A stretch of 55,475 nt of DNA from Borreliella garinii (GTDB taxonomy: Bacteria; Spirochaetota; Spirochaetia; JABEVK01). The stretch spans positions 1 to 55,475 of the forward strand of contig DYOB01000007.1 of the NCBI GenBank assembly GCA_020720765.1, given 5' to 3'. A model generated the notes under the pieces. It was not told where the DNA came from. It made no database searches and worked only from the letters and a program-made list of their open reading frames with translations. Both the position numbers and the translations under genes were made by a program. The stretch's first letter is position 1. Every line of letters begins with the position of its first letter. Positions 1-55,475 of this stretch are shown here, piece after piece.

Positions 1-52
1 TGAGCATCCCGGCTCCCCGGTCCTGTATCAAAATCTCAAGCGCAACAGGCTC
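1..52 (-). mobile_element. IS end (copy A, partial, cut by window start)
   Basis: The last 52 bases of an insertion sequence. They match the right-hand end of the copy at 19954-20420 (CATCCCGGCTCCCC..., then CTCAAGCGCAACAGGCTC). The 15-bp terminal repeat reads GAGCCTGTTGCGCTT from the outside inward. The flanking TTAG (53-56) fits the YTAR target seen at the other copies. The rest of the element lies outside the window. The strand is nominal, because only the end is visible. Confidence 0.8.
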
Positions 53-263
53 TTAGATCTGCAAAGTAAAACCCTACCTCTTGTCCAAGGTAGTAAACTT
101 TGTAGGGAACTTGCCGTTCTACTTTGAGCCCTCTCATAGTCAACTCTATAACCAAAACTGACTCATACACAGATTCCAATAACCCCATACCAAGTTCATT
201 ATGCACTGCGAAACACGCCCCCAGCAGTTGATGGGAAAGTTCCTTCTCGACCACTATGTCCAT
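36..263 (-). pseudogene. GxxExxY (PDDEXK_3-like) protein, truncated by IS insertion
   Basis: N-terminal half of a GxxExxY family protein; the family is usually about 125 residues and belongs to the PDDEXK_3 nuclease-like group of unknown role. The diagnostic motif GLLESVYE is present, preceded by the typical LGACFAVHNELG. The start at 263 is chosen because AAGGAGG lies six bases upstream; the reading frame extends to 311. The native sequence runs to ...FADL (about position 57), after which the frame reads RACCA and stops at TGA inside IS copy A. The C-terminal half with the expected acidic/lysine active-site residues is therefore missing. Function is almost certainly lost. Confidence 0.8.
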
Positions 264-317
264 TCTCTGCCTCCTTTTGTCTTGCTCCATCTCAGAGCGA
301 CGAATTGTCAAGGCCGA

Positions 318-655
318 TAGAGCCGTAGGCGTGCCTTTACAATGAGGAGCGAGAGATAAAATAAAAAAGTCAGGAGGCGGAGAGAAAAATCAAACCAACC
401 AGCCATCAGTGTTGCGCCGTCAGGCGCCAGTGCTTCGCCGAAGGCGACAGTGGTAAAAGGAAGTTTAGCCACGGGCTTTGCTTCGCAAAGTTCACAGGGC
501 CGACGCAGTCCCTAAGTTAACTACAAAACGCAAGGTTTTAGGGAAAGCGATGGGACCGTGAGCTGAGAGTCAGCGTGACCTGTGCGCGCCGTCTGCGGAT
601 AGATTTCTCATTTTCTACCTGTGGAATCGGTGCAAACTTCGGTTACTATTTATAA
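318..655. other. Gene-free, hairpin-rich intergenic island
   Basis: No convincing ORF on either strand. Visible structure: GGCGCC next to a near-repeat pair (TGCGCCgtcAGGCGCCAGTG at about 413-432 and TTCGCCGAAGGCGACAGTGG at about 434-453); a perfect hairpin CTTTGCTTCGCAAAG (476-490); and CCCTAA (510-515) facing TTAGGG (538-543). G+C looks higher than in neighbouring intergenic DNA. No tRNA, rRNA or terminator with a T-run was recognised. It could be a structured RNA, a repeat-family member or a decayed mobile element. Confidence 0.4.
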
Positions 656-666
656 GTGGACCCTTT

Positions 667-1974
667 TCAAGTTCCTAACCCTTCTTCCTGCCTTTTAGCC
701 TTTGAGCAGTTGTTTTGTTCCAATTTGCGCGCAAGAAGTTTACTGAGAAAGATGCCGTACTGGGGAAAATCCCTCACGGCAGCAATAAAACTTTTCCTTG
801 TAATTTTAATAAGTTTTCCTGGGGTCTCCGAAATCACCGTAGCGCTCCGTTTATTATTGAGAAGAAAGCTCATTTCACCAATAAAAATATCCGTAGGAGT
901 CAGCAAACTGACAAGGATATCCTGGTGAAAAACCTTGAAACGGCCTGAGGAGATATAAAAAATATGGTCGCTTTTTTCGCCTTCACGGAAGACTATGTCC
1001 TCTTCTTTCGTAATCAGGACCTCCTCGCCTTTAAAACCCACGGGTTCGCGCAAGGGCTCCGACTGCTCGTATTTTATTGTGAGAAGTGCAATATTTCCAG
1101 CCTTATTATAAGCCAACCTTCCGCCGAAACTTTTAGCAAGGATGATTCCCCTACCATGAAGTGCGTCCTTCTGCTTTGTTTTCATCCTTTTCTGGTATTC
1201 TTCGACGTTGAACCCCTTACCTTCGTCCCGAATATAAAACTTGGTTTCTTCGTCGCGGATGTCCCACTCCATATGGACTTTTTTCGCTAAAAGCGAAGGG
1301 TCCGCCTGGCATTTTTGGGCTATAAGATCGACAATGCTCCCACCTTCCATCAAAAAACGTGATTTCTCTTCGAAACCCACCTCACAGTTGCCGTGTTCTA
1401 TCCCATTTTGGATCAATTCTGCCAAAGCGATTTGAAGGTTGCGTTTATTCTCCACATTTAAATAGCCTCGCTGGACGAGGGCGGTTGCCGCAAGACCGGC
1501 AAAAATTGGAACCGTTAAAGGGTCGTTATCAATGATAAAACTCCCCGTTATCCGGTGGCTAAGGGTATGTGTCATTTCCCACTGAAAAATGATTTGCCGG
1601 TTCTTTTCGATAATTTTTAGGATATTGACTAAACCCTGGGAAATATTGGATATCTCCAGTAGGGTTAAGAGGTTAATGTGTCTCATCCTGTAGCCGATCT
1701 CTTGTTCCTTTGTGACTTTTCGGTCGTAGATGCCAATGATCCCGAAATTGTGCAGCCAGCGGTCTTCTTCAATGGTTTTTATCAAGTCGTCGATGCGCAG
1801 TTTGGGGTCAGAAACATTGATTAAAACGATCTCAGGAAGGTCGAAATTGAGGAGGTCAAGCGATTCCATGAATGTGGAAGCGGATTGCCACGAAAGAGTT
1901 TTATCTCTCGATAGGGCTTTTTCCATTTTCCCGCGTAAAATTTCATCGGAATTAATCACACCAAGCAGGCTCAT
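667..1974 (-). CDS. Receiver-like / HATPase / cyclic-nucleotide-binding signalling protein
   Basis: A 435-residue soluble regulator. Residues 1-120 resemble a response-regulator fold without an obvious phosphoryl-acceptor aspartate. About 170-315 form a GHKL ATPase of the anti-sigma/serine-kinase type: N-box ALAELIQNGIEHGN, G1 box DEGKGFNVEE, G2 GRGIILAKSF. About 325-425 form a cyclic-nucleotide-binding domain (FREGEKSDHIFYISSGRFKV, GEMSFL, RSATV). The start at 1974 is chosen for GGAGGA seven bases upstream; the frame extends to 2007. The likely role is a cNMP-gated kinase or anti-sigma switch. No anti-anti-sigma or sigma partner is adjacent. It is divergent from tsaC. Confidence 0.75.
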   Translation of the reverse strand: MSLLGVINSDEILRGKMEKALSRDKTLSWQSASTFMESLDLLNFDLPEIVLINVSDPKLRIDDLIKTIEEDRWLHNFGIIGIYDRKVTKEQEIGYRMRHINLLTLLEISNISQGLVNILKIIEKNRQIIFQWEMTHTLSHRITGSFIIDNDPLTVPIFAGLAATALVQRGYLNVENKRNLQIALAELIQNGIEHGNCEVGFEEKSRFLMEGGSIVDLIAQKCQADPSLLAKKVHMEWDIRDEETKFYIRDEGKGFNVEEYQKRMKTKQKDALHGRGIILAKSFGGRLAYNKAGNIALLTIKYEQSEPLREPVGFKGEEVLITKEEDIVFREGEKSDHIFYISSGRFKVFHQDILVSLLTPTDIFIGEMSFLLNNKRSATVISETPGKLIKITRKSFIAAVRDFPQYGIFLSKLLARKLEQNNCSKAKRQEEGLGT

Positions 1975-2007
1975 TAGCTTTCCTCCAGTCCCATCATATC
2001 CCTTCAC

Positions 2008-2036
2008 TTGATATTTGTCAAAAATATCTCTATCAA
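2008..2036 (+). promoter_or_regulatory. Promoter of tsaC, ultrashort leader
   Basis: TTGATA (2008-2013), 17-bp spacer, TATCAA (2031-2036). Transcription would start near 2043, four bases before the ATG. No Shine-Dalgarno sequence precedes the start. Confidence 0.4.
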
Positions 2037-2046
2037 TGTACCTTAA

Positions 2047-3006
2047 ATGACGACTGAAATTCTATCCTTGGACCAAATGGAGAAGGCTGGTGAAATCCTG
2101 ACCCGAGGCGGTCTTGTCGTGTTTCCCACAGAAACAGTTTACGGTTTGGGTGCTAACGCCCTTGACCCCGAGGCTAGTTCCCGGATTTTCTCGGCTAAAG
2201 GCCGCCCAGGGGACAACCCGCTTATAATACACCTGTTTAATACTTCGCAGCTTGCTGGTATTACAGAGGAATTGTCACCAGATGCCCTTAAACTCATCGA
2301 GGCTTTTTGGCCTGGGCCCTTGACCTTGATCCTTCCAAAACTCCCCGGAATTCCAGGAATTGTTTCAGCAGGTCTTCCAACGGTTGGCGTAAGAATGCCC
2401 AAAAGCCCCGAAGCCTTGGGATTTCTCCGTGCCTGCGGAGTGCCGGTAGCTGCACCTAGTGCCAATCTCAGCGGCTCACCAAGTTCAACCACCTTTGAAA
2501 TGGCAAAGTTTAACATGATGGGTCGGGTCGATGCTATTATCCAAGGGCCGGATTGCGAATTGGGTTTGGAGTCCACCATTATTGGTTTTCCCGATGACGT
2601 CCCCAAAATCTATAGATCAGGTTCCATTTCAGCCGAGAGTGTTGCATCGCTCTTGGGAGCTAATGCCGAAAGTTTGGTCCTAAATGCGTCTGAATCTGAT
2701 CGTCCAATGGCCCCGGGGACCCGGCATCCGCACTATAAACCGAAGGCACGCGTCAGGCTTTTTACAGATCTATCAGAAATCAAAGACGCCACTTCAAATG
2801 ACTGGATCCTCGGTATGAACCTAGATAAAGTGGTGCATCCTTGCACCTTAAAGTCTTTTTCCAGTGTTGAAGATTACGCCCGCAAACTCTTTTCATTCTT
2901 TTTTGAAGCAGATAAAAATGCAGTGCGTGTCGTCTGGTGCTGGTTTCCGCCTGACGGAGGGCTGGGAAAGGCGCTCAGGGATAGGTTGGAACGTGCAGCG
3001 AGATAA
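2047..3006 (+). CDS. tsaC: Threonylcarbamoyl-AMP synthase, Sua5 type
   Basis: Makes threonylcarbamoyl-adenylate from threonine, bicarbonate and ATP for the t6A37 modification of ANN-decoding tRNAs. Residues 5-200 are the YrdC domain: GGLVVFPTETVYGLGANA near the N-terminus, then KGRPGDNPLIIHL, a basic nucleotide-binding stretch, and PVAAPSANLSGSPS. The remaining residues to 319 are a Sua5-type C-terminal domain starting after RPMAPGTRHPHYKPK, so this is the long Sua5/YwlC form rather than the short TsaC form. The 319-residue length is typical. The ATG lacks a Shine-Dalgarno sequence and probably follows an ultrashort leader. Confidence 0.93.
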   Translation: MTTEILSLDQMEKAGEILTRGGLVVFPTETVYGLGANALDPEASSRIFSAKGRPGDNPLIIHLFNTSQLAGITEELSPDALKLIEAFWPGPLTLILPKLPGIPGIVSAGLPTVGVRMPKSPEALGFLRACGVPVAAPSANLSGSPSSTTFEMAKFNMMGRVDAIIQGPDCELGLESTIIGFPDDVPKIYRSGSISAESVASLLGANAESLVLNASESDRPMAPGTRHPHYKPKARVRLFTDLSEIKDATSNDWILGMNLDKVVHPCTLKSFSSVEDYARKLFSFFFEADKNAVRVVWCWFPPDGGLGKALRDRLERAAR

Positions 3007-3136
3007 AGGTAAAAACGACATAACCTTTCTTATAAAGGCCTCCTAAGTTTTTCCCCATGTGGAGAGTATATTATCACTATACTAATAAATAATAGGTAAA
3101 TGTATTTTTGTTCCAATAATTATTATGTAACTTAGT
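3007..3136. other. AT-rich gap between convergent genes
   Basis: 130 bases between the convergent ends of tsaC and the GT4 gene. It is AT-rich from 3050 on. No strong stem followed by a T-run was found, so termination here is not explained. Confidence 0.5.
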
Positions 3137-4249
3137 TTACAAATATGCGGACCATGTCGCCGTACTCATCGCTTCAAAGGTAAAATTTCTCTCAAACCTT
3201 TGTCTGCCATAATTCCCGTGTTCCCTTAAAAGTTCGGGATTCTTATAATATTCGGTCAGTGCTCGAAGTAGGCTCTCGACATCCCTGCGCTGTACAAGAA
3301 ATCCCGTCTTCCCGTTTTCGACACTTTCTTTAGAACCGCCGACATCACTAGCTACAACTGGGAGGACTGCCCTCATCGCCTCTAAAATGGATCTTGGGAA
3401 CCCTTCCCAATGACTGATTAAAAGAAAGAGGTCGGCCTTTTCCAAAAGTTCAGGTGCGTCTACCCTCTGCCCTAAAAACTTTACCTTTTCATGGATGCCT
3501 AGGTTTCTGCTGAGAACTTCGAGCTCGGATTGTCTGGGACCATCCCCCACAAGTGTCAAATCCCAGTTCGCATTTTCCCATATTGAAAGAGCTCTAAAAA
3601 GAGTATCATGGTCTTTTTGCATCTGAAGCCTGGCAATCATGATCAAATGCAAATTTCTTTTACCATCCCAAACCACATGGTTGATTCTAGGCCTATCAGG
3701 CATACCGTTATGTATGCACTGAAGCCTCGGCCTTCGTGCAATATGATTTGCCCTTGCGAGTTGATAATCATAATCTGAAACAGTGATGATCCTGTGGGAA
3801 AGCGGGGCACACAAACGTTCTACTCCCAGGACCAGGAGTTTTTGCAGTCTGGATATCCCATCGGCAAATTGCCAACCGTGCGCCGTGAAAATCAAACGGG
3901 ACTTTATTCCAGAAAGTGCCCCGGCCAAACGTGCTACTAAACCTGCCTTTGCAGTGTGTGCAGAAACCACCTGTGGCTTTACCTTACGGATAACTTTGCG
4001 CAACCTCCAGATCGCCGTCAAATCACTAAAGGGGTTGATACTGCGTTGAAGTCCTTCAACAATGTGGACTGTCGCCCCGAACGACTCTAATTGTTCGGTG
4101 AGCGGGCCGCTTGATCCTACTGCGCAGTGGACCTTAAGGCCTTTAGCCATCCAGGCGCGTGCTAGGTCCCTGACATGAATTTGTGCTCCGCCAATAGAGT
4201 CTCCGCGTGTAATGACGAAAAGAAAGGGACTGTTGGCCTCAATAGGCAT
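3137..4249 (-). CDS. Glycosyltransferase family 4
   Basis: A 370-residue GT-B glycosyltransferase that transfers a sugar from a nucleotide-sugar donor to a lipid-linked acceptor at the cytoplasmic face. N-terminal Rossmann half: FVITRGDSIGGAQIHVRDLA and VSAHTAKAGLVARLAG. C-terminal donor half: LIMIARLQMQKDHDTL, LVGDGPRQSELE, VKFLGQRVDAPELLEKADLF, and the donor-binding EGFPRSILEAMRAVLPVVAS ending in GGSKESVENGKTGFLV. Last gene of the polysaccharide operon; its start overlaps the end of the sugar transferase gene by 11 bases. Sugar specificity cannot be read from sequence. Confidence 0.9.
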   Translation of the reverse strand: MPIEANSPFLFVITRGDSIGGAQIHVRDLARAWMAKGLKVHCAVGSSGPLTEQLESFGATVHIVEGLQRSINPFSDLTAIWRLRKVIRKVKPQVVSAHTAKAGLVARLAGALSGIKSRLIFTAHGWQFADGISRLQKLLVLGVERLCAPLSHRIITVSDYDYQLARANHIARRPRLQCIHNGMPDRPRINHVVWDGKRNLHLIMIARLQMQKDHDTLFRALSIWENANWDLTLVGDGPRQSELEVLSRNLGIHEKVKFLGQRVDAPELLEKADLFLLISHWEGFPRSILEAMRAVLPVVASDVGGSKESVENGKTGFLVQRRDVESLLRALTEYYKNPELLREHGNYGRQRFERNFTFEAMSTATWSAYL

Positions 4250-5636
4250 TATTTGTAAACATTCCCCGGAAAGGGGTCTTAAGAACGATTTTTAAATCAA
4301 GCCAGAAACTCCAATTCTCGATGTAATAGATGTCAGCTTCAATTCTGTCTTGAATACTCGTATCCCCTCTTAGCCCGCTTATCTGTGCCCACCCCGTAAT
4401 GCCGGCTTTCATGGCGTGCCTTCGTTTAAAACTTGTGAAGTCATCTTTGAATTTTTCCACATAGTACGGCCTCTCAGGCCGGGGCCCAACCACGCTCATC
4501 TGCCCAACGAGAACATTGAGGAATTGGGGGAATTCGTCGAGACTGCTTTTTCTTAAGAATTTCCCTACGCCTGTGACCCTTGGATCATTCTCCTTTGTCC
4601 AAACTTGGTCTGAAGCCGTTTGCGCCTGAACTCTCATCGTACGGAATTTTAAAATCGGGAAAGTCTTACCGTCAAGCCCCACCCTCTCTTGAATAAAAAA
4701 GACAGGCCCCTTACTTGAGAGTTTCACAAGAAGTGCGGAGATTAAAAATACCGGGGAAAAGACCACGAGAAAAAGCAGGGAGAACAAGATATCGAAACCC
4801 CTTTTAAGGATTCTATTCAAACCGAACCTGGCTGGAACGTCGCGTATGCTGATAACTGTAAATCCATCTAAACTTTCTATTCCTCCGTGAATCGTCACCA
4901 GGTCTTCGTACCCCGGAACGATTTTCAGGTAAACACCATGTTTATCGCAAACGTCGAGAATCCAAGGCAATTCCTGGTGGCCACCTGTACCTGTGGCGAA
5001 CACAAGGGTATGCGGCCTGTGTTTTTCGATGATTTCATCTAACTCCGCAATGGTCCCCAAATCTGGTTCTAAACCTTCCTTAAATGCTTTCTCGTGAACA
5101 AACCCTATAACGCTGAAACCCAGAAGTCTCCGCGTTTCAAAAACTCCTGCAAGTTTGGCCGCGGTACGGCCGCTTCCCACGATAATGACCTTGTGAACAT
5201 TCTTAGTCTTCTCCAAACGCTTTTGTATAGACCTTCTTAGAAGTGTATGCCCAATAGTAAAAGTAAGAATACTAATTCCCGCATAGAGTACAGGTAGGAT
5301 ACGGGCTATCTGCGACACCTGGAAAAAAAACAGTACCGAGAAGGTCAGAAGGAGGTTTAGAATAACACCAAGGATAATCGGGCCTATTTCATCGACGAAA
5401 CTCACAAGTTTTGTTGCTGAGTAGACACCAGTAAGGATGAAAGCCATAACCTGGATTACCACAACCAGGATTCCGAAGAAAATGTAGCTTTCAATGTCCA
5501 GGTACTGGACGTCCGAATGAAGGGGATCCATCACATAAAATCTTAAAAGAAAACTCAAGCCCATACTGAAAATGGAGGCAAAGACATCATACGAAATAAA
5601 AGTATATTTAAATTCATCTGTTCTTTCTTGAATCAT
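4239..5636 (-). CDS. Polyprenyl-phosphate sugar-1-phosphate transferase (WcaJ/WbaP type)
   Basis: Starts glycan assembly by moving a sugar-1-phosphate from a nucleotide sugar to undecaprenyl phosphate in the inner membrane. Residues 1-130 hold about four membrane segments. About 145-240 form a CoA-binding-like Rossmann domain (KVIIVGSGRTAAKLAG). A further membrane helix lies near 285-305 (FDILFSLLFLVVFSPVFLIS). The C-terminal catalytic domain has GPVFFIQERVGLDGK, FPILKFRTMR, FLRKSSLDEFPQFLNVLVG, SVVGPRPE and GITGWAQISGLRGDT. The 465-residue length is typical of the family. The ATG overlaps the stop of the upstream gene (ATGA), implying translational coupling. Confidence 0.93.
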   Translation of the reverse strand: MIQERTDEFKYTFISYDVFASIFSMGLSFLLRFYVMDPLHSDVQYLDIESYIFFGILVVVIQVMAFILTGVYSATKLVSFVDEIGPIILGVILNLLLTFSVLFFFQVSQIARILPVLYAGISILTFTIGHTLLRRSIQKRLEKTKNVHKVIIVGSGRTAAKLAGVFETRRLLGFSVIGFVHEKAFKEGLEPDLGTIAELDEIIEKHRPHTLVFATGTGGHQELPWILDVCDKHGVYLKIVPGYEDLVTIHGGIESLDGFTVISIRDVPARFGLNRILKRGFDILFSLLFLVVFSPVFLISALLVKLSSKGPVFFIQERVGLDGKTFPILKFRTMRVQAQTASDQVWTKENDPRVTGVGKFLRKSSLDEFPQFLNVLVGQMSVVGPRPERPYYVEKFKDDFTSFKRRHAMKAGITGWAQISGLRGDTSIQDRIEADIYYIENWSFWLDLKIVLKTPFRGMFTNNAY

Positions 5637-6352
5637 TTTTTCCCCAGAATTTTTTTTATCAATGTCAGCATAGGAGAATAGTAATGAGGTTCTCTCACCT
5701 CAAAACCTCCGAAACCTAATTTAAACTGATTGATACCTTCCCGCTCCGGATCCGAGCCTGCTTCAGTAATCCCGCCCCAATCGTAAATTTGAAATCCAAG
5801 CTCCTGAAGTTTTAGCATATCTTCCAGGTGTGCGTAGCGGTTGGCTCTTCCTAAAGCGGCTCTATCCGCACCTTCGGTAAAACGTGCACCCGCGGAGTAG
5901 AGAAGCCGTGCCCGTTTTTCTTCCCTATCCAGAATATAGACATGGTAGGCTGCCGTGTGCTCTCCGATACTCGCCCTGGTTATAAAGAGGGAGGGGCCCA
6001 GTGAAGTAAGATGAGCACTTTTTATCTGTCCAATATTTTTTTCTTTTGCGAAAAGGTTATAGTATTCAAGAAACACCCGGGTTTCACTTATCGGTTCCCA
6101 CATAACCCCATCTTTTTCTGCACGCTTGACCTCATAGACGGTATTCTTTTTCATCCTGGCTAAATGGCCATCCCTGTCGGAATCTAAAAGGCTATGCAGA
6201 GTTAGAAATTCCTCGCTAACCCAGCCCTTAGGAGGAACCTTTCCGAGAAACTGCGAATAAACGGTTAGTCCGCTGTCACCTTTTTGCATTTCCCTTGCGA
6301 ACCACCGGCGACGATAGCGGAAGGGACCTTTCCAACGATCTACACAAATCAT
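5633..6352 (-). CDS. FemAB/GNAT-fold acyltransferase-like protein of polysaccharide cluster
   Basis: 239 residues resembling the GNAT-fold half of FemAB-type aminoacyl- or acyl-transferases: an early MKKNTVYEVKRAEKDG segment, a central HTAAYHVYILDREEKRARLLYSAGARF, and the typical end YDWGGITEAGSDPEREGINQFKLGFGG. The start at 6352 is chosen because its ATG overlaps the upstream TGA (ATGA) with a GGAG nearby; the frame extends to 6385. The context suggests it adds an acyl or amino-acid substituent to the glycan, but no substrate can be assigned. Confidence 0.7.
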   Translation of the reverse strand: MICVDRWKGPFRYRRRWFAREMQKGDSGLTVYSQFLGKVPPKGWVSEEFLTLHSLLDSDRDGHLARMKKNTVYEVKRAEKDGVMWEPISETRVFLEYYNLFAKEKNIGQIKSAHLTSLGPSLFITRASIGEHTAAYHVYILDREEKRARLLYSAGARFTEGADRAALGRANRYAHLEDMLKLQELGFQIYDWGGITEAGSDPEREGINQFKLGFGGFEVREPHYYSPMLTLIKKILGKK

Positions 6353-7113
6353 TTTTTTCTCCGCAGGCTCCTGGCCCACTTCCACAGAATGGCAAAGAAT
6401 GCATGCCCGATACTATAAAAAGACGCTGACTCACCCAGGGATTCCCATAACCCCAAAGGGTGGTTGCCGGAAAGCCATTTCTCTAAAAAATTAAAATCCT
6501 TTTCTTGCATTGTATTCGGATGCAAGGTAACCGTCCAGCTCCCTTTCCCCATTTTCCTGGGAGTTCCCAGTTGTTGTGGAAGCCAAAGGAAGCCGAAACG
6601 CCAGTAGGGGCTTCGAGACCACCCATCACTGACTATCCTGATAGAGGTTTCTTCCTCTAAGGCTTCCAGAGTGTTCCTATCCATATTGTGTGCTGGTGCT
6701 ACCCAATACTTGGGATTCCAGCCTTGCTCCTGAACAAGATTCCAGGCCTGACGCATGCGTTCCCTCTGGACGTCAAGAGGATCACCCGCCCATTCACCAT
6801 ACGCATTTTTAGGTACTAGACCGGATGGACGCTTTGAAAGGAGGTGTTGAAACCCATGAAGTCCCAGAATCCATCCCCTATTCTCCCAATTGCGCAGAGT
6901 ATCCCAAAAACCACCATCCGATTCGCCGAAAACCAGGTCAGGGTCCTTGTTGTCAGGTACAACTGCGATAAGAGGTTTGACACCATACCTTTCAAAAATC
7001 CCCGCAACTCTCAACCATTTTTGCCTATCCCAGGTCGGGCAAGCATCATCAAGTCTGAAAAAGTATTCTTCCCGCATCTCTATTAACTTAGCGTAATTCT
7101 TAAAAAAAATCAC
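6349..7113 (-). CDS. DUF2334 / polysaccharide-deacetylase-like protein
   Basis: 254 residues with the deacetylase-like (NodB-related) barrel of DUF2334: FRLDDACPTWDRQKW near residue 20 (paired aspartates), VKPLIAVVPDNKD, WILGLHGFQHL (metal-ligand histidines) and YWVAPAHNMD. These match the Asp/His layout of metal-dependent carbohydrate deacetylases. The GTG at 7113 overlaps the upstream TGA (GTGA) and is preferred; an ATG at 7077 is an alternative. It may remove an acetyl group from a sugar of the surface glycan, but could be a non-catalytic homologue. Confidence 0.75.
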   Translation of the reverse strand: MIFFKNYAKLIEMREEYFFRLDDACPTWDRQKWLRVAGIFERYGVKPLIAVVPDNKDPDLVFGESDGGFWDTLRNWENRGWILGLHGFQHLLSKRPSGLVPKNAYGEWAGDPLDVQRERMRQAWNLVQEQGWNPKYWVAPAHNMDRNTLEALEEETSIRIVSDGWSRSPYWRFGFLWLPQQLGTPRKMGKGSWTVTLHPNTMQEKDFNFLEKWLSGNHPLGLWESLGESASFYSIGHAFFAILWKWARSLRRKK

Positions 7114-7892
7114 TCATTGCTAAGATTCCCTCCTTTTCTGCGGACGCCTATCGTTTTCAGAAAGTGTTTTAACATAGAGATGACCATTTTCACCGAATGC
7201 ATAAGGTAGAAAAATACGTTGTGTGTAACCTCCCAAAGAGCCCGTCTCTTTTCCCTTAATCCTTTTAATACCTCCGCCCAGGAATAGGTTTCCAGGGTCA
7301 CTTTTGAAACGGTGAGGTTGAGGGGCCAAATTTCTTCAAACCCGGCCACCATGCGCATCATCTGGTGGTGGTCAGCTGCTATCCTGAAGCTTGTATTAAA
7401 AGCGTACTCCCTCACTTTATCAGTCCTTAAAAGAAGGCTCTGGTGTGAACATATCATTTGTGTGTAGATCTTTCGGGGAATAAGGGGATTCTCTTTATAT
7501 TCCCGACCATCTGGATAGGTCATAATACAGCCGCCGTAAACACCTGCACATCCAGAGTGCTTTTCAGTCTCCCCATAGAGGGCTTCAAGCGCACCTTTGC
7601 CATGGAAAAAGTCCCCAGCATTCATAAAGATGATCCAGTCGGTAGTCGCCATGGAAGCGCCTTTATTCATGGCGTCATAAATACCTGAATCAGGTTCGCT
7701 CACCCATCTGTCCAAGATTTTTTTTTCGGCTGCGGAAAGTATCAACTCCAGGGTTCCGTCGGTGGAAGCCCCGTCAACCAGGATGTACTCGGAGTAAGGA
7801 CGAAAGGTTTGTTCGTTTACAGAATTCAAGGTTCCCGTAAGAATTTTTTCTGCATTTCTGACGACTGTGATGACCGTGATCTTTTTTTCCAA
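7110..7892 (-). CDS. Glycosyltransferase family 2 (WcaE-like)
   Basis: 260-residue GT-A glycosyltransferase. The N-terminus ITVITVVRNAEKILTGTLNS, the acceptor/donor region YILVDGASTDGTLELI, WVSEPDSGIYDAMNKG, and the metal-binding-type segment WIIFMNAGDFFHG match colanic-acid WcaE-like enzymes. The start is TTG at 7892 with AAAGGAAG about nine bases upstream. First gene of the five-gene glycan operon; all following genes overlap by 4-11 bases, so they are probably co-transcribed and translationally coupled. Confidence 0.9.
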   Translation of the reverse strand: MEKKITVITVVRNAEKILTGTLNSVNEQTFRPYSEYILVDGASTDGTLELILSAAEKKILDRWVSEPDSGIYDAMNKGASMATTDWIIFMNAGDFFHGKGALEALYGETEKHSGCAGVYGGCIMTYPDGREYKENPLIPRKIYTQMICSHQSLLLRTDKVREYAFNTSFRIAADHHQMMRMVAGFEEIWPLNLTVSKVTLETYSWAEVLKGLREKRRALWEVTHNVFFYLMHSVKMVISMLKHFLKTIGVRRKGGNLSNE

Positions 7893-7915
7893 GTGTCAAT
7901 ACTTCCTTTGAAACA

Positions 7916-7921
7916 ATTATA
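7916..7921 (-). promoter_or_regulatory. Candidate -10 element of the glycan operon
   Basis: On the minus strand the perfect hexamer TATAAT lies 24 bases upstream of the TTG start of the GT2 gene. A convincing -35 element at 16-18 bp is not evident. Confidence 0.4.
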
Positions 7922-7961
7922 GAATATTTTCTAAAAGAATAGAGAAAAAACTTTTCTTGAC

Positions 7962-7990
7962 ATGACAATCCGCACATTTTCCAGTAGAAT
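7962..7990 (+). promoter_or_regulatory. Promoter of the PEPCK-like gene
   Basis: ATGACA (7962-7967), 17-bp spacer, TAGAAT (7985-7990). Predicted start near 7997 gives a 25-base leader that holds CCGGAGGA before the ATG at 8022. Confidence 0.5.
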
Positions 7991-8021
7991 ACCGCTGTAA
8001 GTTAAGTCACCGGAGGATACT

Positions 8022-11000
8022 ATGAAACCGATACGGGAATTTGGCCTGGGCTTGAACCTGCTCGCCCCTGAGCACAAGTCTCAAATGATTGAATACATCA
8101 ACCTGAAACTTGCCACTTTGGGGTATCCCTTTTACGAAAAAGGCGGCACCCGCGGGCTCAACCTAGCGAAGAACCTTATTCAGAATTTCAGGGAAAAAAA
8201 CCGCCTTCTCGATACCTACCTTCCGCCGGCGGATAAAAGAATCCAGGATTTTCTTAATTCTTATTTAGAAGGCATCGGTTTGGAATCCATTCCCAGACTC
8301 CCTTCAAATACACTTACCCTGGACAGGTACGGTATGGCCAGGGAACTCAGCTTCCCGCCGGATGGCCATAAAGTAGTGTCGCCGACTTTGACATCCTACA
8401 GGGTTTACAACGGTGTGCTTCATAACCCCCTCAACGACCGCAGAACCACAAAAGGCGTCTTCCACGTCACGGAAGGCGGCCTTCCGGTTCCCGTAGATAA
8501 GAAAGAAGTTCCCAAGGTCACCTTTGCACGGCTCCTCGAAGCCGCCTTCCGGCCGCCTGAAGATTTGATGACACTCCCCTTTACAACTACCCAGGAGAAA
8601 AAAGCCCAGACCTGGGTCAGCCTCCTTCTCCGCCCCATCGTGGTGCCGGAGGTTCCGGGATTCATCCATGAAAAGAGCATGGAAATTCGATTTTTTGCTC
8701 CCGGTAGCCTGATTTGCAACCTGGACTTTGTTGAAAGCATCTTCGGAAACGCTGGCGATCCTTACATCCCGGCCCAGGATTCAGGTTTGGATCCCCAGCA
8801 TTGGACCGGACACACAGGATGTATCATTCTTGCTACACATTTAACAAAACTCCGCAAACGGGACGTAGGGCTTCCAAAGTTTGAGGATGCCACCGAACGC
8901 CAGAAGCGGGACGGAATGTGCTGGAAAACAGAGGACGAGCTCTACAACGACGGCGGAGCCTTTAAAATCACCACCAGGGACGAACGTGGTGTCATGGTTA
9001 CGATTGTTGCAGACAATTACTTCGGTTATTCAAAAAAAGAAATCAAAACCCAGATAAGCTATTCTGCCAACCTCTACGGACTTGCCGAAGAGGAACACGC
9101 CGGCGGAGCATTGACCTATCCCAGATATAACCTTGGCATCAAATTCCTTCCCGATTCCAACCTTAAAACAAACGGCCAGACCTTCCTTGATGTTCAAAGA
9201 GTTCTGGGGGACAACATCGATGTTCAACCGCTGGGATATGCTATCGACAAGCACTTCAACGATATCATTTACCTGCCGGGAGACGCAATTATCGACATGG
9301 AGGACCAAACAGCATATTGGTACAGGGAAGGTCAAAAAATCACCCTCGACGTGAGGCCGAATTTCAACTATTTCCATCCCAGCGGGTACAAGGTCCATAT
9401 GGAACAACACCCTTCGACCAAAGCATGGAGGCTTGTCGGCACGGTTTCGGAGGGCACACTCTGCCACAAACCCTGTACGGTCAGCGGAGGCGGAAAGAGC
9501 GAGATCAGTAAAAGCATCTGGGATGCCATCAGTTTCAGTCCCATCACCATCGGTGATTTTAAAACGGACTTGGATATGGTTCAGGATATCCTTGATAAAG
9601 ATTATTCGAAACGTTTTATTGTCGAACCCGATCGAGGAGGACAGCCGCCGAGAACGCTGCTGAGCAATAAAAGAAGCCTAGGATCAGTGATAAAACTTTT
9701 TACCCCCAGCCCCCAGTACACACCCGAATTCAACACCTGGCTTGAATCACTCCCCCACCGGATAAAAGCGCTTGTTTTTCTCGTAAAACGCTTTTATCAG
9801 CCTGAATGGGGATCAGGGTGGAGGGAACACTTCAGTGTTGATGTCGTCAACGGAGCCCACGGCAACGTCCTGAAATTTGACGGCCGCCCTCTAATGGGTT
9901 CCTACCTCCGCATGGGTTTGAGTGACAACGGAACATGGTGGACCTTTAAACTGCGCCAGGACTTTATGCCGAGTGAAAAAGTTCAATGGGAAGACGATAT
10001 CACTGCAAGCGTTATCGTGCCTGCCAGACTTATTACAGGACTCAACTCGGAATATACTAATCCTTCGGTAAAGATGGCCCTAAACTGCGAGTACCGTTTC
10101 TTCCAGAGACCCGACGAGGCAGTCCATAGAGGCTACGACAAACAGACAGAAAAGGACATGTCGGGACCGGATAACTTCATCTCGAACTTTGAACCTTTCC
10201 CCCGCGAAGCCGCAGATAGTTTTCTCTCTAAGTCCATATCCTTCTCGGAATATTCTGAGCCCATGCAGACAGCAATACACAATATAGCGGACGACAGCAG
10301 ATTCGAATATTTCGTCGTTTCTTCCAACCCGAGAATCGTCGATGGCGGACCATCGAAAAATCCGCGTTACCTCCAGATGGATCCAGCCCTGCTTAAACCC
10401 CGCCAGCGCTATATAGCTGACGTTGGTGTCCGCCTGGCCCGAATGCTGGATAAAAACCTCCAGGTCCACCATCCCGTCAACGCCGTCTTACCGGGGCGCA
10501 GGAATAATCCTTCTGAACCCGCCGCAAAAATCAGACCGCTTGCAGTATATAACCCTATCCACTTCCAGGAATTGCCAGAGCTTTTCATGGACTTCCTCTG
10601 CAGTCTTACCGGGAAAAGCCCCAGTACGACCGGAGCAGGTTCGGAAGGAGCTTTAACCAAGGGGCCTTTTAACGCCCTGGTTCCCACTACCGACCTCAAT
10701 AACGCGCTTCTGGGTATGATCATCACGGATTACCACGCATTCTCTACAGCTGCGGGTTATATAGGCCCACGCTACAGGGTCGACCACGATATCAGCCTCC
10801 TCGTCCCCGAAGTGTGGTCCAGAATGTCCCCTCAGGAAAGAGATCCCTATTATCTCATAAAGTCAAAATGCCTTGAAAAGATAGAAAATTTTGAATTCAA
10901 GGGCCGGACCATTCATGCCAGCCGCCTGGGCTACAGGATCACCCGCGAGTTTTGCACGCTCTTTCTCGGCAGAATCTTCGACGACCCGGGGATAGTCTTC

Positions 11001-11477
11001 GTCGAGGAAATGCTGAAACCCGAACTCCAGAGCATGGAAGACTTTGTGGATGGGATAGAGAATATCACCGAGGCCCAGCATAAAGTCGCTCTTGAATACT
11101 TTGAAGATAACAGCGTCGAGAGCGCCATCCCTCCGCTTAAAGCCATCCTCCATATCATGGCGCACGGAACTTACGAAGGAAAGGATATTTCCCACCCGGA
11201 CATTAGAAAACTTTTTCAGCGTGAGAACGTCCTGGCCAGCGATTGGTACCGCTCAAGACTTGTGACCCTCCAGGAACGAAGTGCGAAAACACTTGAGAAT
11301 CAGATCGCATATATGGAAAAATTTCTTCAGACCCATCAGTCGTCGGACTTTCTAGGGGAACTCAACCAGCCTTCATTACTTGAATGGAGTAGGACCAAGC
11401 TTTCGGAGATTCGGTCCCAGGGTTTTATTGAAGAAATGACCGGAACCATCGGAGCCGACCCCCTTTTCCGTTTATGA
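8022..11477 (+). CDS. Probable PPi-type phosphoenolpyruvate carboxykinase
   Basis: Very large soluble protein of 1151 residues without signal peptide or membrane segments. Size and a nucleotide-binding-like segment CHKPCTVSGGGKSEISKS (about residues 480-498) fit the PPi-dependent PEP carboxykinases of Entamoeba and propionibacteria (about 1100-1150 residues), which interconvert oxaloacetate plus PPi with PEP plus phosphate and CO2. Other segments that look conserved: TGHTGCIILATHL, GGALTYPRYNLG, and ITDYHAFSTAAGYIGPRYRV. GGAGGA precedes the ATG. The stop codon overlaps the start of the CorA-like gene (ATGA). The assignment comes from recalled family features, not alignment; otherwise it is a conserved protein of unknown function. 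Confidence 0.6.
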   Translation: MKPIREFGLGLNLLAPEHKSQMIEYINLKLATLGYPFYEKGGTRGLNLAKNLIQNFREKNRLLDTYLPPADKRIQDFLNSYLEGIGLESIPRLPSNTLTLDRYGMARELSFPPDGHKVVSPTLTSYRVYNGVLHNPLNDRRTTKGVFHVTEGGLPVPVDKKEVPKVTFARLLEAAFRPPEDLMTLPFTTTQEKKAQTWVSLLLRPIVVPEVPGFIHEKSMEIRFFAPGSLICNLDFVESIFGNAGDPYIPAQDSGLDPQHWTGHTGCIILATHLTKLRKRDVGLPKFEDATERQKRDGMCWKTEDELYNDGGAFKITTRDERGVMVTIVADNYFGYSKKEIKTQISYSANLYGLAEEEHAGGALTYPRYNLGIKFLPDSNLKTNGQTFLDVQRVLGDNIDVQPLGYAIDKHFNDIIYLPGDAIIDMEDQTAYWYREGQKITLDVRPNFNYFHPSGYKVHMEQHPSTKAWRLVGTVSEGTLCHKPCTVSGGGKSEISKSIWDAISFSPITIGDFKTDLDMVQDILDKDYSKRFIVEPDRGGQPPRTLLSNKRSLGSVIKLFTPSPQYTPEFNTWLESLPHRIKALVFLVKRFYQPEWGSGWREHFSVDVVNGAHGNVLKFDGRPLMGSYLRMGLSDNGTWWTFKLRQDFMPSEKVQWEDDITASVIVPARLITGLNSEYTNPSVKMALNCEYRFFQRPDEAVHRGYDKQTEKDMSGPDNFISNFEPFPREAADSFLSKSISFSEYSEPMQTAIHNIADDSRFEYFVVSSNPRIVDGGPSKNPRYLQMDPALLKPRQRYIADVGVRLARMLDKNLQVHHPVNAVLPGRRNNPSEPAAKIRPLAVYNPIHFQELPELFMDFLCSLTGKSPSTTGAGSEGALTKGPFNALVPTTDLNNALLGMIITDYHAFSTAAGYIGPRYRVDHDISLLVPEVWSRMSPQERDPYYLIKSKCLEKIENFEFKGRTIHASRLGYRITREFCTLFLGRIFDDPGIVFVEEMLKPELQSMEDFVDGIENITEAQHKVALEYFEDNSVESAIPPLKAILHIMAHGTYEGKDISHPDIRKLFQRENVLASDWYRSRLVTLQERSAKTLENQIAYMEKFLQTHQSSDFLGELNQPSLLEWSRTKLSEIRSQGFIEEMTGTIGADPLFRL

Positions 11478-12448
11478 GAACAGACTTCATTATTTCAGAA
11501 GGAAAACTCTGTGCTTTTGAGGGGGATGGAACGGTTCAGGTTTTCATCACCCCAACGAGTGAAGAAAAAAGTCTGCTCACCGATGCTTTCGGCATTGACA
11601 TACATAACCTCGATTCAGCCCTGGACAATGACGAGGTGTCGCGTATTGAAAACGATGAAGGTGCCTTAGCGATTTTTTTTAAACGCCCGAAAAACTACAT
11701 TTCTTCCGACAGACTTCTCTTTCAAGTAGTAAACATGGGCCTCTTTATCTTTCCTGATAAACTGATAGCCATCCTTCCCGACGACGCCCCTCTCCTGGAA
11801 GAAAAATACAACAATAGAATCAAGGATCTCACAGATGCGCTTCTACGGATTTTAGGTTCTATTACCAACCATTTTCTCAGCCACCTCAAGATCATCAATA
11901 TGCTCAGCGACTCGCTGGAGAATAAACTCACAACAACCCTCGATAACCACTATCTATTGAACCTTTTTACCCTTGAAAAGAGTCTAGTCTTTTTTCTCAA
12001 CGGAATCAGCGGGAACGGTCTCGTCCTTAAAAGACTGTCCAATATTTCATCACGCCTTAGTTTTCATGAAGACCAGTCCGACCTTTTAGAAGATATTATC
12101 ATCGAGAACCAGCAGAGCCTAAAACAGGCAGAGATTTCCTCGGATATTCATACAAGCATGATGGATGCCAGGGGAAGTATTATCAGCAACAACCAGAATC
12201 AGTTGATCAAGAAACTCACAGTTATCAATGTAGTCTTCATGCCGCTCAACCTTATTGCCGCCATTGGCGGAATGAGTGAATACACAAATTTTACAGCACA
12301 AATCCCCTGGCCGATAAGTTACAGTTTCTTCGGCCTGGGGTTGGTTTTCCTTGGTTTTATGACCTACAATATTCTGAAGTTCACGGGGCGAGAGCCGGCC
12401 CGAGTACGGGGCCGACAATCAGGGAAGAATCCTCGGATCCAGTGGTAA
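11474..12448 (+). CDS. CorA-family divalent cation transporter
   Basis: 324 residues with a cytoplasmic N-terminal domain, a long helical middle (about 120-240) and two C-terminal membrane segments: LTVINVVFMPLNLIAAIGG and ISYSFFGLGLVFLGFMTYNI. This is the CorA plan. The signature loop after the first membrane helix is GGMSEYTNF, where classical CorA has GMN; such variants occur in CorA-like branches. The start overlaps the stop of the PEPCK-like gene (ATGA), so the two are translationally coupled. It may supply Mg2+ or Mn2+ for that enzyme (inference). The 3' end overlaps the convergent lipoprotein gene by 68 bases. Confidence 0.85.
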   Translation: MRTDFIISEGKLCAFEGDGTVQVFITPTSEEKSLLTDAFGIDIHNLDSALDNDEVSRIENDEGALAIFFKRPKNYISSDRLLFQVVNMGLFIFPDKLIAILPDDAPLLEEKYNNRIKDLTDALLRILGSITNHFLSHLKIINMLSDSLENKLTTTLDNHYLLNLFTLEKSLVFFLNGISGNGLVLKRLSNISSRLSFHEDQSDLLEDIIIENQQSLKQAEISSDIHTSMMDARGSIISNNQNQLIKKLTVINVVFMPLNLIAAIGGMSEYTNFTAQIPWPISYSFFGLGLVFLGFMTYNILKFTGREPARVRGRQSGKNPRIQW

Positions 12449-12830
12449 GTATTCCCATTATTTTTATGGAGAGGACCTTGGGCCATTCAGGAACCATTCC
12501 AGAATAAGTGCCTGCTTCGTACATTGCGAGTATTTTATTGAAACCTTCTATAGCAGCTTCTTTCCGCCCCATCTTATAATCGAGAAAGGCAATCTCGTAT
12601 TCTGCAGAAACCCTATAACCCGGGTCGCTGATACCGGTTTCAAGAAAAATACGGTAAATTTTTTGTGCTAGTTCGAAATCGTTTTGGTCGGAAGCAAGCT
12701 GGGCCCGTTGGAAATACACTTCAGGACTTGATCCAGGTTCGAAAGTCGTATCAACGGTACTGCAACCAGCAAAAAAGGCGAAAGCCGAAAAACCGGCTAC
12801 GAGTATAATTAAATTTTTTAACATTTTCAT
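12381..12830 (-). CDS. Small TPR-like lipoprotein
   Basis: 149 residues: basic N-terminus MKMLKNL, hydrophobic stretch, and lipobox FFAGC (Cys22), hence a predicted lipoprotein. Residues 38-110 look like two tetratricopeptide-type helical repeats (VYFQRAQLASDQNDFELAQKI and YEIAFLDYKMGRKEAAIEGF), resembling small BamD- or YfgC-like scaffolds. The start codon overlaps the upstream stop (ATGA). Function unknown; probably a periplasmic-side scaffold. Confidence 0.75.
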   Translation of the reverse strand: MKMLKNLIILVAGFSAFAFFAGCSTVDTTFEPGSSPEVYFQRAQLASDQNDFELAQKIYRIFLETGISDPGYRVSAEYEIAFLDYKMGRKEAAIEGFNKILAMYEAGTYSGMVPEWPKVLSIKIMGILTTGSEDSSLIVGPVLGPALAP

Positions 12831-13144
12831 CCTTTGGAATAAACCTCGTCTTTAGTAGGAAGTACAGCCTTGAGTTCTTTCAAGAAACTTCTGCTGTCCC
12901 CCATGGGATTGTAAGAATCGCATTGGTCCAGAATTCTGCGTGATAAGGTGAAATATTTGTGCAACTTCTCTTCACCGCTCTTTTTTTGCCACTTACCCAC
13001 CGAACATCGAACCCTTAACTGATATTGGGATCCATTGCCGAGAGCTACCTTGACGACTTTGCAATTAACACAATTCGCACAGTAAATTTTATCCTCATGG
13101 AATTCCTCTACCACCGAACCTTCCAACTCGTCATCCTCGTTCAT
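12827..13144 (-). CDS. Cys-rich hypothetical protein (possible zinc ribbon)
   Basis: 105 residues, not recognised. An acidic N-terminus (MNEDDELEGSVVEEF) is followed by CANCVNCK, then RCSVGKW and DQCDSY. The CxxCxxC cluster plus two later cysteines suggests a metal-binding knuckle (zinc or Fe-S). The start at 13144 is chosen for the purine-rich AAAAGGGGGAATC upstream; the frame extends to 13192. Translationally coupled to the lipoprotein gene downstream. Confidence 0.65.
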   Translation of the reverse strand: MNEDDELEGSVVEEFHEDKIYCANCVNCKVVKVALGNGSQYQLRVRCSVGKWQKKSGEEKLHKYFTLSRRILDQCDSYNPMGDSRSFLKELKAVLPTKDEVYSKG

Positions 13145-13177
13145 GATTCCCCCTTTTGGCTCTAGTGTAACACCACC

Positions 13178-13206
13178 TTCACGTTCGGTCAAGTTTCCGC
13201 TACACT
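13178..13206 (+). promoter_or_regulatory. Promoter giving a leaderless DUF554 mRNA
   Basis: TTCACG (13178-13183), 17-bp spacer, TACACT (13201-13206), then six bases and the ATG at 13213, which falls at predicted +1. No Shine-Dalgarno sequence. Confidence 0.55.
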
Positions 13207-13212
13207 CCCTTT

Positions 13213-13917
13213 ATGATCGGCGTAATTGTAAACTCAATAACAGTAATTTTGGGATCGATTCTAGGTTTGGCCTTCGGCAATAAACTCAATGATGACAATA
13301 GAAACATAGTTTCCAACTCTGCGGGCGTTGTAACACTGATTCTTGGTATTCAGATGGCGCTGACCACACAAAACCCTGTCGTTATCCTTCTTGCCATGAT
13401 AACCGGGGGACTTACCGGACATTTGCTTGGAATTGAGAAGACAATTTTGAATTTAGGCGAAAGAATTAGGAAAATCACCGGAAGCAAGGACGGCGAGGGC
13501 TTTGCGCATGGTTTTTTGTCCGCTGTTGTCTTGTTTTGTGTCGGAGCCATGACCATCATCGGCAGTTTCCGTAGCGGAACTTCGGGGGATAACAGCCTGA
13601 TTTTCCTTAAAAGTACCTTGGATGGCTTTATGGCCATCATCCTCGCCAGCACCCTGGGTATCGGAGTCCTCTTTTCAAGTATTGTGATCCTGCTTTACCA
13701 AGGGATTCTTGTTCTTTCCGCGGGTTGGCTTCAACCCTATATTGACGAGCGGCTTCTCACCGAAATTGGGGCTGTCGGTGGACTACTTGTACTTTTTATT
13801 GGGCTTGATCTGCTGAAAATAAAGAAAGTCTCTACGGCCGACTTTCTCCCCAGTCTTCTTTTCGTGGTGGTATTTGTCAGGCTGGAGACCCTTATCCAGG
13901 GTTGGTTTCCAGCCTAA
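13213..13917 (+). CDS. DUF554 family membrane protein
   Basis: 234-residue integral membrane protein with about six or seven hydrophobic segments and the family N-terminus MIGVIVNSITVILGSILGLA, followed by ILGIQMAL and the glycine-rich ITGGLTGHLLGIE. Matches DUF554 (YdfK/YqgA-like), whose transport or other role is unknown. The ATG has no Shine-Dalgarno sequence; the promoter positions suggest leaderless initiation. It overlaps the convergent HAD gene by four bases. Confidence 0.9.
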   Translation: MIGVIVNSITVILGSILGLAFGNKLNDDNRNIVSNSAGVVTLILGIQMALTTQNPVVILLAMITGGLTGHLLGIEKTILNLGERIRKITGSKDGEGFAHGFLSAVVLFCVGAMTIIGSFRSGTSGDNSLIFLKSTLDGFMAIILASTLGIGVLFSSIVILLYQGILVLSAGWLQPYIDERLLTEIGAVGGLLVLFIGLDLLKIKKVSTADFLPSLLFVVVFVRLETLIQGWFPA

Positions 13918-14714
13918 CGTTGTGCCGCCGCCTCCAGTGCCATAAGGATATTTTGATACAAGTCGCTCCCGCGGTTATATTTGGGTGCTAGGACGCCTTG
14001 AACACGACGTTCTTGAACGAAGCCCCAGGCCTTTCTCCGGTTGCCGTGTTGGGGGTCATAAACAGCAAATGCGGTGCCTCCGTTTTTTTGCAAAAGCGAG
14101 AATACCGGTACATCTGTGAGTCCATCACCAACCGACACAAACCTCACCATGGGAATCCGCAGGTTTTCGGTACGCATATTCACATCGAAAGGCCTGTTTT
14201 TGTACTCGGGTCCAACCATCCCTTTGCTGATTTGGTAAACGTAACGGGTTTTATCCGTGAAACTGACGATGCGGCGGGGAAAATCAACGGTTCCATCCGG
14301 CTTGTAATGCCAGTCGCACGACCAAATGTCGCGGAAATATTTAGCAATGGAGGAGGAGCGGACAACGTCCCCCATCCCGCTGGAAATAAGATAGAACTCT
14401 ACTTCCGCCTCGGGTTGAAGTTCAGCGAGGTCTTGTTGAATATTTCGGAAAAAGCTTTTAACTCCCGGGTGGTAGGATAAGGTACTACCAGCCTCCACAA
14501 AATCTTCTCTTGTAAAGGGCTTACCTCGACTCTCTCCCAACAACTTGATTTCGTAAAGATAAGCAGGAACAGGGTCCCAACCTTCGTTTATGCGTTGCGC
14601 AACAGGACCACTCCAAAAATCCCCGGGAACTATTCCTTGCCTTTCTAAAAACCAGGAGGAACTATCCGGGACCAGGGTATCATCAAAATCAAAAACCAGA
14701 GCAAGAGGAGTCAC
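13914..14714 (-). CDS. HAD-superfamily phosphatase-like protein
   Basis: 266 residues with HAD motif I at the N-terminus (LVFDFDDTLVPDSS), a motif II-like YLISSGMGDVV, and motif IV VSVGDGLTDVPVFSLL. The layout resembles phosphoserine-phosphatase-like HADs with an inserted cap (about residues 20-100). The substrate is unknown. The start is GTG at 14714 with a weak GGTAG upstream. A terminator separates it from the ABC ATPase gene upstream, so it should have its own promoter, which I could not identify. Confidence 0.8.
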   Translation of the reverse strand: MTPLALVFDFDDTLVPDSSSWFLERQGIVPGDFWSGPVAQRINEGWDPVPAYLYEIKLLGESRGKPFTREDFVEAGSTLSYHPGVKSFFRNIQQDLAELQPEAEVEFYLISSGMGDVVRSSSIAKYFRDIWSCDWHYKPDGTVDFPRRIVSFTDKTRYVYQISKGMVGPEYKNRPFDVNMRTENLRIPMVRFVSVGDGLTDVPVFSLLQKNGGTAFAVYDPQHGNRRKAWGFVQERRVQGVLAPKYNRGSDLYQNILMALEAAAQR

Positions 14715-14727
14715 GGTTGCTACCCTG

Positions 14728-14760
14728 AAAAAAAACCGCCCCTACACGTCGTAAGGGCGG
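14728..14760 (-). terminator. Rho-independent terminator of the ABC ATPase gene
   Basis: On the minus strand CCGCCCTTAC-GACGT-GTAGGGGCGG forms a 10-bp stem (one G-T pair) with a 5-base loop, followed by eight T residues. It lies 18 bases after the ATPase stop codon. Confidence 0.9.
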
Positions 14761-14777
14761 ATTGATTCTTTAAAAAC

Positions 14778-15896
14778 CTAGAGGGTATGACTTTTTTCCT
14801 CGTCGAAAATAATGGACTGCTCGGTTTCCTTGTCGAAGAAATGGGCTTTTTCCATTTTCGGCTGGAAATACAGTTCCTGGCCGACCGAAAAATGTTTGTT
14901 AGGTTCCACACTGACGATCATCTGATGGTCCTGGGTTCCCACATAAAGGTGGATTTCTGCTCCTAATGGCTCAACGACTTCTACTTTTACGGTCATTGTT
15001 GACTCACCGGGGCGTTCAACCATAATCATTTCTTCAGGCCGGATACCGAAACGAATTTCCTTCCCGGCATAGGGTCTGAGTCTGTCGGCTTGGGTTCCTG
15101 AAAGAGCCAAGGTGAAACTTGCTTCTTTTAGAAGAACCTTATCACCTGAAGTTTCAACAGCAAGGTTGAGGATGTTCATAGGGGGCGAACCTATAAAACC
15201 TGCCACAAAACTGTTGATGGGGTGGTTATACAGTCCAAGCGGAGTACCAATCTGCTGGATCAAACCATCCCGCAGTACCACAATTCTGTCTGCCATCGTC
15301 ATAGCCTCGACCTGATCGTGGGTCACATAAACCATGGTAGCTTGGAGACGGGTATGCAGACCGCTAATTTCAGCGCGCATCTGAACCCTGAGTTTTGCGT
15401 CTAGGTTGGAAAGCGGCTCGTCAAAAAGGAAAACTTTTGGTTTACGTACGATGGCGCGTCCTACGGCCACGCGCTGGCGCTGGCCTCCCGAAAGTGCCTT
15501 GGGTTTGCGTTCCAAAAGGGATTCGATATCCAGGATTTGTGCAGCTTCTTTCACACGGTTTTCGATTTCTGTCTGGGGATACTTGCGAATCCTCAGTCCG
15601 AAAGCCATGTTTTCAAAAACGTTCATGTGCGGATAAAGGGCGTAATTCTGAAAAACCATCGCAATATCCCTGTCTTTAGGGGCAATATCGTTCATCAGTA
15701 TCCCATCGATGGTCAACTCGCCCTCGCTGATTTCTTCCAAACCTGCGATCATTCGAAGGGTTGTGCTTTTTCCACAACCGGAAGGACCGACCATCACGAC
15801 AAATTCTTTATCGTGTACAGCGATGTTCACCTTATCTACAGCGCGAACGTCCCCTTCGTATACTTTGCTGACATCTTTCAGCAACACCTCAGCCAT
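14778..15896 (-). CDS. ugpC: Sugar ABC transporter ATP-binding protein (UgpC/MalK/MsmK type)
   Basis: 372-residue ATPase of carbohydrate importers. Walker A GPSGCGKST (about 37-45), Q-loop FQNYALYPHM, signature LSGGQRQRVAVGRAIVR, Walker B KVFLFDEPLSNLDAKLR, H-loop VYVTHDQVEAMTMAD. After residue 240 comes the OB-fold regulatory domain (IRFGIRPEEM, PLGAEIHLYVG) typical of the MalK/UgpC class. GGAGG precedes the ATG. No permease genes are adjacent, so it may be a shared ATPase serving several sugar importers, as MsmK does elsewhere. Followed by a strong terminator. Confidence 0.93.
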   Translation of the reverse strand: MAEVLLKDVSKVYEGDVRAVDKVNIAVHDKEFVVMVGPSGCGKSTTLRMIAGLEEISEGELTIDGILMNDIAPKDRDIAMVFQNYALYPHMNVFENMAFGLRIRKYPQTEIENRVKEAAQILDIESLLERKPKALSGGQRQRVAVGRAIVRKPKVFLFDEPLSNLDAKLRVQMRAEISGLHTRLQATMVYVTHDQVEAMTMADRIVVLRDGLIQQIGTPLGLYNHPINSFVAGFIGSPPMNILNLAVETSGDKVLLKEASFTLALSGTQADRLRPYAGKEIRFGIRPEEMIMVERPGESTMTVKVEVVEPLGAEIHLYVGTQDHQMIVSVEPNKHFSVGQELYFQPKMEKAHFFDKETEQSIIFDEEKSHTL

Positions 15897-15948
15897 GTCC
15901 TACCTCCAAAGAAGATTGTCTCTCAATCCTCATTGTAAATGGTGTTGA

Positions 15949-17019
15949 TCATTCAGTCAACATAAATTTTTGAATTATTTGGTCCCAATTCATGTCACCA
16001 GAAAAGAGCCTGGAAAAATCAACTTTTTGAATGGGCTCGCCCGGGAGAAAAAACAAGACCTCCATCCATTCCTGCGAAACCAGTACGGGCAATCTTGAAC
16101 TAAACCCTTGAGAATTCGAGTTTGAAACAGCTTCTTTAAGGTTATCACCGCTCAATAGCCATGTGAGAAATACTTCACCGGCATTTGTTCCCGAATAAGG
16201 AATGACGGCCCACTGGGTATTGGGAAGGATAGGTACCGCATTATTATACGTTGGAATACGTACGGTTATACCTGTCTTTTCTTCTTCTGCAATAAGGCTG
16301 AAATTTTTTGCCCCTAGACTCCAGAACCCGATTCGGCCGTCTTTGATTTCCCTTAAAGGTACTAAAGACAAAAGTCCCTGTCGAAAAACTAAATCCTGTG
16401 AGGAATTCCGGTCTTTAGACCAAGTACGCCATGTTTCCACCTCGGTTTGAACCAATGAAGAATTTCCAAGGGAGGGAAGGGTTTTCCAATCATACCCGCC
16501 GGTCTGAAGGAAAAACGACCACGCTAAATCCGAGTTCCACCACGGAGAGAACTCCATGCGTCCACGTCTTGCATTACCAAGGGGCTCACCATCGATAAGA
16601 TCGTCCAGGGGAAAATATTTCCCTGTATCATCCTCGCCCTCGGATAAAAGAAGGGGATAGTCAAGAGCTAGAGGCAGGATTTTTACCTCTTTCCCCCATC
16701 CATCTTCCGAAGAATAGATACCTTTAAGAAAATCCTCCGGTGTTCTCCCTGCATTGTCTAAAACGCGGCGAAAATCCCTCGCTTCCGAACGAGGGAAATG
16801 ATAAAGTCCATCCCCCAGCAAGATATCGGGGTTAGCCGCAGAATTTTTTAAATCCATCAAATTCTCAAGGAAAATCACCTCAACACGGATACCTGTTTCG
16901 ATTTGGAAGGTGTCTGCGGCATCCATCCATGCTTCCTCGTTCGTTAAAATAACGAGTTTGGAAGGCTGAAACAAAGAACAGGAGAAAAAAAGAGGCAAAA
17001 GAATCAGAAATCTAGGCAT
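15949..17019 (-). CDS. Extracellular solute-binding lipoprotein (sugar ABC type)
   Basis: 356-residue lipoprotein: MPRFLILLPLFFSC with lipobox FFSC. It then has the pattern of family-1 solute-binding proteins: LVILTNEEAWMDAADTFQIE, a central WWNSDLAWSFFLQTGGYDW, and VRIPTYNNAVPILPNTQWAV near the C-terminus. The start at 17019 is preferred because it gives a proper signal peptide; the open frame extends to 17184 inside the aminotransferase gene. It overlaps the end of that gene by eight bases. With the following ATPase gene it suggests a sugar importer whose permeases lie elsewhere. Confidence 0.8.
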   Translation of the reverse strand: MPRFLILLPLFFSCSLFQPSKLVILTNEEAWMDAADTFQIETGIRVEVIFLENLMDLKNSAANPDILLGDGLYHFPRSEARDFRRVLDNAGRTPEDFLKGIYSSEDGWGKEVKILPLALDYPLLLSEGEDDTGKYFPLDDLIDGEPLGNARRGRMEFSPWWNSDLAWSFFLQTGGYDWKTLPSLGNSSLVQTEVETWRTWSKDRNSSQDLVFRQGLLSLVPLREIKDGRIGFWSLGAKNFSLIAEEEKTGITVRIPTYNNAVPILPNTQWAVIPYSGTNAGEVFLTWLLSGDNLKEAVSNSNSQGFSSRLPVLVSQEWMEVLFFLPGEPIQKVDFSRLFSGDMNWDQIIQKFMLTE

Positions 17020-18319
17020 GGTTCTCTGACAATTGATCCGCAACCCTGAAAATGATTTCGTAAAGCGGAACGATATCCTGAAGGTCCACAGCTGCGAAAC
17101 ATACGCGCAAGTGGTGGCTGTCCAGGGCAATCGTACCAACACCTTCCTTATCGAGCAGGGTTCGCCTGAGTTTCTCCGCATCAAGGTTTCCGGTGTGAAA
17201 ACTCATAAAGTACCCGGAGTTAAAGGGCATAGCTTTCAGTTCTCGGCCAGTCGTTTTATGCTGAAGGATGCTTTTTACCTTATAGTATCTTTCACCAAGT
17301 GCTTCTGCGAATTTCACCTTGATACCATGGTAAACAAGACTTGTCAATTCTTTATAGAGGATACTCTGGGCTACCCGGCTTGCACTCGAGATGCTGGCTC
17401 GAATCGCACCCTTGATTTTTGCCTCCATAGCCTCGGCAACTTTGGGAGTAAGAGACCTTGACCCTAGGGTAAAAAACCCGATTCTGAAACCCCAGACATA
17501 ATCTTCTTTAGTTGCCCCGTCGCATTTGACAGCTAAAAGTCGTTCATGGGTATTGTGGAGGGTGGTGAATAAACTCTGACGGTAGACATCGTTCTCATAA
17601 AAGAGTCCGAAATAGGCATCATCAAGAATTACAACTAGGTCGCGGCCGCTTTCTGCTACACGCCTGAGCTCCTGGTTCAATTTCACTGCCTCGTCAACTG
17701 TAGGAGAATAGCCTGAAGGATTGTGGGGAAAATTCAAAACCAAGATGGCCTTGCCTTCAGTGGGAGTGTTTTTTATAATAAGGTCGGCAAGAGCCGCCAT
17801 ATTCAAACCACCCTCCGAGGTGAAAAGAGGGTAGGTAATGATATTTGCCTTGCACTTCGTGTTAAATATCAATTCATAATTATCCCAGCTTAGATCTGGA
17901 AAAAAGACATTATCACCTTCCTGGCAGAAAAGTTCGGCTGCAAGCACTAAACCTCCGGTGATACCTGTCACAACAGAGGGAATTCCTACATTTTCACCTT
18001 GAAGTCCGGGATTTTTGCGGATCATCTCTTCCTTCCAAAGGTTACGTAGTCTGGGTTCACCGGCAGTAGGTGCGTAGCCCACAGCCTCGGAAGGAGTAAG
18101 CCGGGGCAGATTTTCCTGAATCGTTGGAAGAATAAGAGGATCCCCGTCTTTAAATGCCATGCCAGCGGTGGCATTATAAGTCTTCGCGAGCTTGGAGGCT
18201 TCTGCGGACTGAGCGACTATGCCCTTGGGAAAGTAGATGGCCTTTCCATATTCGCTGAGACAACGCCCCGCGGTAGTTCCTTCAAGCGCTAGATTGAGTT
18301 CTTCTGCTAATGGATTCAT
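17012..18319 (-). CDS. PLP-dependent class I/II aminotransferase
   Basis: About 435 residues of fold-type I aminotransferase. Seen: GYAPTAGEPRLRNLWKEEM, VVTGITGGLVLAAELFCQEGDNVF, the cofactor-anchoring LNFPHNPSGYSP (Asn-Pro), DDAYFGLFYE (Asp and Tyr contacting PLP), and GATKEDYVWGFRIGFFTLG, which contains the likely Schiff-base lysine and the phosphate-binding arginine. The substrate is not assignable. The ATG at 18319 is chosen because a promoter places +1 exactly there; a TTG at 18355 is an in-frame alternative. It overlaps the downstream lipoprotein gene. Confidence 0.85.
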   Translation of the reverse strand: MNPLAEELNLALEGTTAGRCLSEYGKAIYFPKGIVAQSAEASKLAKTYNATAGMAFKDGDPLILPTIQENLPRLTPSEAVGYAPTAGEPRLRNLWKEEMIRKNPGLQGENVGIPSVVTGITGGLVLAAELFCQEGDNVFFPDLSWDNYELIFNTKCKANIITYPLFTSEGGLNMAALADLIIKNTPTEGKAILVLNFPHNPSGYSPTVDEAVKLNQELRRVAESGRDLVVILDDAYFGLFYENDVYRQSLFTTLHNTHERLLAVKCDGATKEDYVWGFRIGFFTLGSRSLTPKVAEAMEAKIKGAIRASISSASRVAQSILYKELTSLVYHGIKVKFAEALGERYYKVKSILQHKTTGRELKAMPFNSGYFMSFHTGNLDAEKLRRTLLDKEGVGTIALDSHHLRVCFAAVDLQDIVPLYEIIFRVADQLSENHA

Positions 18320-18325
18320 GTGGAT

Positions 18326-18355
18326 ACCATAACTATCAAAGAAAGCCCTTGTCAA
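18326..18355 (-). promoter_or_regulatory. Promoter of the aminotransferase gene (leaderless)
   Basis: On the minus strand TTGACA (18355-18350), 18-bp spacer, TATGGT (18331-18326), then six bases and the ATG at 18319. The -35 box overlaps the -35 box of the divergent promoter. Confidence 0.45.
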
Positions 18356-18377
18356 TCAGGCCTTGTGACACTAATAT
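18349..18377 (+). promoter_or_regulatory. Divergent promoter of the helical-protein gene
   Basis: TTGTCA (18349-18354), 17-bp spacer, TAATAT (18372-18377). Predicted start at about 18384, four bases before the ATG at 18388. It shares five bases of its -35 with the opposing promoter. Confidence 0.5.
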
Positions 18378-18387
18378 CAGAGATGAG

Positions 18388-19953
18388 ATGCAAGAGAAAA
18401 AGCAAAAACTTACAGATCCTCCACACCCCCCCTCTCTACCTACCTGGTGGGAAACCCTCCTCAGTTTTTTAGGCATAGGAAACGGTAAGGACAGGGAAAA
18501 ACTACTCATTCTAAAAAACATCAGAAACACCCTAAAACAAACCGGAAAAAAATATTTCCAAGTGGGTGTCGACATGGCGGAACCCGCCCTGGCTAAGATT
18601 TTTTATGACATCTACGTCACCCTAGGCCCAGCCCAATCCCTGCTTGTCAATCTTCAAACAAGTGGCGCTCTCAAGACTATCGTTATCGAAGGTGGCCTCA
18701 GCGAAACTGTTCTGGGTTTAGCAAGAAGCCTTGACGACGATTCGATCCAAAAACGAGCCAAGGAAATTCCCCACAGCCAGCTTACTGAAGAACTGCACCA
18801 GGTGTATGGAAATTATTATGGCGCCTTTACTTCGGAAGTTACGAAAAAAATCGAGTCCCAGTACAATCTTATCCTTCTTTTTCTCGAGTTGTTAAAGATC
18901 AATTACTATTTTCTCCTGAAAAAGTTCGACTCCAACCTTGCTGAAAGGGATTTGACCCATTCTCCGCGTTTTGAAAAAATCAACGGCACTTACATCGTTG
19001 ACGACCTGAAGGAATTCTGGGAAATGGGCTCTCATGTTCCCATCCAGGCTGATTGGGAAAGTGTTTTCGACGCTCTGAAAGCCTATAAAAACATGGACCC
19101 TGTCAACCGTAACTCTTGGAAACGGGTCCTCCAGCATTTATCAAATTTACAAAGAAGTGATTTGCTTCCTCTCATCATTCAACACGTGAGCCAGGACCCC
19201 GCATACCAGGTTCTTTCAAAACCTCCTAAGGAGAGTCTCGTCGAAGCACACCTTGGAACAGTAAAGACCCGCTATGAAATGCTGCTCGGAAAACTCAAAA
19301 CAGAAAACCGGATGAGTGCGATTTCAAAACTTGCTAGAGAAGTTTTTGGAACCGAAGGTGTAAGCAGAACAAAATTTTATACCGAGAAAGCGAATACAGC
19401 TTTTTCCAGGAAAATGCTCGGTGGCTACCTCTACGTGGAAAGCATCAACTATTTAAAGGCTTTTCTTATTGATTTCTGTAAAAAAGACCTGCGTGAACTC
19501 TTTAACTATCTTGTAGTGAAAGGACAATGGTTCAACCAGGAACTCAGCAAACCTTATGCGGATTCTATCCACAGACTTATGGAAATCAGCGAGCGCCTTA
19601 TCCAATTCGACGAATCCCTCTCTGAAGAATCTGAACGTGGGGCAAAGCTTAAAAGTCACTTGATAAAATCGGACAGGGACAGCAACGCCATGTCCATCGT
19701 GAAAACTCTTCTACGCGACATTAATGCTTTGGCAAAAACCTTTTTGGTGGAAACTGGAAATGAACTCATTGTAGTGGGAAAAAACCTCAAAGCAGTCCTC
19801 GAAGATTTTCCTAAAGTCAAGCACGAGGTCATTATGAACTGGAAGAATCTAGAAACCGGTACCATACCGGAATTAAAAGAAAGAATGCTTGCAGTGTATA
19901 AGAAGATTTTTAATTTCGTCCAACTCTTGCAATTCTATATGAAAGAAAGCTAA
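18388..19953 (+). CDS. Large helical protein of unknown function
   Basis: 521 residues, not recognised. The N-terminus is proline-rich and polar (TDPPHPPSLPTWWETLLSFL), followed by a mostly alpha-helical, charged, leucine-rich body with no clear membrane segment after residue 40. No catalytic motif seen. The general character resembles the other unknown helical protein at 51196-52614; both may be spirochaete-specific cytoplasmic proteins. The start at 18388 is chosen from the promoter position; the frame extends to 18310. Its TAA stop forms part of the IS target duplication, so the IS remnant begins at the next base. Confidence 0.75.
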   Translation: MQEKKQKLTDPPHPPSLPTWWETLLSFLGIGNGKDREKLLILKNIRNTLKQTGKKYFQVGVDMAEPALAKIFYDIYVTLGPAQSLLVNLQTSGALKTIVIEGGLSETVLGLARSLDDDSIQKRAKEIPHSQLTEELHQVYGNYYGAFTSEVTKKIESQYNLILLFLELLKINYYFLLKKFDSNLAERDLTHSPRFEKINGTYIVDDLKEFWEMGSHVPIQADWESVFDALKAYKNMDPVNRNSWKRVLQHLSNLQRSDLLPLIIQHVSQDPAYQVLSKPPKESLVEAHLGTVKTRYEMLLGKLKTENRMSAISKLAREVFGTEGVSRTKFYTEKANTAFSRKMLGGYLYVESINYLKAFLIDFCKKDLRELFNYLVVKGQWFNQELSKPYADSIHRLMEISERLIQFDESLSEESERGAKLKSHLIKSDRDSNAMSIVKTLLRDINALAKTFLVETGNELIVVGKNLKAVLEDFPKVKHEVIMNWKNLETGTIPELKERMLAVYKKIFNFVQLLQFYMKES

Positions 19954-20420
19954 GAGCCTGTTGCGCTTGAGACCGCAGGAATTTACTAGGAGCCTGTTGC
20001 GCTTGAGACCGCAGGAATTTACATGAGGTTGAACTGTGTGATACTTTGTTACGCATGGCGACACGATACAAAAGTATTCGCTACGATCGGGCTGTGGAAT
20101 TGGAGAAGGAACTTTCAGAGAAAGTCGCTGAATTGCTGCAGAAAGCCGAGCAAGAAGCGAAAGAGCACCGTCGAACCGGTCTTTGGAATCATCAAACAGG
20201 TCTTGGGCTTCCGGCAGTTTTTGCTTCGGGGTCTGAATAAAGTCAACTTGGAGTGGCAGTTGGTGAGCTGTGCTTATAACCTTAAAAGGTTGGCGGTTTT
20301 GGTCAGATGGGGGTAAAAGAGGGACCAAAACTGAGCTTTTTGACCCGGGCAAGGGTTTCCGGGCGCCCTGTGCATCCCGGCTCCCCTAGCCGGTGTCAAA
20401 ATCTTAAGCGCAACAGGCTC
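19954..20420 (+). mobile_element. Internally deleted IS remnant (copy B; IS1182/IS5-like)
   Basis: 467-bp element bounded by GAGCCTGTTGCGCTT inverted ends and flanked on both sides by CTAA (19950-19953 and 20421-20424), a 4-bp target duplication. The left end is present twice: 34 bases of end, CTAG, then the end again from 19992. Inside, the transposase N-terminus (MATRYKSIRYDRAVELEKEL..., ATG at 20055) is joined to its C-terminus (VEPVFGIIKQVLGFRQFLLR..., from 20170, stop near 20314) by a deletion that also shifts frame. The C-terminus resembles DDE transposases of the IS1182/IS5 group. Non-autonomous. Confidence 0.85.
20055..20316 (+). pseudogene. Transposase remnant: N- and C-terminal parts fused out of frame
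   Basis: The N-terminal about 37 codons (YDRAVELEKELSEKVAELL) and the last about 48 codons (FGIIKQVLGFRQFLLRGLNK, then EWQLVSCAYNLKRLAVL) of a DDE transposase flank a deletion near 20166-20170 with a +1 frame change. All catalytic residues of the core are missing except possibly the region of the last glutamate-bearing helix. Confidence 0.8.
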
Positions 20421-20427
20421 CTAAGCC

Positions 20428-20760
20428 CTACCGGAATTTAGCAGGTTTATGGTAGGAGTTCATAACTTCCTGGATAAAATCTTTCATCACGGGATTCACA
20501 TCGAAACGAACCCCGATTCTGGTGCCCGTAACGTTGGTGACGTAGGCTTCCACGACTCTGTGATTGTCCCTAAACCCGATTTTCAGCTTGATAGTGTCCC
20601 CGGGATAAAAAACCTGGTTTATCCTGAGTCCGGCTCCTGAAACTGATAAATCGTAGATTTTACATTCGTACCAGGTTTCTGCGTAATTATAATAACCATC
20701 GATGTCCACTGATTTCCTGGGAGCTTGTCTTTTACTTGTGATAGGGTTATAGCTTGCCAA
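20428..20760 (-). CDS. PilZ domain protein (c-di-GMP receptor)
   Basis: 110 residues that are essentially a single PilZ domain. The c-di-GMP-binding motifs are intact: RxxxR as R11-QAP-R15 and (D/N)xSxxG as D37-LSVSG42. It likely transmits c-di-GMP level to a partner protein by direct contact. The start is TTG at 20760, supported by GGAGGAAGG upstream. The stop codon lies four bases beyond the 3' target duplication of the adjacent IS remnant, so the IS inserted in the tiny gap between this gene and the convergent helical-protein gene. Confidence 0.92.
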   Translation of the reverse strand: MASYNPITSKRQAPRKSVDIDGYYNYAETWYECKIYDLSVSGAGLRINQVFYPGDTIKLKIGFRDNHRVVEAYVTNVTGTRIGVRFDVNPVMKDFIQEVMNSYHKPAKFR

Positions 20761-20831
20761 AATCCCTTCCTCCCTCGTCAGAATTCAGTATACTAATCCA
20801 CAATATATCACATTCTTCAAAAGAGGGAAAG

Positions 20832-21605
20832 ATGAGGCTTATATCTTGGAATGTCAACGGTATCAGGGCGGTTCTCGGTAAAGGGCTAGCAGAACAAATG
20901 GCCGAATGGCAGGCGGACATTGTATGCCTACAGGAAACCAAGGCGCGGGAAAATCAGGTGGATGGGTCGCTTTGGGAAAAGCTGGGGTACTACCATCATT
21001 GGAGTGAAGCGGAGAAAGCCGGTTATAGCGGTGTTGTGACGTTTTCCAAGAAAAAGCCCGACAAGGTTTGGAGGCTAGGAAACGAGGATTTCGACAAGGA
21101 AGGACGTGTTATCGGTGTAGACTTTCCGGGAATGTCAGTAGTCAACGCCTATTTTCCAAACAGCCAGGACGCGGGTGCGAGGCTCGACTATAAACTTGCT
21201 TTTTGCCGCGCTCTTGAAGAAAAGCTAGAAAACTTGCGCACTCAAGGGCGGGAAATCCTTCTATGCGGTGATTACAACATCGCTCATCAACCTATTGACC
21301 TGGCTCGCCCTAAGGAAAACGTAGGAAATCCAGGGTATCTGCCGGAAGAACGCGCTTGGATGGAGCATTTTCTGGGCCTTGGTTGGGTCGATACTTTTCG
21401 TAGCCTTCATCCAGATACGGTTCAGTACAGTTGGTGGAGTTATCGATTTCAGGCACGCCAGAAAAATATAGGTTGGAGAATCGATTACCATTGTGTGACC
21501 CCGAAATTGGGTAAACTTATCAAGTCAGCAGAAATTTATGAAAAAATAACAGGTTCCGACCATTGTCCCGTTTCTGTTGATATTGATATTGACACCCTAC
21601 GGTAA
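20832..21605 (+). CDS. xth: Exodeoxyribonuclease III / AP endonuclease
   Basis: 257-residue Mg2+-dependent AP endonuclease and 3'-5' exonuclease of base-excision repair. Family motifs: LISWNVNGIRA (metal Asn), VCLQETKA (metal Glu), LLCGDYNIAH (Asp/Asn pair), and C-terminal WRIDYHCVTP and GSDHCPVSVDI (catalytic His). Its length is typical of the ExoIII/ExoA class. The start at 20832 follows GAGGGAAAG by one turn; an upstream in-frame start at 20754 has no support. Divergent from the PilZ gene. Confidence 0.95.
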   Translation: MRLISWNVNGIRAVLGKGLAEQMAEWQADIVCLQETKARENQVDGSLWEKLGYYHHWSEAEKAGYSGVVTFSKKKPDKVWRLGNEDFDKEGRVIGVDFPGMSVVNAYFPNSQDAGARLDYKLAFCRALEEKLENLRTQGREILLCGDYNIAHQPIDLARPKENVGNPGYLPEERAWMEHFLGLGWVDTFRSLHPDTVQYSWWSYRFQARQKNIGWRIDYHCVTPKLGKLIKSAEIYEKITGSDHCPVSVDIDIDTLR

Positions 21606-21644
21606 TTGCATAAAACTGGGATATGTTTCACTAAGGAGGATTTT

Positions 21645-22985
21645 GTGAAGAAAATACTAGCACTTATGTTTGCCCTTTCAGCGTTATCCGGACTCTCCGC
21701 ACAGGAAGTGTCTGAGAAACAGGATTTGACACTGTTTGATATCAGTTTTTACGACAGGAGTCTGGACCGCCGTATAGTCGAAGGTGTGGATGCAAGAATC
21801 CGCCAAGTGTTCGTGAACTTGGGCAGGTTCAACGTCATCGGACTGACCTACAGGCTCGACGCCGTGGATGTCGATGACTTCTTGGCTAAGATCCGCGAAG
21901 CCAAGGAAGCTGATACCTACATCCCTATCAGATTCCAGACTGGAGAAGCCCAGTTTACAGAAGCCGAGTACAACAAACTCGTGAATTCTTTCATTTTGGT
22001 CATACCCCAGATCAACAGCTATTCATCCGAGGTGAAAGGCCGCAACACTGAGGTGAATATCGAAACGAGTTTCACCGTCATTGACGCACGCACAATGTCT
22101 GCTTTAAAGGAAGTTATCGTTGAGACTTCCGGCAGCGCACGGACCGAGGCAGAAGCAAGAAGGGACGCCATTAACGCAATTTCCACCCGGCTTGAATTCG
22201 AAATCCGTTCTATTCCACAGTTCCAGATTAAATCTGGCATTATCGATGTCAAACTCTTCGAAGTGTCTATCGAACTCGGTAAGAATATGGGTATCCAGGT
22301 AGGTGACGAATACGTTCTTCAGGCCAAATCTGAAGTAGCCGGTTTCGAGAATGTTGAAGAAACTGGACTTCTGATTGTTAAAGACGTTCAAGGTGAATTT
22401 TCTAAGGCCACTGTCATCTACGGAAATCCGACCCTGGGCGACCCTGTTCTAGAACTACCACGTTTGGGAGCCGACATTGTACCTTATGTTTCCATTGGTA
22501 TGCGAACCATGCTCGACAAAAAAACTCTCACTGATGAACAGGCTACTTCCCAGGTCTTCAACCTCGGTCTCAAAGCCATCGGAAGCCGCGGTTTCTACGC
22601 GGGCCGCCCCTACGTTGCCCTGGAATATACCCAGTCTGACTTAGGCTTCCTTAGATTCTTCTTTATCCCCGTGAACTTGTGGGTAGGCGGAGAATATACA
22701 CTTTACCTCGGTCGTATCACAATAAACCCCGGGATAGCTATTGGTGGAACAGGAATTTACTTTCTCTGGGATAACAGCGACGACCCCGTGACCTTTTCTC
22801 ACATCGGAGCCAGAGCTGATATGAACCTGAGTATCCTCTTCAACCGCGATATGAAGTTAGGTGCTACCGCAGGCGCTCGGTTTATGCTTGGAATTTTCCC
22901 CGGCTCAACGAGCACGAAGCTCAACGAGTTTCTGGGATCCTATACTATGCTCACAGGCGGTATAGAATTCACGATTAAACTGTAA
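21645..22985 (+). CDS. Exported protein: CsgG/FlgT-like domain plus outer-membrane barrel
   Basis: 446 residues starting with GTG after AAGGAGG; the signal peptide is VKKILALMFALSALSGLSAQ. Residues 25-200 resemble the alpha/beta fold of CsgG/LpoB/FlgT-type periplasmic domains. About 200-260 (IIDVKLFEVSIELGKNMGIQ) resembles an FlgT C-terminal segment. The last about 190 residues alternate hydrophobic strands (GGEYTLYLGRITINPGIAIG), suggesting a small beta-barrel. No exact family assigned. Probably anchored in the outer membrane. Followed by a strong terminator, so monocistronic. Confidence 0.7.
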   Translation: MKKILALMFALSALSGLSAQEVSEKQDLTLFDISFYDRSLDRRIVEGVDARIRQVFVNLGRFNVIGLTYRLDAVDVDDFLAKIREAKEADTYIPIRFQTGEAQFTEAEYNKLVNSFILVIPQINSYSSEVKGRNTEVNIETSFTVIDARTMSALKEVIVETSGSARTEAEARRDAINAISTRLEFEIRSIPQFQIKSGIIDVKLFEVSIELGKNMGIQVGDEYVLQAKSEVAGFENVEETGLLIVKDVQGEFSKATVIYGNPTLGDPVLELPRLGADIVPYVSIGMRTMLDKKTLTDEQATSQVFNLGLKAIGSRGFYAGRPYVALEYTQSDLGFLRFFFIPVNLWVGGEYTLYLGRITINPGIAIGGTGIYFLWDNSDDPVTFSHIGARADMNLSILFNRDMKLGATAGARFMLGIFPGSTSTKLNEFLGSYTMLTGGIEFTIKL

Positions 22986-23001
22986 TCCTGTTTTCCCTAT
23001 G

Positions 23002-23030
23002 AAACCGCCGGTAAAACGGCGGTTTTTTTT
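23002..23030 (+). terminator. Rho-independent terminator
   Basis: AAACCGCCG-GTAAAA-CGGCGGTTT: a 6-bp GC stem extended by A-T pairs, followed by eight T residues, 17 bases after the stop at 22985. Confidence 0.93.
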
Positions 23031-23073
23031 ATCCTTATCCTGTTTTCATCCGATCATAGAACCGAGGTAAGTT

Positions 23074-23673
23074 ATGAAACTCAAATACAATGCTCCCGTA
23101 ACATTTAGTTTTGCCATTATTGCCACGCTTATTTTAACCATGGATCAGTTTCTTTTTCCTGGAATGATAGCCCAGTGGTTCACCGCCCCTGGTAAAAGCT
23201 GGGATCCTTCAAACCCCGGACACTACTTCACCTTACTTTCTTATGTATTCGGCCACGAAAGCTGGACGCACCTTTGGAGCAATTTCCTTATCCTTCTCCT
23301 CCTTGGACCCATCCTCGAAGAAAAATACGACCCAAAGAGTTTCCTCATTATGGTGGGAACAACAACCCTCACTGTGGGTGTCTTTCAGGTTCTCCTTGCA
23401 CAGCCACCTCTGACAGGCTCAAGTGCCCTGGGTTTTATGATGATTATGCTTGTGAGTTTTGCCCGTACCAAGCCTGGAGAAGTTCCTATTAGTCTTATCC
23501 TTATTTTTATTGTTTACCTATTAAATGAACTCACCAGAGCCACGGGAGTTGACGGAGCCAGCGTCAGCGCAGCTGCTCATATAGTCGGCGGACTTTGCGG
23601 GGTGATCTTCGGTTTTCTCAAGAATGGCCAGGTCAGTATGGCGGGTTCACCCCGTCCGGTTACTGTTCAATAG
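23074..23673 (+). CDS. Rhomboid-family intramembrane serine protease
   Basis: 199 residues with six hydrophobic segments. The catalytic dyad is visible: GSSALGF in TM4 (Ser117) and AAHIVGG in TM6 (His169). The conserved HxxxN of the TM2 region is present in TSYVFGHESW-THLWSN form (His66, Asn70). It cleaves membrane-protein substrates within the inner membrane; the substrate is unknown. GAGGTAAG precedes the ATG. Convergent with the RelA/SpoT-TPR gene. Confidence 0.92.
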   Translation: MKLKYNAPVTFSFAIIATLILTMDQFLFPGMIAQWFTAPGKSWDPSNPGHYFTLLSYVFGHESWTHLWSNFLILLLLGPILEEKYDPKSFLIMVGTTTLTVGVFQVLLAQPPLTGSSALGFMMIMLVSFARTKPGEVPISLILIFIVYLLNELTRATGVDGASVSAAAHIVGGLCGVIFGFLKNGQVSMAGSPRPVTVQ

Positions 23674-23683
23674 AAGTGCCACG

Positions 23684-24892
23684 CTAGCTGAATTCATGAA
23701 TTTCCATCTGTCGGGCCAAGGCTAAAGCATCTTCCGCTTCAGGGTGTATGTTCAGCGCCGCCTGGCAGTCATCCCTTGCTTCGAATATTTGTCCAAGTTT
23801 TTCATGAGCCTTCGCCCTGGCGATAAGACTGTCGTATTGAACCGGTACCAGAATAAGGCTCTGGTCGAAATCCTTGATAGCTTCCTTATAGTGTCCCAGA
23901 AAGTCTTTCACAACTCCTCTGTAATAAAAGGCCTTGGAATTCTGGGGGTCTTCTTTCATCGAGTTATCAAAATCGTCCAGGGCGTTTTCGAAAAGACCTT
24001 CTGCGAAGTAGGCCATTCCCCTATGGACTAAAACAAGGCTTTTCACAAAACCAGAAGCATCCTTACGCAGAATTGTGCTGTAATAGTTAATGGCCTTTTT
24101 ATAATTATTGGCATTATGGCTCGACAAAGCCTCTAAAAGCAATTGATCGATGCTCGATGTTTCATTTGCAGGGGACAAATCCTCGTGTGTGTGAAGTGAA
24201 GGGGAAAACCCCTGGTCCGGTTCTTGAACACTGCGCACATGGCTCAGAAAGGTTTTTCTTCTCAGGTTCAGTTCATGGCTGAGTTGGCGCTGATAATCGC
24301 GTATCTCCTGGAAGATAATATCTGAAAGTGTGAGGTTTGCATTAAGTGCGGCAAGTTTACGCTTGAGAGGCTGGTCAAAAGGGGCAAATTTCGCTTTATA
24401 GATCAACTCGTGTTCAACCTCAGCCCAAGCATCCTGGATAATTGTGCGTACTTGAATCTCTAAAGGCGGTGGATAAGCAACTTGGGAAATGCGTTTGAGG
24501 TCAAGCGGTAAATCAACAAGAAAATGAAGGCTCTCGTACCCAAACTCACGGACGTTTTGCTGGGCCCCCTTTCTCTCCTCTTCTAGGATGATAAATTCTC
24601 GTCGGATTAGCGTTTCAGCTTTTTTTAAGTCCTCTAAAAAAGGGCATATTATCCGAATACCCAGGAGATCTTGTATAAGTATGCTCGGAGCTTCCCCGTT
24701 GTGGCGAAACTTTTTTATATATTTCTCAAAAAAACTTCTGAAACTTTTTAACCGAACCTTAATGCCAAAGTGGTAGTCCTCTTTTCTAAACCAGTCGTGA
24801 AACCGCGACTCGATAACCTCCAGAATGCTTTCCATAACAGGTCTTTGATTCTGGTACTCATCCTCAAGCAGTCGACGGTTCGGGACTTTCAT
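23684..24892 (-). CDS. RelA/SpoT-type (p)ppGpp synthetase fused to TPR repeats
   Basis: 402 residues. The N-terminal 1-200 form a RelA/SpoT nucleotidyltransferase: RLKS (47-50, substrate/ATP binding), DLLGIRII (Asp75), GYESLHF (Tyr119, His123), EIQVRT (Glu145 catalytic, Arg149), and AEVEHELIYK. There is no HD hydrolase domain, so it resembles a small alarmone synthetase. Residues 250-395 hold about four TPR repeats (NNYKKAINYYSTILRKDASG, AYFAEGLFENALDDFDNSMK, YYRGVVKDFLGHYKEAIKDF), likely for protein contacts or gating. No Shine-Dalgarno; the promoter positions suggest leaderless translation. Confidence 0.88.
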   Translation of the reverse strand: MKVPNRRLLEDEYQNQRPVMESILEVIESRFHDWFRKEDYHFGIKVRLKSFRSFFEKYIKKFRHNGEAPSILIQDLLGIRIICPFLEDLKKAETLIRREFIILEEERKGAQQNVREFGYESLHFLVDLPLDLKRISQVAYPPPLEIQVRTIIQDAWAEVEHELIYKAKFAPFDQPLKRKLAALNANLTLSDIIFQEIRDYQRQLSHELNLRRKTFLSHVRSVQEPDQGFSPSLHTHEDLSPANETSSIDQLLLEALSSHNANNYKKAINYYSTILRKDASGFVKSLVLVHRGMAYFAEGLFENALDDFDNSMKEDPQNSKAFYYRGVVKDFLGHYKEAIKDFDQSLILVPVQYDSLIARAKAHEKLGQIFEARDDCQAALNIHPEAEDALALARQMEIHEFS

Positions 24893-24898
24893 TAAGTC

Positions 24899-24928
24899 AT
24901 TTTCTACCCAAAACCCTCAACTGTCAAA
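24899..24928 (-). promoter_or_regulatory. Candidate leaderless promoter of relA/spoT-TPR gene
   Basis: On the minus strand TTGACA (24928-24923) lies in the last codons of the nucleotidase gene. It is followed by an 18-bp spacer, AAAAAT (24904-24899), six bases, and the ATG at 24892. The -10 box is weak. Confidence 0.4.
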
Positions 24929-25420
24929 CCCTAGTTGGGTTAATTCTTCAAGACTTGTTTTTGCGCCAGTATGCAGGATGAAAATGCCTCCAATGTCCAG
25001 CCAGCCTTCCCGTGCCTTTATACGGTCATCAACAAGAACAGGGATTTCTCCGTCCTTGATAAAATCCATCGCCGCACGCCCTTTTTCCTTACTTTTACAC
25101 GTGATTACCCGAACTTCATGTCCTAACTCTCTTTTACACCAGGCTATTTTTTGTGCGTCAGCCCAATTCCCCCAGGGAACACCTGTAACGATGACGGGAT
25201 TCTCATTTCTCATTTTTTTAAAAAATTCCTTACCGTCCGGCATCCAATCCAGGTTGGCGTAAAAGTTTTTGGTTCTGGCCAAGATGGGCCACATCTCTTT
25301 TTCAGGCAACTCCGATGGGCTTTTTCCAAGGATTTTACGCACTCCAGCATCAAAATCCGCCAATACGCCATCCAGATCCAGAAATAGGGTATAGGTTTTT
25401 CCTTCAAACAACCATGACAT
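24917..25420 (-). CDS. HAD-like 5'(3')-deoxyribonucleotidase
   Basis: 167 residues with HAD motif I FLDLDGVLADFDAGV, motif II IVTGVPWGNWADAQKIAWCK, and motif IV VLVDDRIKAREGW. The short helical cap and length resemble the NT5C-type deoxyribonucleotidases that dephosphorylate deoxynucleoside monophosphates; other small-molecule phosphatases are possible. The start at 25420 is chosen for GGAGGAG just upstream; the frame opens at 25432. Confidence 0.75.
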   Translation of the reverse strand: MSWLFEGKTYTLFLDLDGVLADFDAGVRKILGKSPSELPEKEMWPILARTKNFYANLDWMPDGKEFFKKMRNENPVIVTGVPWGNWADAQKIAWCKRELGHEVRVITCKSKEKGRAAMDFIKDGEIPVLVDDRIKAREGWLDIGGIFILHTGAKTSLEELTQLGFDS

Positions 25421-25538
25421 TGGCTCCTCCATAAATCATTTTAACCATTTTTTTAATCGAAGTAAATTACTAGTTTTATAGTTATTTTCCTATAAGGTAT
25501 ATATTGTTTTCATTATACGGCCCCCTCTAAAAACCTAG
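25421..25538. other. AT-rich intergenic sequence upstream of nucleotidase gene
   Basis: AT-rich stretch between the nucleotidase start and IS copy C. It presumably holds the nucleotidase promoter on the minus strand, but no single best -35/-10 pair stands out. Confidence 0.4.
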
Positions 25539-25868
25539 GAGCCTGTCGCGCTTGAGATTCTGACACAGAACAGGGGAGCTGGGTGTGGGAGTGTGGACGA
25601 AAGTCAAATTTCCTTGGTTGCCTTACCGACTCGGATGCGACTGAAACAAGAACTTTCATCTCTAGGTTCAAATGCTCGTCTTTTCCTTCTTCTTTTGAAT
25701 CGGCGTCCTTGGCTTTCTTCAGCAATTCAATGACTTTCTCTGAAAGTTCCTTCTCCAATTCCACCGCCCGATCGTAGCGAATACTTTTGTATCGTGGTGC
25801 CATGGGCAACAGAATATCACACAGTTCAACCTCATGTAAATTCCTGCGGTCTCAAGCGCAACAGGCTC
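25539..25868 (-). mobile_element. Internally deleted IS remnant (copy C)
   Basis: 330-bp element in minus orientation with GAGCCTGTCGCGCTTGAGA at the left and GAGCCTGTTGCGCTTGAGACC (inward) at the right. It is flanked by CTAG (25535-25538) and TTAG (25869-25872), a 4-bp target duplication with one mismatch. It keeps the transposase N-terminus (MAPRYKSIRYDRAVELEKEL, start at 25803) followed by a deletion to the right end. It shares ends and N-terminus with copy B but has a different deletion. Confidence 0.85.
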
Positions 25869-25880
25869 TTAGGTACAGTG

Positions 25881-25909
25881 TTGACAAAAATTGGAATGCC
25901 CGAAATACT
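25881..25909 (+). promoter_or_regulatory. Promoter at the IS edge for the ankyrin-protein gene
   Basis: TTGACA (25881-25886), 17-bp spacer, AATACT (25904-25909). The -35 lies 12 bases outside the IS end. Predicted start near 25916 leaves a 12-base leader containing AAGGAG. Confidence 0.55.
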
Positions 25910-25927
25910 GTGCTCAAGGAGTCTTAT

Positions 25928-26320
25928 ATGAAGAAAATTTTAATTTTAGCCTTGATACTTGGTATTTCCAGCGTATCTTCAGTGTTTGCAGATGGGTCCA
26001 TCGGTGATATTCCCATGCCCGCGGCTTCCACCGCGACACCCCAACAGAACTATTTCGCAGCAGTCCGCCGCGGAGATGTGACTGCAGTCCGGGGTTTCTT
26101 GGATAGCGGAGCGGTGAATATCAATGCAAAGGAACCCAATACTGGAATGAATTCGCTGATGATCGCTACAGATAAAGTTGACCTAGCTATGGTTATTGCT
26201 TTGATCAGCTATAAACCCACTGCTACAGACAAGGACGCTGAAGGTCGCACCGTAGCACAGATAGCATCTGCTAAGGGAAATCCACAGATTTCCGCAGCTT
26301 TAGCCAACGCCGGCTATTAA
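25928..26320 (+). CDS. Exported ankyrin-repeat protein
   Basis: 130 residues. The signal peptide MKKILILALILGISSVSSVFA is followed by a short linker and about two ankyrin repeats: NYFAAVRRGDVTAVRGFLDS, VNINAKEPNTGMNSLMIATD, and a third partial one (TDKDAEGRTVAQIASAKGNP). Predicted periplasmic protein-binding module. AAGGAG precedes the ATG; the frame runs back into IS copy C but the promoter lies just outside it. Followed by a terminator, so monocistronic. Confidence 0.85.
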   Translation: MKKILILALILGISSVSSVFADGSIGDIPMPAASTATPQQNYFAAVRRGDVTAVRGFLDSGAVNINAKEPNTGMNSLMIATDKVDLAMVIALISYKPTATDKDAEGRTVAQIASAKGNPQISAALANAGY

Positions 26321-26336
26321 GACGCCTTTCTTTTCG

Positions 26337-26367
26337 TAAAAAGCCGCCGCAGGGCGGTTTTTTTTTT
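26337..26367 (+). terminator. Rho-independent terminator
   Basis: AAAAAGCCGCC-GCAG-GGCGGTTT with a following run of ten T residues, about 20 bases after the ankyrin-gene stop. Confidence 0.92.
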
Positions 26368-26374
26368 ATTTTCA

Positions 26375-26404
26375 TTGACAAAAACCGGACCTGGCAGTTA
26401 AGGT
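26375..26404 (+). promoter_or_regulatory. Candidate promoter of the membrane spermidine-synthase-like gene
   Basis: A perfect TTGACA (26375-26380) is followed at 17-18 bp by a weak TTAAGG/TAAGGT. It would start transcription within a few bases of the two possible ATGs (26407, 26413). Confidence 0.35.
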
Positions 26405-26412
26405 CTATGAAT

Positions 26413-29400
26413 ATGTTATACCTAGAAAAAATACCCGCTCTTATTCAGTGGCTCTCACCCCCAAAATTACGCGTCCCCGATCGTACGGTTCTCTTTCCTG
26501 TAGTGTTTCTCTTGAGTTTTTTCGTTATTGCCCTGGAAACACTGCACTTCCACGTTCTTCTGAACGTCACAAACTATCTTTCTTCAACCGCCATCTTCGG
26601 TATTGCCCTTTTCGGCATCGCCTTGGGCGGTTTGGCAAGTTTCTACTTGGGAAAACTTGACCGGAACCTTACGGTAATTTTTTCGACAATCGGCACCTTT
26701 TTCAGCATTTACCTATCCTATTGGAACCTCTATAACGTACATGCAGTTTCGTTCCCCATTTTTCTTATCCTTCCTTATTTCTTCGCCTCAACCGCTATTT
26801 CCACGGCCTTTTCCCTTCCGGAATCCCAAGTCGTCTACTTTATCAACCTTGTCGGTTCCGGGCTTGGAGTCCTATTTCCCATCCTTGCAGTTAGTGCTCT
26901 GAAAAGCGAAGGTGCGATGGTCCTTTTGAGTTTTATTCCCGCAGTTCTCCTGTTTCTCCTCGCCCTCCGCGTGGCTTTTATTCCCGGAAAGATTCTCACT
27001 CTGCTAGGGGCCATTCTTCTGACTATGTCTGCCGTGGATTCCTGGTCCCTGATCAGAGATTTTCCCGAAAGAATAGCGCAAACCGTTTGGGAAGAAAAAA
27101 TACTTCCTGATACCGGAAAAATAGGAGATAGTCCCTACGTCACTTCCCCCGCAGAGACCCTCCTTAAAAGAATTTATAAACTCGATCCGGATTCCGGGAA
27201 CTACCTTCTTACTGTGGATGACTACGATAGGAAAAGGCTGGAAACAATTTTTGATGTCCTGGGTTTTAGAAATAGGTTTGGCCTGCCCTTTTACTCGAGC
27301 TGGGAAACCCGGACGGTGCCTGAATCACTCGAATCCATCCCTCAAGACCACTTTGAAAACGAGATCCTTCCCCTTGCAGTCGAACGCTACCGCTACGTTT
27401 CGGGAGAAAATTTTGACTTAAGGTTTTTGAATAAAGCCTACACCTTGGACGAAACAACGAAAGAATACGTCCTCTCAAGCGAAGCCTACGACAGAGAAAG
27501 AGCCCGGTTTCTCCTTGCGTCACTAGGACACTGGCCCATGATGGACTTAAATATGGATATCCGGCGCCACGGCAACCTCAGACTCGGTTACAAGTTCCAC
27601 AGCGACAACCAGCGTATTTTCCTCAGTGAAGACTCCAACCTCGGAAGGGTAGAATATTCGGGTTACGACGATTACATGTTTATGAGCATGAATGGGGTCA
27701 TCCTTGACGGAATTGATAACTTTAACGGCGCCCCGTGGGACCCGCGTGTACCCAGGCCGGCCTTTCAGAAAGACCCGAAAATTTTTATTGTTGGTTTATC
27801 TGCCGACGGAATAGTTAAAAGTGCAAAAAGGGTTCCTGGTGCCCAAGTGGCGGGTATTGAAATCAACCCCACTATCCTTCGTACCATGCAGGAAGAAGGT
27901 CAGTACTCTCGTTTTGCCAGACTCCCCTACGAGGATGTCGAAGTTCATGCCGGTGAGGGAAGAAGTTTCCTGGAACACGATCCCAGAACCTGGGACCTTA
28001 TCAGCCTTATGAATATCCATATGGAACACGGACCGGTGAGCACGCTCAGTCCTGAAAATTTCCATACCGTCCAAGGAACGCAGGTCCTGCTTAACAAACT
28101 CACCGACCGCGGACTCATCGTTTACGAAGAGATTATTTTTGACCGCCGGGGAGAGCTCTTCTTTCTCAAACTCCTCAACACAGTTCGAACAGCGTTGACA
28201 GAAATGGGTTACACCGAACCCGAAAAACATATTCATATCTTCAGTTGGGATTTCAGCGAAGGCGGCCGCGCATTCAGGACTCTCAGCGTTAAAAAAACTC
28301 CTTTTACAGAATCCGAAGCCCGTGATATGGAGGATAACGTCCGAACCCTAATAGGAACCGGATGGTACCAAAATGTGGAGACCAACTACAACCCTTATGT
28401 CAGGCTGAATACCGTATACGATAAATGGCTCCGTTCACCCATGGTAACCAGCAGGGACGAGTTGCCCGGGAACATCGTCGCCACAGATTTTATCCGAAAT
28501 ATTCTCTCACGGGTCAACGATCCCGAAGACGCCCAGTTTCTGCTCTCTACCTACACGCACACCCGTTACGGCCGGTATTACACCAACATTTCCAACCTCA
28601 GTGAACGTTCACAGGCTAAACTTCGCAATATCCTGGATGGAGTTGGTTACCCGATTACCATGGACCTCGCCCCCGTCACCGATGACCAGCCCTTTCCCTT
28701 TAACGTTTACGAAAACAGGAAAGAGGCATGGGATAACTTTTGGATGATTTTCCCCTTAACCCTATTGTTGATCGTACCGGTACTTCTCCTTCTTCTTAGG
28801 CATCCAAAAAATGAAAAATCCGAAAAAGGTTTTCTGCATTTTGCCCTCCCCGTCCTCTATGCATCCTTATCTGGTTTTGGTTTCATGCTTGTGGAAATAG
28901 TCCTGATCCAGAAATTCCAAATTTTCATCGGCGACCCAACCTCGACCGTCGTTGTTATCCTCGGGGGGCTTTTGGTTTTCAGCGGGGCTGGAAGTCTTGT
29001 CAGCCGTTTCCTTTCACGATGGGTTCTTATAGGGGTCACCATGCTTATCCCGATTATGCTTGTCGTCTTTATGTTCAACCTGGACGGCATCTTCCAAAAT
29101 TTTGGAGGTCTGGATCTCGGCGCCAGGTTATGGCTCAGTGTTTTTCTCCTACTCCCGCTATCGCTTCCGATGGGAATGGCTTTTCCAAAGATCATCGAGC
29201 TCGCAGTTAAAAATTCCACCCCTGAAATCGGCGCCCTGCTTTTCGGTATCAGCGGCGGCTTTTCGACCTTAGGTTCCATCAGCAGTTTCGTTATCAGTGT
29301 TTCCTATGGATTCTCCACCACCTTCCAGATTGGTTTTCTCGTGTATTCCCTCGCACTTTCAATCCTGGTGATCCTGATTGTGATGAACCCTCCTGAGAAA

Positions 29401-29415
29401 AAAACAGCCTCGTGA
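26413..29415 (+). CDS. Polytopic membrane protein with spermidine-synthase-like domain
   Basis: 1000 residues. About seven membrane helices come first (26500-27080), then a long soluble region, then about six more helices (28740-29390). The soluble part contains a Rossmann methyltransferase-like core: KIFIVGLSADGIVKSAKRVP, AGIEINPTI, VEVHAGEGRSFL, WDLISLMNIH. This matches the membrane-embedded spermine/spermidine-synthase-like proteins. The aminopropyl-transfer aspartates are not evident, so it is probably not a true spermidine synthase. Before the core lie two similar segments (SGNYLLTVDDYDRKRLETIF and TKEYVLSSEAYDRERARFLL). A start at 26407 is also possible. Coupled to the next gene (GTGA). 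Confidence 0.75.
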   Translation: MLYLEKIPALIQWLSPPKLRVPDRTVLFPVVFLLSFFVIALETLHFHVLLNVTNYLSSTAIFGIALFGIALGGLASFYLGKLDRNLTVIFSTIGTFFSIYLSYWNLYNVHAVSFPIFLILPYFFASTAISTAFSLPESQVVYFINLVGSGLGVLFPILAVSALKSEGAMVLLSFIPAVLLFLLALRVAFIPGKILTLLGAILLTMSAVDSWSLIRDFPERIAQTVWEEKILPDTGKIGDSPYVTSPAETLLKRIYKLDPDSGNYLLTVDDYDRKRLETIFDVLGFRNRFGLPFYSSWETRTVPESLESIPQDHFENEILPLAVERYRYVSGENFDLRFLNKAYTLDETTKEYVLSSEAYDRERARFLLASLGHWPMMDLNMDIRRHGNLRLGYKFHSDNQRIFLSEDSNLGRVEYSGYDDYMFMSMNGVILDGIDNFNGAPWDPRVPRPAFQKDPKIFIVGLSADGIVKSAKRVPGAQVAGIEINPTILRTMQEEGQYSRFARLPYEDVEVHAGEGRSFLEHDPRTWDLISLMNIHMEHGPVSTLSPENFHTVQGTQVLLNKLTDRGLIVYEEIIFDRRGELFFLKLLNTVRTALTEMGYTEPEKHIHIFSWDFSEGGRAFRTLSVKKTPFTESEARDMEDNVRTLIGTGWYQNVETNYNPYVRLNTVYDKWLRSPMVTSRDELPGNIVATDFIRNILSRVNDPEDAQFLLSTYTHTRYGRYYTNISNLSERSQAKLRNILDGVGYPITMDLAPVTDDQPFPFNVYENRKEAWDNFWMIFPLTLLLIVPVLLLLLRHPKNEKSEKGFLHFALPVLYASLSGFGFMLVEIVLIQKFQIFIGDPTSTVVVILGGLLVFSGAGSLVSRFLSRWVLIGVTMLIPIMLVVFMFNLDGIFQNFGGLDLGARLWLSVFLLLPLSLPMGMAFPKIIELAVKNSTPEIGALLFGISGGFSTLGSISSFVISVSYGFSTTFQIGFLVYSLALSILVILIVMNPPEKKTAS

Positions 29416-30230
29416 AATACAGTAATATTTTCTTGGGTTTCCTCTTTTTTCTTTCGTGTGCACCAGGGGAAACAGAGCCGGAGAAATTCCCTGAACTGGT
29501 TCTGACAGCGTATAGGTACGGAACAAGCCGCTTTCCAGCAAACCAGATCCGCTACCATGCCGTCGAATCTGAGACTGTGGATTTTGCGTGGATGTTTTTT
29601 TCCCTGGAGTCGGAAGGCCGTACAATGCTCGTGGATGCCGGTTATTCCCAGCCGCTCTGGTCCAATATTTTTAAGGTACAATTTCAAAACCCTCTCTCCC
29701 TGCTTGCCGGAAATGGCATCCAACCAACAGATGTCGATACAATTATTGTTACGCACGCTCACTTTGACCACGCTGAAAACGCCCACCTTTTCCCAAACGC
29801 CGATATTTGGATCAGCCGGGCAGCGTGGTCCGAATTGGGAAAAAACCGGAGTTTGAACGAAACCTACCAGGCACTTTTAGCCTCGGATAAGGTAAAATTC
29901 CTTGAACAAGATACCTGGTTCTGGAATGAGACCCTCAAAGCCGTCCTTGTGGACGGTCACGCACGGGGTTCCCTGGCGGTCGAGGTCCACACTCGGGAAG
30001 GCCTTCTGTTTTTAATGGGGGACGAAGCCTACCTGCCGGAACAGGTGGGCTCGACAGAAAATAATCCCGCGGCAGTCAACGCTGAAAATAACCGAACCTT
30101 TCTCGATAAGGTAAAATCCTCTGAGGGCTCGGTGTTCTGTTCGCACGACCCCCTGCTAACAGAAGGCTTGCCTTACAAATCTTGGAACTACTCTCTTCCA
30201 CTCCTACCCGATAAGCCCGTAAGTTTTTAA
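29412..30230 (+). CDS. Metallo-beta-lactamase-fold hydrolase lipoprotein
   Basis: 272 residues with a lipoprotein signal (MKYSNIFLGFLFFLSC, lipobox FLSC). The metal motif HAHFDHAEN (about residues 114-122) is followed by DGHARGS (third His) and an acidic MGDEAY, then FCSHDPLL. The pattern matches the AttM/AiiA-type lactonase-like branch of the fold; the actual substrate is unknown. The GTG start overlaps the upstream stop (GTGA). Probably acts on the periplasmic face. The 3' end overlaps the convergent dapA by 27 bases. Confidence 0.85.
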   Translation: MKYSNIFLGFLFFLSCAPGETEPEKFPELVLTAYRYGTSRFPANQIRYHAVESETVDFAWMFFSLESEGRTMLVDAGYSQPLWSNIFKVQFQNPLSLLAGNGIQPTDVDTIIVTHAHFDHAENAHLFPNADIWISRAAWSELGKNRSLNETYQALLASDKVKFLEQDTWFWNETLKAVLVDGHARGSLAVEVHTREGLLFLMGDEAYLPEQVGSTENNPAAVNAENNRTFLDKVKSSEGSVFCSHDPLLTEGLPYKSWNYSLPLLPDKPVSF

Positions 30231-31082
30231 GGTTTTCTCCAACGCCGCCCGTCTTCCTGAATCCATTGGGCAGAGAGGCAAGCGGAAAACTTCCTGGATA
30301 CGGCCTTGGAGAGCGAGAGCGGTTTTAACGGGAAGAGGATTGACGTCAATAAAGATCATTTTCATCAGGTCCAGGTATTGATAATGGAGGGAACGGGCTG
30401 CGGAATAATCTCCGGCACGAACTGCAGAAAAAATCTTTTTCATTTCCCCGGGTATCAAATGCGAAACCACACTGATAACACCGTCGCCGCCCAAGGCCAA
30501 AAGGGGGTAGAACAGGTTATCGTCGCCGCTGAGAACCGAAAACCCCTGAGGACGGCGGGCCAGAACTTCCATCATTTGGCCAAGGTCACCCGAAGCCTCT
30601 TTCACACCGACGCAGAGCGGATGCTCTGCTAGACGCATCAGGGTATCTGTCTCCAGATTGCGCCCCGTCCTTCCCACGATGTTATAGACAATGGTGGGCA
30701 GTTCGGCCTCGTCCATAACCGCCATGAAATGGCGGTAGATACCTTCCTGGTTGGGTTTGTTGTAATACGGTACAACTTGAAGGGTCGCGTCCGCACCCGC
30801 GTCCTTGGCGCGTTTGGTGAGCATCACTGCTTCCTCGGTGGAATTGGATCCTGTGCCGGCAACTATTGAAATGCGCCCGGCTGATATCCGAACAACTTCG
30901 GTCACTACTTTAATATGTTCGTCGTAATCAAGGGTAGGACTTTCACCAGTGGTACCCATGGGAACCAAGCCATCCACACCAGCGCGGATTTGATCCTCGA
31001 CAAGTTTTTCCAGGGCCTGGAAATCAACGTCACCCCTCTGGGTCATCGGCGTCACTAGGGCTGTAAACACTCCTTGAAACAT
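30204..31082 (-). CDS. dapA: 4-hydroxy-tetrahydrodipicolinate synthase
   Basis: 292 residues. Condenses pyruvate and aspartate semialdehyde, the first committed step to diaminopimelate and lysine. Visible: GVFTALVTPMTQRGDVDF, the substrate-phosphate-like GTTGESPTL, the YNIVGRTG loop containing the catalytic Tyr, GVKEASGDLGQMME with the Schiff-base Lys, and VLSGDDNLF. GGAGG lies six bases before the ATG at 31082; the frame extends to 31187. Third gene of pta-dapB-dapA, with a 13-base gap after dapB. Confidence 0.96.
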   Translation of the reverse strand: MFQGVFTALVTPMTQRGDVDFQALEKLVEDQIRAGVDGLVPMGTTGESPTLDYDEHIKVVTEVVRISAGRISIVAGTGSNSTEEAVMLTKRAKDAGADATLQVVPYYNKPNQEGIYRHFMAVMDEAELPTIVYNIVGRTGRNLETDTLMRLAEHPLCVGVKEASGDLGQMMEVLARRPQGFSVLSGDDNLFYPLLALGGDGVISVVSHLIPGEMKKIFSAVRAGDYSAARSLHYQYLDLMKMIFIDVNPLPVKTALALQGRIQEVFRLPLCPMDSGRRAALEKTLKTYGLIG

Positions 31083-31095
31083 TTTCACCTCCAAC

Positions 31096-31839
31096 TTAAG
31101 AAAAACGCTCGGAAATAAAGTCTTCCACCGAGAAAAACCCCTGCTTGCCTTCGAGCCATTCAGCGGCAAGGACAGAACCCTTTGCAAGCGATGATCTGTT
31201 TCTGGTATGATGCTGGATTCTCAAGGTATCCGCGGGACCGTCGATCACTACTTCATGCAGACCGGGTTCGGCGCCCACACGAAGACTCGCCACGTGCAGG
31301 GCCGACGGGTCGATCTTGCTGTCGCTACGGTTTGTCATCATATGGGTTTTACGGGGCAGGTTATCGAGGATTTTCTTTGCGGTTGTCAGAGCCGTACCGG
31401 ACGGGCTCTCCGCCTTCTGGTTGTGGTGGTTTTCCCAGAGTGCTATGTCATAATCCTCTATGGTGTTGATAATCCGGGCAGCCTCCCCGACAAGCGTAAA
31501 AAACAGGTGGGCACCTATGCTGAAATTACTTCCCCATAGGAAAGTGCCCTTTTTCTCGAGGCAGAGTTTTCGTGCCTCGTCACGGTGGCTTTCCCACCCC
31601 GTTGTTCCAATCACCGAGGGAATTCCTGCATTGAGATAAGTCTGTATATTTTGCCAGACCGAAGACGGGTGGGAAAAATCTATGACGATGTCGGACTCCA
31701 CGAAGAGCTTTGATGTCAGAGTTTTAGAATCGCACTCGACGATGGGATCAACCCTGGAAGAGACAGAGTGTCCCCTTTCGAGAAGGATCTTTTCTACCTC
31801 GCGCCCCATTTTTCCGTAACCGCTGAGCAAGATTCTCAT
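31096..31839 (-). CDS. dapB: 4-hydroxy-tetrahydrodipicolinate reductase
   Basis: 247 residues. NAD(P)H-dependent second step of the lysine/diaminopimelate branch. N-terminal Rossmann ILLSGYGKMGREVEKILLER; SDIVIDFSHPSS; PSVIGTTGW; the catalytic/substrate segment YDIALWENHHNQKAESPSGTAL (His pair and Lys); and GAEPGLHEVVIDGPADTLRI. AAGGGT precedes the ATG, which lies six bases after the pta stop codon. Typical family length. Confidence 0.95.
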   Translation of the reverse strand: MRILLSGYGKMGREVEKILLERGHSVSSRVDPIVECDSKTLTSKLFVESDIVIDFSHPSSVWQNIQTYLNAGIPSVIGTTGWESHRDEARKLCLEKKGTFLWGSNFSIGAHLFFTLVGEAARIINTIEDYDIALWENHHNQKAESPSGTALTTAKKILDNLPRKTHMMTNRSDSKIDPSALHVASLRVGAEPGLHEVVIDGPADTLRIQHHTRNRSSLAKGSVLAAEWLEGKQGFFSVEDFISERFS

Positions 31840-31845
31840 AATATG

Positions 31846-32844
31846 TTACCCTTGGACCTGGCACAGAATAACCGAGGAAGTATTCACGATATCATCGATG
31901 GAACAACCCCGGCTGAGATCGCTGACGGGTTTCGCAAACCCTTGGAGAAAGGGCCCGAAGGCCTCGACTCCGCCCAAACGCTGGACGAGCTTGTACCCGA
32001 TATTGCCCGAATTCAAGTCGGGGAAAATCAAGGTATTGGCCTTTCCAGCGACCGTAGATCCCGGGGCTTTTTTTGCGGCTACGCTATGTATCAAGGCGGC
32101 ATCCGCCTGCATTTCCCCGTCCACCTGTAGTTCAGGGGCTTTTTCTTTAATCATCTTCAGGGCTTCGTTGACTATGTCAACGCTTTCATGCGCCGCACTT
32201 CCCTTAGTTGAAAAGCTCAGCAGGGCGACAACGGGCTCGGTTTCAAGATAGAGCCGGCAACTCTGGGCGGCCGCCAGTGCTATCTCGGCAAGCTGTTGGG
32301 AGGTCGGGGAAGGAATGACAGCACAGTCGGCAAAAATCATAAGACCGTCCTTCCCCCACTGAGGATCGGGATGGACCATCACGAAACAGCTGGATGCAAA
32401 TTTTATTCCAGGAGCAGTGCCAATAATTGGAATCGAGGCGCGCAGGACGTTTCCTGTAGAATTGTCGGCCCCGGCGACCATGGCATCGGCTTGGCCGGTG
32501 CGCACCATCATGGCACCCCACCAAAGGACATCCTGGATTTGGATTTGGGCCTGTTCAAGGGTCATCCCCTTAGCCTTCCGAAGTTCAAATAATTTTTCGG
32601 AGAATGACGTGTGGTCTGTGCTCTTATGTGGATCAGCTATGCGGATACCCGTCAGATCCACACCAATCTCTTTTGCCTTGGCCGCTATATCTTCGGTTTT
32701 TCCTACAAGGGTGACCTCGGATGCGAGTTTTTCGACCAGAATTCTTCTCGAAGCGGCAATGGTCCGGGGTTCGGTCCCTTCGGGAAGAACCAGCCTTTTA
32801 CCCATTCCCCGGGCTTTAGCTTTCATTTTTTCAATAAATGTCAC
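31846..32844 (-). CDS. pta: Phosphate acetyltransferase
   Basis: 332 residues. Interconverts acetyl-CoA and acetyl phosphate (short, single-domain Pta). Visible: LVLPEGTEPRTIAASRRI at the N-terminus, MVRTGQADAMVAGADNSTGNVLRA, GLMIFADCAVIPSPTSQQLAEIAL, VALLSFSTKGSA, VDGEMQADAAL, and NTLIFPDLNSGNIGYKLVQR near the C-terminus. The start is GTG with AGGAG seven bases upstream. No acetate kinase gene is adjacent; instead the operon continues with dapB and dapA. Confidence 0.96.
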   Translation of the reverse strand: MTFIEKMKAKARGMGKRLVLPEGTEPRTIAASRRILVEKLASEVTLVGKTEDIAAKAKEIGVDLTGIRIADPHKSTDHTSFSEKLFELRKAKGMTLEQAQIQIQDVLWWGAMMVRTGQADAMVAGADNSTGNVLRASIPIIGTAPGIKFASSCFVMVHPDPQWGKDGLMIFADCAVIPSPTSQQLAEIALAAAQSCRLYLETEPVVALLSFSTKGSAAHESVDIVNEALKMIKEKAPELQVDGEMQADAALIHSVAAKKAPGSTVAGKANTLIFPDLNSGNIGYKLVQRLGGVEAFGPFLQGFAKPVSDLSRGCSIDDIVNTSSVILCQVQG

Positions 32845-32891
32845 GGTGAGTCTCCTATGATGCCTCCCAGTATAGTCAATTTAAAAAAAAG

Positions 32892-32897
32892 TATAAA
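32892..32897 (+). promoter_or_regulatory. -10 element of tyrA (leaderless arrangement)
   Basis: TATAAA (32892-32897) ends six bases before the ATG at 32904. No good -35 at the usual distance (GTATAG at 16 bp is poor) and no Shine-Dalgarno sequence. Confidence 0.35.
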
Positions 32898-32903
32898 GAA
32901 ACC

Positions 32904-33677
32904 ATGGACCAAATTAAGGTTTCTTCCTATTATTTTTTTGTGACTATAGGAATTTACGGAATGGGCCGTTTCGGCTCCTTTTGGGCCCAGAGCCTTGCCC
33001 GCAGTTTCCCTGGGGACGAGGTCCTCGGGTACTCAAAAAATTCCCTACCGCCGGATGGTGTAAAAAAAACCAGCCTAGAAGAGGTTTGCACCTGCGAAAC
33101 CCTCTTTCTCTGCACCTCGATTTCCAGCCTCGAAACTGTCGTTCATGAGATCGCCGGACACGTCGGGAAAAACACCCTTGTGGCCGACACCTGTTCGGTC
33201 AAACATTTCCCTACCAAACTCCTAGGGGAGGTTTTCACAGACACCCAGCCGCTTTTCGCAACCCACCCCATGTTTGGTCCCGATTCGGGAAAAGACGACC
33301 TCAAGGACCTTCCGATTGTGGTCTATCCTTTCGGAAAACCCAGTCCCCTTCATATGGAGTGGATGGTACGTTTCGAAACCATGGGCCTAAAAGTTTTAAA
33401 AATGACCCCGGAGGAACACGACAGGTCGGCCGCCGTCACCCAGGGTATCACGCATTTAGTGGGACGCATCCTCGGTGAGATGAACCTTTCGAGCCACCCC
33501 ATGTCCACCAAGGGATTTCTCAGCTTGGAAGAGATCGTCCGGCAAACGTGCAACGACCCCTACCAACTCTTCCTCGACCTCCAGAGATTCAACCCATTTA
33601 CAAGTCACATGCGTGAAAGTTTTATGCGCGCCTCGGAAAAAGTTTTGCACTCCATACAAGGAATTGCCAATGATTAA
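32904..33677 (+). CDS. tyrA: Prephenate dehydrogenase (TyrA-like)
   Basis: 257 residues. Rossmann motif IGIYGMGRFGSFWAQSLA near residue 14, ETLFLCTSISSLETVV, VADTCSVKHFPT, LFATHPMFGPDSG (substrate-binding His/Pro motif of the family), and an alpha-helical C-terminus with TQGITHLVGRIL. Oxidatively decarboxylates prephenate (or arogenate) toward tyrosine. No ACT or chorismate-mutase domain. The start at 32904 fits the -10 position; a GTG at 32940 is an alternative. The last eight bases overlap the next gene. Confidence 0.88.
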   Translation: MDQIKVSSYYFFVTIGIYGMGRFGSFWAQSLARSFPGDEVLGYSKNSLPPDGVKKTSLEEVCTCETLFLCTSISSLETVVHEIAGHVGKNTLVADTCSVKHFPTKLLGEVFTDTQPLFATHPMFGPDSGKDDLKDLPIVVYPFGKPSPLHMEWMVRFETMGLKVLKMTPEEHDRSAAVTQGITHLVGRILGEMNLSSHPMSTKGFLSLEEIVRQTCNDPYQLFLDLQRFNPFTSHMRESFMRASEKVLHSIQGIAND

Positions 33678-34461
33678 AGCTGTCATCTCGGATATGGATG
33701 GAGTTATTTATAGAGGAAGTCAGCTCGTGAACGGTGCCGACCATTTTATCCATAACTTACTCGATCGTGGTATCCCCTTTCTTTTCCTCACAAACAACAG
33801 CGAGCAAACCTCAATGGAACTTGTGTTGAAACTTAAAAAAATGGGCGTCAATGGACTTGAAGAGAAACACTTTCTAACTTCCGCAAAGACGACTGCCCTG
33901 TTTCTATCCCAGCAGAAACCCGGAGCCTCGTGTTATGTCCTGGGCGGGGACGGTCTGAGGCACGAAATCGAAGCTGCCAGCTGCCTTCTTAGCGAAACCT
34001 CCCCGGATTACGTCGTCGTGGGAAAAACGCGCTCAGCGGATTTTAAAATGCTCACGACAGCGTCCCGGCTTGTCGCCGGAGGGTCCAAGTTTATCGGGAC
34101 CAACCCCGACCTTATCGACCCCGTGGAAGGAGGGGGTTTTGAACCCGCGGCCGGAGCCATTCTTGCGGCTGTCGAAGCGGCTACTGGGAAGAAACCCTAT
34201 ATCGTGGGGAAACCCAACGCCCTGATGATGCTGATTGCGCGGAAACAGCTCGGTGCCCACTCGAGCGAGACCGTGATGATAGGCGACAGGATGGATACGG
34301 ACATTGTCGCAGGGATGGAAGCGGGTATGCGGACAATTTTAGTACTCTCCGGTGTTTCAAGCAGGGAGACCCTGCTCGACTTTCCCTACCGTCCGGACGG
34401 GGTTTACCCTTCTGTCGGTGAAATTCCATATTCGGAATTCGGGTTTGAAAATGGAAATTAA
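33670..34461 (+). CDS. HAD-superfamily IIA phosphatase (NagD-like)
   Basis: 263 residues. Motif I VISDMDGVIYRGSQLV (Asp8, Asp10), FLFLTNNSEQTSMEL, and C-terminal KPYIVGKPNALMMLIA (Lys) and VMIGDRMDTDIVAGMEAGM. These are hallmarks of the NagD/p-nitrophenylphosphatase class, which includes phosphoglycolate and glycerol-phosphate phosphatases. The ATG at 33670 overlaps the tyrA end and is preceded by AAGGAA. The next gene, for glycerol-1-phosphate dehydrogenase, overlaps its end by 11 bases, which makes a polyol-phosphate substrate plausible. Confidence 0.88.
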   Translation: MIKAVISDMDGVIYRGSQLVNGADHFIHNLLDRGIPFLFLTNNSEQTSMELVLKLKKMGVNGLEEKHFLTSAKTTALFLSQQKPGASCYVLGGDGLRHEIEAASCLLSETSPDYVVVGKTRSADFKMLTTASRLVAGGSKFIGTNPDLIDPVEGGGFEPAAGAILAAVEAATGKKPYIVGKPNALMMLIARKQLGAHSSETVMIGDRMDTDIVAGMEAGMRTILVLSGVSSRETLLDFPYRPDGVYPSVGEIPYSEFGFENGN

Positions 34462-35503
34462 CATTCCCTCTCTTCTGCGCATTAAACCAGGCGCACTCTC
34501 GAAAATAGGTAAATATCTGAAAGGTTCAGGTTGGAATCGGGTAGCCCTGTTTTGGGGCGAGGGGATAAAGGACCTCGTGGGGTCAACTGTTAAAATCTCC
34601 TTCTCAACAGCCGGAATCGATCAGATTTCTGAAAGCACCATTGATTCCAACGACATAGAGAAGATTATTCAATCCTCTCTCGCACTACCTGCGAATCTGG
34701 ATGCAATTGTAGCCATTGGCGGAGGAAAAGCTCTCGATGCCGGAAAATATTTCGCCTACCTTTTGCATAAACCGCTAGCTGTGATTCCCACCACCATCAG
34801 CAACGACGGCTTCTGTAGCCCCGGTGCTTCCCTTTCGGTAAAGGGAAAAAGGCGCTCGTTCAAAACGAATATGCCGGAAATGGTGATTCTCGACACTGAA
34901 TTGCTAGCGTCGGCCCCATCTCCCCTCCAATATTCCGGAATAGGCGATCTTTTCTGTAAAGCTACATCTGTTTGGGATTGGAAATACGCTTTTCGAACGC
35001 GAGGCGAAACTGTCAATGACTTTGCCGCTGTTATAGCCCGCAACGCAGTAGATACCTTCGACCATTTTTCACCGAAAGATCTCAAGAACTTGGAATTCCT
35101 CCGTATCCTATCCAGCTCACTGATGATGTGTGGCATTTCCATGGCCATTGCCGGCTCGAGTCGTCCAGCAAGCGGAGCCGAACACTTGATCAGTCATGCG
35201 TACGATTCCCTGGCCCCCAAGCCGTCTTTGCATGGCCTGCAGGTAGGGGTAGCTTCAAGACTTGTTGCACACCTTCAAAAGGATACCCTACTTCAAATCG
35301 AACGCTGTTCTGAAGAAAGCGGATTTTGGGATTTTGTCTCAAAAAATCCTTTGGAACGAAAATATTTTACGCAAGCGTTACGCGAGGCAAGGTCTGCGAA
35401 ACCAAACTATGCAACAATCCTTGACGAACCGGACGCAATAGAGAAACTCATTAAACTCAGCGAAACCCTTCCCGAGTTCAAAGCGGTCCTTGACAGCCCC
35501 TAG
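34451..35503 (+). CDS. Glycerol-1-phosphate dehydrogenase (EgsA/AraM-like)
   Basis: 350 residues of the iron/zinc-dependent dehydrogenase fold. AIVAIGGGKALDAGKYFAYL binds NAD(P). PLAVIPTTISNDGFCSPGASL is the sn-glycerol-1-phosphate dehydrogenase signature (compare PTaaShDG in archaeal EgsA). Metal ligands are seen in GIGDLFCKATSVWDW (Asp about 167), GAEHLISHAYD (His about 244) and HGLQVGV (His about 261). Reduces dihydroxyacetone phosphate to sn-glycerol-1-phosphate, the enantiomer used in archaeal lipids; bacterial AraM does the same. No prenyl transferase follows. The start at 34451 fits overlap with the HAD gene. Confidence 0.88.
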   Translation: MEINIPSLLRIKPGALSKIGKYLKGSGWNRVALFWGEGIKDLVGSTVKISFSTAGIDQISESTIDSNDIEKIIQSSLALPANLDAIVAIGGGKALDAGKYFAYLLHKPLAVIPTTISNDGFCSPGASLSVKGKRRSFKTNMPEMVILDTELLASAPSPLQYSGIGDLFCKATSVWDWKYAFRTRGETVNDFAAVIARNAVDTFDHFSPKDLKNLEFLRILSSSLMMCGISMAIAGSSRPASGAEHLISHAYDSLAPKPSLHGLQVGVASRLVAHLQKDTLLQIERCSEESGFWDFVSKNPLERKYFTQALREARSAKPNYATILDEPDAIEKLIKLSETLPEFKAVLDSP

Positions 35504-35518
35504 ACGTGAGGTTAGTAT
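35490..35518 (+). promoter_or_regulatory. Promoter giving a leaderless bactofilin mRNA
   Basis: TTGACA (35490-35495, inside the last codons of the previous gene), 17-bp spacer, TAGTAT (35513-35518), then six bases and the ATG at 35525 at predicted +1. Confidence 0.65.
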
Positions 35519-35524
35519 CTCTGC

Positions 35525-35884
35525 ATGGCAGAAATCGATCTTCGTAATGTCGATGAACGCGAATTGGACACGGTCCTCGCGAACGATATTCACTTTACAG
35601 GGCTCCTCGAATTTAACGCCCCCCTGATGATAAAAGGTTATTTCCGGGGAGAGATATCCGCACAGAGCGATATTTTTATTGGCGATAACGCCACGGTCGA
35701 GGCGAAAATCCAGGCCCAGGTCATCAGTAACCGAGGCCATATTAAAGGAAACATCACCGCTTCGAAAAAGATAGAGCTCTATTCCGGCAGCAGGGTCGAC
35801 GGCGATATGACCGCACCCGATATTGAAATGGAAAGCGGCGCGCGTTTTAACGGAATCTGCTCCATGCCTAAGGATAACGGCTAG
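35525..35884 (+). CDS. Bactofilin (polymer-forming cytoskeletal protein)
   Basis: 119 residues, mostly a right-handed beta-helix of DUF583 type: LEFNAPLMIKGYFRGEISAQ, IFIGDNATVEAKIQAQVI, IKGNITASKKIELYSGSRVD, and GDMTAPDIEMESGARFNGIC. These self-assemble into cytoplasmic filaments, often guiding local cell-wall synthesis or shape. There is no Shine-Dalgarno sequence; its own promoter puts the ATG at +1. The TPR protein gene starts one base after the stop region. Confidence 0.92.
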   Translation: MAEIDLRNVDERELDTVLANDIHFTGLLEFNAPLMIKGYFRGEISAQSDIFIGDNATVEAKIQAQVISNRGHIKGNITASKKIELYSGSRVDGDMTAPDIEMESGARFNGICSMPKDNG

Positions 35885-35885
35885 A

Positions 35886-36527
35886 ATGAAAAAACTCCTG
35901 GTATTCTTCCTTTTATCCGGCATCCTTCACGCCCAAGGCCGGCCCGACGCCCTAGCTTCCTTCCGCCGTGGAAATTACGAGGAAGCAGTGAACATCACCC
36001 TTGCCGAACTTAAGGATAATCCTCAAAATATGGACTCTTACACGGTTCTGGGGTGGAGCCTTAACCAGCTGAAACGCTACCAGGAATCGGTGCGCTACGC
36101 CACCCAAGCCCTTGAAATCCGTCGCTACGACTTCAGAATTCTTGAGATTATCGGCGAGGCTCTTTTTTATCTCAACCGCCACGCAGAAGCCATTACCTAC
36201 CTCCAGCAGTACACCGCAATTGCCCCGGCAGGTGATAGAATAGGCAGGGTTTATTATTTTATGGGCGAGTCTTTTATCCAGTTGGGGGAGTACACCCACG
36301 CAGACGTTGCCCTTACCACTTCAGTCTACTTCAACCCGGAAACCGCCCGCTGGTGGGAAAGGCTGGGTTTTGCACGCGCCCAGGCCAAAGACTGGCGTTT
36401 CGCTCAGAAAGCCTTCCAGGAAGCGTTTCGACTTGCCCCAACTTCCCCGGAAGCCCGCAGCGGTTTGGACCAGGCTACTGCGATGGTGGCCCAGGCGGCC
36501 AGCCCCAGTCCGAGACCCAACCCTTAA
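35886..36527 (+). CDS. Exported TPR protein
   Basis: 213 residues. Signal peptide MKKLLVFFLLSGILHAQG, then about five TPR repeats (LASFRRGNYEEAVNITLAEL, YTVLGWSLNQLKRYQESVRY, EIIGEALFYLNRHAEAITYL, YYFMGESFIQLGEYTHADVA, and WERLGFARAQAKDWRFAQKA) and a proline-rich tail. Periplasmic scaffold of unknown partner. The ATG lies three bases after the bactofilin stop codon, so the two are co-expressed. Confidence 0.87.
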   Translation: MKKLLVFFLLSGILHAQGRPDALASFRRGNYEEAVNITLAELKDNPQNMDSYTVLGWSLNQLKRYQESVRYATQALEIRRYDFRILEIIGEALFYLNRHAEAITYLQQYTAIAPAGDRIGRVYYFMGESFIQLGEYTHADVALTTSVYFNPETARWWERLGFARAQAKDWRFAQKAFQEAFRLAPTSPEARSGLDQATAMVAQAASPSPRPNP

Positions 36528-36558
36528 AATTCGTCCAGTTCCTAAAAAGAACTCTCTT

Positions 36559-36699
36559 GAGCCTTTTTCAAAAGTCAACTAGGAAGGGGTTTCAGAAGTG
36601 AAAAACAATGCGAAAACCGTAGTTTACTCGTGTAAATGAGGATTTGAGGAAGTTTTTTGCGAACTGATAACCCCTCCGCAGTAGTTTTGAAAGAGGCTC
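36559..36699. mobile_element. MITE-like element, 141 bp
   Basis: The ends are inverted repeats of 17 bases with two mismatches: GAGCCTTTTTCAAAAGT at 36559-36575, and GAGCCTCTTTCAAAACT read inward from 36699. TCTT lies directly outside both ends (36555-36558 and 36700-36703), consistent with a 4-bp target duplication. No ORF inside. The right edge adjoins the promoter of the next gene; its -35 overlaps the duplicated TCTT. Confidence 0.55.
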
Positions 36700-36701
36700 T
36701 C

Positions 36702-36729
36702 TTGTTAAATGTTTTTTTTGCGATAATAT
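36702..36729 (+). promoter_or_regulatory. Promoter of the lipoprotein gene at 36750
   Basis: TTGTTA (36702-36707), 16-bp spacer, TAATAT (36724-36729). Predicted start near 36736 gives a 14-base leader containing GTGGGGGTG. Confidence 0.5.
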
Positions 36730-36749
36730 TATAGGTGGGGGTGAATTTT

Positions 36750-37565
36750 ATGATGCGCGGTTCGATTTCACTTTTTTTTCTCTTCGCTTCCTTAAGTTCG
36801 TGCCAGTTACTCTGGGAAGCCAACCCCTTAGAGGGACTTGATAACCCCATACTTCCGGCTTCGGGGGTCATAGAAACCTGGGGTATCTCGGAAATTGATG
36901 GAAAAATGGCCTCTTCCCGCTGGACAGCCGCTGTTATGGCTGATACGACGCTTTCTTCAGAACTCGTCCTAAAACTCATAGACCTTCAAGCCAGTACAAC
37001 CACCCGAGTCCAGGCCAGCCTCCTCCTTGTGGACGCTTATTCCAAAGTCGCCGGAGTTCCCGAGGCTATTAATCGAGTGGTTACCCACCTCTTTCCCGAA
37101 CTCGTGACCAGCGGATTACTCAATGGTTTTGTAGTAGGTGATTCGGCAGAACTCCAGGCGATAATGCTGACCCTTATGCCTTCCGGCACCACGGAAGCCC
37201 GGACCAAAATCCTGCAAGCATTTTTTCTTATCAACGAAGTCTGTTCCGATTATCTGGGACCGACGGGACCAAATGGTATGGATTGGTTTAACTCCGCATC
37301 CCTTGAAGAGTTGGGTCCCATAGCCCAGACAAGCGTTGGAGCTGCTTTTATCTTTGCTACCGTCGATAATTCCACGTCCGGGCCGACAAGCGTACTAGCC
37401 TTCCTCGATTCGGACGGAAGTGTCGGTGCTTTGACTACGAATTTTGATGAAGCCAACCTTATACTTGCCTTTCAAGCGATTTTTGAGGGTTTTGATAAAA
37501 GCACCACGACCGCTGACACGGATTACCTCCATCTCGACAGAATTGGCGACGTCTTACCATTTTAA
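36750..37565 (+). CDS. Hypothetical lipoprotein
   Basis: 271 residues starting MMRGSISLFFLFASLSSC, lipobox LSSC. The body is mixed alpha/beta with many small residues and no recognised domain. GTGGGGGTG upstream of the tandem ATGs decides the start; a GTG at 36735 is in frame but is part of that site. The gene ends 14 bases before the outer-membrane protein gene, so the two probably form an operon and may act together at the outer membrane. Confidence 0.75.
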   Translation: MMRGSISLFFLFASLSSCQLLWEANPLEGLDNPILPASGVIETWGISEIDGKMASSRWTAAVMADTTLSSELVLKLIDLQASTTTRVQASLLLVDAYSKVAGVPEAINRVVTHLFPELVTSGLLNGFVVGDSAELQAIMLTLMPSGTTEARTKILQAFFLINEVCSDYLGPTGPNGMDWFNSASLEELGPIAQTSVGAAFIFATVDNSTSGPTSVLAFLDSDGSVGALTTNFDEANLILAFQAIFEGFDKSTTTADTDYLHLDRIGDVLPF

Positions 37566-37579
37566 GGAGCAGATTTTCT

Positions 37580-38818
37580 ATGAAAGCTAAGTATTTTTAC
37601 AGTTTTTTCCTTGTTTTTCTGCTTACAGGAAAGATTTTTGCCCAGGAAATTTACCTTCCCGTTTACCAGCCCTTCACCCCGGAGGTCCTGGCCCAGGGTT
37701 CGAGCAATGTCGCTGTCGCCAGGGGTTGGAATGCACTTTTCTCCAACCCAGCAGGTTTCTCCCGTGAGTCTAACGATAGTTTTTACTTGGTTATGAACAC
37801 CAGCGCCTTCCTGAGGTTTCAGGATATCAGCGACTTTGTGGGGTTTATCAGGGACGGGAGTTTTGATAGTTTTGACATTTTTGGGCCCCCGCCGAATCCC
37901 GTCCTGAATTTTTTCAGCGACCTGGTCACCCAGAACGGCATTGGTATGTCCGAGACGCTCGGGCTTGGTTATATCTCTAAAGGACTGGCCTTGGCCCTCG
38001 TTGTCGACAGCAATCTTTACGGCAAGGGTGAAAGCTTGATGGGAACCAATGCCCTCTTCACTTCAAGCCTCGCTGCAATCATCGGATACTCGGTGGCTGT
38101 TCCTTTTTTCTTCGCTGGTGAACCCAACCTTGATCCGCTTTTAACGGAGGACGGCGAGGTCGACGCGGTCGCCCCCGACATGGTTCTCCACGTGGGCGGT
38201 TCGCTGAAGATCATGCACTATTACTACAGCGAATACAGTGTTCTGAATCTACTCTCCATGCTCAGCGGTTCAGCCTTGGACATGACACACCCGGTTTATA
38301 CCTTTCCATACTTCAGCCTCAGCCTCGGAACTCTTCTTGAGTGGACTAACTTCACCTTTGGACTTTCGGTCAACGACGCTGGAAACGGTGACCCGGGCGA
38401 CCGTCTTAACGGCTTAGACTCGGTGGTTTCCTCCTTTTTATTCCCCACGACAGGAACCAAGGATACCCAGGTTTTCATCCTCCCCATGACTGTACGAGCG
38501 GGTTTCGGCTGGACACCTGACTTTGGTGAATATAAAGACGTCATCAGCCCCAAGGTCCATATGGAGATGCGTATACCCATTACAGGCAACAAAACGCCTT
38601 CATGGCTGACGTGGTGGCACTTTGGTGGCGAAGTGGTCCTCGTGAACTTTCTCAGTCTCAGAGCTGGTTGGAGCAGCGGGAACCTGACAGCTGGAGCTGG
38701 GTTCAGGTTCTTCGACCTCTGGGAGATCAGCGCATCCTTCTCGACCATGGAACTAGGGCAGAGGATAGGCGAAATATCACAGAGCAGGTTTATGATCGAG
38801 AGCTCGCTGAAATTCTAA
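37580..38818 (+). CDS. FadL/OmpP1-like outer-membrane beta-barrel protein
   Basis: 412 residues. Signal peptide MKAKYFYSFFLVFLLTGKIFAQ. The N-terminal region SSNVAVARGWNALFSNPAGF matches the NPAG motif of FadL-like barrels and related treponemal UPF0164 proteins. The rest alternates amphipathic strands and ends ...QSRFMIESSLKF with a C-terminal phenylalanine, as outer-membrane barrels usually do. A role in uptake of hydrophobic compounds is possible but unproven. AAGGAG precedes the ATG. Confidence 0.8.
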   Translation: MKAKYFYSFFLVFLLTGKIFAQEIYLPVYQPFTPEVLAQGSSNVAVARGWNALFSNPAGFSRESNDSFYLVMNTSAFLRFQDISDFVGFIRDGSFDSFDIFGPPPNPVLNFFSDLVTQNGIGMSETLGLGYISKGLALALVVDSNLYGKGESLMGTNALFTSSLAAIIGYSVAVPFFFAGEPNLDPLLTEDGEVDAVAPDMVLHVGGSLKIMHYYYSEYSVLNLLSMLSGSALDMTHPVYTFPYFSLSLGTLLEWTNFTFGLSVNDAGNGDPGDRLNGLDSVVSSFLFPTTGTKDTQVFILPMTVRAGFGWTPDFGEYKDVISPKVHMEMRIPITGNKTPSWLTWWHFGGEVVLVNFLSLRAGWSSGNLTAGAGFRFFDLWEISASFSTMELGQRIGEISQSRFMIESSLKF

Positions 38819-38842
38819 ACCCCTTAAAGAGGACTTAGTCGG

Positions 38843-38871
38843 TTGACATTTATGAGTAAAATGTTTATCCT
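38843..38871 (+). promoter_or_regulatory. Promoter of the tRNA cluster
   Basis: TTGACA (38843-38848), 17-bp spacer, TATCCT (38866-38871). Predicted start near 38878, five bases before tRNA-Lys. Confidence 0.75.
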
Positions 38872-38882
38872 CGTACAACCTT

Positions 38883-38955
38883 GGGCTGATAGCTCAGCAG
38901 GCAGAGCAACGCCCTTTTAAGGCGTGGGTCCGCGGTTCGAGTCCGCGTCAGCTCA
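38883..38955 (+). tRNA. tRNA-Lys (anticodon TTT)
   Basis: 73-base cloverleaf. Acceptor GGGCTGA pairs with TCAGCTC; D-stem region AGCTCAGCAGGCAGAGCA; anticodon arm ACGCC-CTTTTAA-GGCGT (TTT, Lys); T-arm GCGGTTCGAGTCCGC. Discriminator A. CCA is not encoded. Confidence 0.96.
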
Positions 38956-38999
38956 GTTCTTGACAAGGAACGCCGTCTTCTATAGCCTTGTTATGAATT

Positions 39000-39071
39000 G
39001 TCTCCTTCGTCTAGGGGTTAGGACATCGGGTTTTCATCCCGACAACAGGGGTTCGAATCCCCTAGGAGATG
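39000..39071 (+). tRNA. tRNA-Glu (anticodon TTC)
   Basis: 72 bases. Acceptor GTCTCCT pairs with AGGAGAT; anticodon arm TCGGG-TTTTCAT-CCCGA (TTC, Glu); T-arm AGGGGTTCGAATCCCCT. Discriminator G. CCA is not encoded. Confidence 0.96.
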
Positions 39072-39077
39072 TCTTAT

Positions 39078-39106
39078 GAGCCTTTTAAAAGAGGCTCAAT
39101 TTTTTT
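39078..39106 (+). terminator. Terminator-like hairpin between two tRNA-Glu genes
   Basis: GAGCCTTTTAAAAGAGGCTC followed by AATTTTTT. The run of T directly abuts the next tRNA gene. Stem and T-run fit a rho-independent terminator. Confidence 0.75.
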
Positions 39107-39178
39107 GTCTCCATCGTCTAGCGGTTAGGACGATGCCCTCTCAAGGCGTAAACACGGGTTCGATTCCCGTTGGAGATA
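39107..39178 (+). tRNA. tRNA-Glu (anticodon CTC)
   Basis: 72 bases. Acceptor GTCTCCA pairs with TGGAGAT; anticodon loop CTCTCAA within ATGCC/GGCGT (CTC, Glu, reads GAG); T-arm ACGGGTTCGATTCCCGT. Discriminator A. CCA is not encoded. Confidence 0.95.
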
Positions 39179-39197
39179 AAGTGAATGGATGAACTTC

Positions 39198-39857
39198 TTA
39201 ACGCGAATGCAGAACCCCATTCTTGGGGCACCAATCAGTAAAAGTACACGAAGAACAGTGCGGGGACGCCGGCAAACACTGTCTTTGACCAAATTTCACA
39301 AAGACCTCATTGATAAGATTCCATTGATCCTTAGGAACAATACGCATCAGTTCAAGTTCAGTCTTCTCCGGGGTGCTTGTTAGTATCCAACCCATCCTGT
39401 TCGTGATGCGGTGGACATGGGTATCGACACAGATCGTATCCTGCCCGAAGGCCAAGCTGAGAATGAGGTTTGCCACCTTGGGCCCGACCCCGGGAAGATT
39501 GTTCAAAGCTTCGGAAGTTTCAGGTACTTTTGAGTTGTAGGTTTTGATAAGAATATGTGCAATTTCTAATAAGTTTTTAGCTTTAACCCTGTAAAACCCT
39601 GAAGGATAAATCTTCTTCTCTATTTCATCTTCAGTGAGTTTGATCAGTTTTTCGGGGGAATCCGCGGCCTCTAACAGTTTTCGGGAGGTCCGCAACGTGA
39701 CATCGTCCCGTGTACGCGTGGAAATCAGTGTTGCCACAAATATGGCGAAGGGATCGCCCCCTGCTTGTTGAATAACATTCACAGAGGGAAGTTCTTCCCC
39801 TAAAACCTCGGCATTAATTTCGTGGAAAAAGTCAGACCATTCGGGTTTTGTTGTCAT
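39198..39857 (-). CDS. nth: Endonuclease III
   Basis: 219-residue bifunctional DNA glycosylase/AP lyase removing oxidised pyrimidines. Helix-hairpin-helix LNNLPGVGPKVANLIL with the catalytic Lys in GPKVAN; catalytic Asp in VDTHVHRITNR; C-terminal 4Fe-4S ligands spaced C-x6-C-x2-C-x5-C (CLPASPHCSSCTFTDWC). The ATG overlaps the carD stop by one base (TGATG), so it is translated from the carD message. Confidence 0.96.
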   Translation of the reverse strand: MTTKPEWSDFFHEINAEVLGEELPSVNVIQQAGGDPFAIFVATLISTRTRDDVTLRTSRKLLEAADSPEKLIKLTEDEIEKKIYPSGFYRVKAKNLLEIAHILIKTYNSKVPETSEALNNLPGVGPKVANLILSLAFGQDTICVDTHVHRITNRMGWILTSTPEKTELELMRIVPKDQWNLINEVFVKFGQRQCLPASPHCSSCTFTDWCPKNGVLHSR

Positions 39858-40372
39858 CAGTTGAGTTCCAGTTTAGAAAAAACGAGTTGTTCGACTTCCT
39901 CGCACTTCATATCCAGGCTGAAACTTATTTCGTCAATGAGGATTTTCAGGGCATTGTCGTAAAGTTTTCTTTCGAGGATAGGCAATTCTTTGGTCCTGCT
40001 ACGCTGGTAAAGATTCCTCACAACAGTGGCTATCTGACTGACCCCGCCCTCTTTCAGGAGGGCCATATTGGTCTGGTAACGAAGTTTCCAGTCCGAAGTG
40101 GAGGGCTCTCCAACTTTGGAGATAAGATTCAAAGCGTCTTTAACCTTGGATTGTTCGGCAATTGCCCGCAATCCAAGGCCCTCGGCCTTATCAACAGGGA
40201 TCATTACGGTCATATCCGTAACCTTTAAATAAATATAATAGTAGAGGATTTTTTTTCCCTGAAAGTCCTTCTCCTGAATGGATTGGACGTGCCCTACCCC
40301 TTGAACGGGATACACTATTCTCTGATTCACCTTAAACCGGGGTTTGAGCCCTACTATAGACATTTCCGCCAT
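39857..40372 (-). CDS. carD: CarD/CdnL-family transcription regulator
   Basis: 171 residues. The N-terminal about 70 form a Tudor-like RNA-polymerase-interacting domain (FKVNQRIVYPVQGVGHVQSI and YYYIYLKVTDMTVMIPVDKA). The C-terminal helical domain (WKLRYQTNMALLKEGGVSQI, ATVVRNLYQRSRTKELPILE) binds upstream promoter DNA in known homologues and stabilises open complexes. The start at 40372 is chosen from its promoter; in-frame ATGs at 40387 and 40363 also exist. A strong promoter sits at the end of the upstream OppA-like gene. Co-transcribed with nth. Confidence 0.93.
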   Translation of the reverse strand: MAEMSIVGLKPRFKVNQRIVYPVQGVGHVQSIQEKDFQGKKILYYYIYLKVTDMTVMIPVDKAEGLGLRAIAEQSKVKDALNLISKVGEPSTSDWKLRYQTNMALLKEGGVSQIATVVRNLYQRSRTKELPILERKLYDNALKILIDEISFSLDMKCEEVEQLVFSKLELN

Positions 40373-40377
40373 ATCTG

Positions 40378-40406
40378 AGTATAGCATAGAATTTGACCCT
40401 TGTCAA
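40378..40406 (-). promoter_or_regulatory. Promoter giving a leaderless carD mRNA
   Basis: On the minus strand TTGACA (40406-40401), 17-bp spacer, TATACT (40383-40378), five bases, then the ATG at 40372. No usable Shine-Dalgarno sequence for that ATG. The -35 overlaps the end of the OppA-like gene. Confidence 0.7.
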
Positions 40407-41977
40407 AAGCCTGGAAATGCCATAGCAAGGTTAGGGAGGGCCCGGCGTGCCTGGAAAAACATGCGCTTAAAGGGGTGAAAATCAAGGGGATTGGGGAACC
40501 ACCCGCCGACATTTGCCCTATCGATAAGGTGAAAACTCGCCCCGAAAGCCACTGGGATCAGGGCCGCACGCTGAAGCAGGTAATTTTCCGCCCTTCCAAG
40601 TACCTGGAACCGTTCGTTGATACGGGTTTTTCCCCGGCTTTCTTCCAGAAGCCGGTCGTACTCAGGGTCTGAAAAACGTGCAGTATTAAGGCTGCTTCCC
40701 GTCTCCCACATTAAAAGAAAAGTAAGAGGATCGGGAAAGTCGCCTATCCAACTCTGGTAGGCTACAGTAAAGTCTTCCGTCTTGGTCCTTTCGTGGTATT
40801 GAGACCAGGGCGAAGTGACTATGGCTACCTTTACGTATTTTTCCCAGCTTTTTTCCAAAACCTTCACCATCCGCTGGAGTATTTCTCCTTCTTCGGGGAT
40901 GAAAAATTTCAGCTCGGGCAGACCGCGTCCCAAAGGAAAACCAGATTCAGCGAGAAGCCTTTCCGCTTCTTCCTGGTTCCGCTCGTCTATTCCTTGGGCC
41001 AGGGTATAGGGAGGAATGGGTGGAATCAGGGCTGTTGTTCCCAGAATCTGTTCTTCCCTAAGAGCTTGAGGGTCGACCAGCAGAGCTAGCGCCCTTCTTA
41101 CACGGTAGTCTGAATAAGGGGCCTGAGCAGAATTAAAATAAAAATAAGAAGACGCAAACGAGGCGGCCACAACGATATTTTCCCTGTTGATAACAAAATC
41201 ACCGTCGAAAACCCCGTCTATCCAGTCAACTTCTCCCCGCGAGTAAGCACGAGTAACATTTTCCGAATCATCCGTGAACTGGATTTCTACCTGGGCTATG
41301 GCTACATTGGCACGGTCCCAATAGTTGGGGTTTCTTTCCATAATCAGCCTTTTTCCTGCAAACGATTTGACTTTATAGGGGCCGTTACAAATAAGGCTGG
41401 TAATGGATGGGTTTCGTGAATTCCGAATGCTTGAGTGTACCGGATGGAAACTATAGTGGGCAAGAATGCTCAAAAAATGCGGTGCAGGCCGAACAAGACG
41501 GATAACAATTTCGGACGGTCCATTTACAGAGACACCCACCTGAGAAAAGTCTGTAATTTTACCCGTCCTGTATTCGACAGCGTTCACAACGTCGTCAAAG
41601 AGGGTCGCAAAACTCCGATTGCCCCTAGGCTCTAAAAGAACCTTCCAACTTTCAAGAAAATCCTGGGCTACAAGGGGGCTTCCATCGGAATACTTAATGT
41701 TTGGTCTTAGCTTAAGGGTCAGAATTTTCCCGTCCCTCGAAAAGGTCCAGGCTTCGGCTATCGCAGGTACAGGGGCCAACGTCGAAGGATCGAGGTCAAG
41801 CAAGCCTTCAAAAAGCCCTGAAAAAACCTGGCTTGCCACGCTTGTCTCTGCTACAAGCGGGTGAAAAGGAAAGGCAACATCGGGTAATACGACCTTTAAG
41901 GCCCTATCTGGATTGGGTTCCTGGGACCAGGAAATAAGGCCTATGAACAAAAACGCGAGAATTTGTAGGTGTTTCAT
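40403..41977 (-). CDS. Peptide/oligopeptide ABC substrate-binding protein (OppA-like)
   Basis: 524 residues, family-5 extracellular solute-binding protein. Signal peptide MKHLQILAFLFIGLISWSQ without a lipobox. Typical segments: FPFHPLVAETSVASQVFSGL, LAPVPAIAEAWTFSRDGKIL, FLRPNIKYSDGSPLVAQDFL-like region, GPYKVKSFAGKRLIMERNPN, YWDRA, and YSDYRVRRALALLVD. It would bind peptides in the periplasm for an ABC importer, but no permease or ATPase genes are adjacent. Leaderless-type promoter in the end of the GIDE gene. Confidence 0.92.
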   Translation of the reverse strand: MKHLQILAFLFIGLISWSQEPNPDRALKVVLPDVAFPFHPLVAETSVASQVFSGLFEGLLDLDPSTLAPVPAIAEAWTFSRDGKILTLKLRPNIKYSDGSPLVAQDFLESWKVLLEPRGNRSFATLFDDVVNAVEYRTGKITDFSQVGVSVNGPSEIVIRLVRPAPHFLSILAHYSFHPVHSSIRNSRNPSITSLICNGPYKVKSFAGKRLIMERNPNYWDRANVAIAQVEIQFTDDSENVTRAYSRGEVDWIDGVFDGDFVINRENIVVAASFASSYFYFNSAQAPYSDYRVRRALALLVDPQALREEQILGTTALIPPIPPYTLAQGIDERNQEEAERLLAESGFPLGRGLPELKFFIPEEGEILQRMVKVLEKSWEKYVKVAIVTSPWSQYHERTKTEDFTVAYQSWIGDFPDPLTFLLMWETGSSLNTARFSDPEYDRLLEESRGKTRINERFQVLGRAENYLLQRAALIPVAFGASFHLIDRANVGGWFPNPLDFHPFKRMFFQARRALPNLAMAFPGF

Positions 41978-41983
41978 AGGCCA

Positions 41984-42012
41984 AATGTATCACTTGTTGA
42001 ACAGAATTCCAA
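41984..42012 (-). promoter_or_regulatory. Promoter giving a leaderless oppA-like mRNA
   Basis: On the minus strand TTGGAA (42012-42007), 17-bp spacer, TACATT (41989-41984), then six bases and the ATG at 41977. Confidence 0.5.
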
Positions 42013-42787
42013 CCACGATACCCGCGAGTCCGAGAATTGCGCTCGCAATGGAGCCTATCCTCATGCCTTTAGCCGAACCTTCAGCACTGCGTACGATTTC
42101 ATCCTTAATACGGTGGCTGATAAGAAAGAGCCCTTTCTTTTCAGGGCGGCCGATTCTGAGTATATCCCCGTTATCCGTGGCTTCCCCAAAAACAAAGACG
42201 TCTTGGTCAACAGGCAGGATCCTTTCTTCGTAACGGTATCCAAGGGTCCGGCGGCCCGAACTCTGCGAACTAACCTGGAACGAAAACCCTTTAAAGCTGA
42301 TCTTACCGCCGGGGTCGCCTTGCTCGAAAGTATCCACAGTTTTTACAAGTTCGACGTCGGCTCCCTCGGGGCGAACTTCGATGGAACCAGTGCCATCGTT
42401 CACCTTAAAGGGAACGCTCCGTGTGTTCGAACTGATGGTATCCGATCCTCGGCGTGTCCTCGTCTGGCTTTTTCCATCAGAATCTTTCTCGGTATACGTC
42501 TCTTCATATTCACGCGTGATCGATACCGAGTAGTACAAACATGGGGTACCGCTAAGTTCGCCTTTGAGCTGGCTTGTGATTTCGGGTTTTCCCCGGACTT
42601 CGACTGTGTCACGAAAAGAACCGGCTCCGAGATCGGTAGCGATATCTTTTTGAAGTTGAACGATATCCTTTACCTTTCCGGCCTTGGAACTCTTCAGCTG
42701 GAGAACCTTATCCCCCTGGGAACGGGACCCGAAAAACAAACCCACGGCCAGCGCTAATAGCACAGCCCCGACAATTATCCACTCCAT
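41990..42787 (-). CDS. GIDE-domain membrane protein
   Basis: 265 residues. One N-terminal membrane helix (MEWIIVGAVLLALAVGLFFG), a cytoplasmic-sized soluble domain, and a C-terminal membrane helix (IGSIASAILGLAGIVVGIL). The middle contains the GIDE/MULAN-type sequence: VEVRGKPEITSQLKGELSGT, CLYYSVSITREYEETY, VPFKVNDGTGSIEVRPEGAD, GYRYEERILPVDQDVFVFGE. The domain is shared with the eukaryotic mitochondrial ligase MUL1, but no RING finger is present here. Bacterial function is unknown. AAGGAG precedes the ATG. Followed by the OppA-like gene. Confidence 0.82.
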   Translation of the reverse strand: MEWIIVGAVLLALAVGLFFGSRSQGDKVLQLKSSKAGKVKDIVQLQKDIATDLGAGSFRDTVEVRGKPEITSQLKGELSGTPCLYYSVSITREYEETYTEKDSDGKSQTRTRRGSDTISSNTRSVPFKVNDGTGSIEVRPEGADVELVKTVDTFEQGDPGGKISFKGFSFQVSSQSSGRRTLGYRYEERILPVDQDVFVFGEATDNGDILRIGRPEKKGLFLISHRIKDEIVRSAEGSAKGMRIGSIASAILGLAGIVVGILFNK

Positions 42788-42789
42788 AC

Positions 42790-43146
42790 CTACTCCTTGT
42801 TTTGAATTTGGCTTAAGACTTTTTCAAGTTTTTCTTTATCGAGGGGTTTGTCTAATACTTCGTCGAACCCCTCCGACAACAACTTTTCCCGATCCCACTG
42901 GTCGCTCGTCAGAGCTATAACCGTGAGGCCGGGATAGACTTTCTGAACGCGCCTCATAAGTTCCAGGCCCGTCATTGAAGGCATATTGATATCGGTCACC
43001 AGAACATTCGGGCGTTTTTCGGCTATAAATGAAAGGGCTTCTTCTCCGCCTTCTGCTTCCCTCACCTTCCAGCCTTCCTTTGTCATAAGTATGCCTATAA
43101 GTTTTCTGTTGGCAAAATCATCCTCTACGATAACAGCGTCAATCAT
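42790..43146 (-). CDS. Single-domain response regulator (CheY-like)
   Basis: 118 residues, receiver domain only. Acidic pair VIVEDDFANRKL (residues about 5-6), phospho-acceptor Asp in VLVTDINMPSMTG (about 52), switch Thr in IALTSDQWDREKL, and Lys in LDKPLDKEKL. No output domain, so it acts by protein contact or phosphotransfer. The ATG overlaps the end of the HPt gene by eight bases, which suggests the pair works as a phosphorelay. The GIDE gene starts two bases after its end. Confidence 0.93.
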   Translation of the reverse strand: MIDAVIVEDDFANRKLIGILMTKEGWKVREAEGGEEALSFIAEKRPNVLVTDINMPSMTGLELMRRVQKVYPGLTVIALTSDQWDREKLLSEGFDEVLDKPLDKEKLEKVLSQIQNKE

Positions 43147-43858
43147 CCGTTACCCCAAGGTACTGAATAAATTCCTTGTAAGACTCTGCGATGTCCGAAA
43201 CCATTTCTTCTGCACCTACTAAACTCCCGCTGCGTGAAGTTTTTTCAAGCCTCAAAGCCTGTGTTGAAATCTTTAGGGCGAAAACATTTCTTGCCGAGCC
43301 TTTTATGGTATGGGATAATCTGAAAACTTCGGGCAAATCCTGAGCCTGTATCGCCTGCGTCAAACTTGTTATTAGAACCTGGCATCGGGTGATGAATTTC
43401 CTTAAAACCTCTTGAACCATTTCCTCGTTGGGATAAAGTTCCAAAGCTTTATCGTGGTCAAAGGGTAAGTCATGGTTGGCAGAAATCGGACCGGCCTCCA
43501 GTTCGAGCCAGAAGCCGCCGTCATCTTCTAGAAGACTATATTCGCTGTTCCAATATTGAAGTTTTTCCGGTTCTTTCAGCACATGAATAGGTCTTTGCGA
43601 GCGAAAAAACCACTTAACAGAATTTTCAATATGCGAAATGGTAAACTGGAAATCCAGAATTTTTTCAGTCTGTGCCAAATTATAAAAAAGAAGGAAGAGC
43701 TGGTTTTTCAGTTTGATAGGGTCGGCATTGACGGTGATATATATGTAGTCCAAACCGCCTTGGAACCGGCACCCGACATTGGGTAAGCTCAGGACTAAAT
43801 CCTCGAAGAGGGCCTGGATAAAAGGATGGGTTTCGAAGGTCTGGATGTTATCTGACAC
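43139..43858 (-). CDS. HPt (histidine phosphotransfer) domain protein
   Basis: 239 residues. The N-terminal 130 (LFEDLVLSLPNVGCRFQGGL) are not recognised. The C-terminal half is a four-helix HPt domain with the phospho-accepting His in VFRLSHTIKGSARNVFALKI (about residue 190). It would carry phosphate between a hybrid kinase and a receiver such as the adjacent CheY-like protein. The start is GTG at 43858, with no Shine-Dalgarno; the promoter places it at +1. Confidence 0.85.
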   Translation of the reverse strand: MSDNIQTFETHPFIQALFEDLVLSLPNVGCRFQGGLDYIYITVNADPIKLKNQLFLLFYNLAQTEKILDFQFTISHIENSVKWFFRSQRPIHVLKEPEKLQYWNSEYSLLEDDGGFWLELEAGPISANHDLPFDHDKALELYPNEEMVQEVLRKFITRCQVLITSLTQAIQAQDLPEVFRLSHTIKGSARNVFALKISTQALRLEKTSRSGSLVGAEEMVSDIAESYKEFIQYLGVTDD

Positions 43859-43864
43859 AAGACA

Positions 43865-43893
43865 AGTCTAAGGGGTTTTTATAGGGAATTCAA
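43865..43893 (-). promoter_or_regulatory. Promoter giving a leaderless HPt-REC mRNA
   Basis: On the minus strand TTGAAT (43893-43888), 17-bp spacer, TAGACT (43870-43865), then six bases and the GTG at 43858. Confidence 0.5.
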
Positions 43894-43908
43894 ATTCTAC
43901 AGAAAATT

Positions 43909-44796
43909 CTAGGAATGATTCCAAAGATTCTGGGAAAAAGTTATCGCCTGTGAAAATTCTTGAGACAGACCTTCTGCTAGTTCCAAGGTTTTTAGGCTTG
44001 GTTCCGGGCCGGCAAAGAGTTCGGTCAACTGACCTTGCAGACGTGAGCCTAGAATGACACGGCCGACCTTTTCCCGGGCCTGCGCCCAACGCAGGGCAAG
44101 CTTTGCCTGTGTGACCCCTGAGGAGTCGCAGAGCGCCTTCCATTCCTTTAGAAACTGTAGGACGGCAGGACGGTTTTCAAGACGGAAGAGCAACTGCTCC
44201 AACCTACCGTCGGTCTTTTCCATGTTCCTCGAGAAAAGACCCTGTCCAAGAACCCCGTATGCCTCGAAGGTACTCCCAGTCTGACGAAGCCAGGGAAGCG
44301 AATCCTCCCAACGCCTTCGGAAAAGCGGGTTCAAAGGCCCTTGATACCACCAGTTGTGGGGTAAAGAGCCAAGATTTTCTAGGTCTCCAGGCAGGAAATT
44401 GCTGACTCCGCAGGCTCCGATTTCCCTGCTTTCTTTCAAATCCTGCAGTAGCTCCGCATAAATACTTGAAACTCTGTCCTTTCGGGGCCAATGGGCATAA
44501 AATACTCCTACATTCTTCCTTCCAAGGCGTGTAAGAGACCTTTTAAGCGACTTTAGAACGCCTCCTAGTTCCGTGAGTTGAAATTTAGTTCCGACCTCGA
44601 TGGAGCTCGATGTCTCACGGAAAAGCCTGCCTAAGAACTGTTCCGACCGCCCGTTTCCGTAGATAGGCGCCGTATCCACATGGGATGCTCCCAGGCTCAA
44701 AGCCTCCCTAAAGACTTTCCCGGGGGAACTGCTTTTATCGTGCGCCCAGTAGGAATCAAACCATGACCAAGTCCCAAGCCCCCATGTTCCTGCCAT
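43909..44796 (-). CDS. Aldo/keto reductase
   Basis: 295-residue NADPH-dependent oxidoreductase of the aldo/keto reductase barrel fold. N-terminal AGTWGLGTWSW; catalytic Asp and Tyr in ASHVDTAPIYGNGRSEQFLG; catalytic Lys in IEVGTKFQL; His in GVFYAHWPRKD; C-terminal VTQAKLALRWAQAREKVGRV followed by ILGSRLQGQL (cofactor phosphate pocket). Substrate unknown. The ATG lies one base after the stop of the PAS-GGDEF-EAL gene, so it is probably coupled to it. Confidence 0.9.
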   Translation of the reverse strand: MAGTWGLGTWSWFDSYWAHDKSSSPGKVFREALSLGASHVDTAPIYGNGRSEQFLGRLFRETSSSIEVGTKFQLTELGGVLKSLKRSLTRLGRKNVGVFYAHWPRKDRVSSIYAELLQDLKESREIGACGVSNFLPGDLENLGSLPHNWWYQGPLNPLFRRRWEDSLPWLRQTGSTFEAYGVLGQGLFSRNMEKTDGRLEQLLFRLENRPAVLQFLKEWKALCDSSGVTQAKLALRWAQAREKVGRVILGSRLQGQLTELFAGPEPSLKTLELAEGLSQEFSQAITFSQNLWNHS

Positions 44797-44797
44797 T

Positions 44798-47467
44798 TTA
44801 TGAAACTTGGAGTTTCAAGCGTTCCCGAAAGTCGCTGTTCGGCATGGGCTTCCCGTAGAGAAAACCTTGGAACCAATGGCACCCCAGGGCCCTCAGGGAA
44901 TTCGCCTCATTCTCGTCTTCTACACCCTCCGCCACGCTTTCGAGCCCGAGCGAGGTCGCTAGTTCAATGATAATCCGTACCAAAATATGTGCTGTGTCAT
45001 CGGAACCCAGCCTACGTACGAAGGATTGGTCAATTTTTATCTTATCCAAATGCAGCTTTTGAAGGTAGGCAAGGGAAGAATACCCGGTACCGAAATCATC
45101 GAGGGCCAGGAGAACCCCGAGTTCACGCAACTTGAGAAGCAAGGGTTCGATTTCGTTTTCATTTCCTACAAGGGAAGATTCGGTGATTTCCAGAAGAAGC
45201 CTGTTAGGAGGTAGACCGGATTGGCTCAAGGCGGTTTTCACGTCTCTTATCAGACGCCGTGTGTCTTTGAGTTGAACCCCTGAAACATTCACAGAAACGC
45301 CGATGGGGGAATCCCAGAGCATGGCATCCTTGCAAGCTTGTAAAAGAGTCCATTCTCCTAAAGAAACAATAAACCCGCTCTGTTCGGCCATGGGAATAAA
45401 CTCCCCGGGGGAAATAAGGCCGTTGAGAGGATGGAACCAACGGATAAGGGATTCAGCACCGATGATTTTTCCCCCCTGTGCTTCGACCTGCGGTTGGTAA
45501 TACATCTGGAACTGACCCTTTGAAAGAGCAACAGCGAACTCTGAAATCATGTTCTGTTTCTTGAGGTATAAAGAGGCTAGATCCTCCCTGTACCGCATGA
45601 CCTTCCACCGTCCCTGGACCCTCGACTCTTTCATGGCAAGGTCCGCAGATCTCAACAAACCCTTCACGTCCATGGAATCATCAGGATAAAAAGCCAGCCC
45701 TATATGCATACCGACCTGGTGGGTGATGTTTTCGACCTCGAGCGCTTGATCGTAATTTCTCCCGAAAAGGTGGATCTTGTTGACATCATCGATCTCGGAG
45801 GAAGAAATAAGAAAGGCGAACTCGTCCCTGGATAACCTGGCGAGAATAGCGTTATAACCAACAATCTCGAAGAAATTTCTTATGACGATATCAATAATCG
45901 AGTTGCACGTCCGTGACCCCAGTTCGGTTCTGATTGTGTCGAGTTTACCCAGGTAGAAAATCCCGAGAATAGCCTGGAAATCATCAGGGGCGTTTTTTAA
46001 AATTTCTTCGAGCTTCTCCTTGAAGTGGCGTCTGTTCGGAAGCCCGGTAGTTTCATCGAGATTTGCTTTATTTTTTAAGTCGATTTCCAACTTTTTGTGC
46101 TCGGAAATATCCCGCCCAACGCCGCGCCATCCGAGAAATTCTCCCGCCTCGCTTGTGATAGTTGTCGCCGAGAGAGAGAGCCATTGTACCCTGCCCGCAA
46201 CAAAGATTTTCACCTCCCATTCGTTGAATGGACGTTGGTTTTTCACCATCTCGTGGAGGGTAATAGTGAGTTTTTCAGCCTCCCTGTCTTCGGGCGGCCT
46301 GAACAGCCAGAGTATGTCTTTACCCCTTAGACCGAGCAGCCTTTTTCCGTCGACACCAAGTGCGATAATTTTATCGGAGATGTAACTCAGCCGAAGGTTG
46401 GAATCCAGTTCCCATAACCAGTCACGGGCCTGATGCTCGAAATCTCCGAGTAAGAGTTCAATAATGCTTTTTTGCCGCAACAAAACTGCTTCGCTGTTTT
46501 TTTGAAACGTAATGTCTTCTTTTACCGCCATATAGTGCTGAACGACGCCGTTTGAATTTTTTATAGGGCTGACTATGGCTTTTTCAACGAAGCGTTTTCC
46601 ATCTTTGCTGACATTGTTAAATTCCCCGCTCCAAGTTTCACCCTTGGAAATTCGTTCCCACATCGCCTTATACATTTCCAGTGGACTGTCGCCACTTTTT
46701 AAAATACTGGGTTTTTTTCCGACGAGCTCGTTGCTCGTATACCCTGTGAGCTCTTCGGTTTTTTTGTTCACCCTCAGAATATTGCCCTTGAGGTCGGTGA
46801 GAATAATGGAAACGGGACTTTGGTCTAAGAGGTTGTCGATATTTATTTTTTGGTTCTCGGCCGTAATCTTATAGGAGAAACGTTCCCTGAAAACCTTAAA
46901 AAACATCCTATTGATGCCAAAATTGTAAGCTAACAACACTGTAAATGACGCGATAAGCGGAATCTGCTGCTGAATAATATCAAAAATAAATATTTTATAC
47001 CCGAGTATGGCAAATGGCACCATCCAAATGAAAGAGAGCTGAGGGATATGTACGAGCATGAAAGTTCCTGAAAAGAGAAACACGACGAAAAGGACGCCCA
47101 AAATCACCATGTCAAACCCGGAAACAAGGGGGAAAATGTACACGCAACCAAGGCTGACCATAAAAGCTGTTAAAACAGAAAAAATTTGGTGTCTCAAGAG
47201 ATTAAGGGGAGAAAAAGTATTTTTAGAATTTCTGTCTGACCTGACCTGGAGGTACCAGCCAAGGCTAACAAAAGAAAGTGATACGAGCCAAATAAATCCT
47301 TCCCTGACAGGAAATAGATTTAAAAAATACCAAAAAAAAACGTGAATACTGATCTGGGTTGCTAAAATTGCCGTAGGAATAAGTTTGAGCGAGGCTCTAA
47401 AAAGTTCATCCCCAATTTGTTCTTCTTCGTAATAAGAACCGTCTTTTCTTGCAAGTTCCGTATGCAC
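44798..47467 (-). CDS. Membrane PAS-PAS-GGDEF-EAL protein (probable c-di-GMP phosphodiesterase)
   Basis: About 889 residues. Six to seven N-terminal membrane helices, then two PAS domains (LDQSPVSIILTDLKGNILRV; WLWELDSNLRLSYISDKIIA), a GGDEF domain starting at DETTGLPNRR, and a C-terminal EAL domain. The GGDEF active site reads LSRDEF, so synthesis is probably lost. The EAL catalytic set looks complete: AESLIRWFHP, SVNVSGVQL, LLEITESSL, ALDDFGTGYSSL, KIDQSFV, VAEGVEDE, WFQGFLYGKPMP. It would degrade c-di-GMP in response to a membrane or PAS signal. GTG at 47467 is chosen because the promoter puts +1 two bases upstream; the frame opens at 47491. Confidence 0.88.
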   Translation of the reverse strand: MHTELARKDGSYYEEEQIGDELFRASLKLIPTAILATQISIHVFFWYFLNLFPVREGFIWLVSLSFVSLGWYLQVRSDRNSKNTFSPLNLLRHQIFSVLTAFMVSLGCVYIFPLVSGFDMVILGVLFVVFLFSGTFMLVHIPQLSFIWMVPFAILGYKIFIFDIIQQQIPLIASFTVLLAYNFGINRMFFKVFRERFSYKITAENQKINIDNLLDQSPVSIILTDLKGNILRVNKKTEELTGYTSNELVGKKPSILKSGDSPLEMYKAMWERISKGETWSGEFNNVSKDGKRFVEKAIVSPIKNSNGVVQHYMAVKEDITFQKNSEAVLLRQKSIIELLLGDFEHQARDWLWELDSNLRLSYISDKIIALGVDGKRLLGLRGKDILWLFRPPEDREAEKLTITLHEMVKNQRPFNEWEVKIFVAGRVQWLSLSATTITSEAGEFLGWRGVGRDISEHKKLEIDLKNKANLDETTGLPNRRHFKEKLEEILKNAPDDFQAILGIFYLGKLDTIRTELGSRTCNSIIDIVIRNFFEIVGYNAILARLSRDEFAFLISSSEIDDVNKIHLFGRNYDQALEVENITHQVGMHIGLAFYPDDSMDVKGLLRSADLAMKESRVQGRWKVMRYREDLASLYLKKQNMISEFAVALSKGQFQMYYQPQVEAQGGKIIGAESLIRWFHPLNGLISPGEFIPMAEQSGFIVSLGEWTLLQACKDAMLWDSPIGVSVNVSGVQLKDTRRLIRDVKTALSQSGLPPNRLLLEITESSLVGNENEIEPLLLKLRELGVLLALDDFGTGYSSLAYLQKLHLDKIKIDQSFVRRLGSDDTAHILVRIIIELATSLGLESVAEGVEDENEANSLRALGCHWFQGFLYGKPMPNSDFRERLKLQVS

Positions 47468-47475
47468 TGTTCTCA

Positions 47476-47504
47476 AAATTAACCTCAACACACCAGGTTG
47501 TCAA
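47476..47504 (-). promoter_or_regulatory. Promoter giving a near-leaderless GGDEF-EAL mRNA
   Basis: On the minus strand TTGACA (47504-47499), 17-bp spacer, TAATTT (47481-47476). Predicted +1 at 47469, two bases before the GTG at 47467. Confidence 0.6.
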
Positions 47505-47542
47505 GTTGAGTGAGTCTTCACCTGACCAGGCTTTTTAGTTAT

Positions 47543-47548
47543 TATCCT
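47543..47548 (+). promoter_or_regulatory. -10 element before hybrid-kinase GTG
   Basis: TATCCT (47543-47548), the same hexamer as at the tRNA promoter, places +1 at 47555, one base before the GTG at 47556. The -35 is poor (CTGACC at 15 bp). Confidence 0.35.
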
Positions 47549-47555
47549 CGATACT

Positions 47556-49640
47556 GTGACACAAGAACACGAAGATACCACTTCCCTACTCTGGATCATC
47601 ACTACCGGGAACCAAGGGGAAAAAACGAACATAAAAGAAGTTGTCGACGTTTTTCTCACAATCTCGGTCCCTTTCAGGGTTCTCCTTCTTTCAGAATCAA
47701 CATGGCGGTCGGCCAAGGAACAGGACCTCGATGAGGTGGCCAGCCAACTCCACGCTTATATTAACCTTTATTGCGATTTTTCCATGACTCCACAGAAAGA
47801 AAGGCTGGGCTGGGTGAGGATTTTACCGTTTTCCCCTATCGATACAGTGAGAGACTTGTATTTTTCCCGCTTAAGCAACAAACAAAAATTCGAGGCCGAG
47901 AACAGGGCCTTGTCTCCTTGGTATATCTATACGCTTTTCCAATCCATCCATGGTTGGTCCCTCGATAACTGGCAGAGAAACCCCGGAAGGATGGATCAAT
48001 TGACCGATCTCGTCGAGCAGTTCGAAACCCCTGTTTCCAACTCTACCGGGATGGAGATGAGTGAAAATTGGGCACTTAGGGCGGAAATAGCAGAAAAAGA
48101 AAGCCAAATTAAAAAACTTCTCAGAAGCGAGATTCGATATCGGAGCTTTTTTGAAGACGATATCACCGGGGACTTCTTGATGGACTCGAACTGGAGGATT
48201 ATCGACTGCAACACGTCCTTCCTAAAAATCTTCGGATTTCCCGCAAAAGATTTTGCTCTGAGTTTTACATTCCGCGACGTCTTTCCTGAACCGGAAGTAC
48301 TCCGGATCCTTGAAAACGATTTTTCCGTCACCAAGCACCTCGAATATTATGAGATCGATCTTCTCCGCCAAGATGGTCAAAAGGTGAATGTTATCGCCAA
48401 CCTTGTCGGAAACCTCGGTGAAACGGGGGAAAATGATATGATCAGGGGCTTTCTCTTCGATAATACACACCGTAAAAGCCTTGAGCACCAGCTAAGAGAA
48501 AGTCAGCGCATGGAGGGCCTCGGCAGACTCGCTGGCGGGATAGCCCACGATTTTAATAATATACTGACTGTAATCAACGGTTACTCGGAGCTTCTTATCA
48601 GCGACACCCCGCCGGGGCAACAAATTGCCAGGGATCTTGGGGATATTCTCCAGGCGGGAAGAAAGGCTGCCGAACTGACATCCCAACTTCTAGCCTTCTC
48701 CCGGCGCCAACTCCGCACCCCGCAATCCATCAATATCAACCACCTTGTGCAGGGGATGGGGTCCATCCTCAACAGGCTCCTGCGCGAATCAATAGAAATT
48801 AAAATGGACCTCGATCCAGCCCTACCGCGGGTGCTTATCGACGCGGCACAGATGGAACAGGTCGTGATGAACCTCTGCCTCAACGGCCAGGATGCGATGC
48901 GTGAACAAGGGGTCCTTACTTTACGAACCCGCCGCGTTCTGCTGGAGCGTTCGGTTTACGACGGCAGCGAACTCATCCTTCCCGGAGTCTACGCTGAATT
49001 TTCCGCGGAAGACCAGGGATTGGGAATCCCGGAAAACGTGCTTCCCCATATTTTCGAACCGTTTTATACTACCAAAGAGCCGGGAAAAGGTACGGGTTTG
49101 GGTCTTGCTACGGTTTATGGCATAGTTCAACAGAGTGGCGCCCATATCCTTGTGGAAAGTACGAGTCAAAAGGGTACTATCTTTAGGCTCCTTTTTCCTG
49201 AAAATATCAACAACGAAGAAACATCCGATTCCCAATCCCACACTCCTGTGACAACTATACCCAAGAAAGCCAAGATCCTTCTTGTGGAAGACGAAGAGAT
49301 GGTTAGGGAGTACACCATGAAAATTCTCGAACGCAACGGACACCTTGTTCAAGCTTTCTCCAGCGGGAACGATCTTCTAGAGTTCTATAAACTCTCAAAG
49401 GATTCTTGGGATTTGCTGATATCCGATGTTGTGATGCCCGGAAAAAGCGGCCCTGATACCGTGAAGATTCTAAGAGAACATGATTGTCATATCCCAGTTC
49501 TTTATATTTCAGGGTATCCGGACGATGAAATCCAGAGACACGGTTTGGAAACCTTCGGGATGAACTTCCTCCATAAACCTTTTAAAAGCCAGGATTTCCT
49601 CAATAAAATCACCGAAATTCTCCAGCCGAAGGTGAATTAG
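47556..49640 (+). CDS. PAS hybrid histidine kinase with receiver
   Basis: 694 residues, cytoplasmic (no membrane helix). Residues 1-190 are an unrecognised sensor region. PAS at about 195-310 (DSNWRIIDCNTSFLKIFGFP). HisKA with RLAGGIAHDFNNILTVINGY (His about 331). HATPase with VMNLCLNGQDAM, FSAEDQGLGIPENVLPHIFE and GKGTGLGLATVYGIVQQSGA. C-terminal receiver with LLVEDEEMVREY, acceptor Asp in LLISDVVMPGKSG (about 624), and Lys in LHKPFKSQDF. It may phosphorylate the orphan HPt/REC pair upstream (inference). The GTG start lacks a Shine-Dalgarno sequence. Confidence 0.9.
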   Translation: MTQEHEDTTSLLWIITTGNQGEKTNIKEVVDVFLTISVPFRVLLLSESTWRSAKEQDLDEVASQLHAYINLYCDFSMTPQKERLGWVRILPFSPIDTVRDLYFSRLSNKQKFEAENRALSPWYIYTLFQSIHGWSLDNWQRNPGRMDQLTDLVEQFETPVSNSTGMEMSENWALRAEIAEKESQIKKLLRSEIRYRSFFEDDITGDFLMDSNWRIIDCNTSFLKIFGFPAKDFALSFTFRDVFPEPEVLRILENDFSVTKHLEYYEIDLLRQDGQKVNVIANLVGNLGETGENDMIRGFLFDNTHRKSLEHQLRESQRMEGLGRLAGGIAHDFNNILTVINGYSELLISDTPPGQQIARDLGDILQAGRKAAELTSQLLAFSRRQLRTPQSININHLVQGMGSILNRLLRESIEIKMDLDPALPRVLIDAAQMEQVVMNLCLNGQDAMREQGVLTLRTRRVLLERSVYDGSELILPGVYAEFSAEDQGLGIPENVLPHIFEPFYTTKEPGKGTGLGLATVYGIVQQSGAHILVESTSQKGTIFRLLFPENINNEETSDSQSHTPVTTIPKKAKILLVEDEEMVREYTMKILERNGHLVQAFSSGNDLLEFYKLSKDSWDLLISDVVMPGKSGPDTVKILREHDCHIPVLYISGYPDDEIQRHGLETFGMNFLHKPFKSQDFLNKITEILQPKVN

Positions 49641-49661
49641 GTTCAAAAGATTAAAAAAGAC

Positions 49662-49689
49662 TTGACTTTTTCAGAATTTATTGTAAAAT
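49662..49689 (+). promoter_or_regulatory. Promoter giving a leaderless SLT-pheA mRNA
   Basis: TTGACT (49662-49667), 16-bp spacer, TAAAAT (49684-49689). Predicted +1 at 49696, one base before the ATG at 49697. Confidence 0.65.
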
Positions 49690-49696
49690 TGCGCGC

Positions 49697-50371
49697 ATGA
49701 TAAAGTATAGACTTATTTTCGGTCTCCTTCTCCTATCTTTTATGGGAATCGTTGCCCTAGCCCTACTTCCGCAGCCTCATATAGAGGAGAATCAAGACTT
49801 CCAGACACCCATGGTTGGGGAAACCGTCAGCCTGTCCCTTTACCGGAATATTGAAACCAGCGGCATTGTTTTAAAGTACTTCACGAAACTAACCCAAAAT
49901 TCCGAAGTCGCTTTGGCTATTTTAACTGCCTGCGATGAAAATAATTTATCCCCAATAATTGCTTTTTCACTTGCTAAGAAGGAAAGCCATTTTCTCCCGA
50001 AAGCCTTGGGTAGAAATATAGGCAGCCTCGATAGAGGCCTTTTCCAGCTGAATTCCATTTCCTACCCCGATCTTCCGGCCTCGGCGGCTTTTAATCCCTG
50101 GATCAATTCAAGGCTTGGCGTCAGCCATATCAAATCGAGCGTTGTTTTAGCAGGAAGTCTCGAAAAAGGACTTGCAGCCTACAATGCCGGCTTTTCACGT
50201 GTTAAGCAAAACTTGATTCCCAACTCCACACGACTTTACGTGGTAAAAATCATGGGTTTTATCAAAGAAATGGAAGAAGATTTCTTTGACACCGTTTTCC
50301 TCGAAAGCCGGGTTTCGGAAATTCTGAAACGCCCCAAGGACACTGATGTTCTGGTAAGTTATGTCCAGTGA
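49697..50371 (+). CDS. Lytic transglycosylase-like (SLT) exported protein
   Basis: 224 residues. An N-terminal hydrophobic helix (LIFGLLLLSFMGIVALALL) acts as signal or anchor, then an SLT domain: FSLAKKESHFLPKALG with the catalytic Glu, DRGLFQLNSISYPD, and GLAAYNAGFSRVK. It would cleave the glycan strands of peptidoglycan in the periplasm. The ATG lacks a Shine-Dalgarno sequence and lies one base after predicted +1. It overlaps the start of pheA by 11 bases, so the two are co-expressed although functionally unrelated. Confidence 0.88.
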   Translation: MIKYRLIFGLLLLSFMGIVALALLPQPHIEENQDFQTPMVGETVSLSLYRNIETSGIVLKYFTKLTQNSEVALAILTACDENNLSPIIAFSLAKKESHFLPKALGRNIGSLDRGLFQLNSISYPDLPASAAFNPWINSRLGVSHIKSSVVLAGSLEKGLAAYNAGFSRVKQNLIPNSTRLYVVKIMGFIKEMEEDFFDTVFLESRVSEILKRPKDTDVLVSYVQ

Positions 50372-51212
50372 TGCTAACCTCAAGGTTGCCTTCCAGGGTG
50401 AACCCGGTGCTTTTAGCGAAATGGCTGTTAAAGATGTCTTTCCCGATGCCATCCCTCTTCCCAGGAAGTCATTCCGTGAAGTATTCGAATCCCTGAAATC
50501 CGGACATGCTCGCTTTGCGGCCCTCCCCGTTGAGAACAGCCTTGCAGGGAGTGTTCATGAAAACTACGACCTTTTACTCGATTACCCGGATTTGCATATC
50601 GTTGGGGAGGTCCAGGTACGTGTGAGTCACTGCTTACTGACGATAGAGTCCGCTACTTATGAAGATATTAAGACAGTCATCAGCCACCCCCAGGCTCTGA
50701 TGCAGAGCAGCGCTTTTCTTGACAAGTACCCTTCTTGGTTGAGGCAGCCTTTTTACGATACAGCCGGAAGCGCGGCCCATGTCGCTGCGACCCAGGATAC
50801 CACTACTGCGGCAATAGCCAGTGAAGGCGCAGCATCTGTCTATGGACTCAAGATTCTTTCGAAGGCCATAGAAAATAATCCGCATAACTTCACAAGGTTT
50901 TTCGTTGTTGCGCGCTCGTCTGAACCCAGCCTTAAAGCGCCTAATAAAACCAGCATTGTTTTTACCCTGGGAAAAGAAGCAGGATCGCTGGCTAAAGTTC
51001 TCACAATTCTGGCACAGAAGGGACTCAGCCTTACTAAGCTCGAATCGCGGCCCATCCACGGAAAACCCTGGCAGTATATGTTCTATGCAGATATGGAACT
51101 GAACTCCAACCTCGATACTTTTGAACAGGTATTAAAAGACTTGGAAAATTACGCTTCGGAATTAAGACTTCTCGGGCATTACCATTCCACCCTGCTTATT
51201 CCTCAATCTTAA
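50361..51212 (+). CDS. pheA: Prephenate dehydratase
   Basis: 283 residues. Converts prephenate to phenylpyruvate for phenylalanine synthesis. Catalytic domain 1-190: VAFQGEPGAFSEMAVKD, ARFAALPVENSLAGSVHENY, VISHPQALMQ, and the TRF motif in HNFTRFFVVAR. C-terminal ACT domain 195-280 with the Phe-binding ESRP motif in LTKLESRPIHGKPWQYMFYA, so feedback inhibition by phenylalanine is expected. No chorismate mutase domain. The ATG sits inside the end of the SLT gene. The 3' end overlaps the convergent helical-protein gene by 17 bases. Confidence 0.95.
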   Translation: MSSDANLKVAFQGEPGAFSEMAVKDVFPDAIPLPRKSFREVFESLKSGHARFAALPVENSLAGSVHENYDLLLDYPDLHIVGEVQVRVSHCLLTIESATYEDIKTVISHPQALMQSSAFLDKYPSWLRQPFYDTAGSAAHVAATQDTTTAAIASEGAASVYGLKILSKAIENNPHNFTRFFVVARSSEPSLKAPNKTSIVFTLGKEAGSLAKVLTILAQKGLSLTKLESRPIHGKPWQYMFYADMELNSNLDTFEQVLKDLENYASELRLLGHYHSTLLIPQS

Positions 51213-52614
51213 CACCCAATCTCTTCAGTTGTTCAATTTCTTCAACCGCGCTCATATACTCGAGTTTTGACTTATTTGTCGCTGAAAGCATGGACCGGAT
51301 TTGCATAACCTCAACTTTAGTCCCTCTGATAAGATTCTTTTTTTCTTTGGGAACTTCTGACTTGAAATACACATCCAAGGCGTTAATTTTTTCAACCATA
51401 CGGCTGACTTCAAGAAAATTGGTATTGATAAACTCAAGAATTTCTTTTTCGGGACGTGATGACAGTTTTAAATAAAAATTTGAAGTTTTCAACCCAATGG
51501 ATTCCAGGTTTTTAATCTTAGCAAATCCATCTTTTTGGAATTTATCAAAATCGATCTTCTCGGGTCTTACTACGGCGGTCTGCGGATCGAGCATCTCCAC
51601 GTTGTAAATAAGAGGCTCCCGCTTCTGCCCAAGAATAGATTTAATCCACTGGTTAAAGTGTTCTCCAAAACTCATCCTTCGGTTCTCCAGAACTATGGAA
51701 TTCTCAGTGAGTTTTTTAAAAGCCGCTTCAAGCGGAACACCGACATTGGATAGGTTACGAAGAGTATCAAGAAGCTGGGCCTTGAAATCGATAACCTTCT
51801 TCTCCTTGTTTTTTTTCTCCACTTTAACCGTCAGTTTCTGAAGGAGGTCCCGGCGTAGATTTTCACCAAGCCCCGGTGTGTCTTCTGCAAATATTTCTTT
51901 TACCAATTCGGGAATAAAAATCTCGCCTTTAAGGTGTGTGACAAATTCTTTCCTAACGGTTCTAGCAACGGCTTCGGGGTCGTTCTCATTTTCCAGTCTG
52001 GCATTTTTAAAAACATGCCCGATCGTGGACCTCAGAAGGTGTTTGTATTCTTCCCGTTTGTAGACGCTTATCCTTTTGATAAGTTCAAGGATCTTTTTTT
52101 GAATGATTGCTAACTGATTTGCAGCATCCTTTATGAGTCCGCTTGTCAGAGGGTCATCGGGCGCCTGGGCCTTCGAGATAAAACTCGTCATAGCCCGTTG
52201 TACAACTTCCTTATGATTCATCGAAAGACTATCCCAGACGATAAATCGTATAAATGCTGCGAGGGCTTTGATGCGTTGAAAATTAATATAGTCTATGCTG
52301 AACTGGTAGTAATTGTTAATAAAATCAAGTTGTGACATAAACTTGGACAACCGGACGCTCATTTCATTCATTCTTTCGTTATCCCCGAAGGGTTCGGCAG
52401 AAATTGGTACGACTTCATTGAACATTTCGTCGTACTTATATGGGTCTTGGATGAGAATTCCTTTTTTAAGGAGGATCTTCATGACCGTACCCATCATGGA
52501 ATGAAAATTGCTGAACTCAGTTTTTAAAGCAGGAAATAGATTTTTATCCAATTCCTGAAGGTATTGATGGAGCTTGCCGTTTAAATCATGAAGAAATGCT
52601 TCCGAGTCTTCCAT
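51196..52614 (-). CDS. Large helical protein of unknown function
   Basis: 472 residues, not recognised. Strongly alpha-helical and charged; many KxxE-type and Lys/Glu/Leu-rich stretches suggest coiled coils (KVEKKNKEKKVIDFKAQLLD, VPKEKKNLIRGTKVEVMQIR). No signal peptide or membrane segment. The last residues EIEQLKRLGVKIEE look like a short coiled coil. Similar in character to the protein at 18388-19953, though no motif alignment could be made by eye. Convergent with pheA and divergent from the glucosidase gene. No clear Shine-Dalgarno sequence. Confidence 0.75.
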   Translation of the reverse strand: MEDSEAFLHDLNGKLHQYLQELDKNLFPALKTEFSNFHSMMGTVMKILLKKGILIQDPYKYDEMFNEVVPISAEPFGDNERMNEMSVRLSKFMSQLDFINNYYQFSIDYINFQRIKALAAFIRFIVWDSLSMNHKEVVQRAMTSFISKAQAPDDPLTSGLIKDAANQLAIIQKKILELIKRISVYKREEYKHLLRSTIGHVFKNARLENENDPEAVARTVRKEFVTHLKGEIFIPELVKEIFAEDTPGLGENLRRDLLQKLTVKVEKKNKEKKVIDFKAQLLDTLRNLSNVGVPLEAAFKKLTENSIVLENRRMSFGEHFNQWIKSILGQKREPLIYNVEMLDPQTAVVRPEKIDFDKFQKDGFAKIKNLESIGLKTSNFYLKLSSRPEKEILEFINTNFLEVSRMVEKINALDVYFKSEVPKEKKNLIRGTKVEVMQIRSMLSATNKSKLEYMSAVEEIEQLKRLGVKIEE

Positions 52615-52674
52615 ATATCAATCATTATGCATTAAAATCAGTATGCAATCAATAATTTAGAGGTATTTGATCTT

Positions 52675-55170
52675 ATGAACAAAAAAATATTTATTTTGGC
52701 CGTTTTGGTTTTTTCGGCGTGTTCAGGATCAGGAGGTTATGTGGAATCTTCGAATCTTATACCTGAATTCCGCGCAGAAACCGTAACAAATCCGCCGGAA
52801 ATTCTGGAACCGGCTACTGCACAGGGTTTGCCTGATGCAGCAGAACTTTTTAACCTCATGAGGATTTCCGTTCCACCTGGGCAAAAATCACGTTATATAG
52901 TCGGGGATAACGTAAAAGGTTACTGGGAGGGCTGGACTTCCAGCTACCGCAGGGGTTCGGGTTACATACTGGGTGAAACGGCGGTTTTTAAGGGATGGGC
53001 CAGCGCTAAAGGGGGGGATCTCCTCAACAGAACGGGAGCCGAAGTTCGTCAGTTTGTGCTCCCCTATGGCCAATACAGCGAATGGGAAGGGGCATCGGAG
53101 GAACTTGTTTTCCACCGGGGCAGACAGGCATGGAGTATTCGGGTAACCTCAGCCCAAGCAGATAATCTATTTATTGTACCGTTCTTGGACTGGGAAACGA
53201 CAAATCTATCCCTTACAGAATTCGAAGGCGGTGTGGTTGTCGGACCGGGACCTGAAGGCGCTTCGCACGAAGACCCAGCATTCCTGGGAATCGCCGTGGA
53301 TAGAAATGGTTTTATCAGTACTAAATTGGGTGATTTACCCTTCAGCATAGTGCAGGACTTAGCCTTAAACCCTTCCAACTTGAATCTCCTTGCGGGAACA
53401 AACGGTCCCGAAACGACTTTTACCCTTTCTTTCGCCTTTGGTGAAACACTGGAAGAAGCCCAAACAAGGGCACTTTTACTCGCAAAAAACGACTCGGTCA
53501 ACCAGGAAAAAAACCAGATTTATTCAGCCTTAACCAAGAGTTGCCTACTCACGGACGACCCCCTGTTTAACCAGGCTCTTCTCTGGGCCGAAGCCTCCTC
53601 ATGGTCCTTTTATGTTGAGGAATTCGGAAAAGGTCTCTGGGCCGGCCTTCCCTGGTTTAGGGACAATTGGGGACGCGACACTTTTATTGCCCTTCCGGGA
53701 ACTTTTCTGGTCACAGGCCACCTTGCAGATTCCAAACTGGTTATGGAGAATTTCCTCCGCTTTCAGAATAAGGGTGAAAACTCCGGCGGATCTTTCAGTT
53801 CAGAGAAGAACCTAGGCCGTATTCCCAACAGGGTCAACCAGTCCGAGACTATTTATAATACTGTTGATGGTACACCTCTCCTTCTTAAAGAAATCCGTGA
53901 GTATATCGCCTATTCAGGGGATAAGGCTTTTGGCATCTCGACCTTACCCGCAATCCGTCTCTACCTCGAAAGTTCCTTAAAATACTGGGTTGACACCGAT
54001 GGACTGCTCACCCACGATGACGCCGACACTTGGATGGACGCCAGAATACAAGGGAACTTACCCTGGAGTCCCCGTGGCACCCACGCCATAGAAATCCAGG
54101 CGCTTTGGTACCAGGCTCTTCTCACGGCGGCCGAGATTGAAGGGTGGGCAGGAAATCCAGCCGGGCAAAAAAAATGGAACGATCTGGCAACCAGGGTTGA
54201 TGATACGATCATCAGGAAATTCTGGGATGGGCAAGTGATGGCCGACCGGGTCCGTGCGGATGGAACAAGGGATACAAAACCGCGTCCTAACGTGTTTATA
54301 GCCGCCTCCTACCCTCTGGATACCGGATGGTGGCCGGCTGACGTACAAGTAAAAATCCTTCGAGACCTCTTTCCGAAAGTCGTTTTCCCCTGGGGTGTGG
54401 CAAGCCTCGGCCCGGAGCACCCTTATTTCCACCCAAGGCACGAGTACCCGTCATTCTACCATAAGGACTCTGCTTACCATAACGGTGCGCTTTGGGGCTG
54501 GCTCTCAGGGCCGGTCATTTCAACAGCCGCACGGTGGGGTGCGCAGAATAAGGCCTACGAACTCACCATGAACCTCAGCGACCAAATGGTAAACCAGGGT
54601 ACCCTGGGAACCTTGAGCGAAAACCTTAATGCAGAGCCGGGCTTAGATGGAAAACCTGTAATGACCGGAACCTTTTCGCAGTCCTGGAGTGTCGCCGAAT
54701 TCAGCAGAAACGCGTACCAGAATTATCTAGGTTTCCGCCCCGACCTGGCTAAAGATAAACTGGTTCTTGCGCCGAGTCTCCCCGATGTTTGGAAGCAATT
54801 CAAAGCCCGCCTTTCCTTCGGCGAGGACGATTACCTCGACATCATTTTTTCAAAAACAGGAACCACTGAAAGGTGGAGTCTCACACTCCATGGAAAAAGA
54901 CAGCTCGCAGTGGAGTTTCAACCCCTTGCCCAAGACAGGTCCCGAAAGCTGGCTCGTTTGACCTTAAGGCCGGCTGTGGAAACGGTCCTCATTTGGGATA
55001 GGGTCAATCTCCAAGTCAACAATTCACGTACCCGTCTGGAAAACTTTGCACCCGGGTTTGATCTTTCAGGACTAGATTTCCATCCGGGAATAAGTGGTTG
55101 GTCTAACTTCCAGGTGCTTCAAGAAAAGGACACCCTGAAAACTCTTGTGGAGGCTGGAGAGTACAGGTAG
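52675..55170 (+). CDS. Exported glycogen-debranching-type glucosidase lipoprotein
   Basis: 831 residues. Lipoprotein signal MNKKIFILAVLVFSAC (lipobox FSAC). N-terminal beta-rich domain to about 270, then an (alpha/alpha)6 glucoamylase-like domain of the amylo-alpha-1,6-glucosidase/GDE C family: GLPWFRDNWGRDTFIALPGT, LLTHDDADTWMDARI with acidic catalytic candidates, NGALWGWLSGPVIS, and GTLSENLNAEPGL. It likely hydrolyses alpha-1,6 or other alpha-glucosidic linkages in imported or surface glucans, outside the cytoplasm. GAGG precedes the ATG. The IS copy begins 11 bases after its stop codon. Confidence 0.85.
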   Translation: MNKKIFILAVLVFSACSGSGGYVESSNLIPEFRAETVTNPPEILEPATAQGLPDAAELFNLMRISVPPGQKSRYIVGDNVKGYWEGWTSSYRRGSGYILGETAVFKGWASAKGGDLLNRTGAEVRQFVLPYGQYSEWEGASEELVFHRGRQAWSIRVTSAQADNLFIVPFLDWETTNLSLTEFEGGVVVGPGPEGASHEDPAFLGIAVDRNGFISTKLGDLPFSIVQDLALNPSNLNLLAGTNGPETTFTLSFAFGETLEEAQTRALLLAKNDSVNQEKNQIYSALTKSCLLTDDPLFNQALLWAEASSWSFYVEEFGKGLWAGLPWFRDNWGRDTFIALPGTFLVTGHLADSKLVMENFLRFQNKGENSGGSFSSEKNLGRIPNRVNQSETIYNTVDGTPLLLKEIREYIAYSGDKAFGISTLPAIRLYLESSLKYWVDTDGLLTHDDADTWMDARIQGNLPWSPRGTHAIEIQALWYQALLTAAEIEGWAGNPAGQKKWNDLATRVDDTIIRKFWDGQVMADRVRADGTRDTKPRPNVFIAASYPLDTGWWPADVQVKILRDLFPKVVFPWGVASLGPEHPYFHPRHEYPSFYHKDSAYHNGALWGWLSGPVISTAARWGAQNKAYELTMNLSDQMVNQGTLGTLSENLNAEPGLDGKPVMTGTFSQSWSVAEFSRNAYQNYLGFRPDLAKDKLVLAPSLPDVWKQFKARLSFGEDDYLDIIFSKTGTTERWSLTLHGKRQLAVEFQPLAQDRSRKLARLTLRPAVETVLIWDRVNLQVNNSRTRLENFAPGFDLSGLDFHPGISGWSNFQVLQEKDTLKTLVEAGEYR

Positions 55171-55181
55171 TTTTCCTCTAG

Positions 55182-55475
55182 GAGCCTGTTGCGCTTAAGA
55201 TTTTGACACGGGCTAGGGGAGCCGGGATGCTCAGGGCGCCGAAGACTGAGGGCCATAGCTGGGCTCTGGCCCGATGGATGAGGTGTTCTGGGCGCCCGGA
55301 AACCCTGCTCTGTGTCAAAAAGCCTGAAAGAGTGCCTTTTCTACCCTTTATCTGACCAAAACCGCCAATCTTTTAAGGTTATAAGCACAGCTCACCAACT
55401 GCCACTCCAAGTTGACTTTCTTCAGACCCCGAAGCAGAAACTGTCGGAAGCCCAAGACCTGTTTGATGATTCCAA
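55182..55475 (-). mobile_element. IS copy D (right part, cut by window end)
   Basis: Begins GAGCCTGTTGCGCTTAAGAT after CTAG (55178-55181). The inner sequence matches copy B's right end, extended by a transposase reading frame that continues beyond the window. Because the frame is open to the end, this copy could be full length, but that cannot be seen. Confidence 0.85.
55348..55475 (-). CDS. Transposase C-terminus (partial)
   Basis: About 41 C-terminal codons in the minus frame: GIIKQVLGFRQFLLRGLKK, then NLEWQLVSCAYNLKRLAVLV ending at TAA (55348-55350). The segment matches the C-terminus of IS1182/IS5-group DDE transposases, with the last conserved helix (YNLKRL). The rest lies outside the window. 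Confidence 0.75.
   Translation of the reverse strand, partial: GIIKQVLGFRQFLLRGLKKVNLEWQLVSCAYNLKRLAVLVR

Follow-up and report, generated by a model that had tools for sequence, protein, structure and literature searches.

What does an archaeal-type glycerol-1-phosphate dehydrogenase (G1PDH) do in a bacterium, encoded by a gene that overlaps that of a HAD phosphatase? Bacterial G1PDH homologues are already known in many phyla, and their genes have been used in the debate on the 'lipid divide' and the membrane of the last universal common ancestor (available portions of PMC5059525 and PMC6431249). G1PDH/AraM has been named the only known way to glycerol-1-phosphate (G1P), another way being inferred for E. 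coli, and AraM works in an ether-lipid pathway (PMC13400652, in its available part). The original prediction for the present locus described an archaeal-type G1PDH beside a NagD-type phosphatase, together able to make G1P and then glycerol, or a G1P-containing envelope polymer, with no GGGP synthase (GGGPS) nearby. The enzyme families and the bacterial G1PDH homologues are known; the recurrent phosphatase partnership is new. No description of a phosphatase–G1PDH pairing or of a bacterial route from G1P to glycerol was found in the open-licence literature, and nothing on the pair was found in the accessible sections of PMC7852524, PMC12718374, and PMC4921024.

The reading developed here, to which about an even chance is given, is that the two overlapping genes form a glycerol-making unit leading from DHAP through sn-glycerol-1-phosphate to glycerol. 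In eukaryotes, the Gpd/Gpp glycerol pathway comprises DHAP reduction followed by the action of a HAD phosphatase. The proposed unit has the same two-step logic and would be its mirror image, running via the opposite enantiomer, whereas its dehydrogenase is unrelated and the stereochemistry is predicted to be opposite. With NAD(P)H as reductant, the dehydrogenase would turn DHAP into sn-glycerol-1-phosphate, from which the phosphatase would strip the phosphate to release glycerol; these substrates, the product enantiomer, the direction, and a physiological use as NADH sink, osmolyte, or precursor are what we infer for the pair. A two-step unit is proposed because the phosphatase adjoins a dehydrogenase that seems suited to a phosphorylated substrate, two HAD subclasses occupy this position, and no third constant partner was seen.

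The locus and its two gene products

The window, i.e., the whole stretch of 55,475 nucleotides that was analysed, carries the following features at the locus.

32904..33677, + strand: gene with a prephenate-dehydrogenase nucleotide-binding domain, upstream of the pair; kept in the congener
33670..34461, + strand: NagD-like HAD-IIA phosphatase gene, 263 aa; above the TIGR01460 cut-off, best solved relative 2c4n
34451..34461, + strand: 11-nt overlap between the phosphatase gene end and the dehydrogenase gene start, from the ORF coordinates and the printed sequence
34451..35503, + strand: G1PDH-family dehydrogenase gene, 350 aa, ATG at 34451; best family NF002022, below its cut-off
35525..35884, + strand: bactofilin gene, downstream of the dehydrogenase; kept in the congener

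Both reading frames and their overlap are as originally described, and the 11-nt overlap suggests translational coupling of the two genes. The upstream gene in turn overlaps the start of the phosphatase gene by 8 nt. The congener (G001) has the same order of prephenate-dehydrogenase-like gene, NagD, G1PDH, and bactofilin, with 68% protein identity at the locus; the bactofilin gene is probably a neighbour outside the two-gene unit. Elsewhere in the window, positions 51199-52614 encode a TP0584-family protein (434 bits, cut-off 125), which together with the closest named relatives of the dehydrogenase suggests that the host is a spirochaete.

The phosphatase belongs to HAD-IIA: it scores 149.5 bits against TIGR01460 (cut-off 100.15) and its best solved relative is E. 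coli NagD (2c4n, E 1.8e-62), but its 233.3 bits against the NagD equivalog PRK10444 lie below the cut-off of 368. Two glycerol-3-phosphate phosphatases, 7po7 and 4i9f, are among its solved HAD-IIA relatives; we take 4i9f to be Rv1692. The Rv1692 phosphatase of M. tuberculosis yields free glycerol (PMC12722247, available part). The window's genome has a single NagD match (E <= 0.001), so the protein may have other duties there. A NagD gene found solely together with G1PDH was ruled out, a NagD-family match being present in 30 of 60 genomes (the window's own included).

The best family match of the dehydrogenase, single-copy in the same genome, is NF002022, the NAD(P)-dependent G1PDH (E 2.2e-60, 204.5 bits), although this score is about half the curated equivalog cut-off of 413. 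By sequence, its best solved relatives are 3ce9 from C. acetobutylicum and then the archaeal G1PDHs 5fb3 and 4rgq. An AlphaFold model built from 52 window and locus sequences (mean pLDDT 94.4) gave the fold ranking 3ce9 (TM 0.95), archaeal G1PDHs, AraM, and GldA, the first archaeal entry being the M. jannaschii G1PDH with NADPH and DHAP. With archaeal EgsA (4rgq, 5fb3) the protein has in common the fold, the metal-ligand columns, the SSRPASG loop, and a D-W pair, but it is only 27-37% identical, forms part of a separate clade, and lies in a genome in which no GGGPS was found. AraM of Bacillus subtilis (9h4x) is a bacterial G1PDH of the same superfamily, with 21% identity in the structural alignment.

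Residues were counted in an alignment of 99 proteins. The columns of D166, H245, and H261, presumably the metal ligands, are kept in the clade and are common to GldA, and the SSRPASG-EH loop is kept in the window dehydrogenase; the EgsA signature and metal ligands named in the original prediction are thus both in place. D176, W177, S241, E244, and H249 occur in 14/14 archaeal or AraM-like sequences, in 56/56 paired sequences, and in 0/4 GldA sequences, in all four of which the SSRPASG loop is deleted. The SxxPxSGxEHxxxH loop and the D-W pair, judged against these four, place the protein in the superfamily branch of EgsA, AraM, and the clade, and it groups apart from GldA.

These comparisons bear on a reversed order of reactions, in which the phosphatase would convert DHAP to dihydroxyacetone and the dehydrogenase would act as a GldA to give glycerol, with no G1P formed. 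HdpA of C. glutamicum, called 'nagD' in its primers, is a DHAP phosphatase, and glycerol arises from DHA when GldA or YqhD is expressed (PMC4478622, in the portion available); the closest solved relative, 3ce9, 39% identical, was deposited as a 'glycerol dehydrogenase', and no paper on its function was found in the open-licence literature. TM-scores fail to separate the two families, with TMq of 0.78 for the G1PDH 4rgq_B versus 0.77 for the GldA 5zxl_A. However, the E-values of sequence and fold put archaeal G1PDH ahead of GldA, and the five G1PDH-type residues and the loop are missing from the GldA sequences. G1PDH and GldA are told apart by the E-value order and the residues, the TM-score alone being insufficient, and the reversed order is considered unlikely.

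One residue is less constant. R238 is kept in 6/6 NagD-linked, 38/50 HAD-IB-linked, and 8/22 unpaired clade sequences and in 13/14 archaeal or AraM-like ones, and is replaced by S or A in 12/50 HAD-IB-linked and 14/22 unpaired clade sequences. Given this variation at R238, the function of some clade members may have shifted; no report of enzyme activity for any clade member was found in the open-licence literature. The variability of R238 would suit a pair acting on another metabolite, which might be a different ketose phosphate, a different aldose phosphate, or an aldehyde, for example glycolaldehyde. In haloarchaea, a protein that had carried the G1PDH annotation turned out to be a glycolaldehyde reductase with no notable G1PDH activity, and its pathway includes a HAD phosphatase for ribulose bisphosphate (PMC9700705, available excerpts); the case warns against taking function from annotation. 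Most of the G1PDH signature residues are nevertheless kept, and no neighbour family common to different host groups was noticed, most neighbours being unannotated; we regard a different substrate as improbable.

Phosphatase partners across bacteria

A locus scan of bacterial and archaeal genomes kept the best 80 of the 510 relatives confirmed, so its counts speak for close relatives. Immediately upstream, on the strand of the dehydrogenase, an MtnX-like HAD-IB phosphatase is found at 50 of these 80 loci and a NagD-type HAD-IIA phosphatase at 4, while 26 have neither, six of the latter, three archaeal and three deep-branching bacterial sequences, lying outside the clade. Within the clade, 22 of 78 sequences have no adjacent HAD phosphatase, including all nine of its Lachnospiraceae sequences. 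HAD-IB hosts include Alphaproteobacteria, Elusimicrobiota, Melainabacteria, Omnitrophota, Planctomycetota, Acidobacteriota, Actinomycetota, Desulfovibrionaceae, Clostridiaceae, and Sporolactobacillaceae. Chance alone does not account for the pairing, since the congener shares the gene order and dozens of genomes again have a phosphatase next to the dehydrogenase. Among paired relatives, it is mostly the MtnX-like HAD-IB protein that would perform the dephosphorylation, and in a spirochaete-centred clade it has apparently been replaced by the NagD-type HAD-IIA.

The HAD-IB family was checked on four partners against TIGR01489 (cut-off 81.55), of which L037, L076, and L159 score above and L079 just below at 79.9. 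HAD motif I is present in 52/52 and motif IV in 51/52 HAD-IB partners (L159 and L160 included). The HAD-IB and NagD queries include proteins of the loci themselves, and values of 100% are self-matches. Measured between aligned ends, the phosphatase–G1PDH gap is at most 72 nt in the 50 HAD-IB loci and at most 123 nt in the four NagD loci, and 39 of the 54 pairs overlap or abut when the start codon nearest the phosphatase stop is taken, which biases the result towards short gaps. Across the 932 kb covered by the 80 loci, the only additional homologue of the two phosphatases found at E < 1e-10 is the HAD-IIA of L103. At L068, L074, and L075, extra listed pieces are partial matches within the adjacent phosphatase gene, hence 51 rather than 54 adjacent genes in that count. 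In-frame HAD–G1PDH fusions were found in 0/54 pairs; the great length of the L068 and L072 ORFs comes from over-extended starts, and they were rejected as fusions. The plasmid-borne members L112 and L113 have no adjoining HAD phosphatase; upstream of L112, a SpoIIE-family protein phosphatase, unrelated to HAD, is annotated. Among the neighbours, most of them unannotated, no family turned up repeatedly in different host groups; within the alphaproteobacterial loci, an opposite-strand family recurs in 12.

In the window's own phylum, the gene is present in 12 of 392 sampled genomes (E <= 1e-40). Nine of these carriers have NagD directly upstream, the window and its congener among them, two have HAD-IB, and one locus is cut at a contig end. 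Two of the nine, L152 and L155, correspond to L032 and L035, so that they overlap with the 80 loci and add no independent cases.

History of the partnership

The first, quick tree omits four loci with badly called or cut ORFs (L007, L011, L014, and L016), and the second, careful tree of 97 sequences also omits long or deep branches (L010, L015, L017, L103, L106, and L109) and GldA (L018-L021); L152 and L155 were kept out of both. In the quick tree, a bacterial G1PDH clade of 78 sequences stands apart from the archaeal sequences and from those that we label AraM-like (SH-aLRT 99), and the careful tree likewise keeps them separate; the AraM-like proteins are from class relatives, and B. subtilis AraM itself is not among the sequences. 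The term 'archaeal-type' therefore has to be qualified, the clade of the dehydrogenase being bacterial.

In the careful tree, a single clade holds the 11 NagD-linked dehydrogenases (support 93/81; recovered in 88% of 200 bootstrap trees), and the parent branch (92/88) unites it with 17 HAD-IB-linked and five unpaired sequences. Since the NagD-linked dehydrogenases are nested as one clade among HAD-IB-linked ones, a swap of the phosphatase for one of another HAD subclass is probable; the simplest history, with moderate support from the trees, would be an old HAD-IB partner and its replacement by NagD in one lineage. Distances of HAD-IB and G1PDH correlate (n = 52, Mantel r 0.935, maximum of 2000 permutations 0.157), with r inflated by host relatedness.

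The 11 linked NagDs fall within one NagD clade of 15 sequences (100/100), and a further 19 NagDs from the class lie apart from it. Its four unlinked members come from G003, G004, G005, and G052; three of these genomes belong to the family of the window. The dehydrogenase of the window's G1PDH clade was not found in G003 and G004, which have only 30-32% identical homologues, nor in G005 (only 76% complete) and G052, which have none. A NagD lineage tied to G1PDH was thereby ruled out.

The wider reading that this history permits would be a mirror-image glycerol cassette common to bacteria of many phyla, in which the phosphatase was exchanged at least once between IB and IIA and to which many bacterial 'archaeal lipid' G1PDH genes belong; its chance is put slightly below even. 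If it is true, a G1PDH in a bacterium is not evidence for archaeal-type lipids, and the G1PDH trees of the lipid-divide debate may mix two functions. The analysis suggests that some bacterial 'archaeal lipid' genes may be unconnected to lipids.

Possible fates of glycerol-1-phosphate

The window's genome (3.4 Mb, 527 contigs, 97.8% complete) extends the remark that no GGGPS lies nearby: in a genome-wide search, its sole PF01884/PcrB match was a partial one of 20.3 bits inside an ORF named HisA-like by eye, which was rejected as GGGPS, and membership in an ether-lipid pathway found no support there. Among 60 genomes including this one, GGGPS matches at E <= 0.001 occur in four (its own, the congener, G020, and G058), all partial at 60-69 of 226 positions, and G058 alone reaches the cut-off (25.1 versus 23.9 bits). 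A further search covered 49 genomes with the pair, L054, L094, L097, L104, and L105 of the 54 paired loci lying outside it. PF01884 matches were present in 13, over the cut-off in five, and full length in four (L088, L108, and the NagD-linked L033 and L034); the fifth over the cut-off, G080, was rejected as a full-length GGGPS because a short piece had been counted together with its neighbours in frame. Full-length GGGPS was thus not found in 45 of the 49 genomes, whose completeness is not known. With a full-length GGGPS in just four of the 49, the pair is not generally in an archaeal-type lipid pathway, and the two NagD-linked genomes with GGGPS could use G1P for both purposes.

Glycerol is accordingly the better supported of the two fates originally offered for G1P, given the recurrent pairing with two HAD subclasses, and the envelope polymer fares poorly: CDP-glycerol polymerase (PF04464) has no match in the window's genome, nor has GGGPS at full length. 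That genome contains a gene of the G3P-dehydrogenase type (PF01210), and glycerol kinase gave only a partial match there (45.6 bits, cut-off 590); any glycerol formed may therefore exit the cell or be used otherwise. Weighing against the glycerol-making unit are the missed NF002022 cut-off, the NagD relatives without the dehydrogenase, the unpaired 22/78 of the clade, and the variable R238.

In the last alternative, the route would stop at G1P, destined for a lipid or envelope polymer, and NagD would be a house-cleaning or nucleotide phosphatase that is a mere neighbour. It would accord with the NagD relatives that lack a G1PDH of the window's clade, with the full-length GGGPS of L033 and L034, and with the acceptance of both glycerol-phosphate enantiomers by PlsY and PlsC, to which a cellular G1P pool is relevant in any case (PMC13400652, same part); it is doubtful nonetheless, as the window's genome has no match to PlsY or PF04464 and no full-length GGGPS, and mere neighbourhood hardly accounts for a pairing that recurs with two HAD subclasses. 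A polymer setting for a G1PDH does exist outside the window's genome, in Selenomonas infelix, where a deeper-branching G1PDH is grouped with a PF04464 polymerase, a nucleotidyltransferase, and a HAD-IIA phosphatase.

G1PDH relatives in possible lipid and polymer contexts

Full-length GGGP synthase and a glycerol-1-phosphate dehydrogenase (G1PDH) gene linked to a NagD-type phosphatase gene are both present in the genomes of L033 and L034, two metagenome-assembled genomes (SulCav and bin_47) labelled Fibrobacter succinogenes, and the two lie near each other in both trees. The Fibrobacter label looks doubtful; the organisms are possibly makers of sn-glycerol-1-phosphate (G1P) lipids. A deeper-branching G1PDH is found in a gene cluster of Selenomonas infelix:

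3299-9533, L103 cluster: G1PDH flanked by PF04464 glycerophosphate polymerase and nucleotidyltransferase genes

The G1PDH and nucleotidyltransferase genes are followed by a HAD-IIA phosphatase gene and then a fucosyltransferase-like gene, and a polysaccharide-export-type gene lies upstream; the cluster is possibly one for a surface polymer based on G1P.

Clade members without an adjacent phosphatase

Nine of the unpaired members of the bacterial G1PDH clade belong to Lachnospiraceae (L084, L087, L090, L093, L095, L096, L098, L101, and L102). Across the 22 unpaired rows from all hosts, which need not place the substitutions in these nine, R238 is replaced in 14, N occupies position 231 in nine, and S occupies position 118 in nine. 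Unpaired members may have undergone a functional shift. One clade member is plasmid-borne:

7983-9032, L112: clade G1PDH on the 198-kb plasmid pDVUL01 of Nitratidesulfovibrio vulgaris DP4

No neighboring HAD phosphatase was found at this locus, and type III secretion genes are located nearby.

Other open reading frames in the window

8022-11477: long ORF, 1151 aa, without a Pfam family match at 1e-10
26407-29415: long ORF, 1002 aa, without a Pfam or NCBIfam family match at 0.001
32904-33677: short prephenate-dehydrogenase-like protein, 257 aa

Pfam matches the 257-aa protein to the nucleotide-binding domain PF02153 over just a portion of that domain, and the gene for this protein shares 8 nt with the phosphatase gene.
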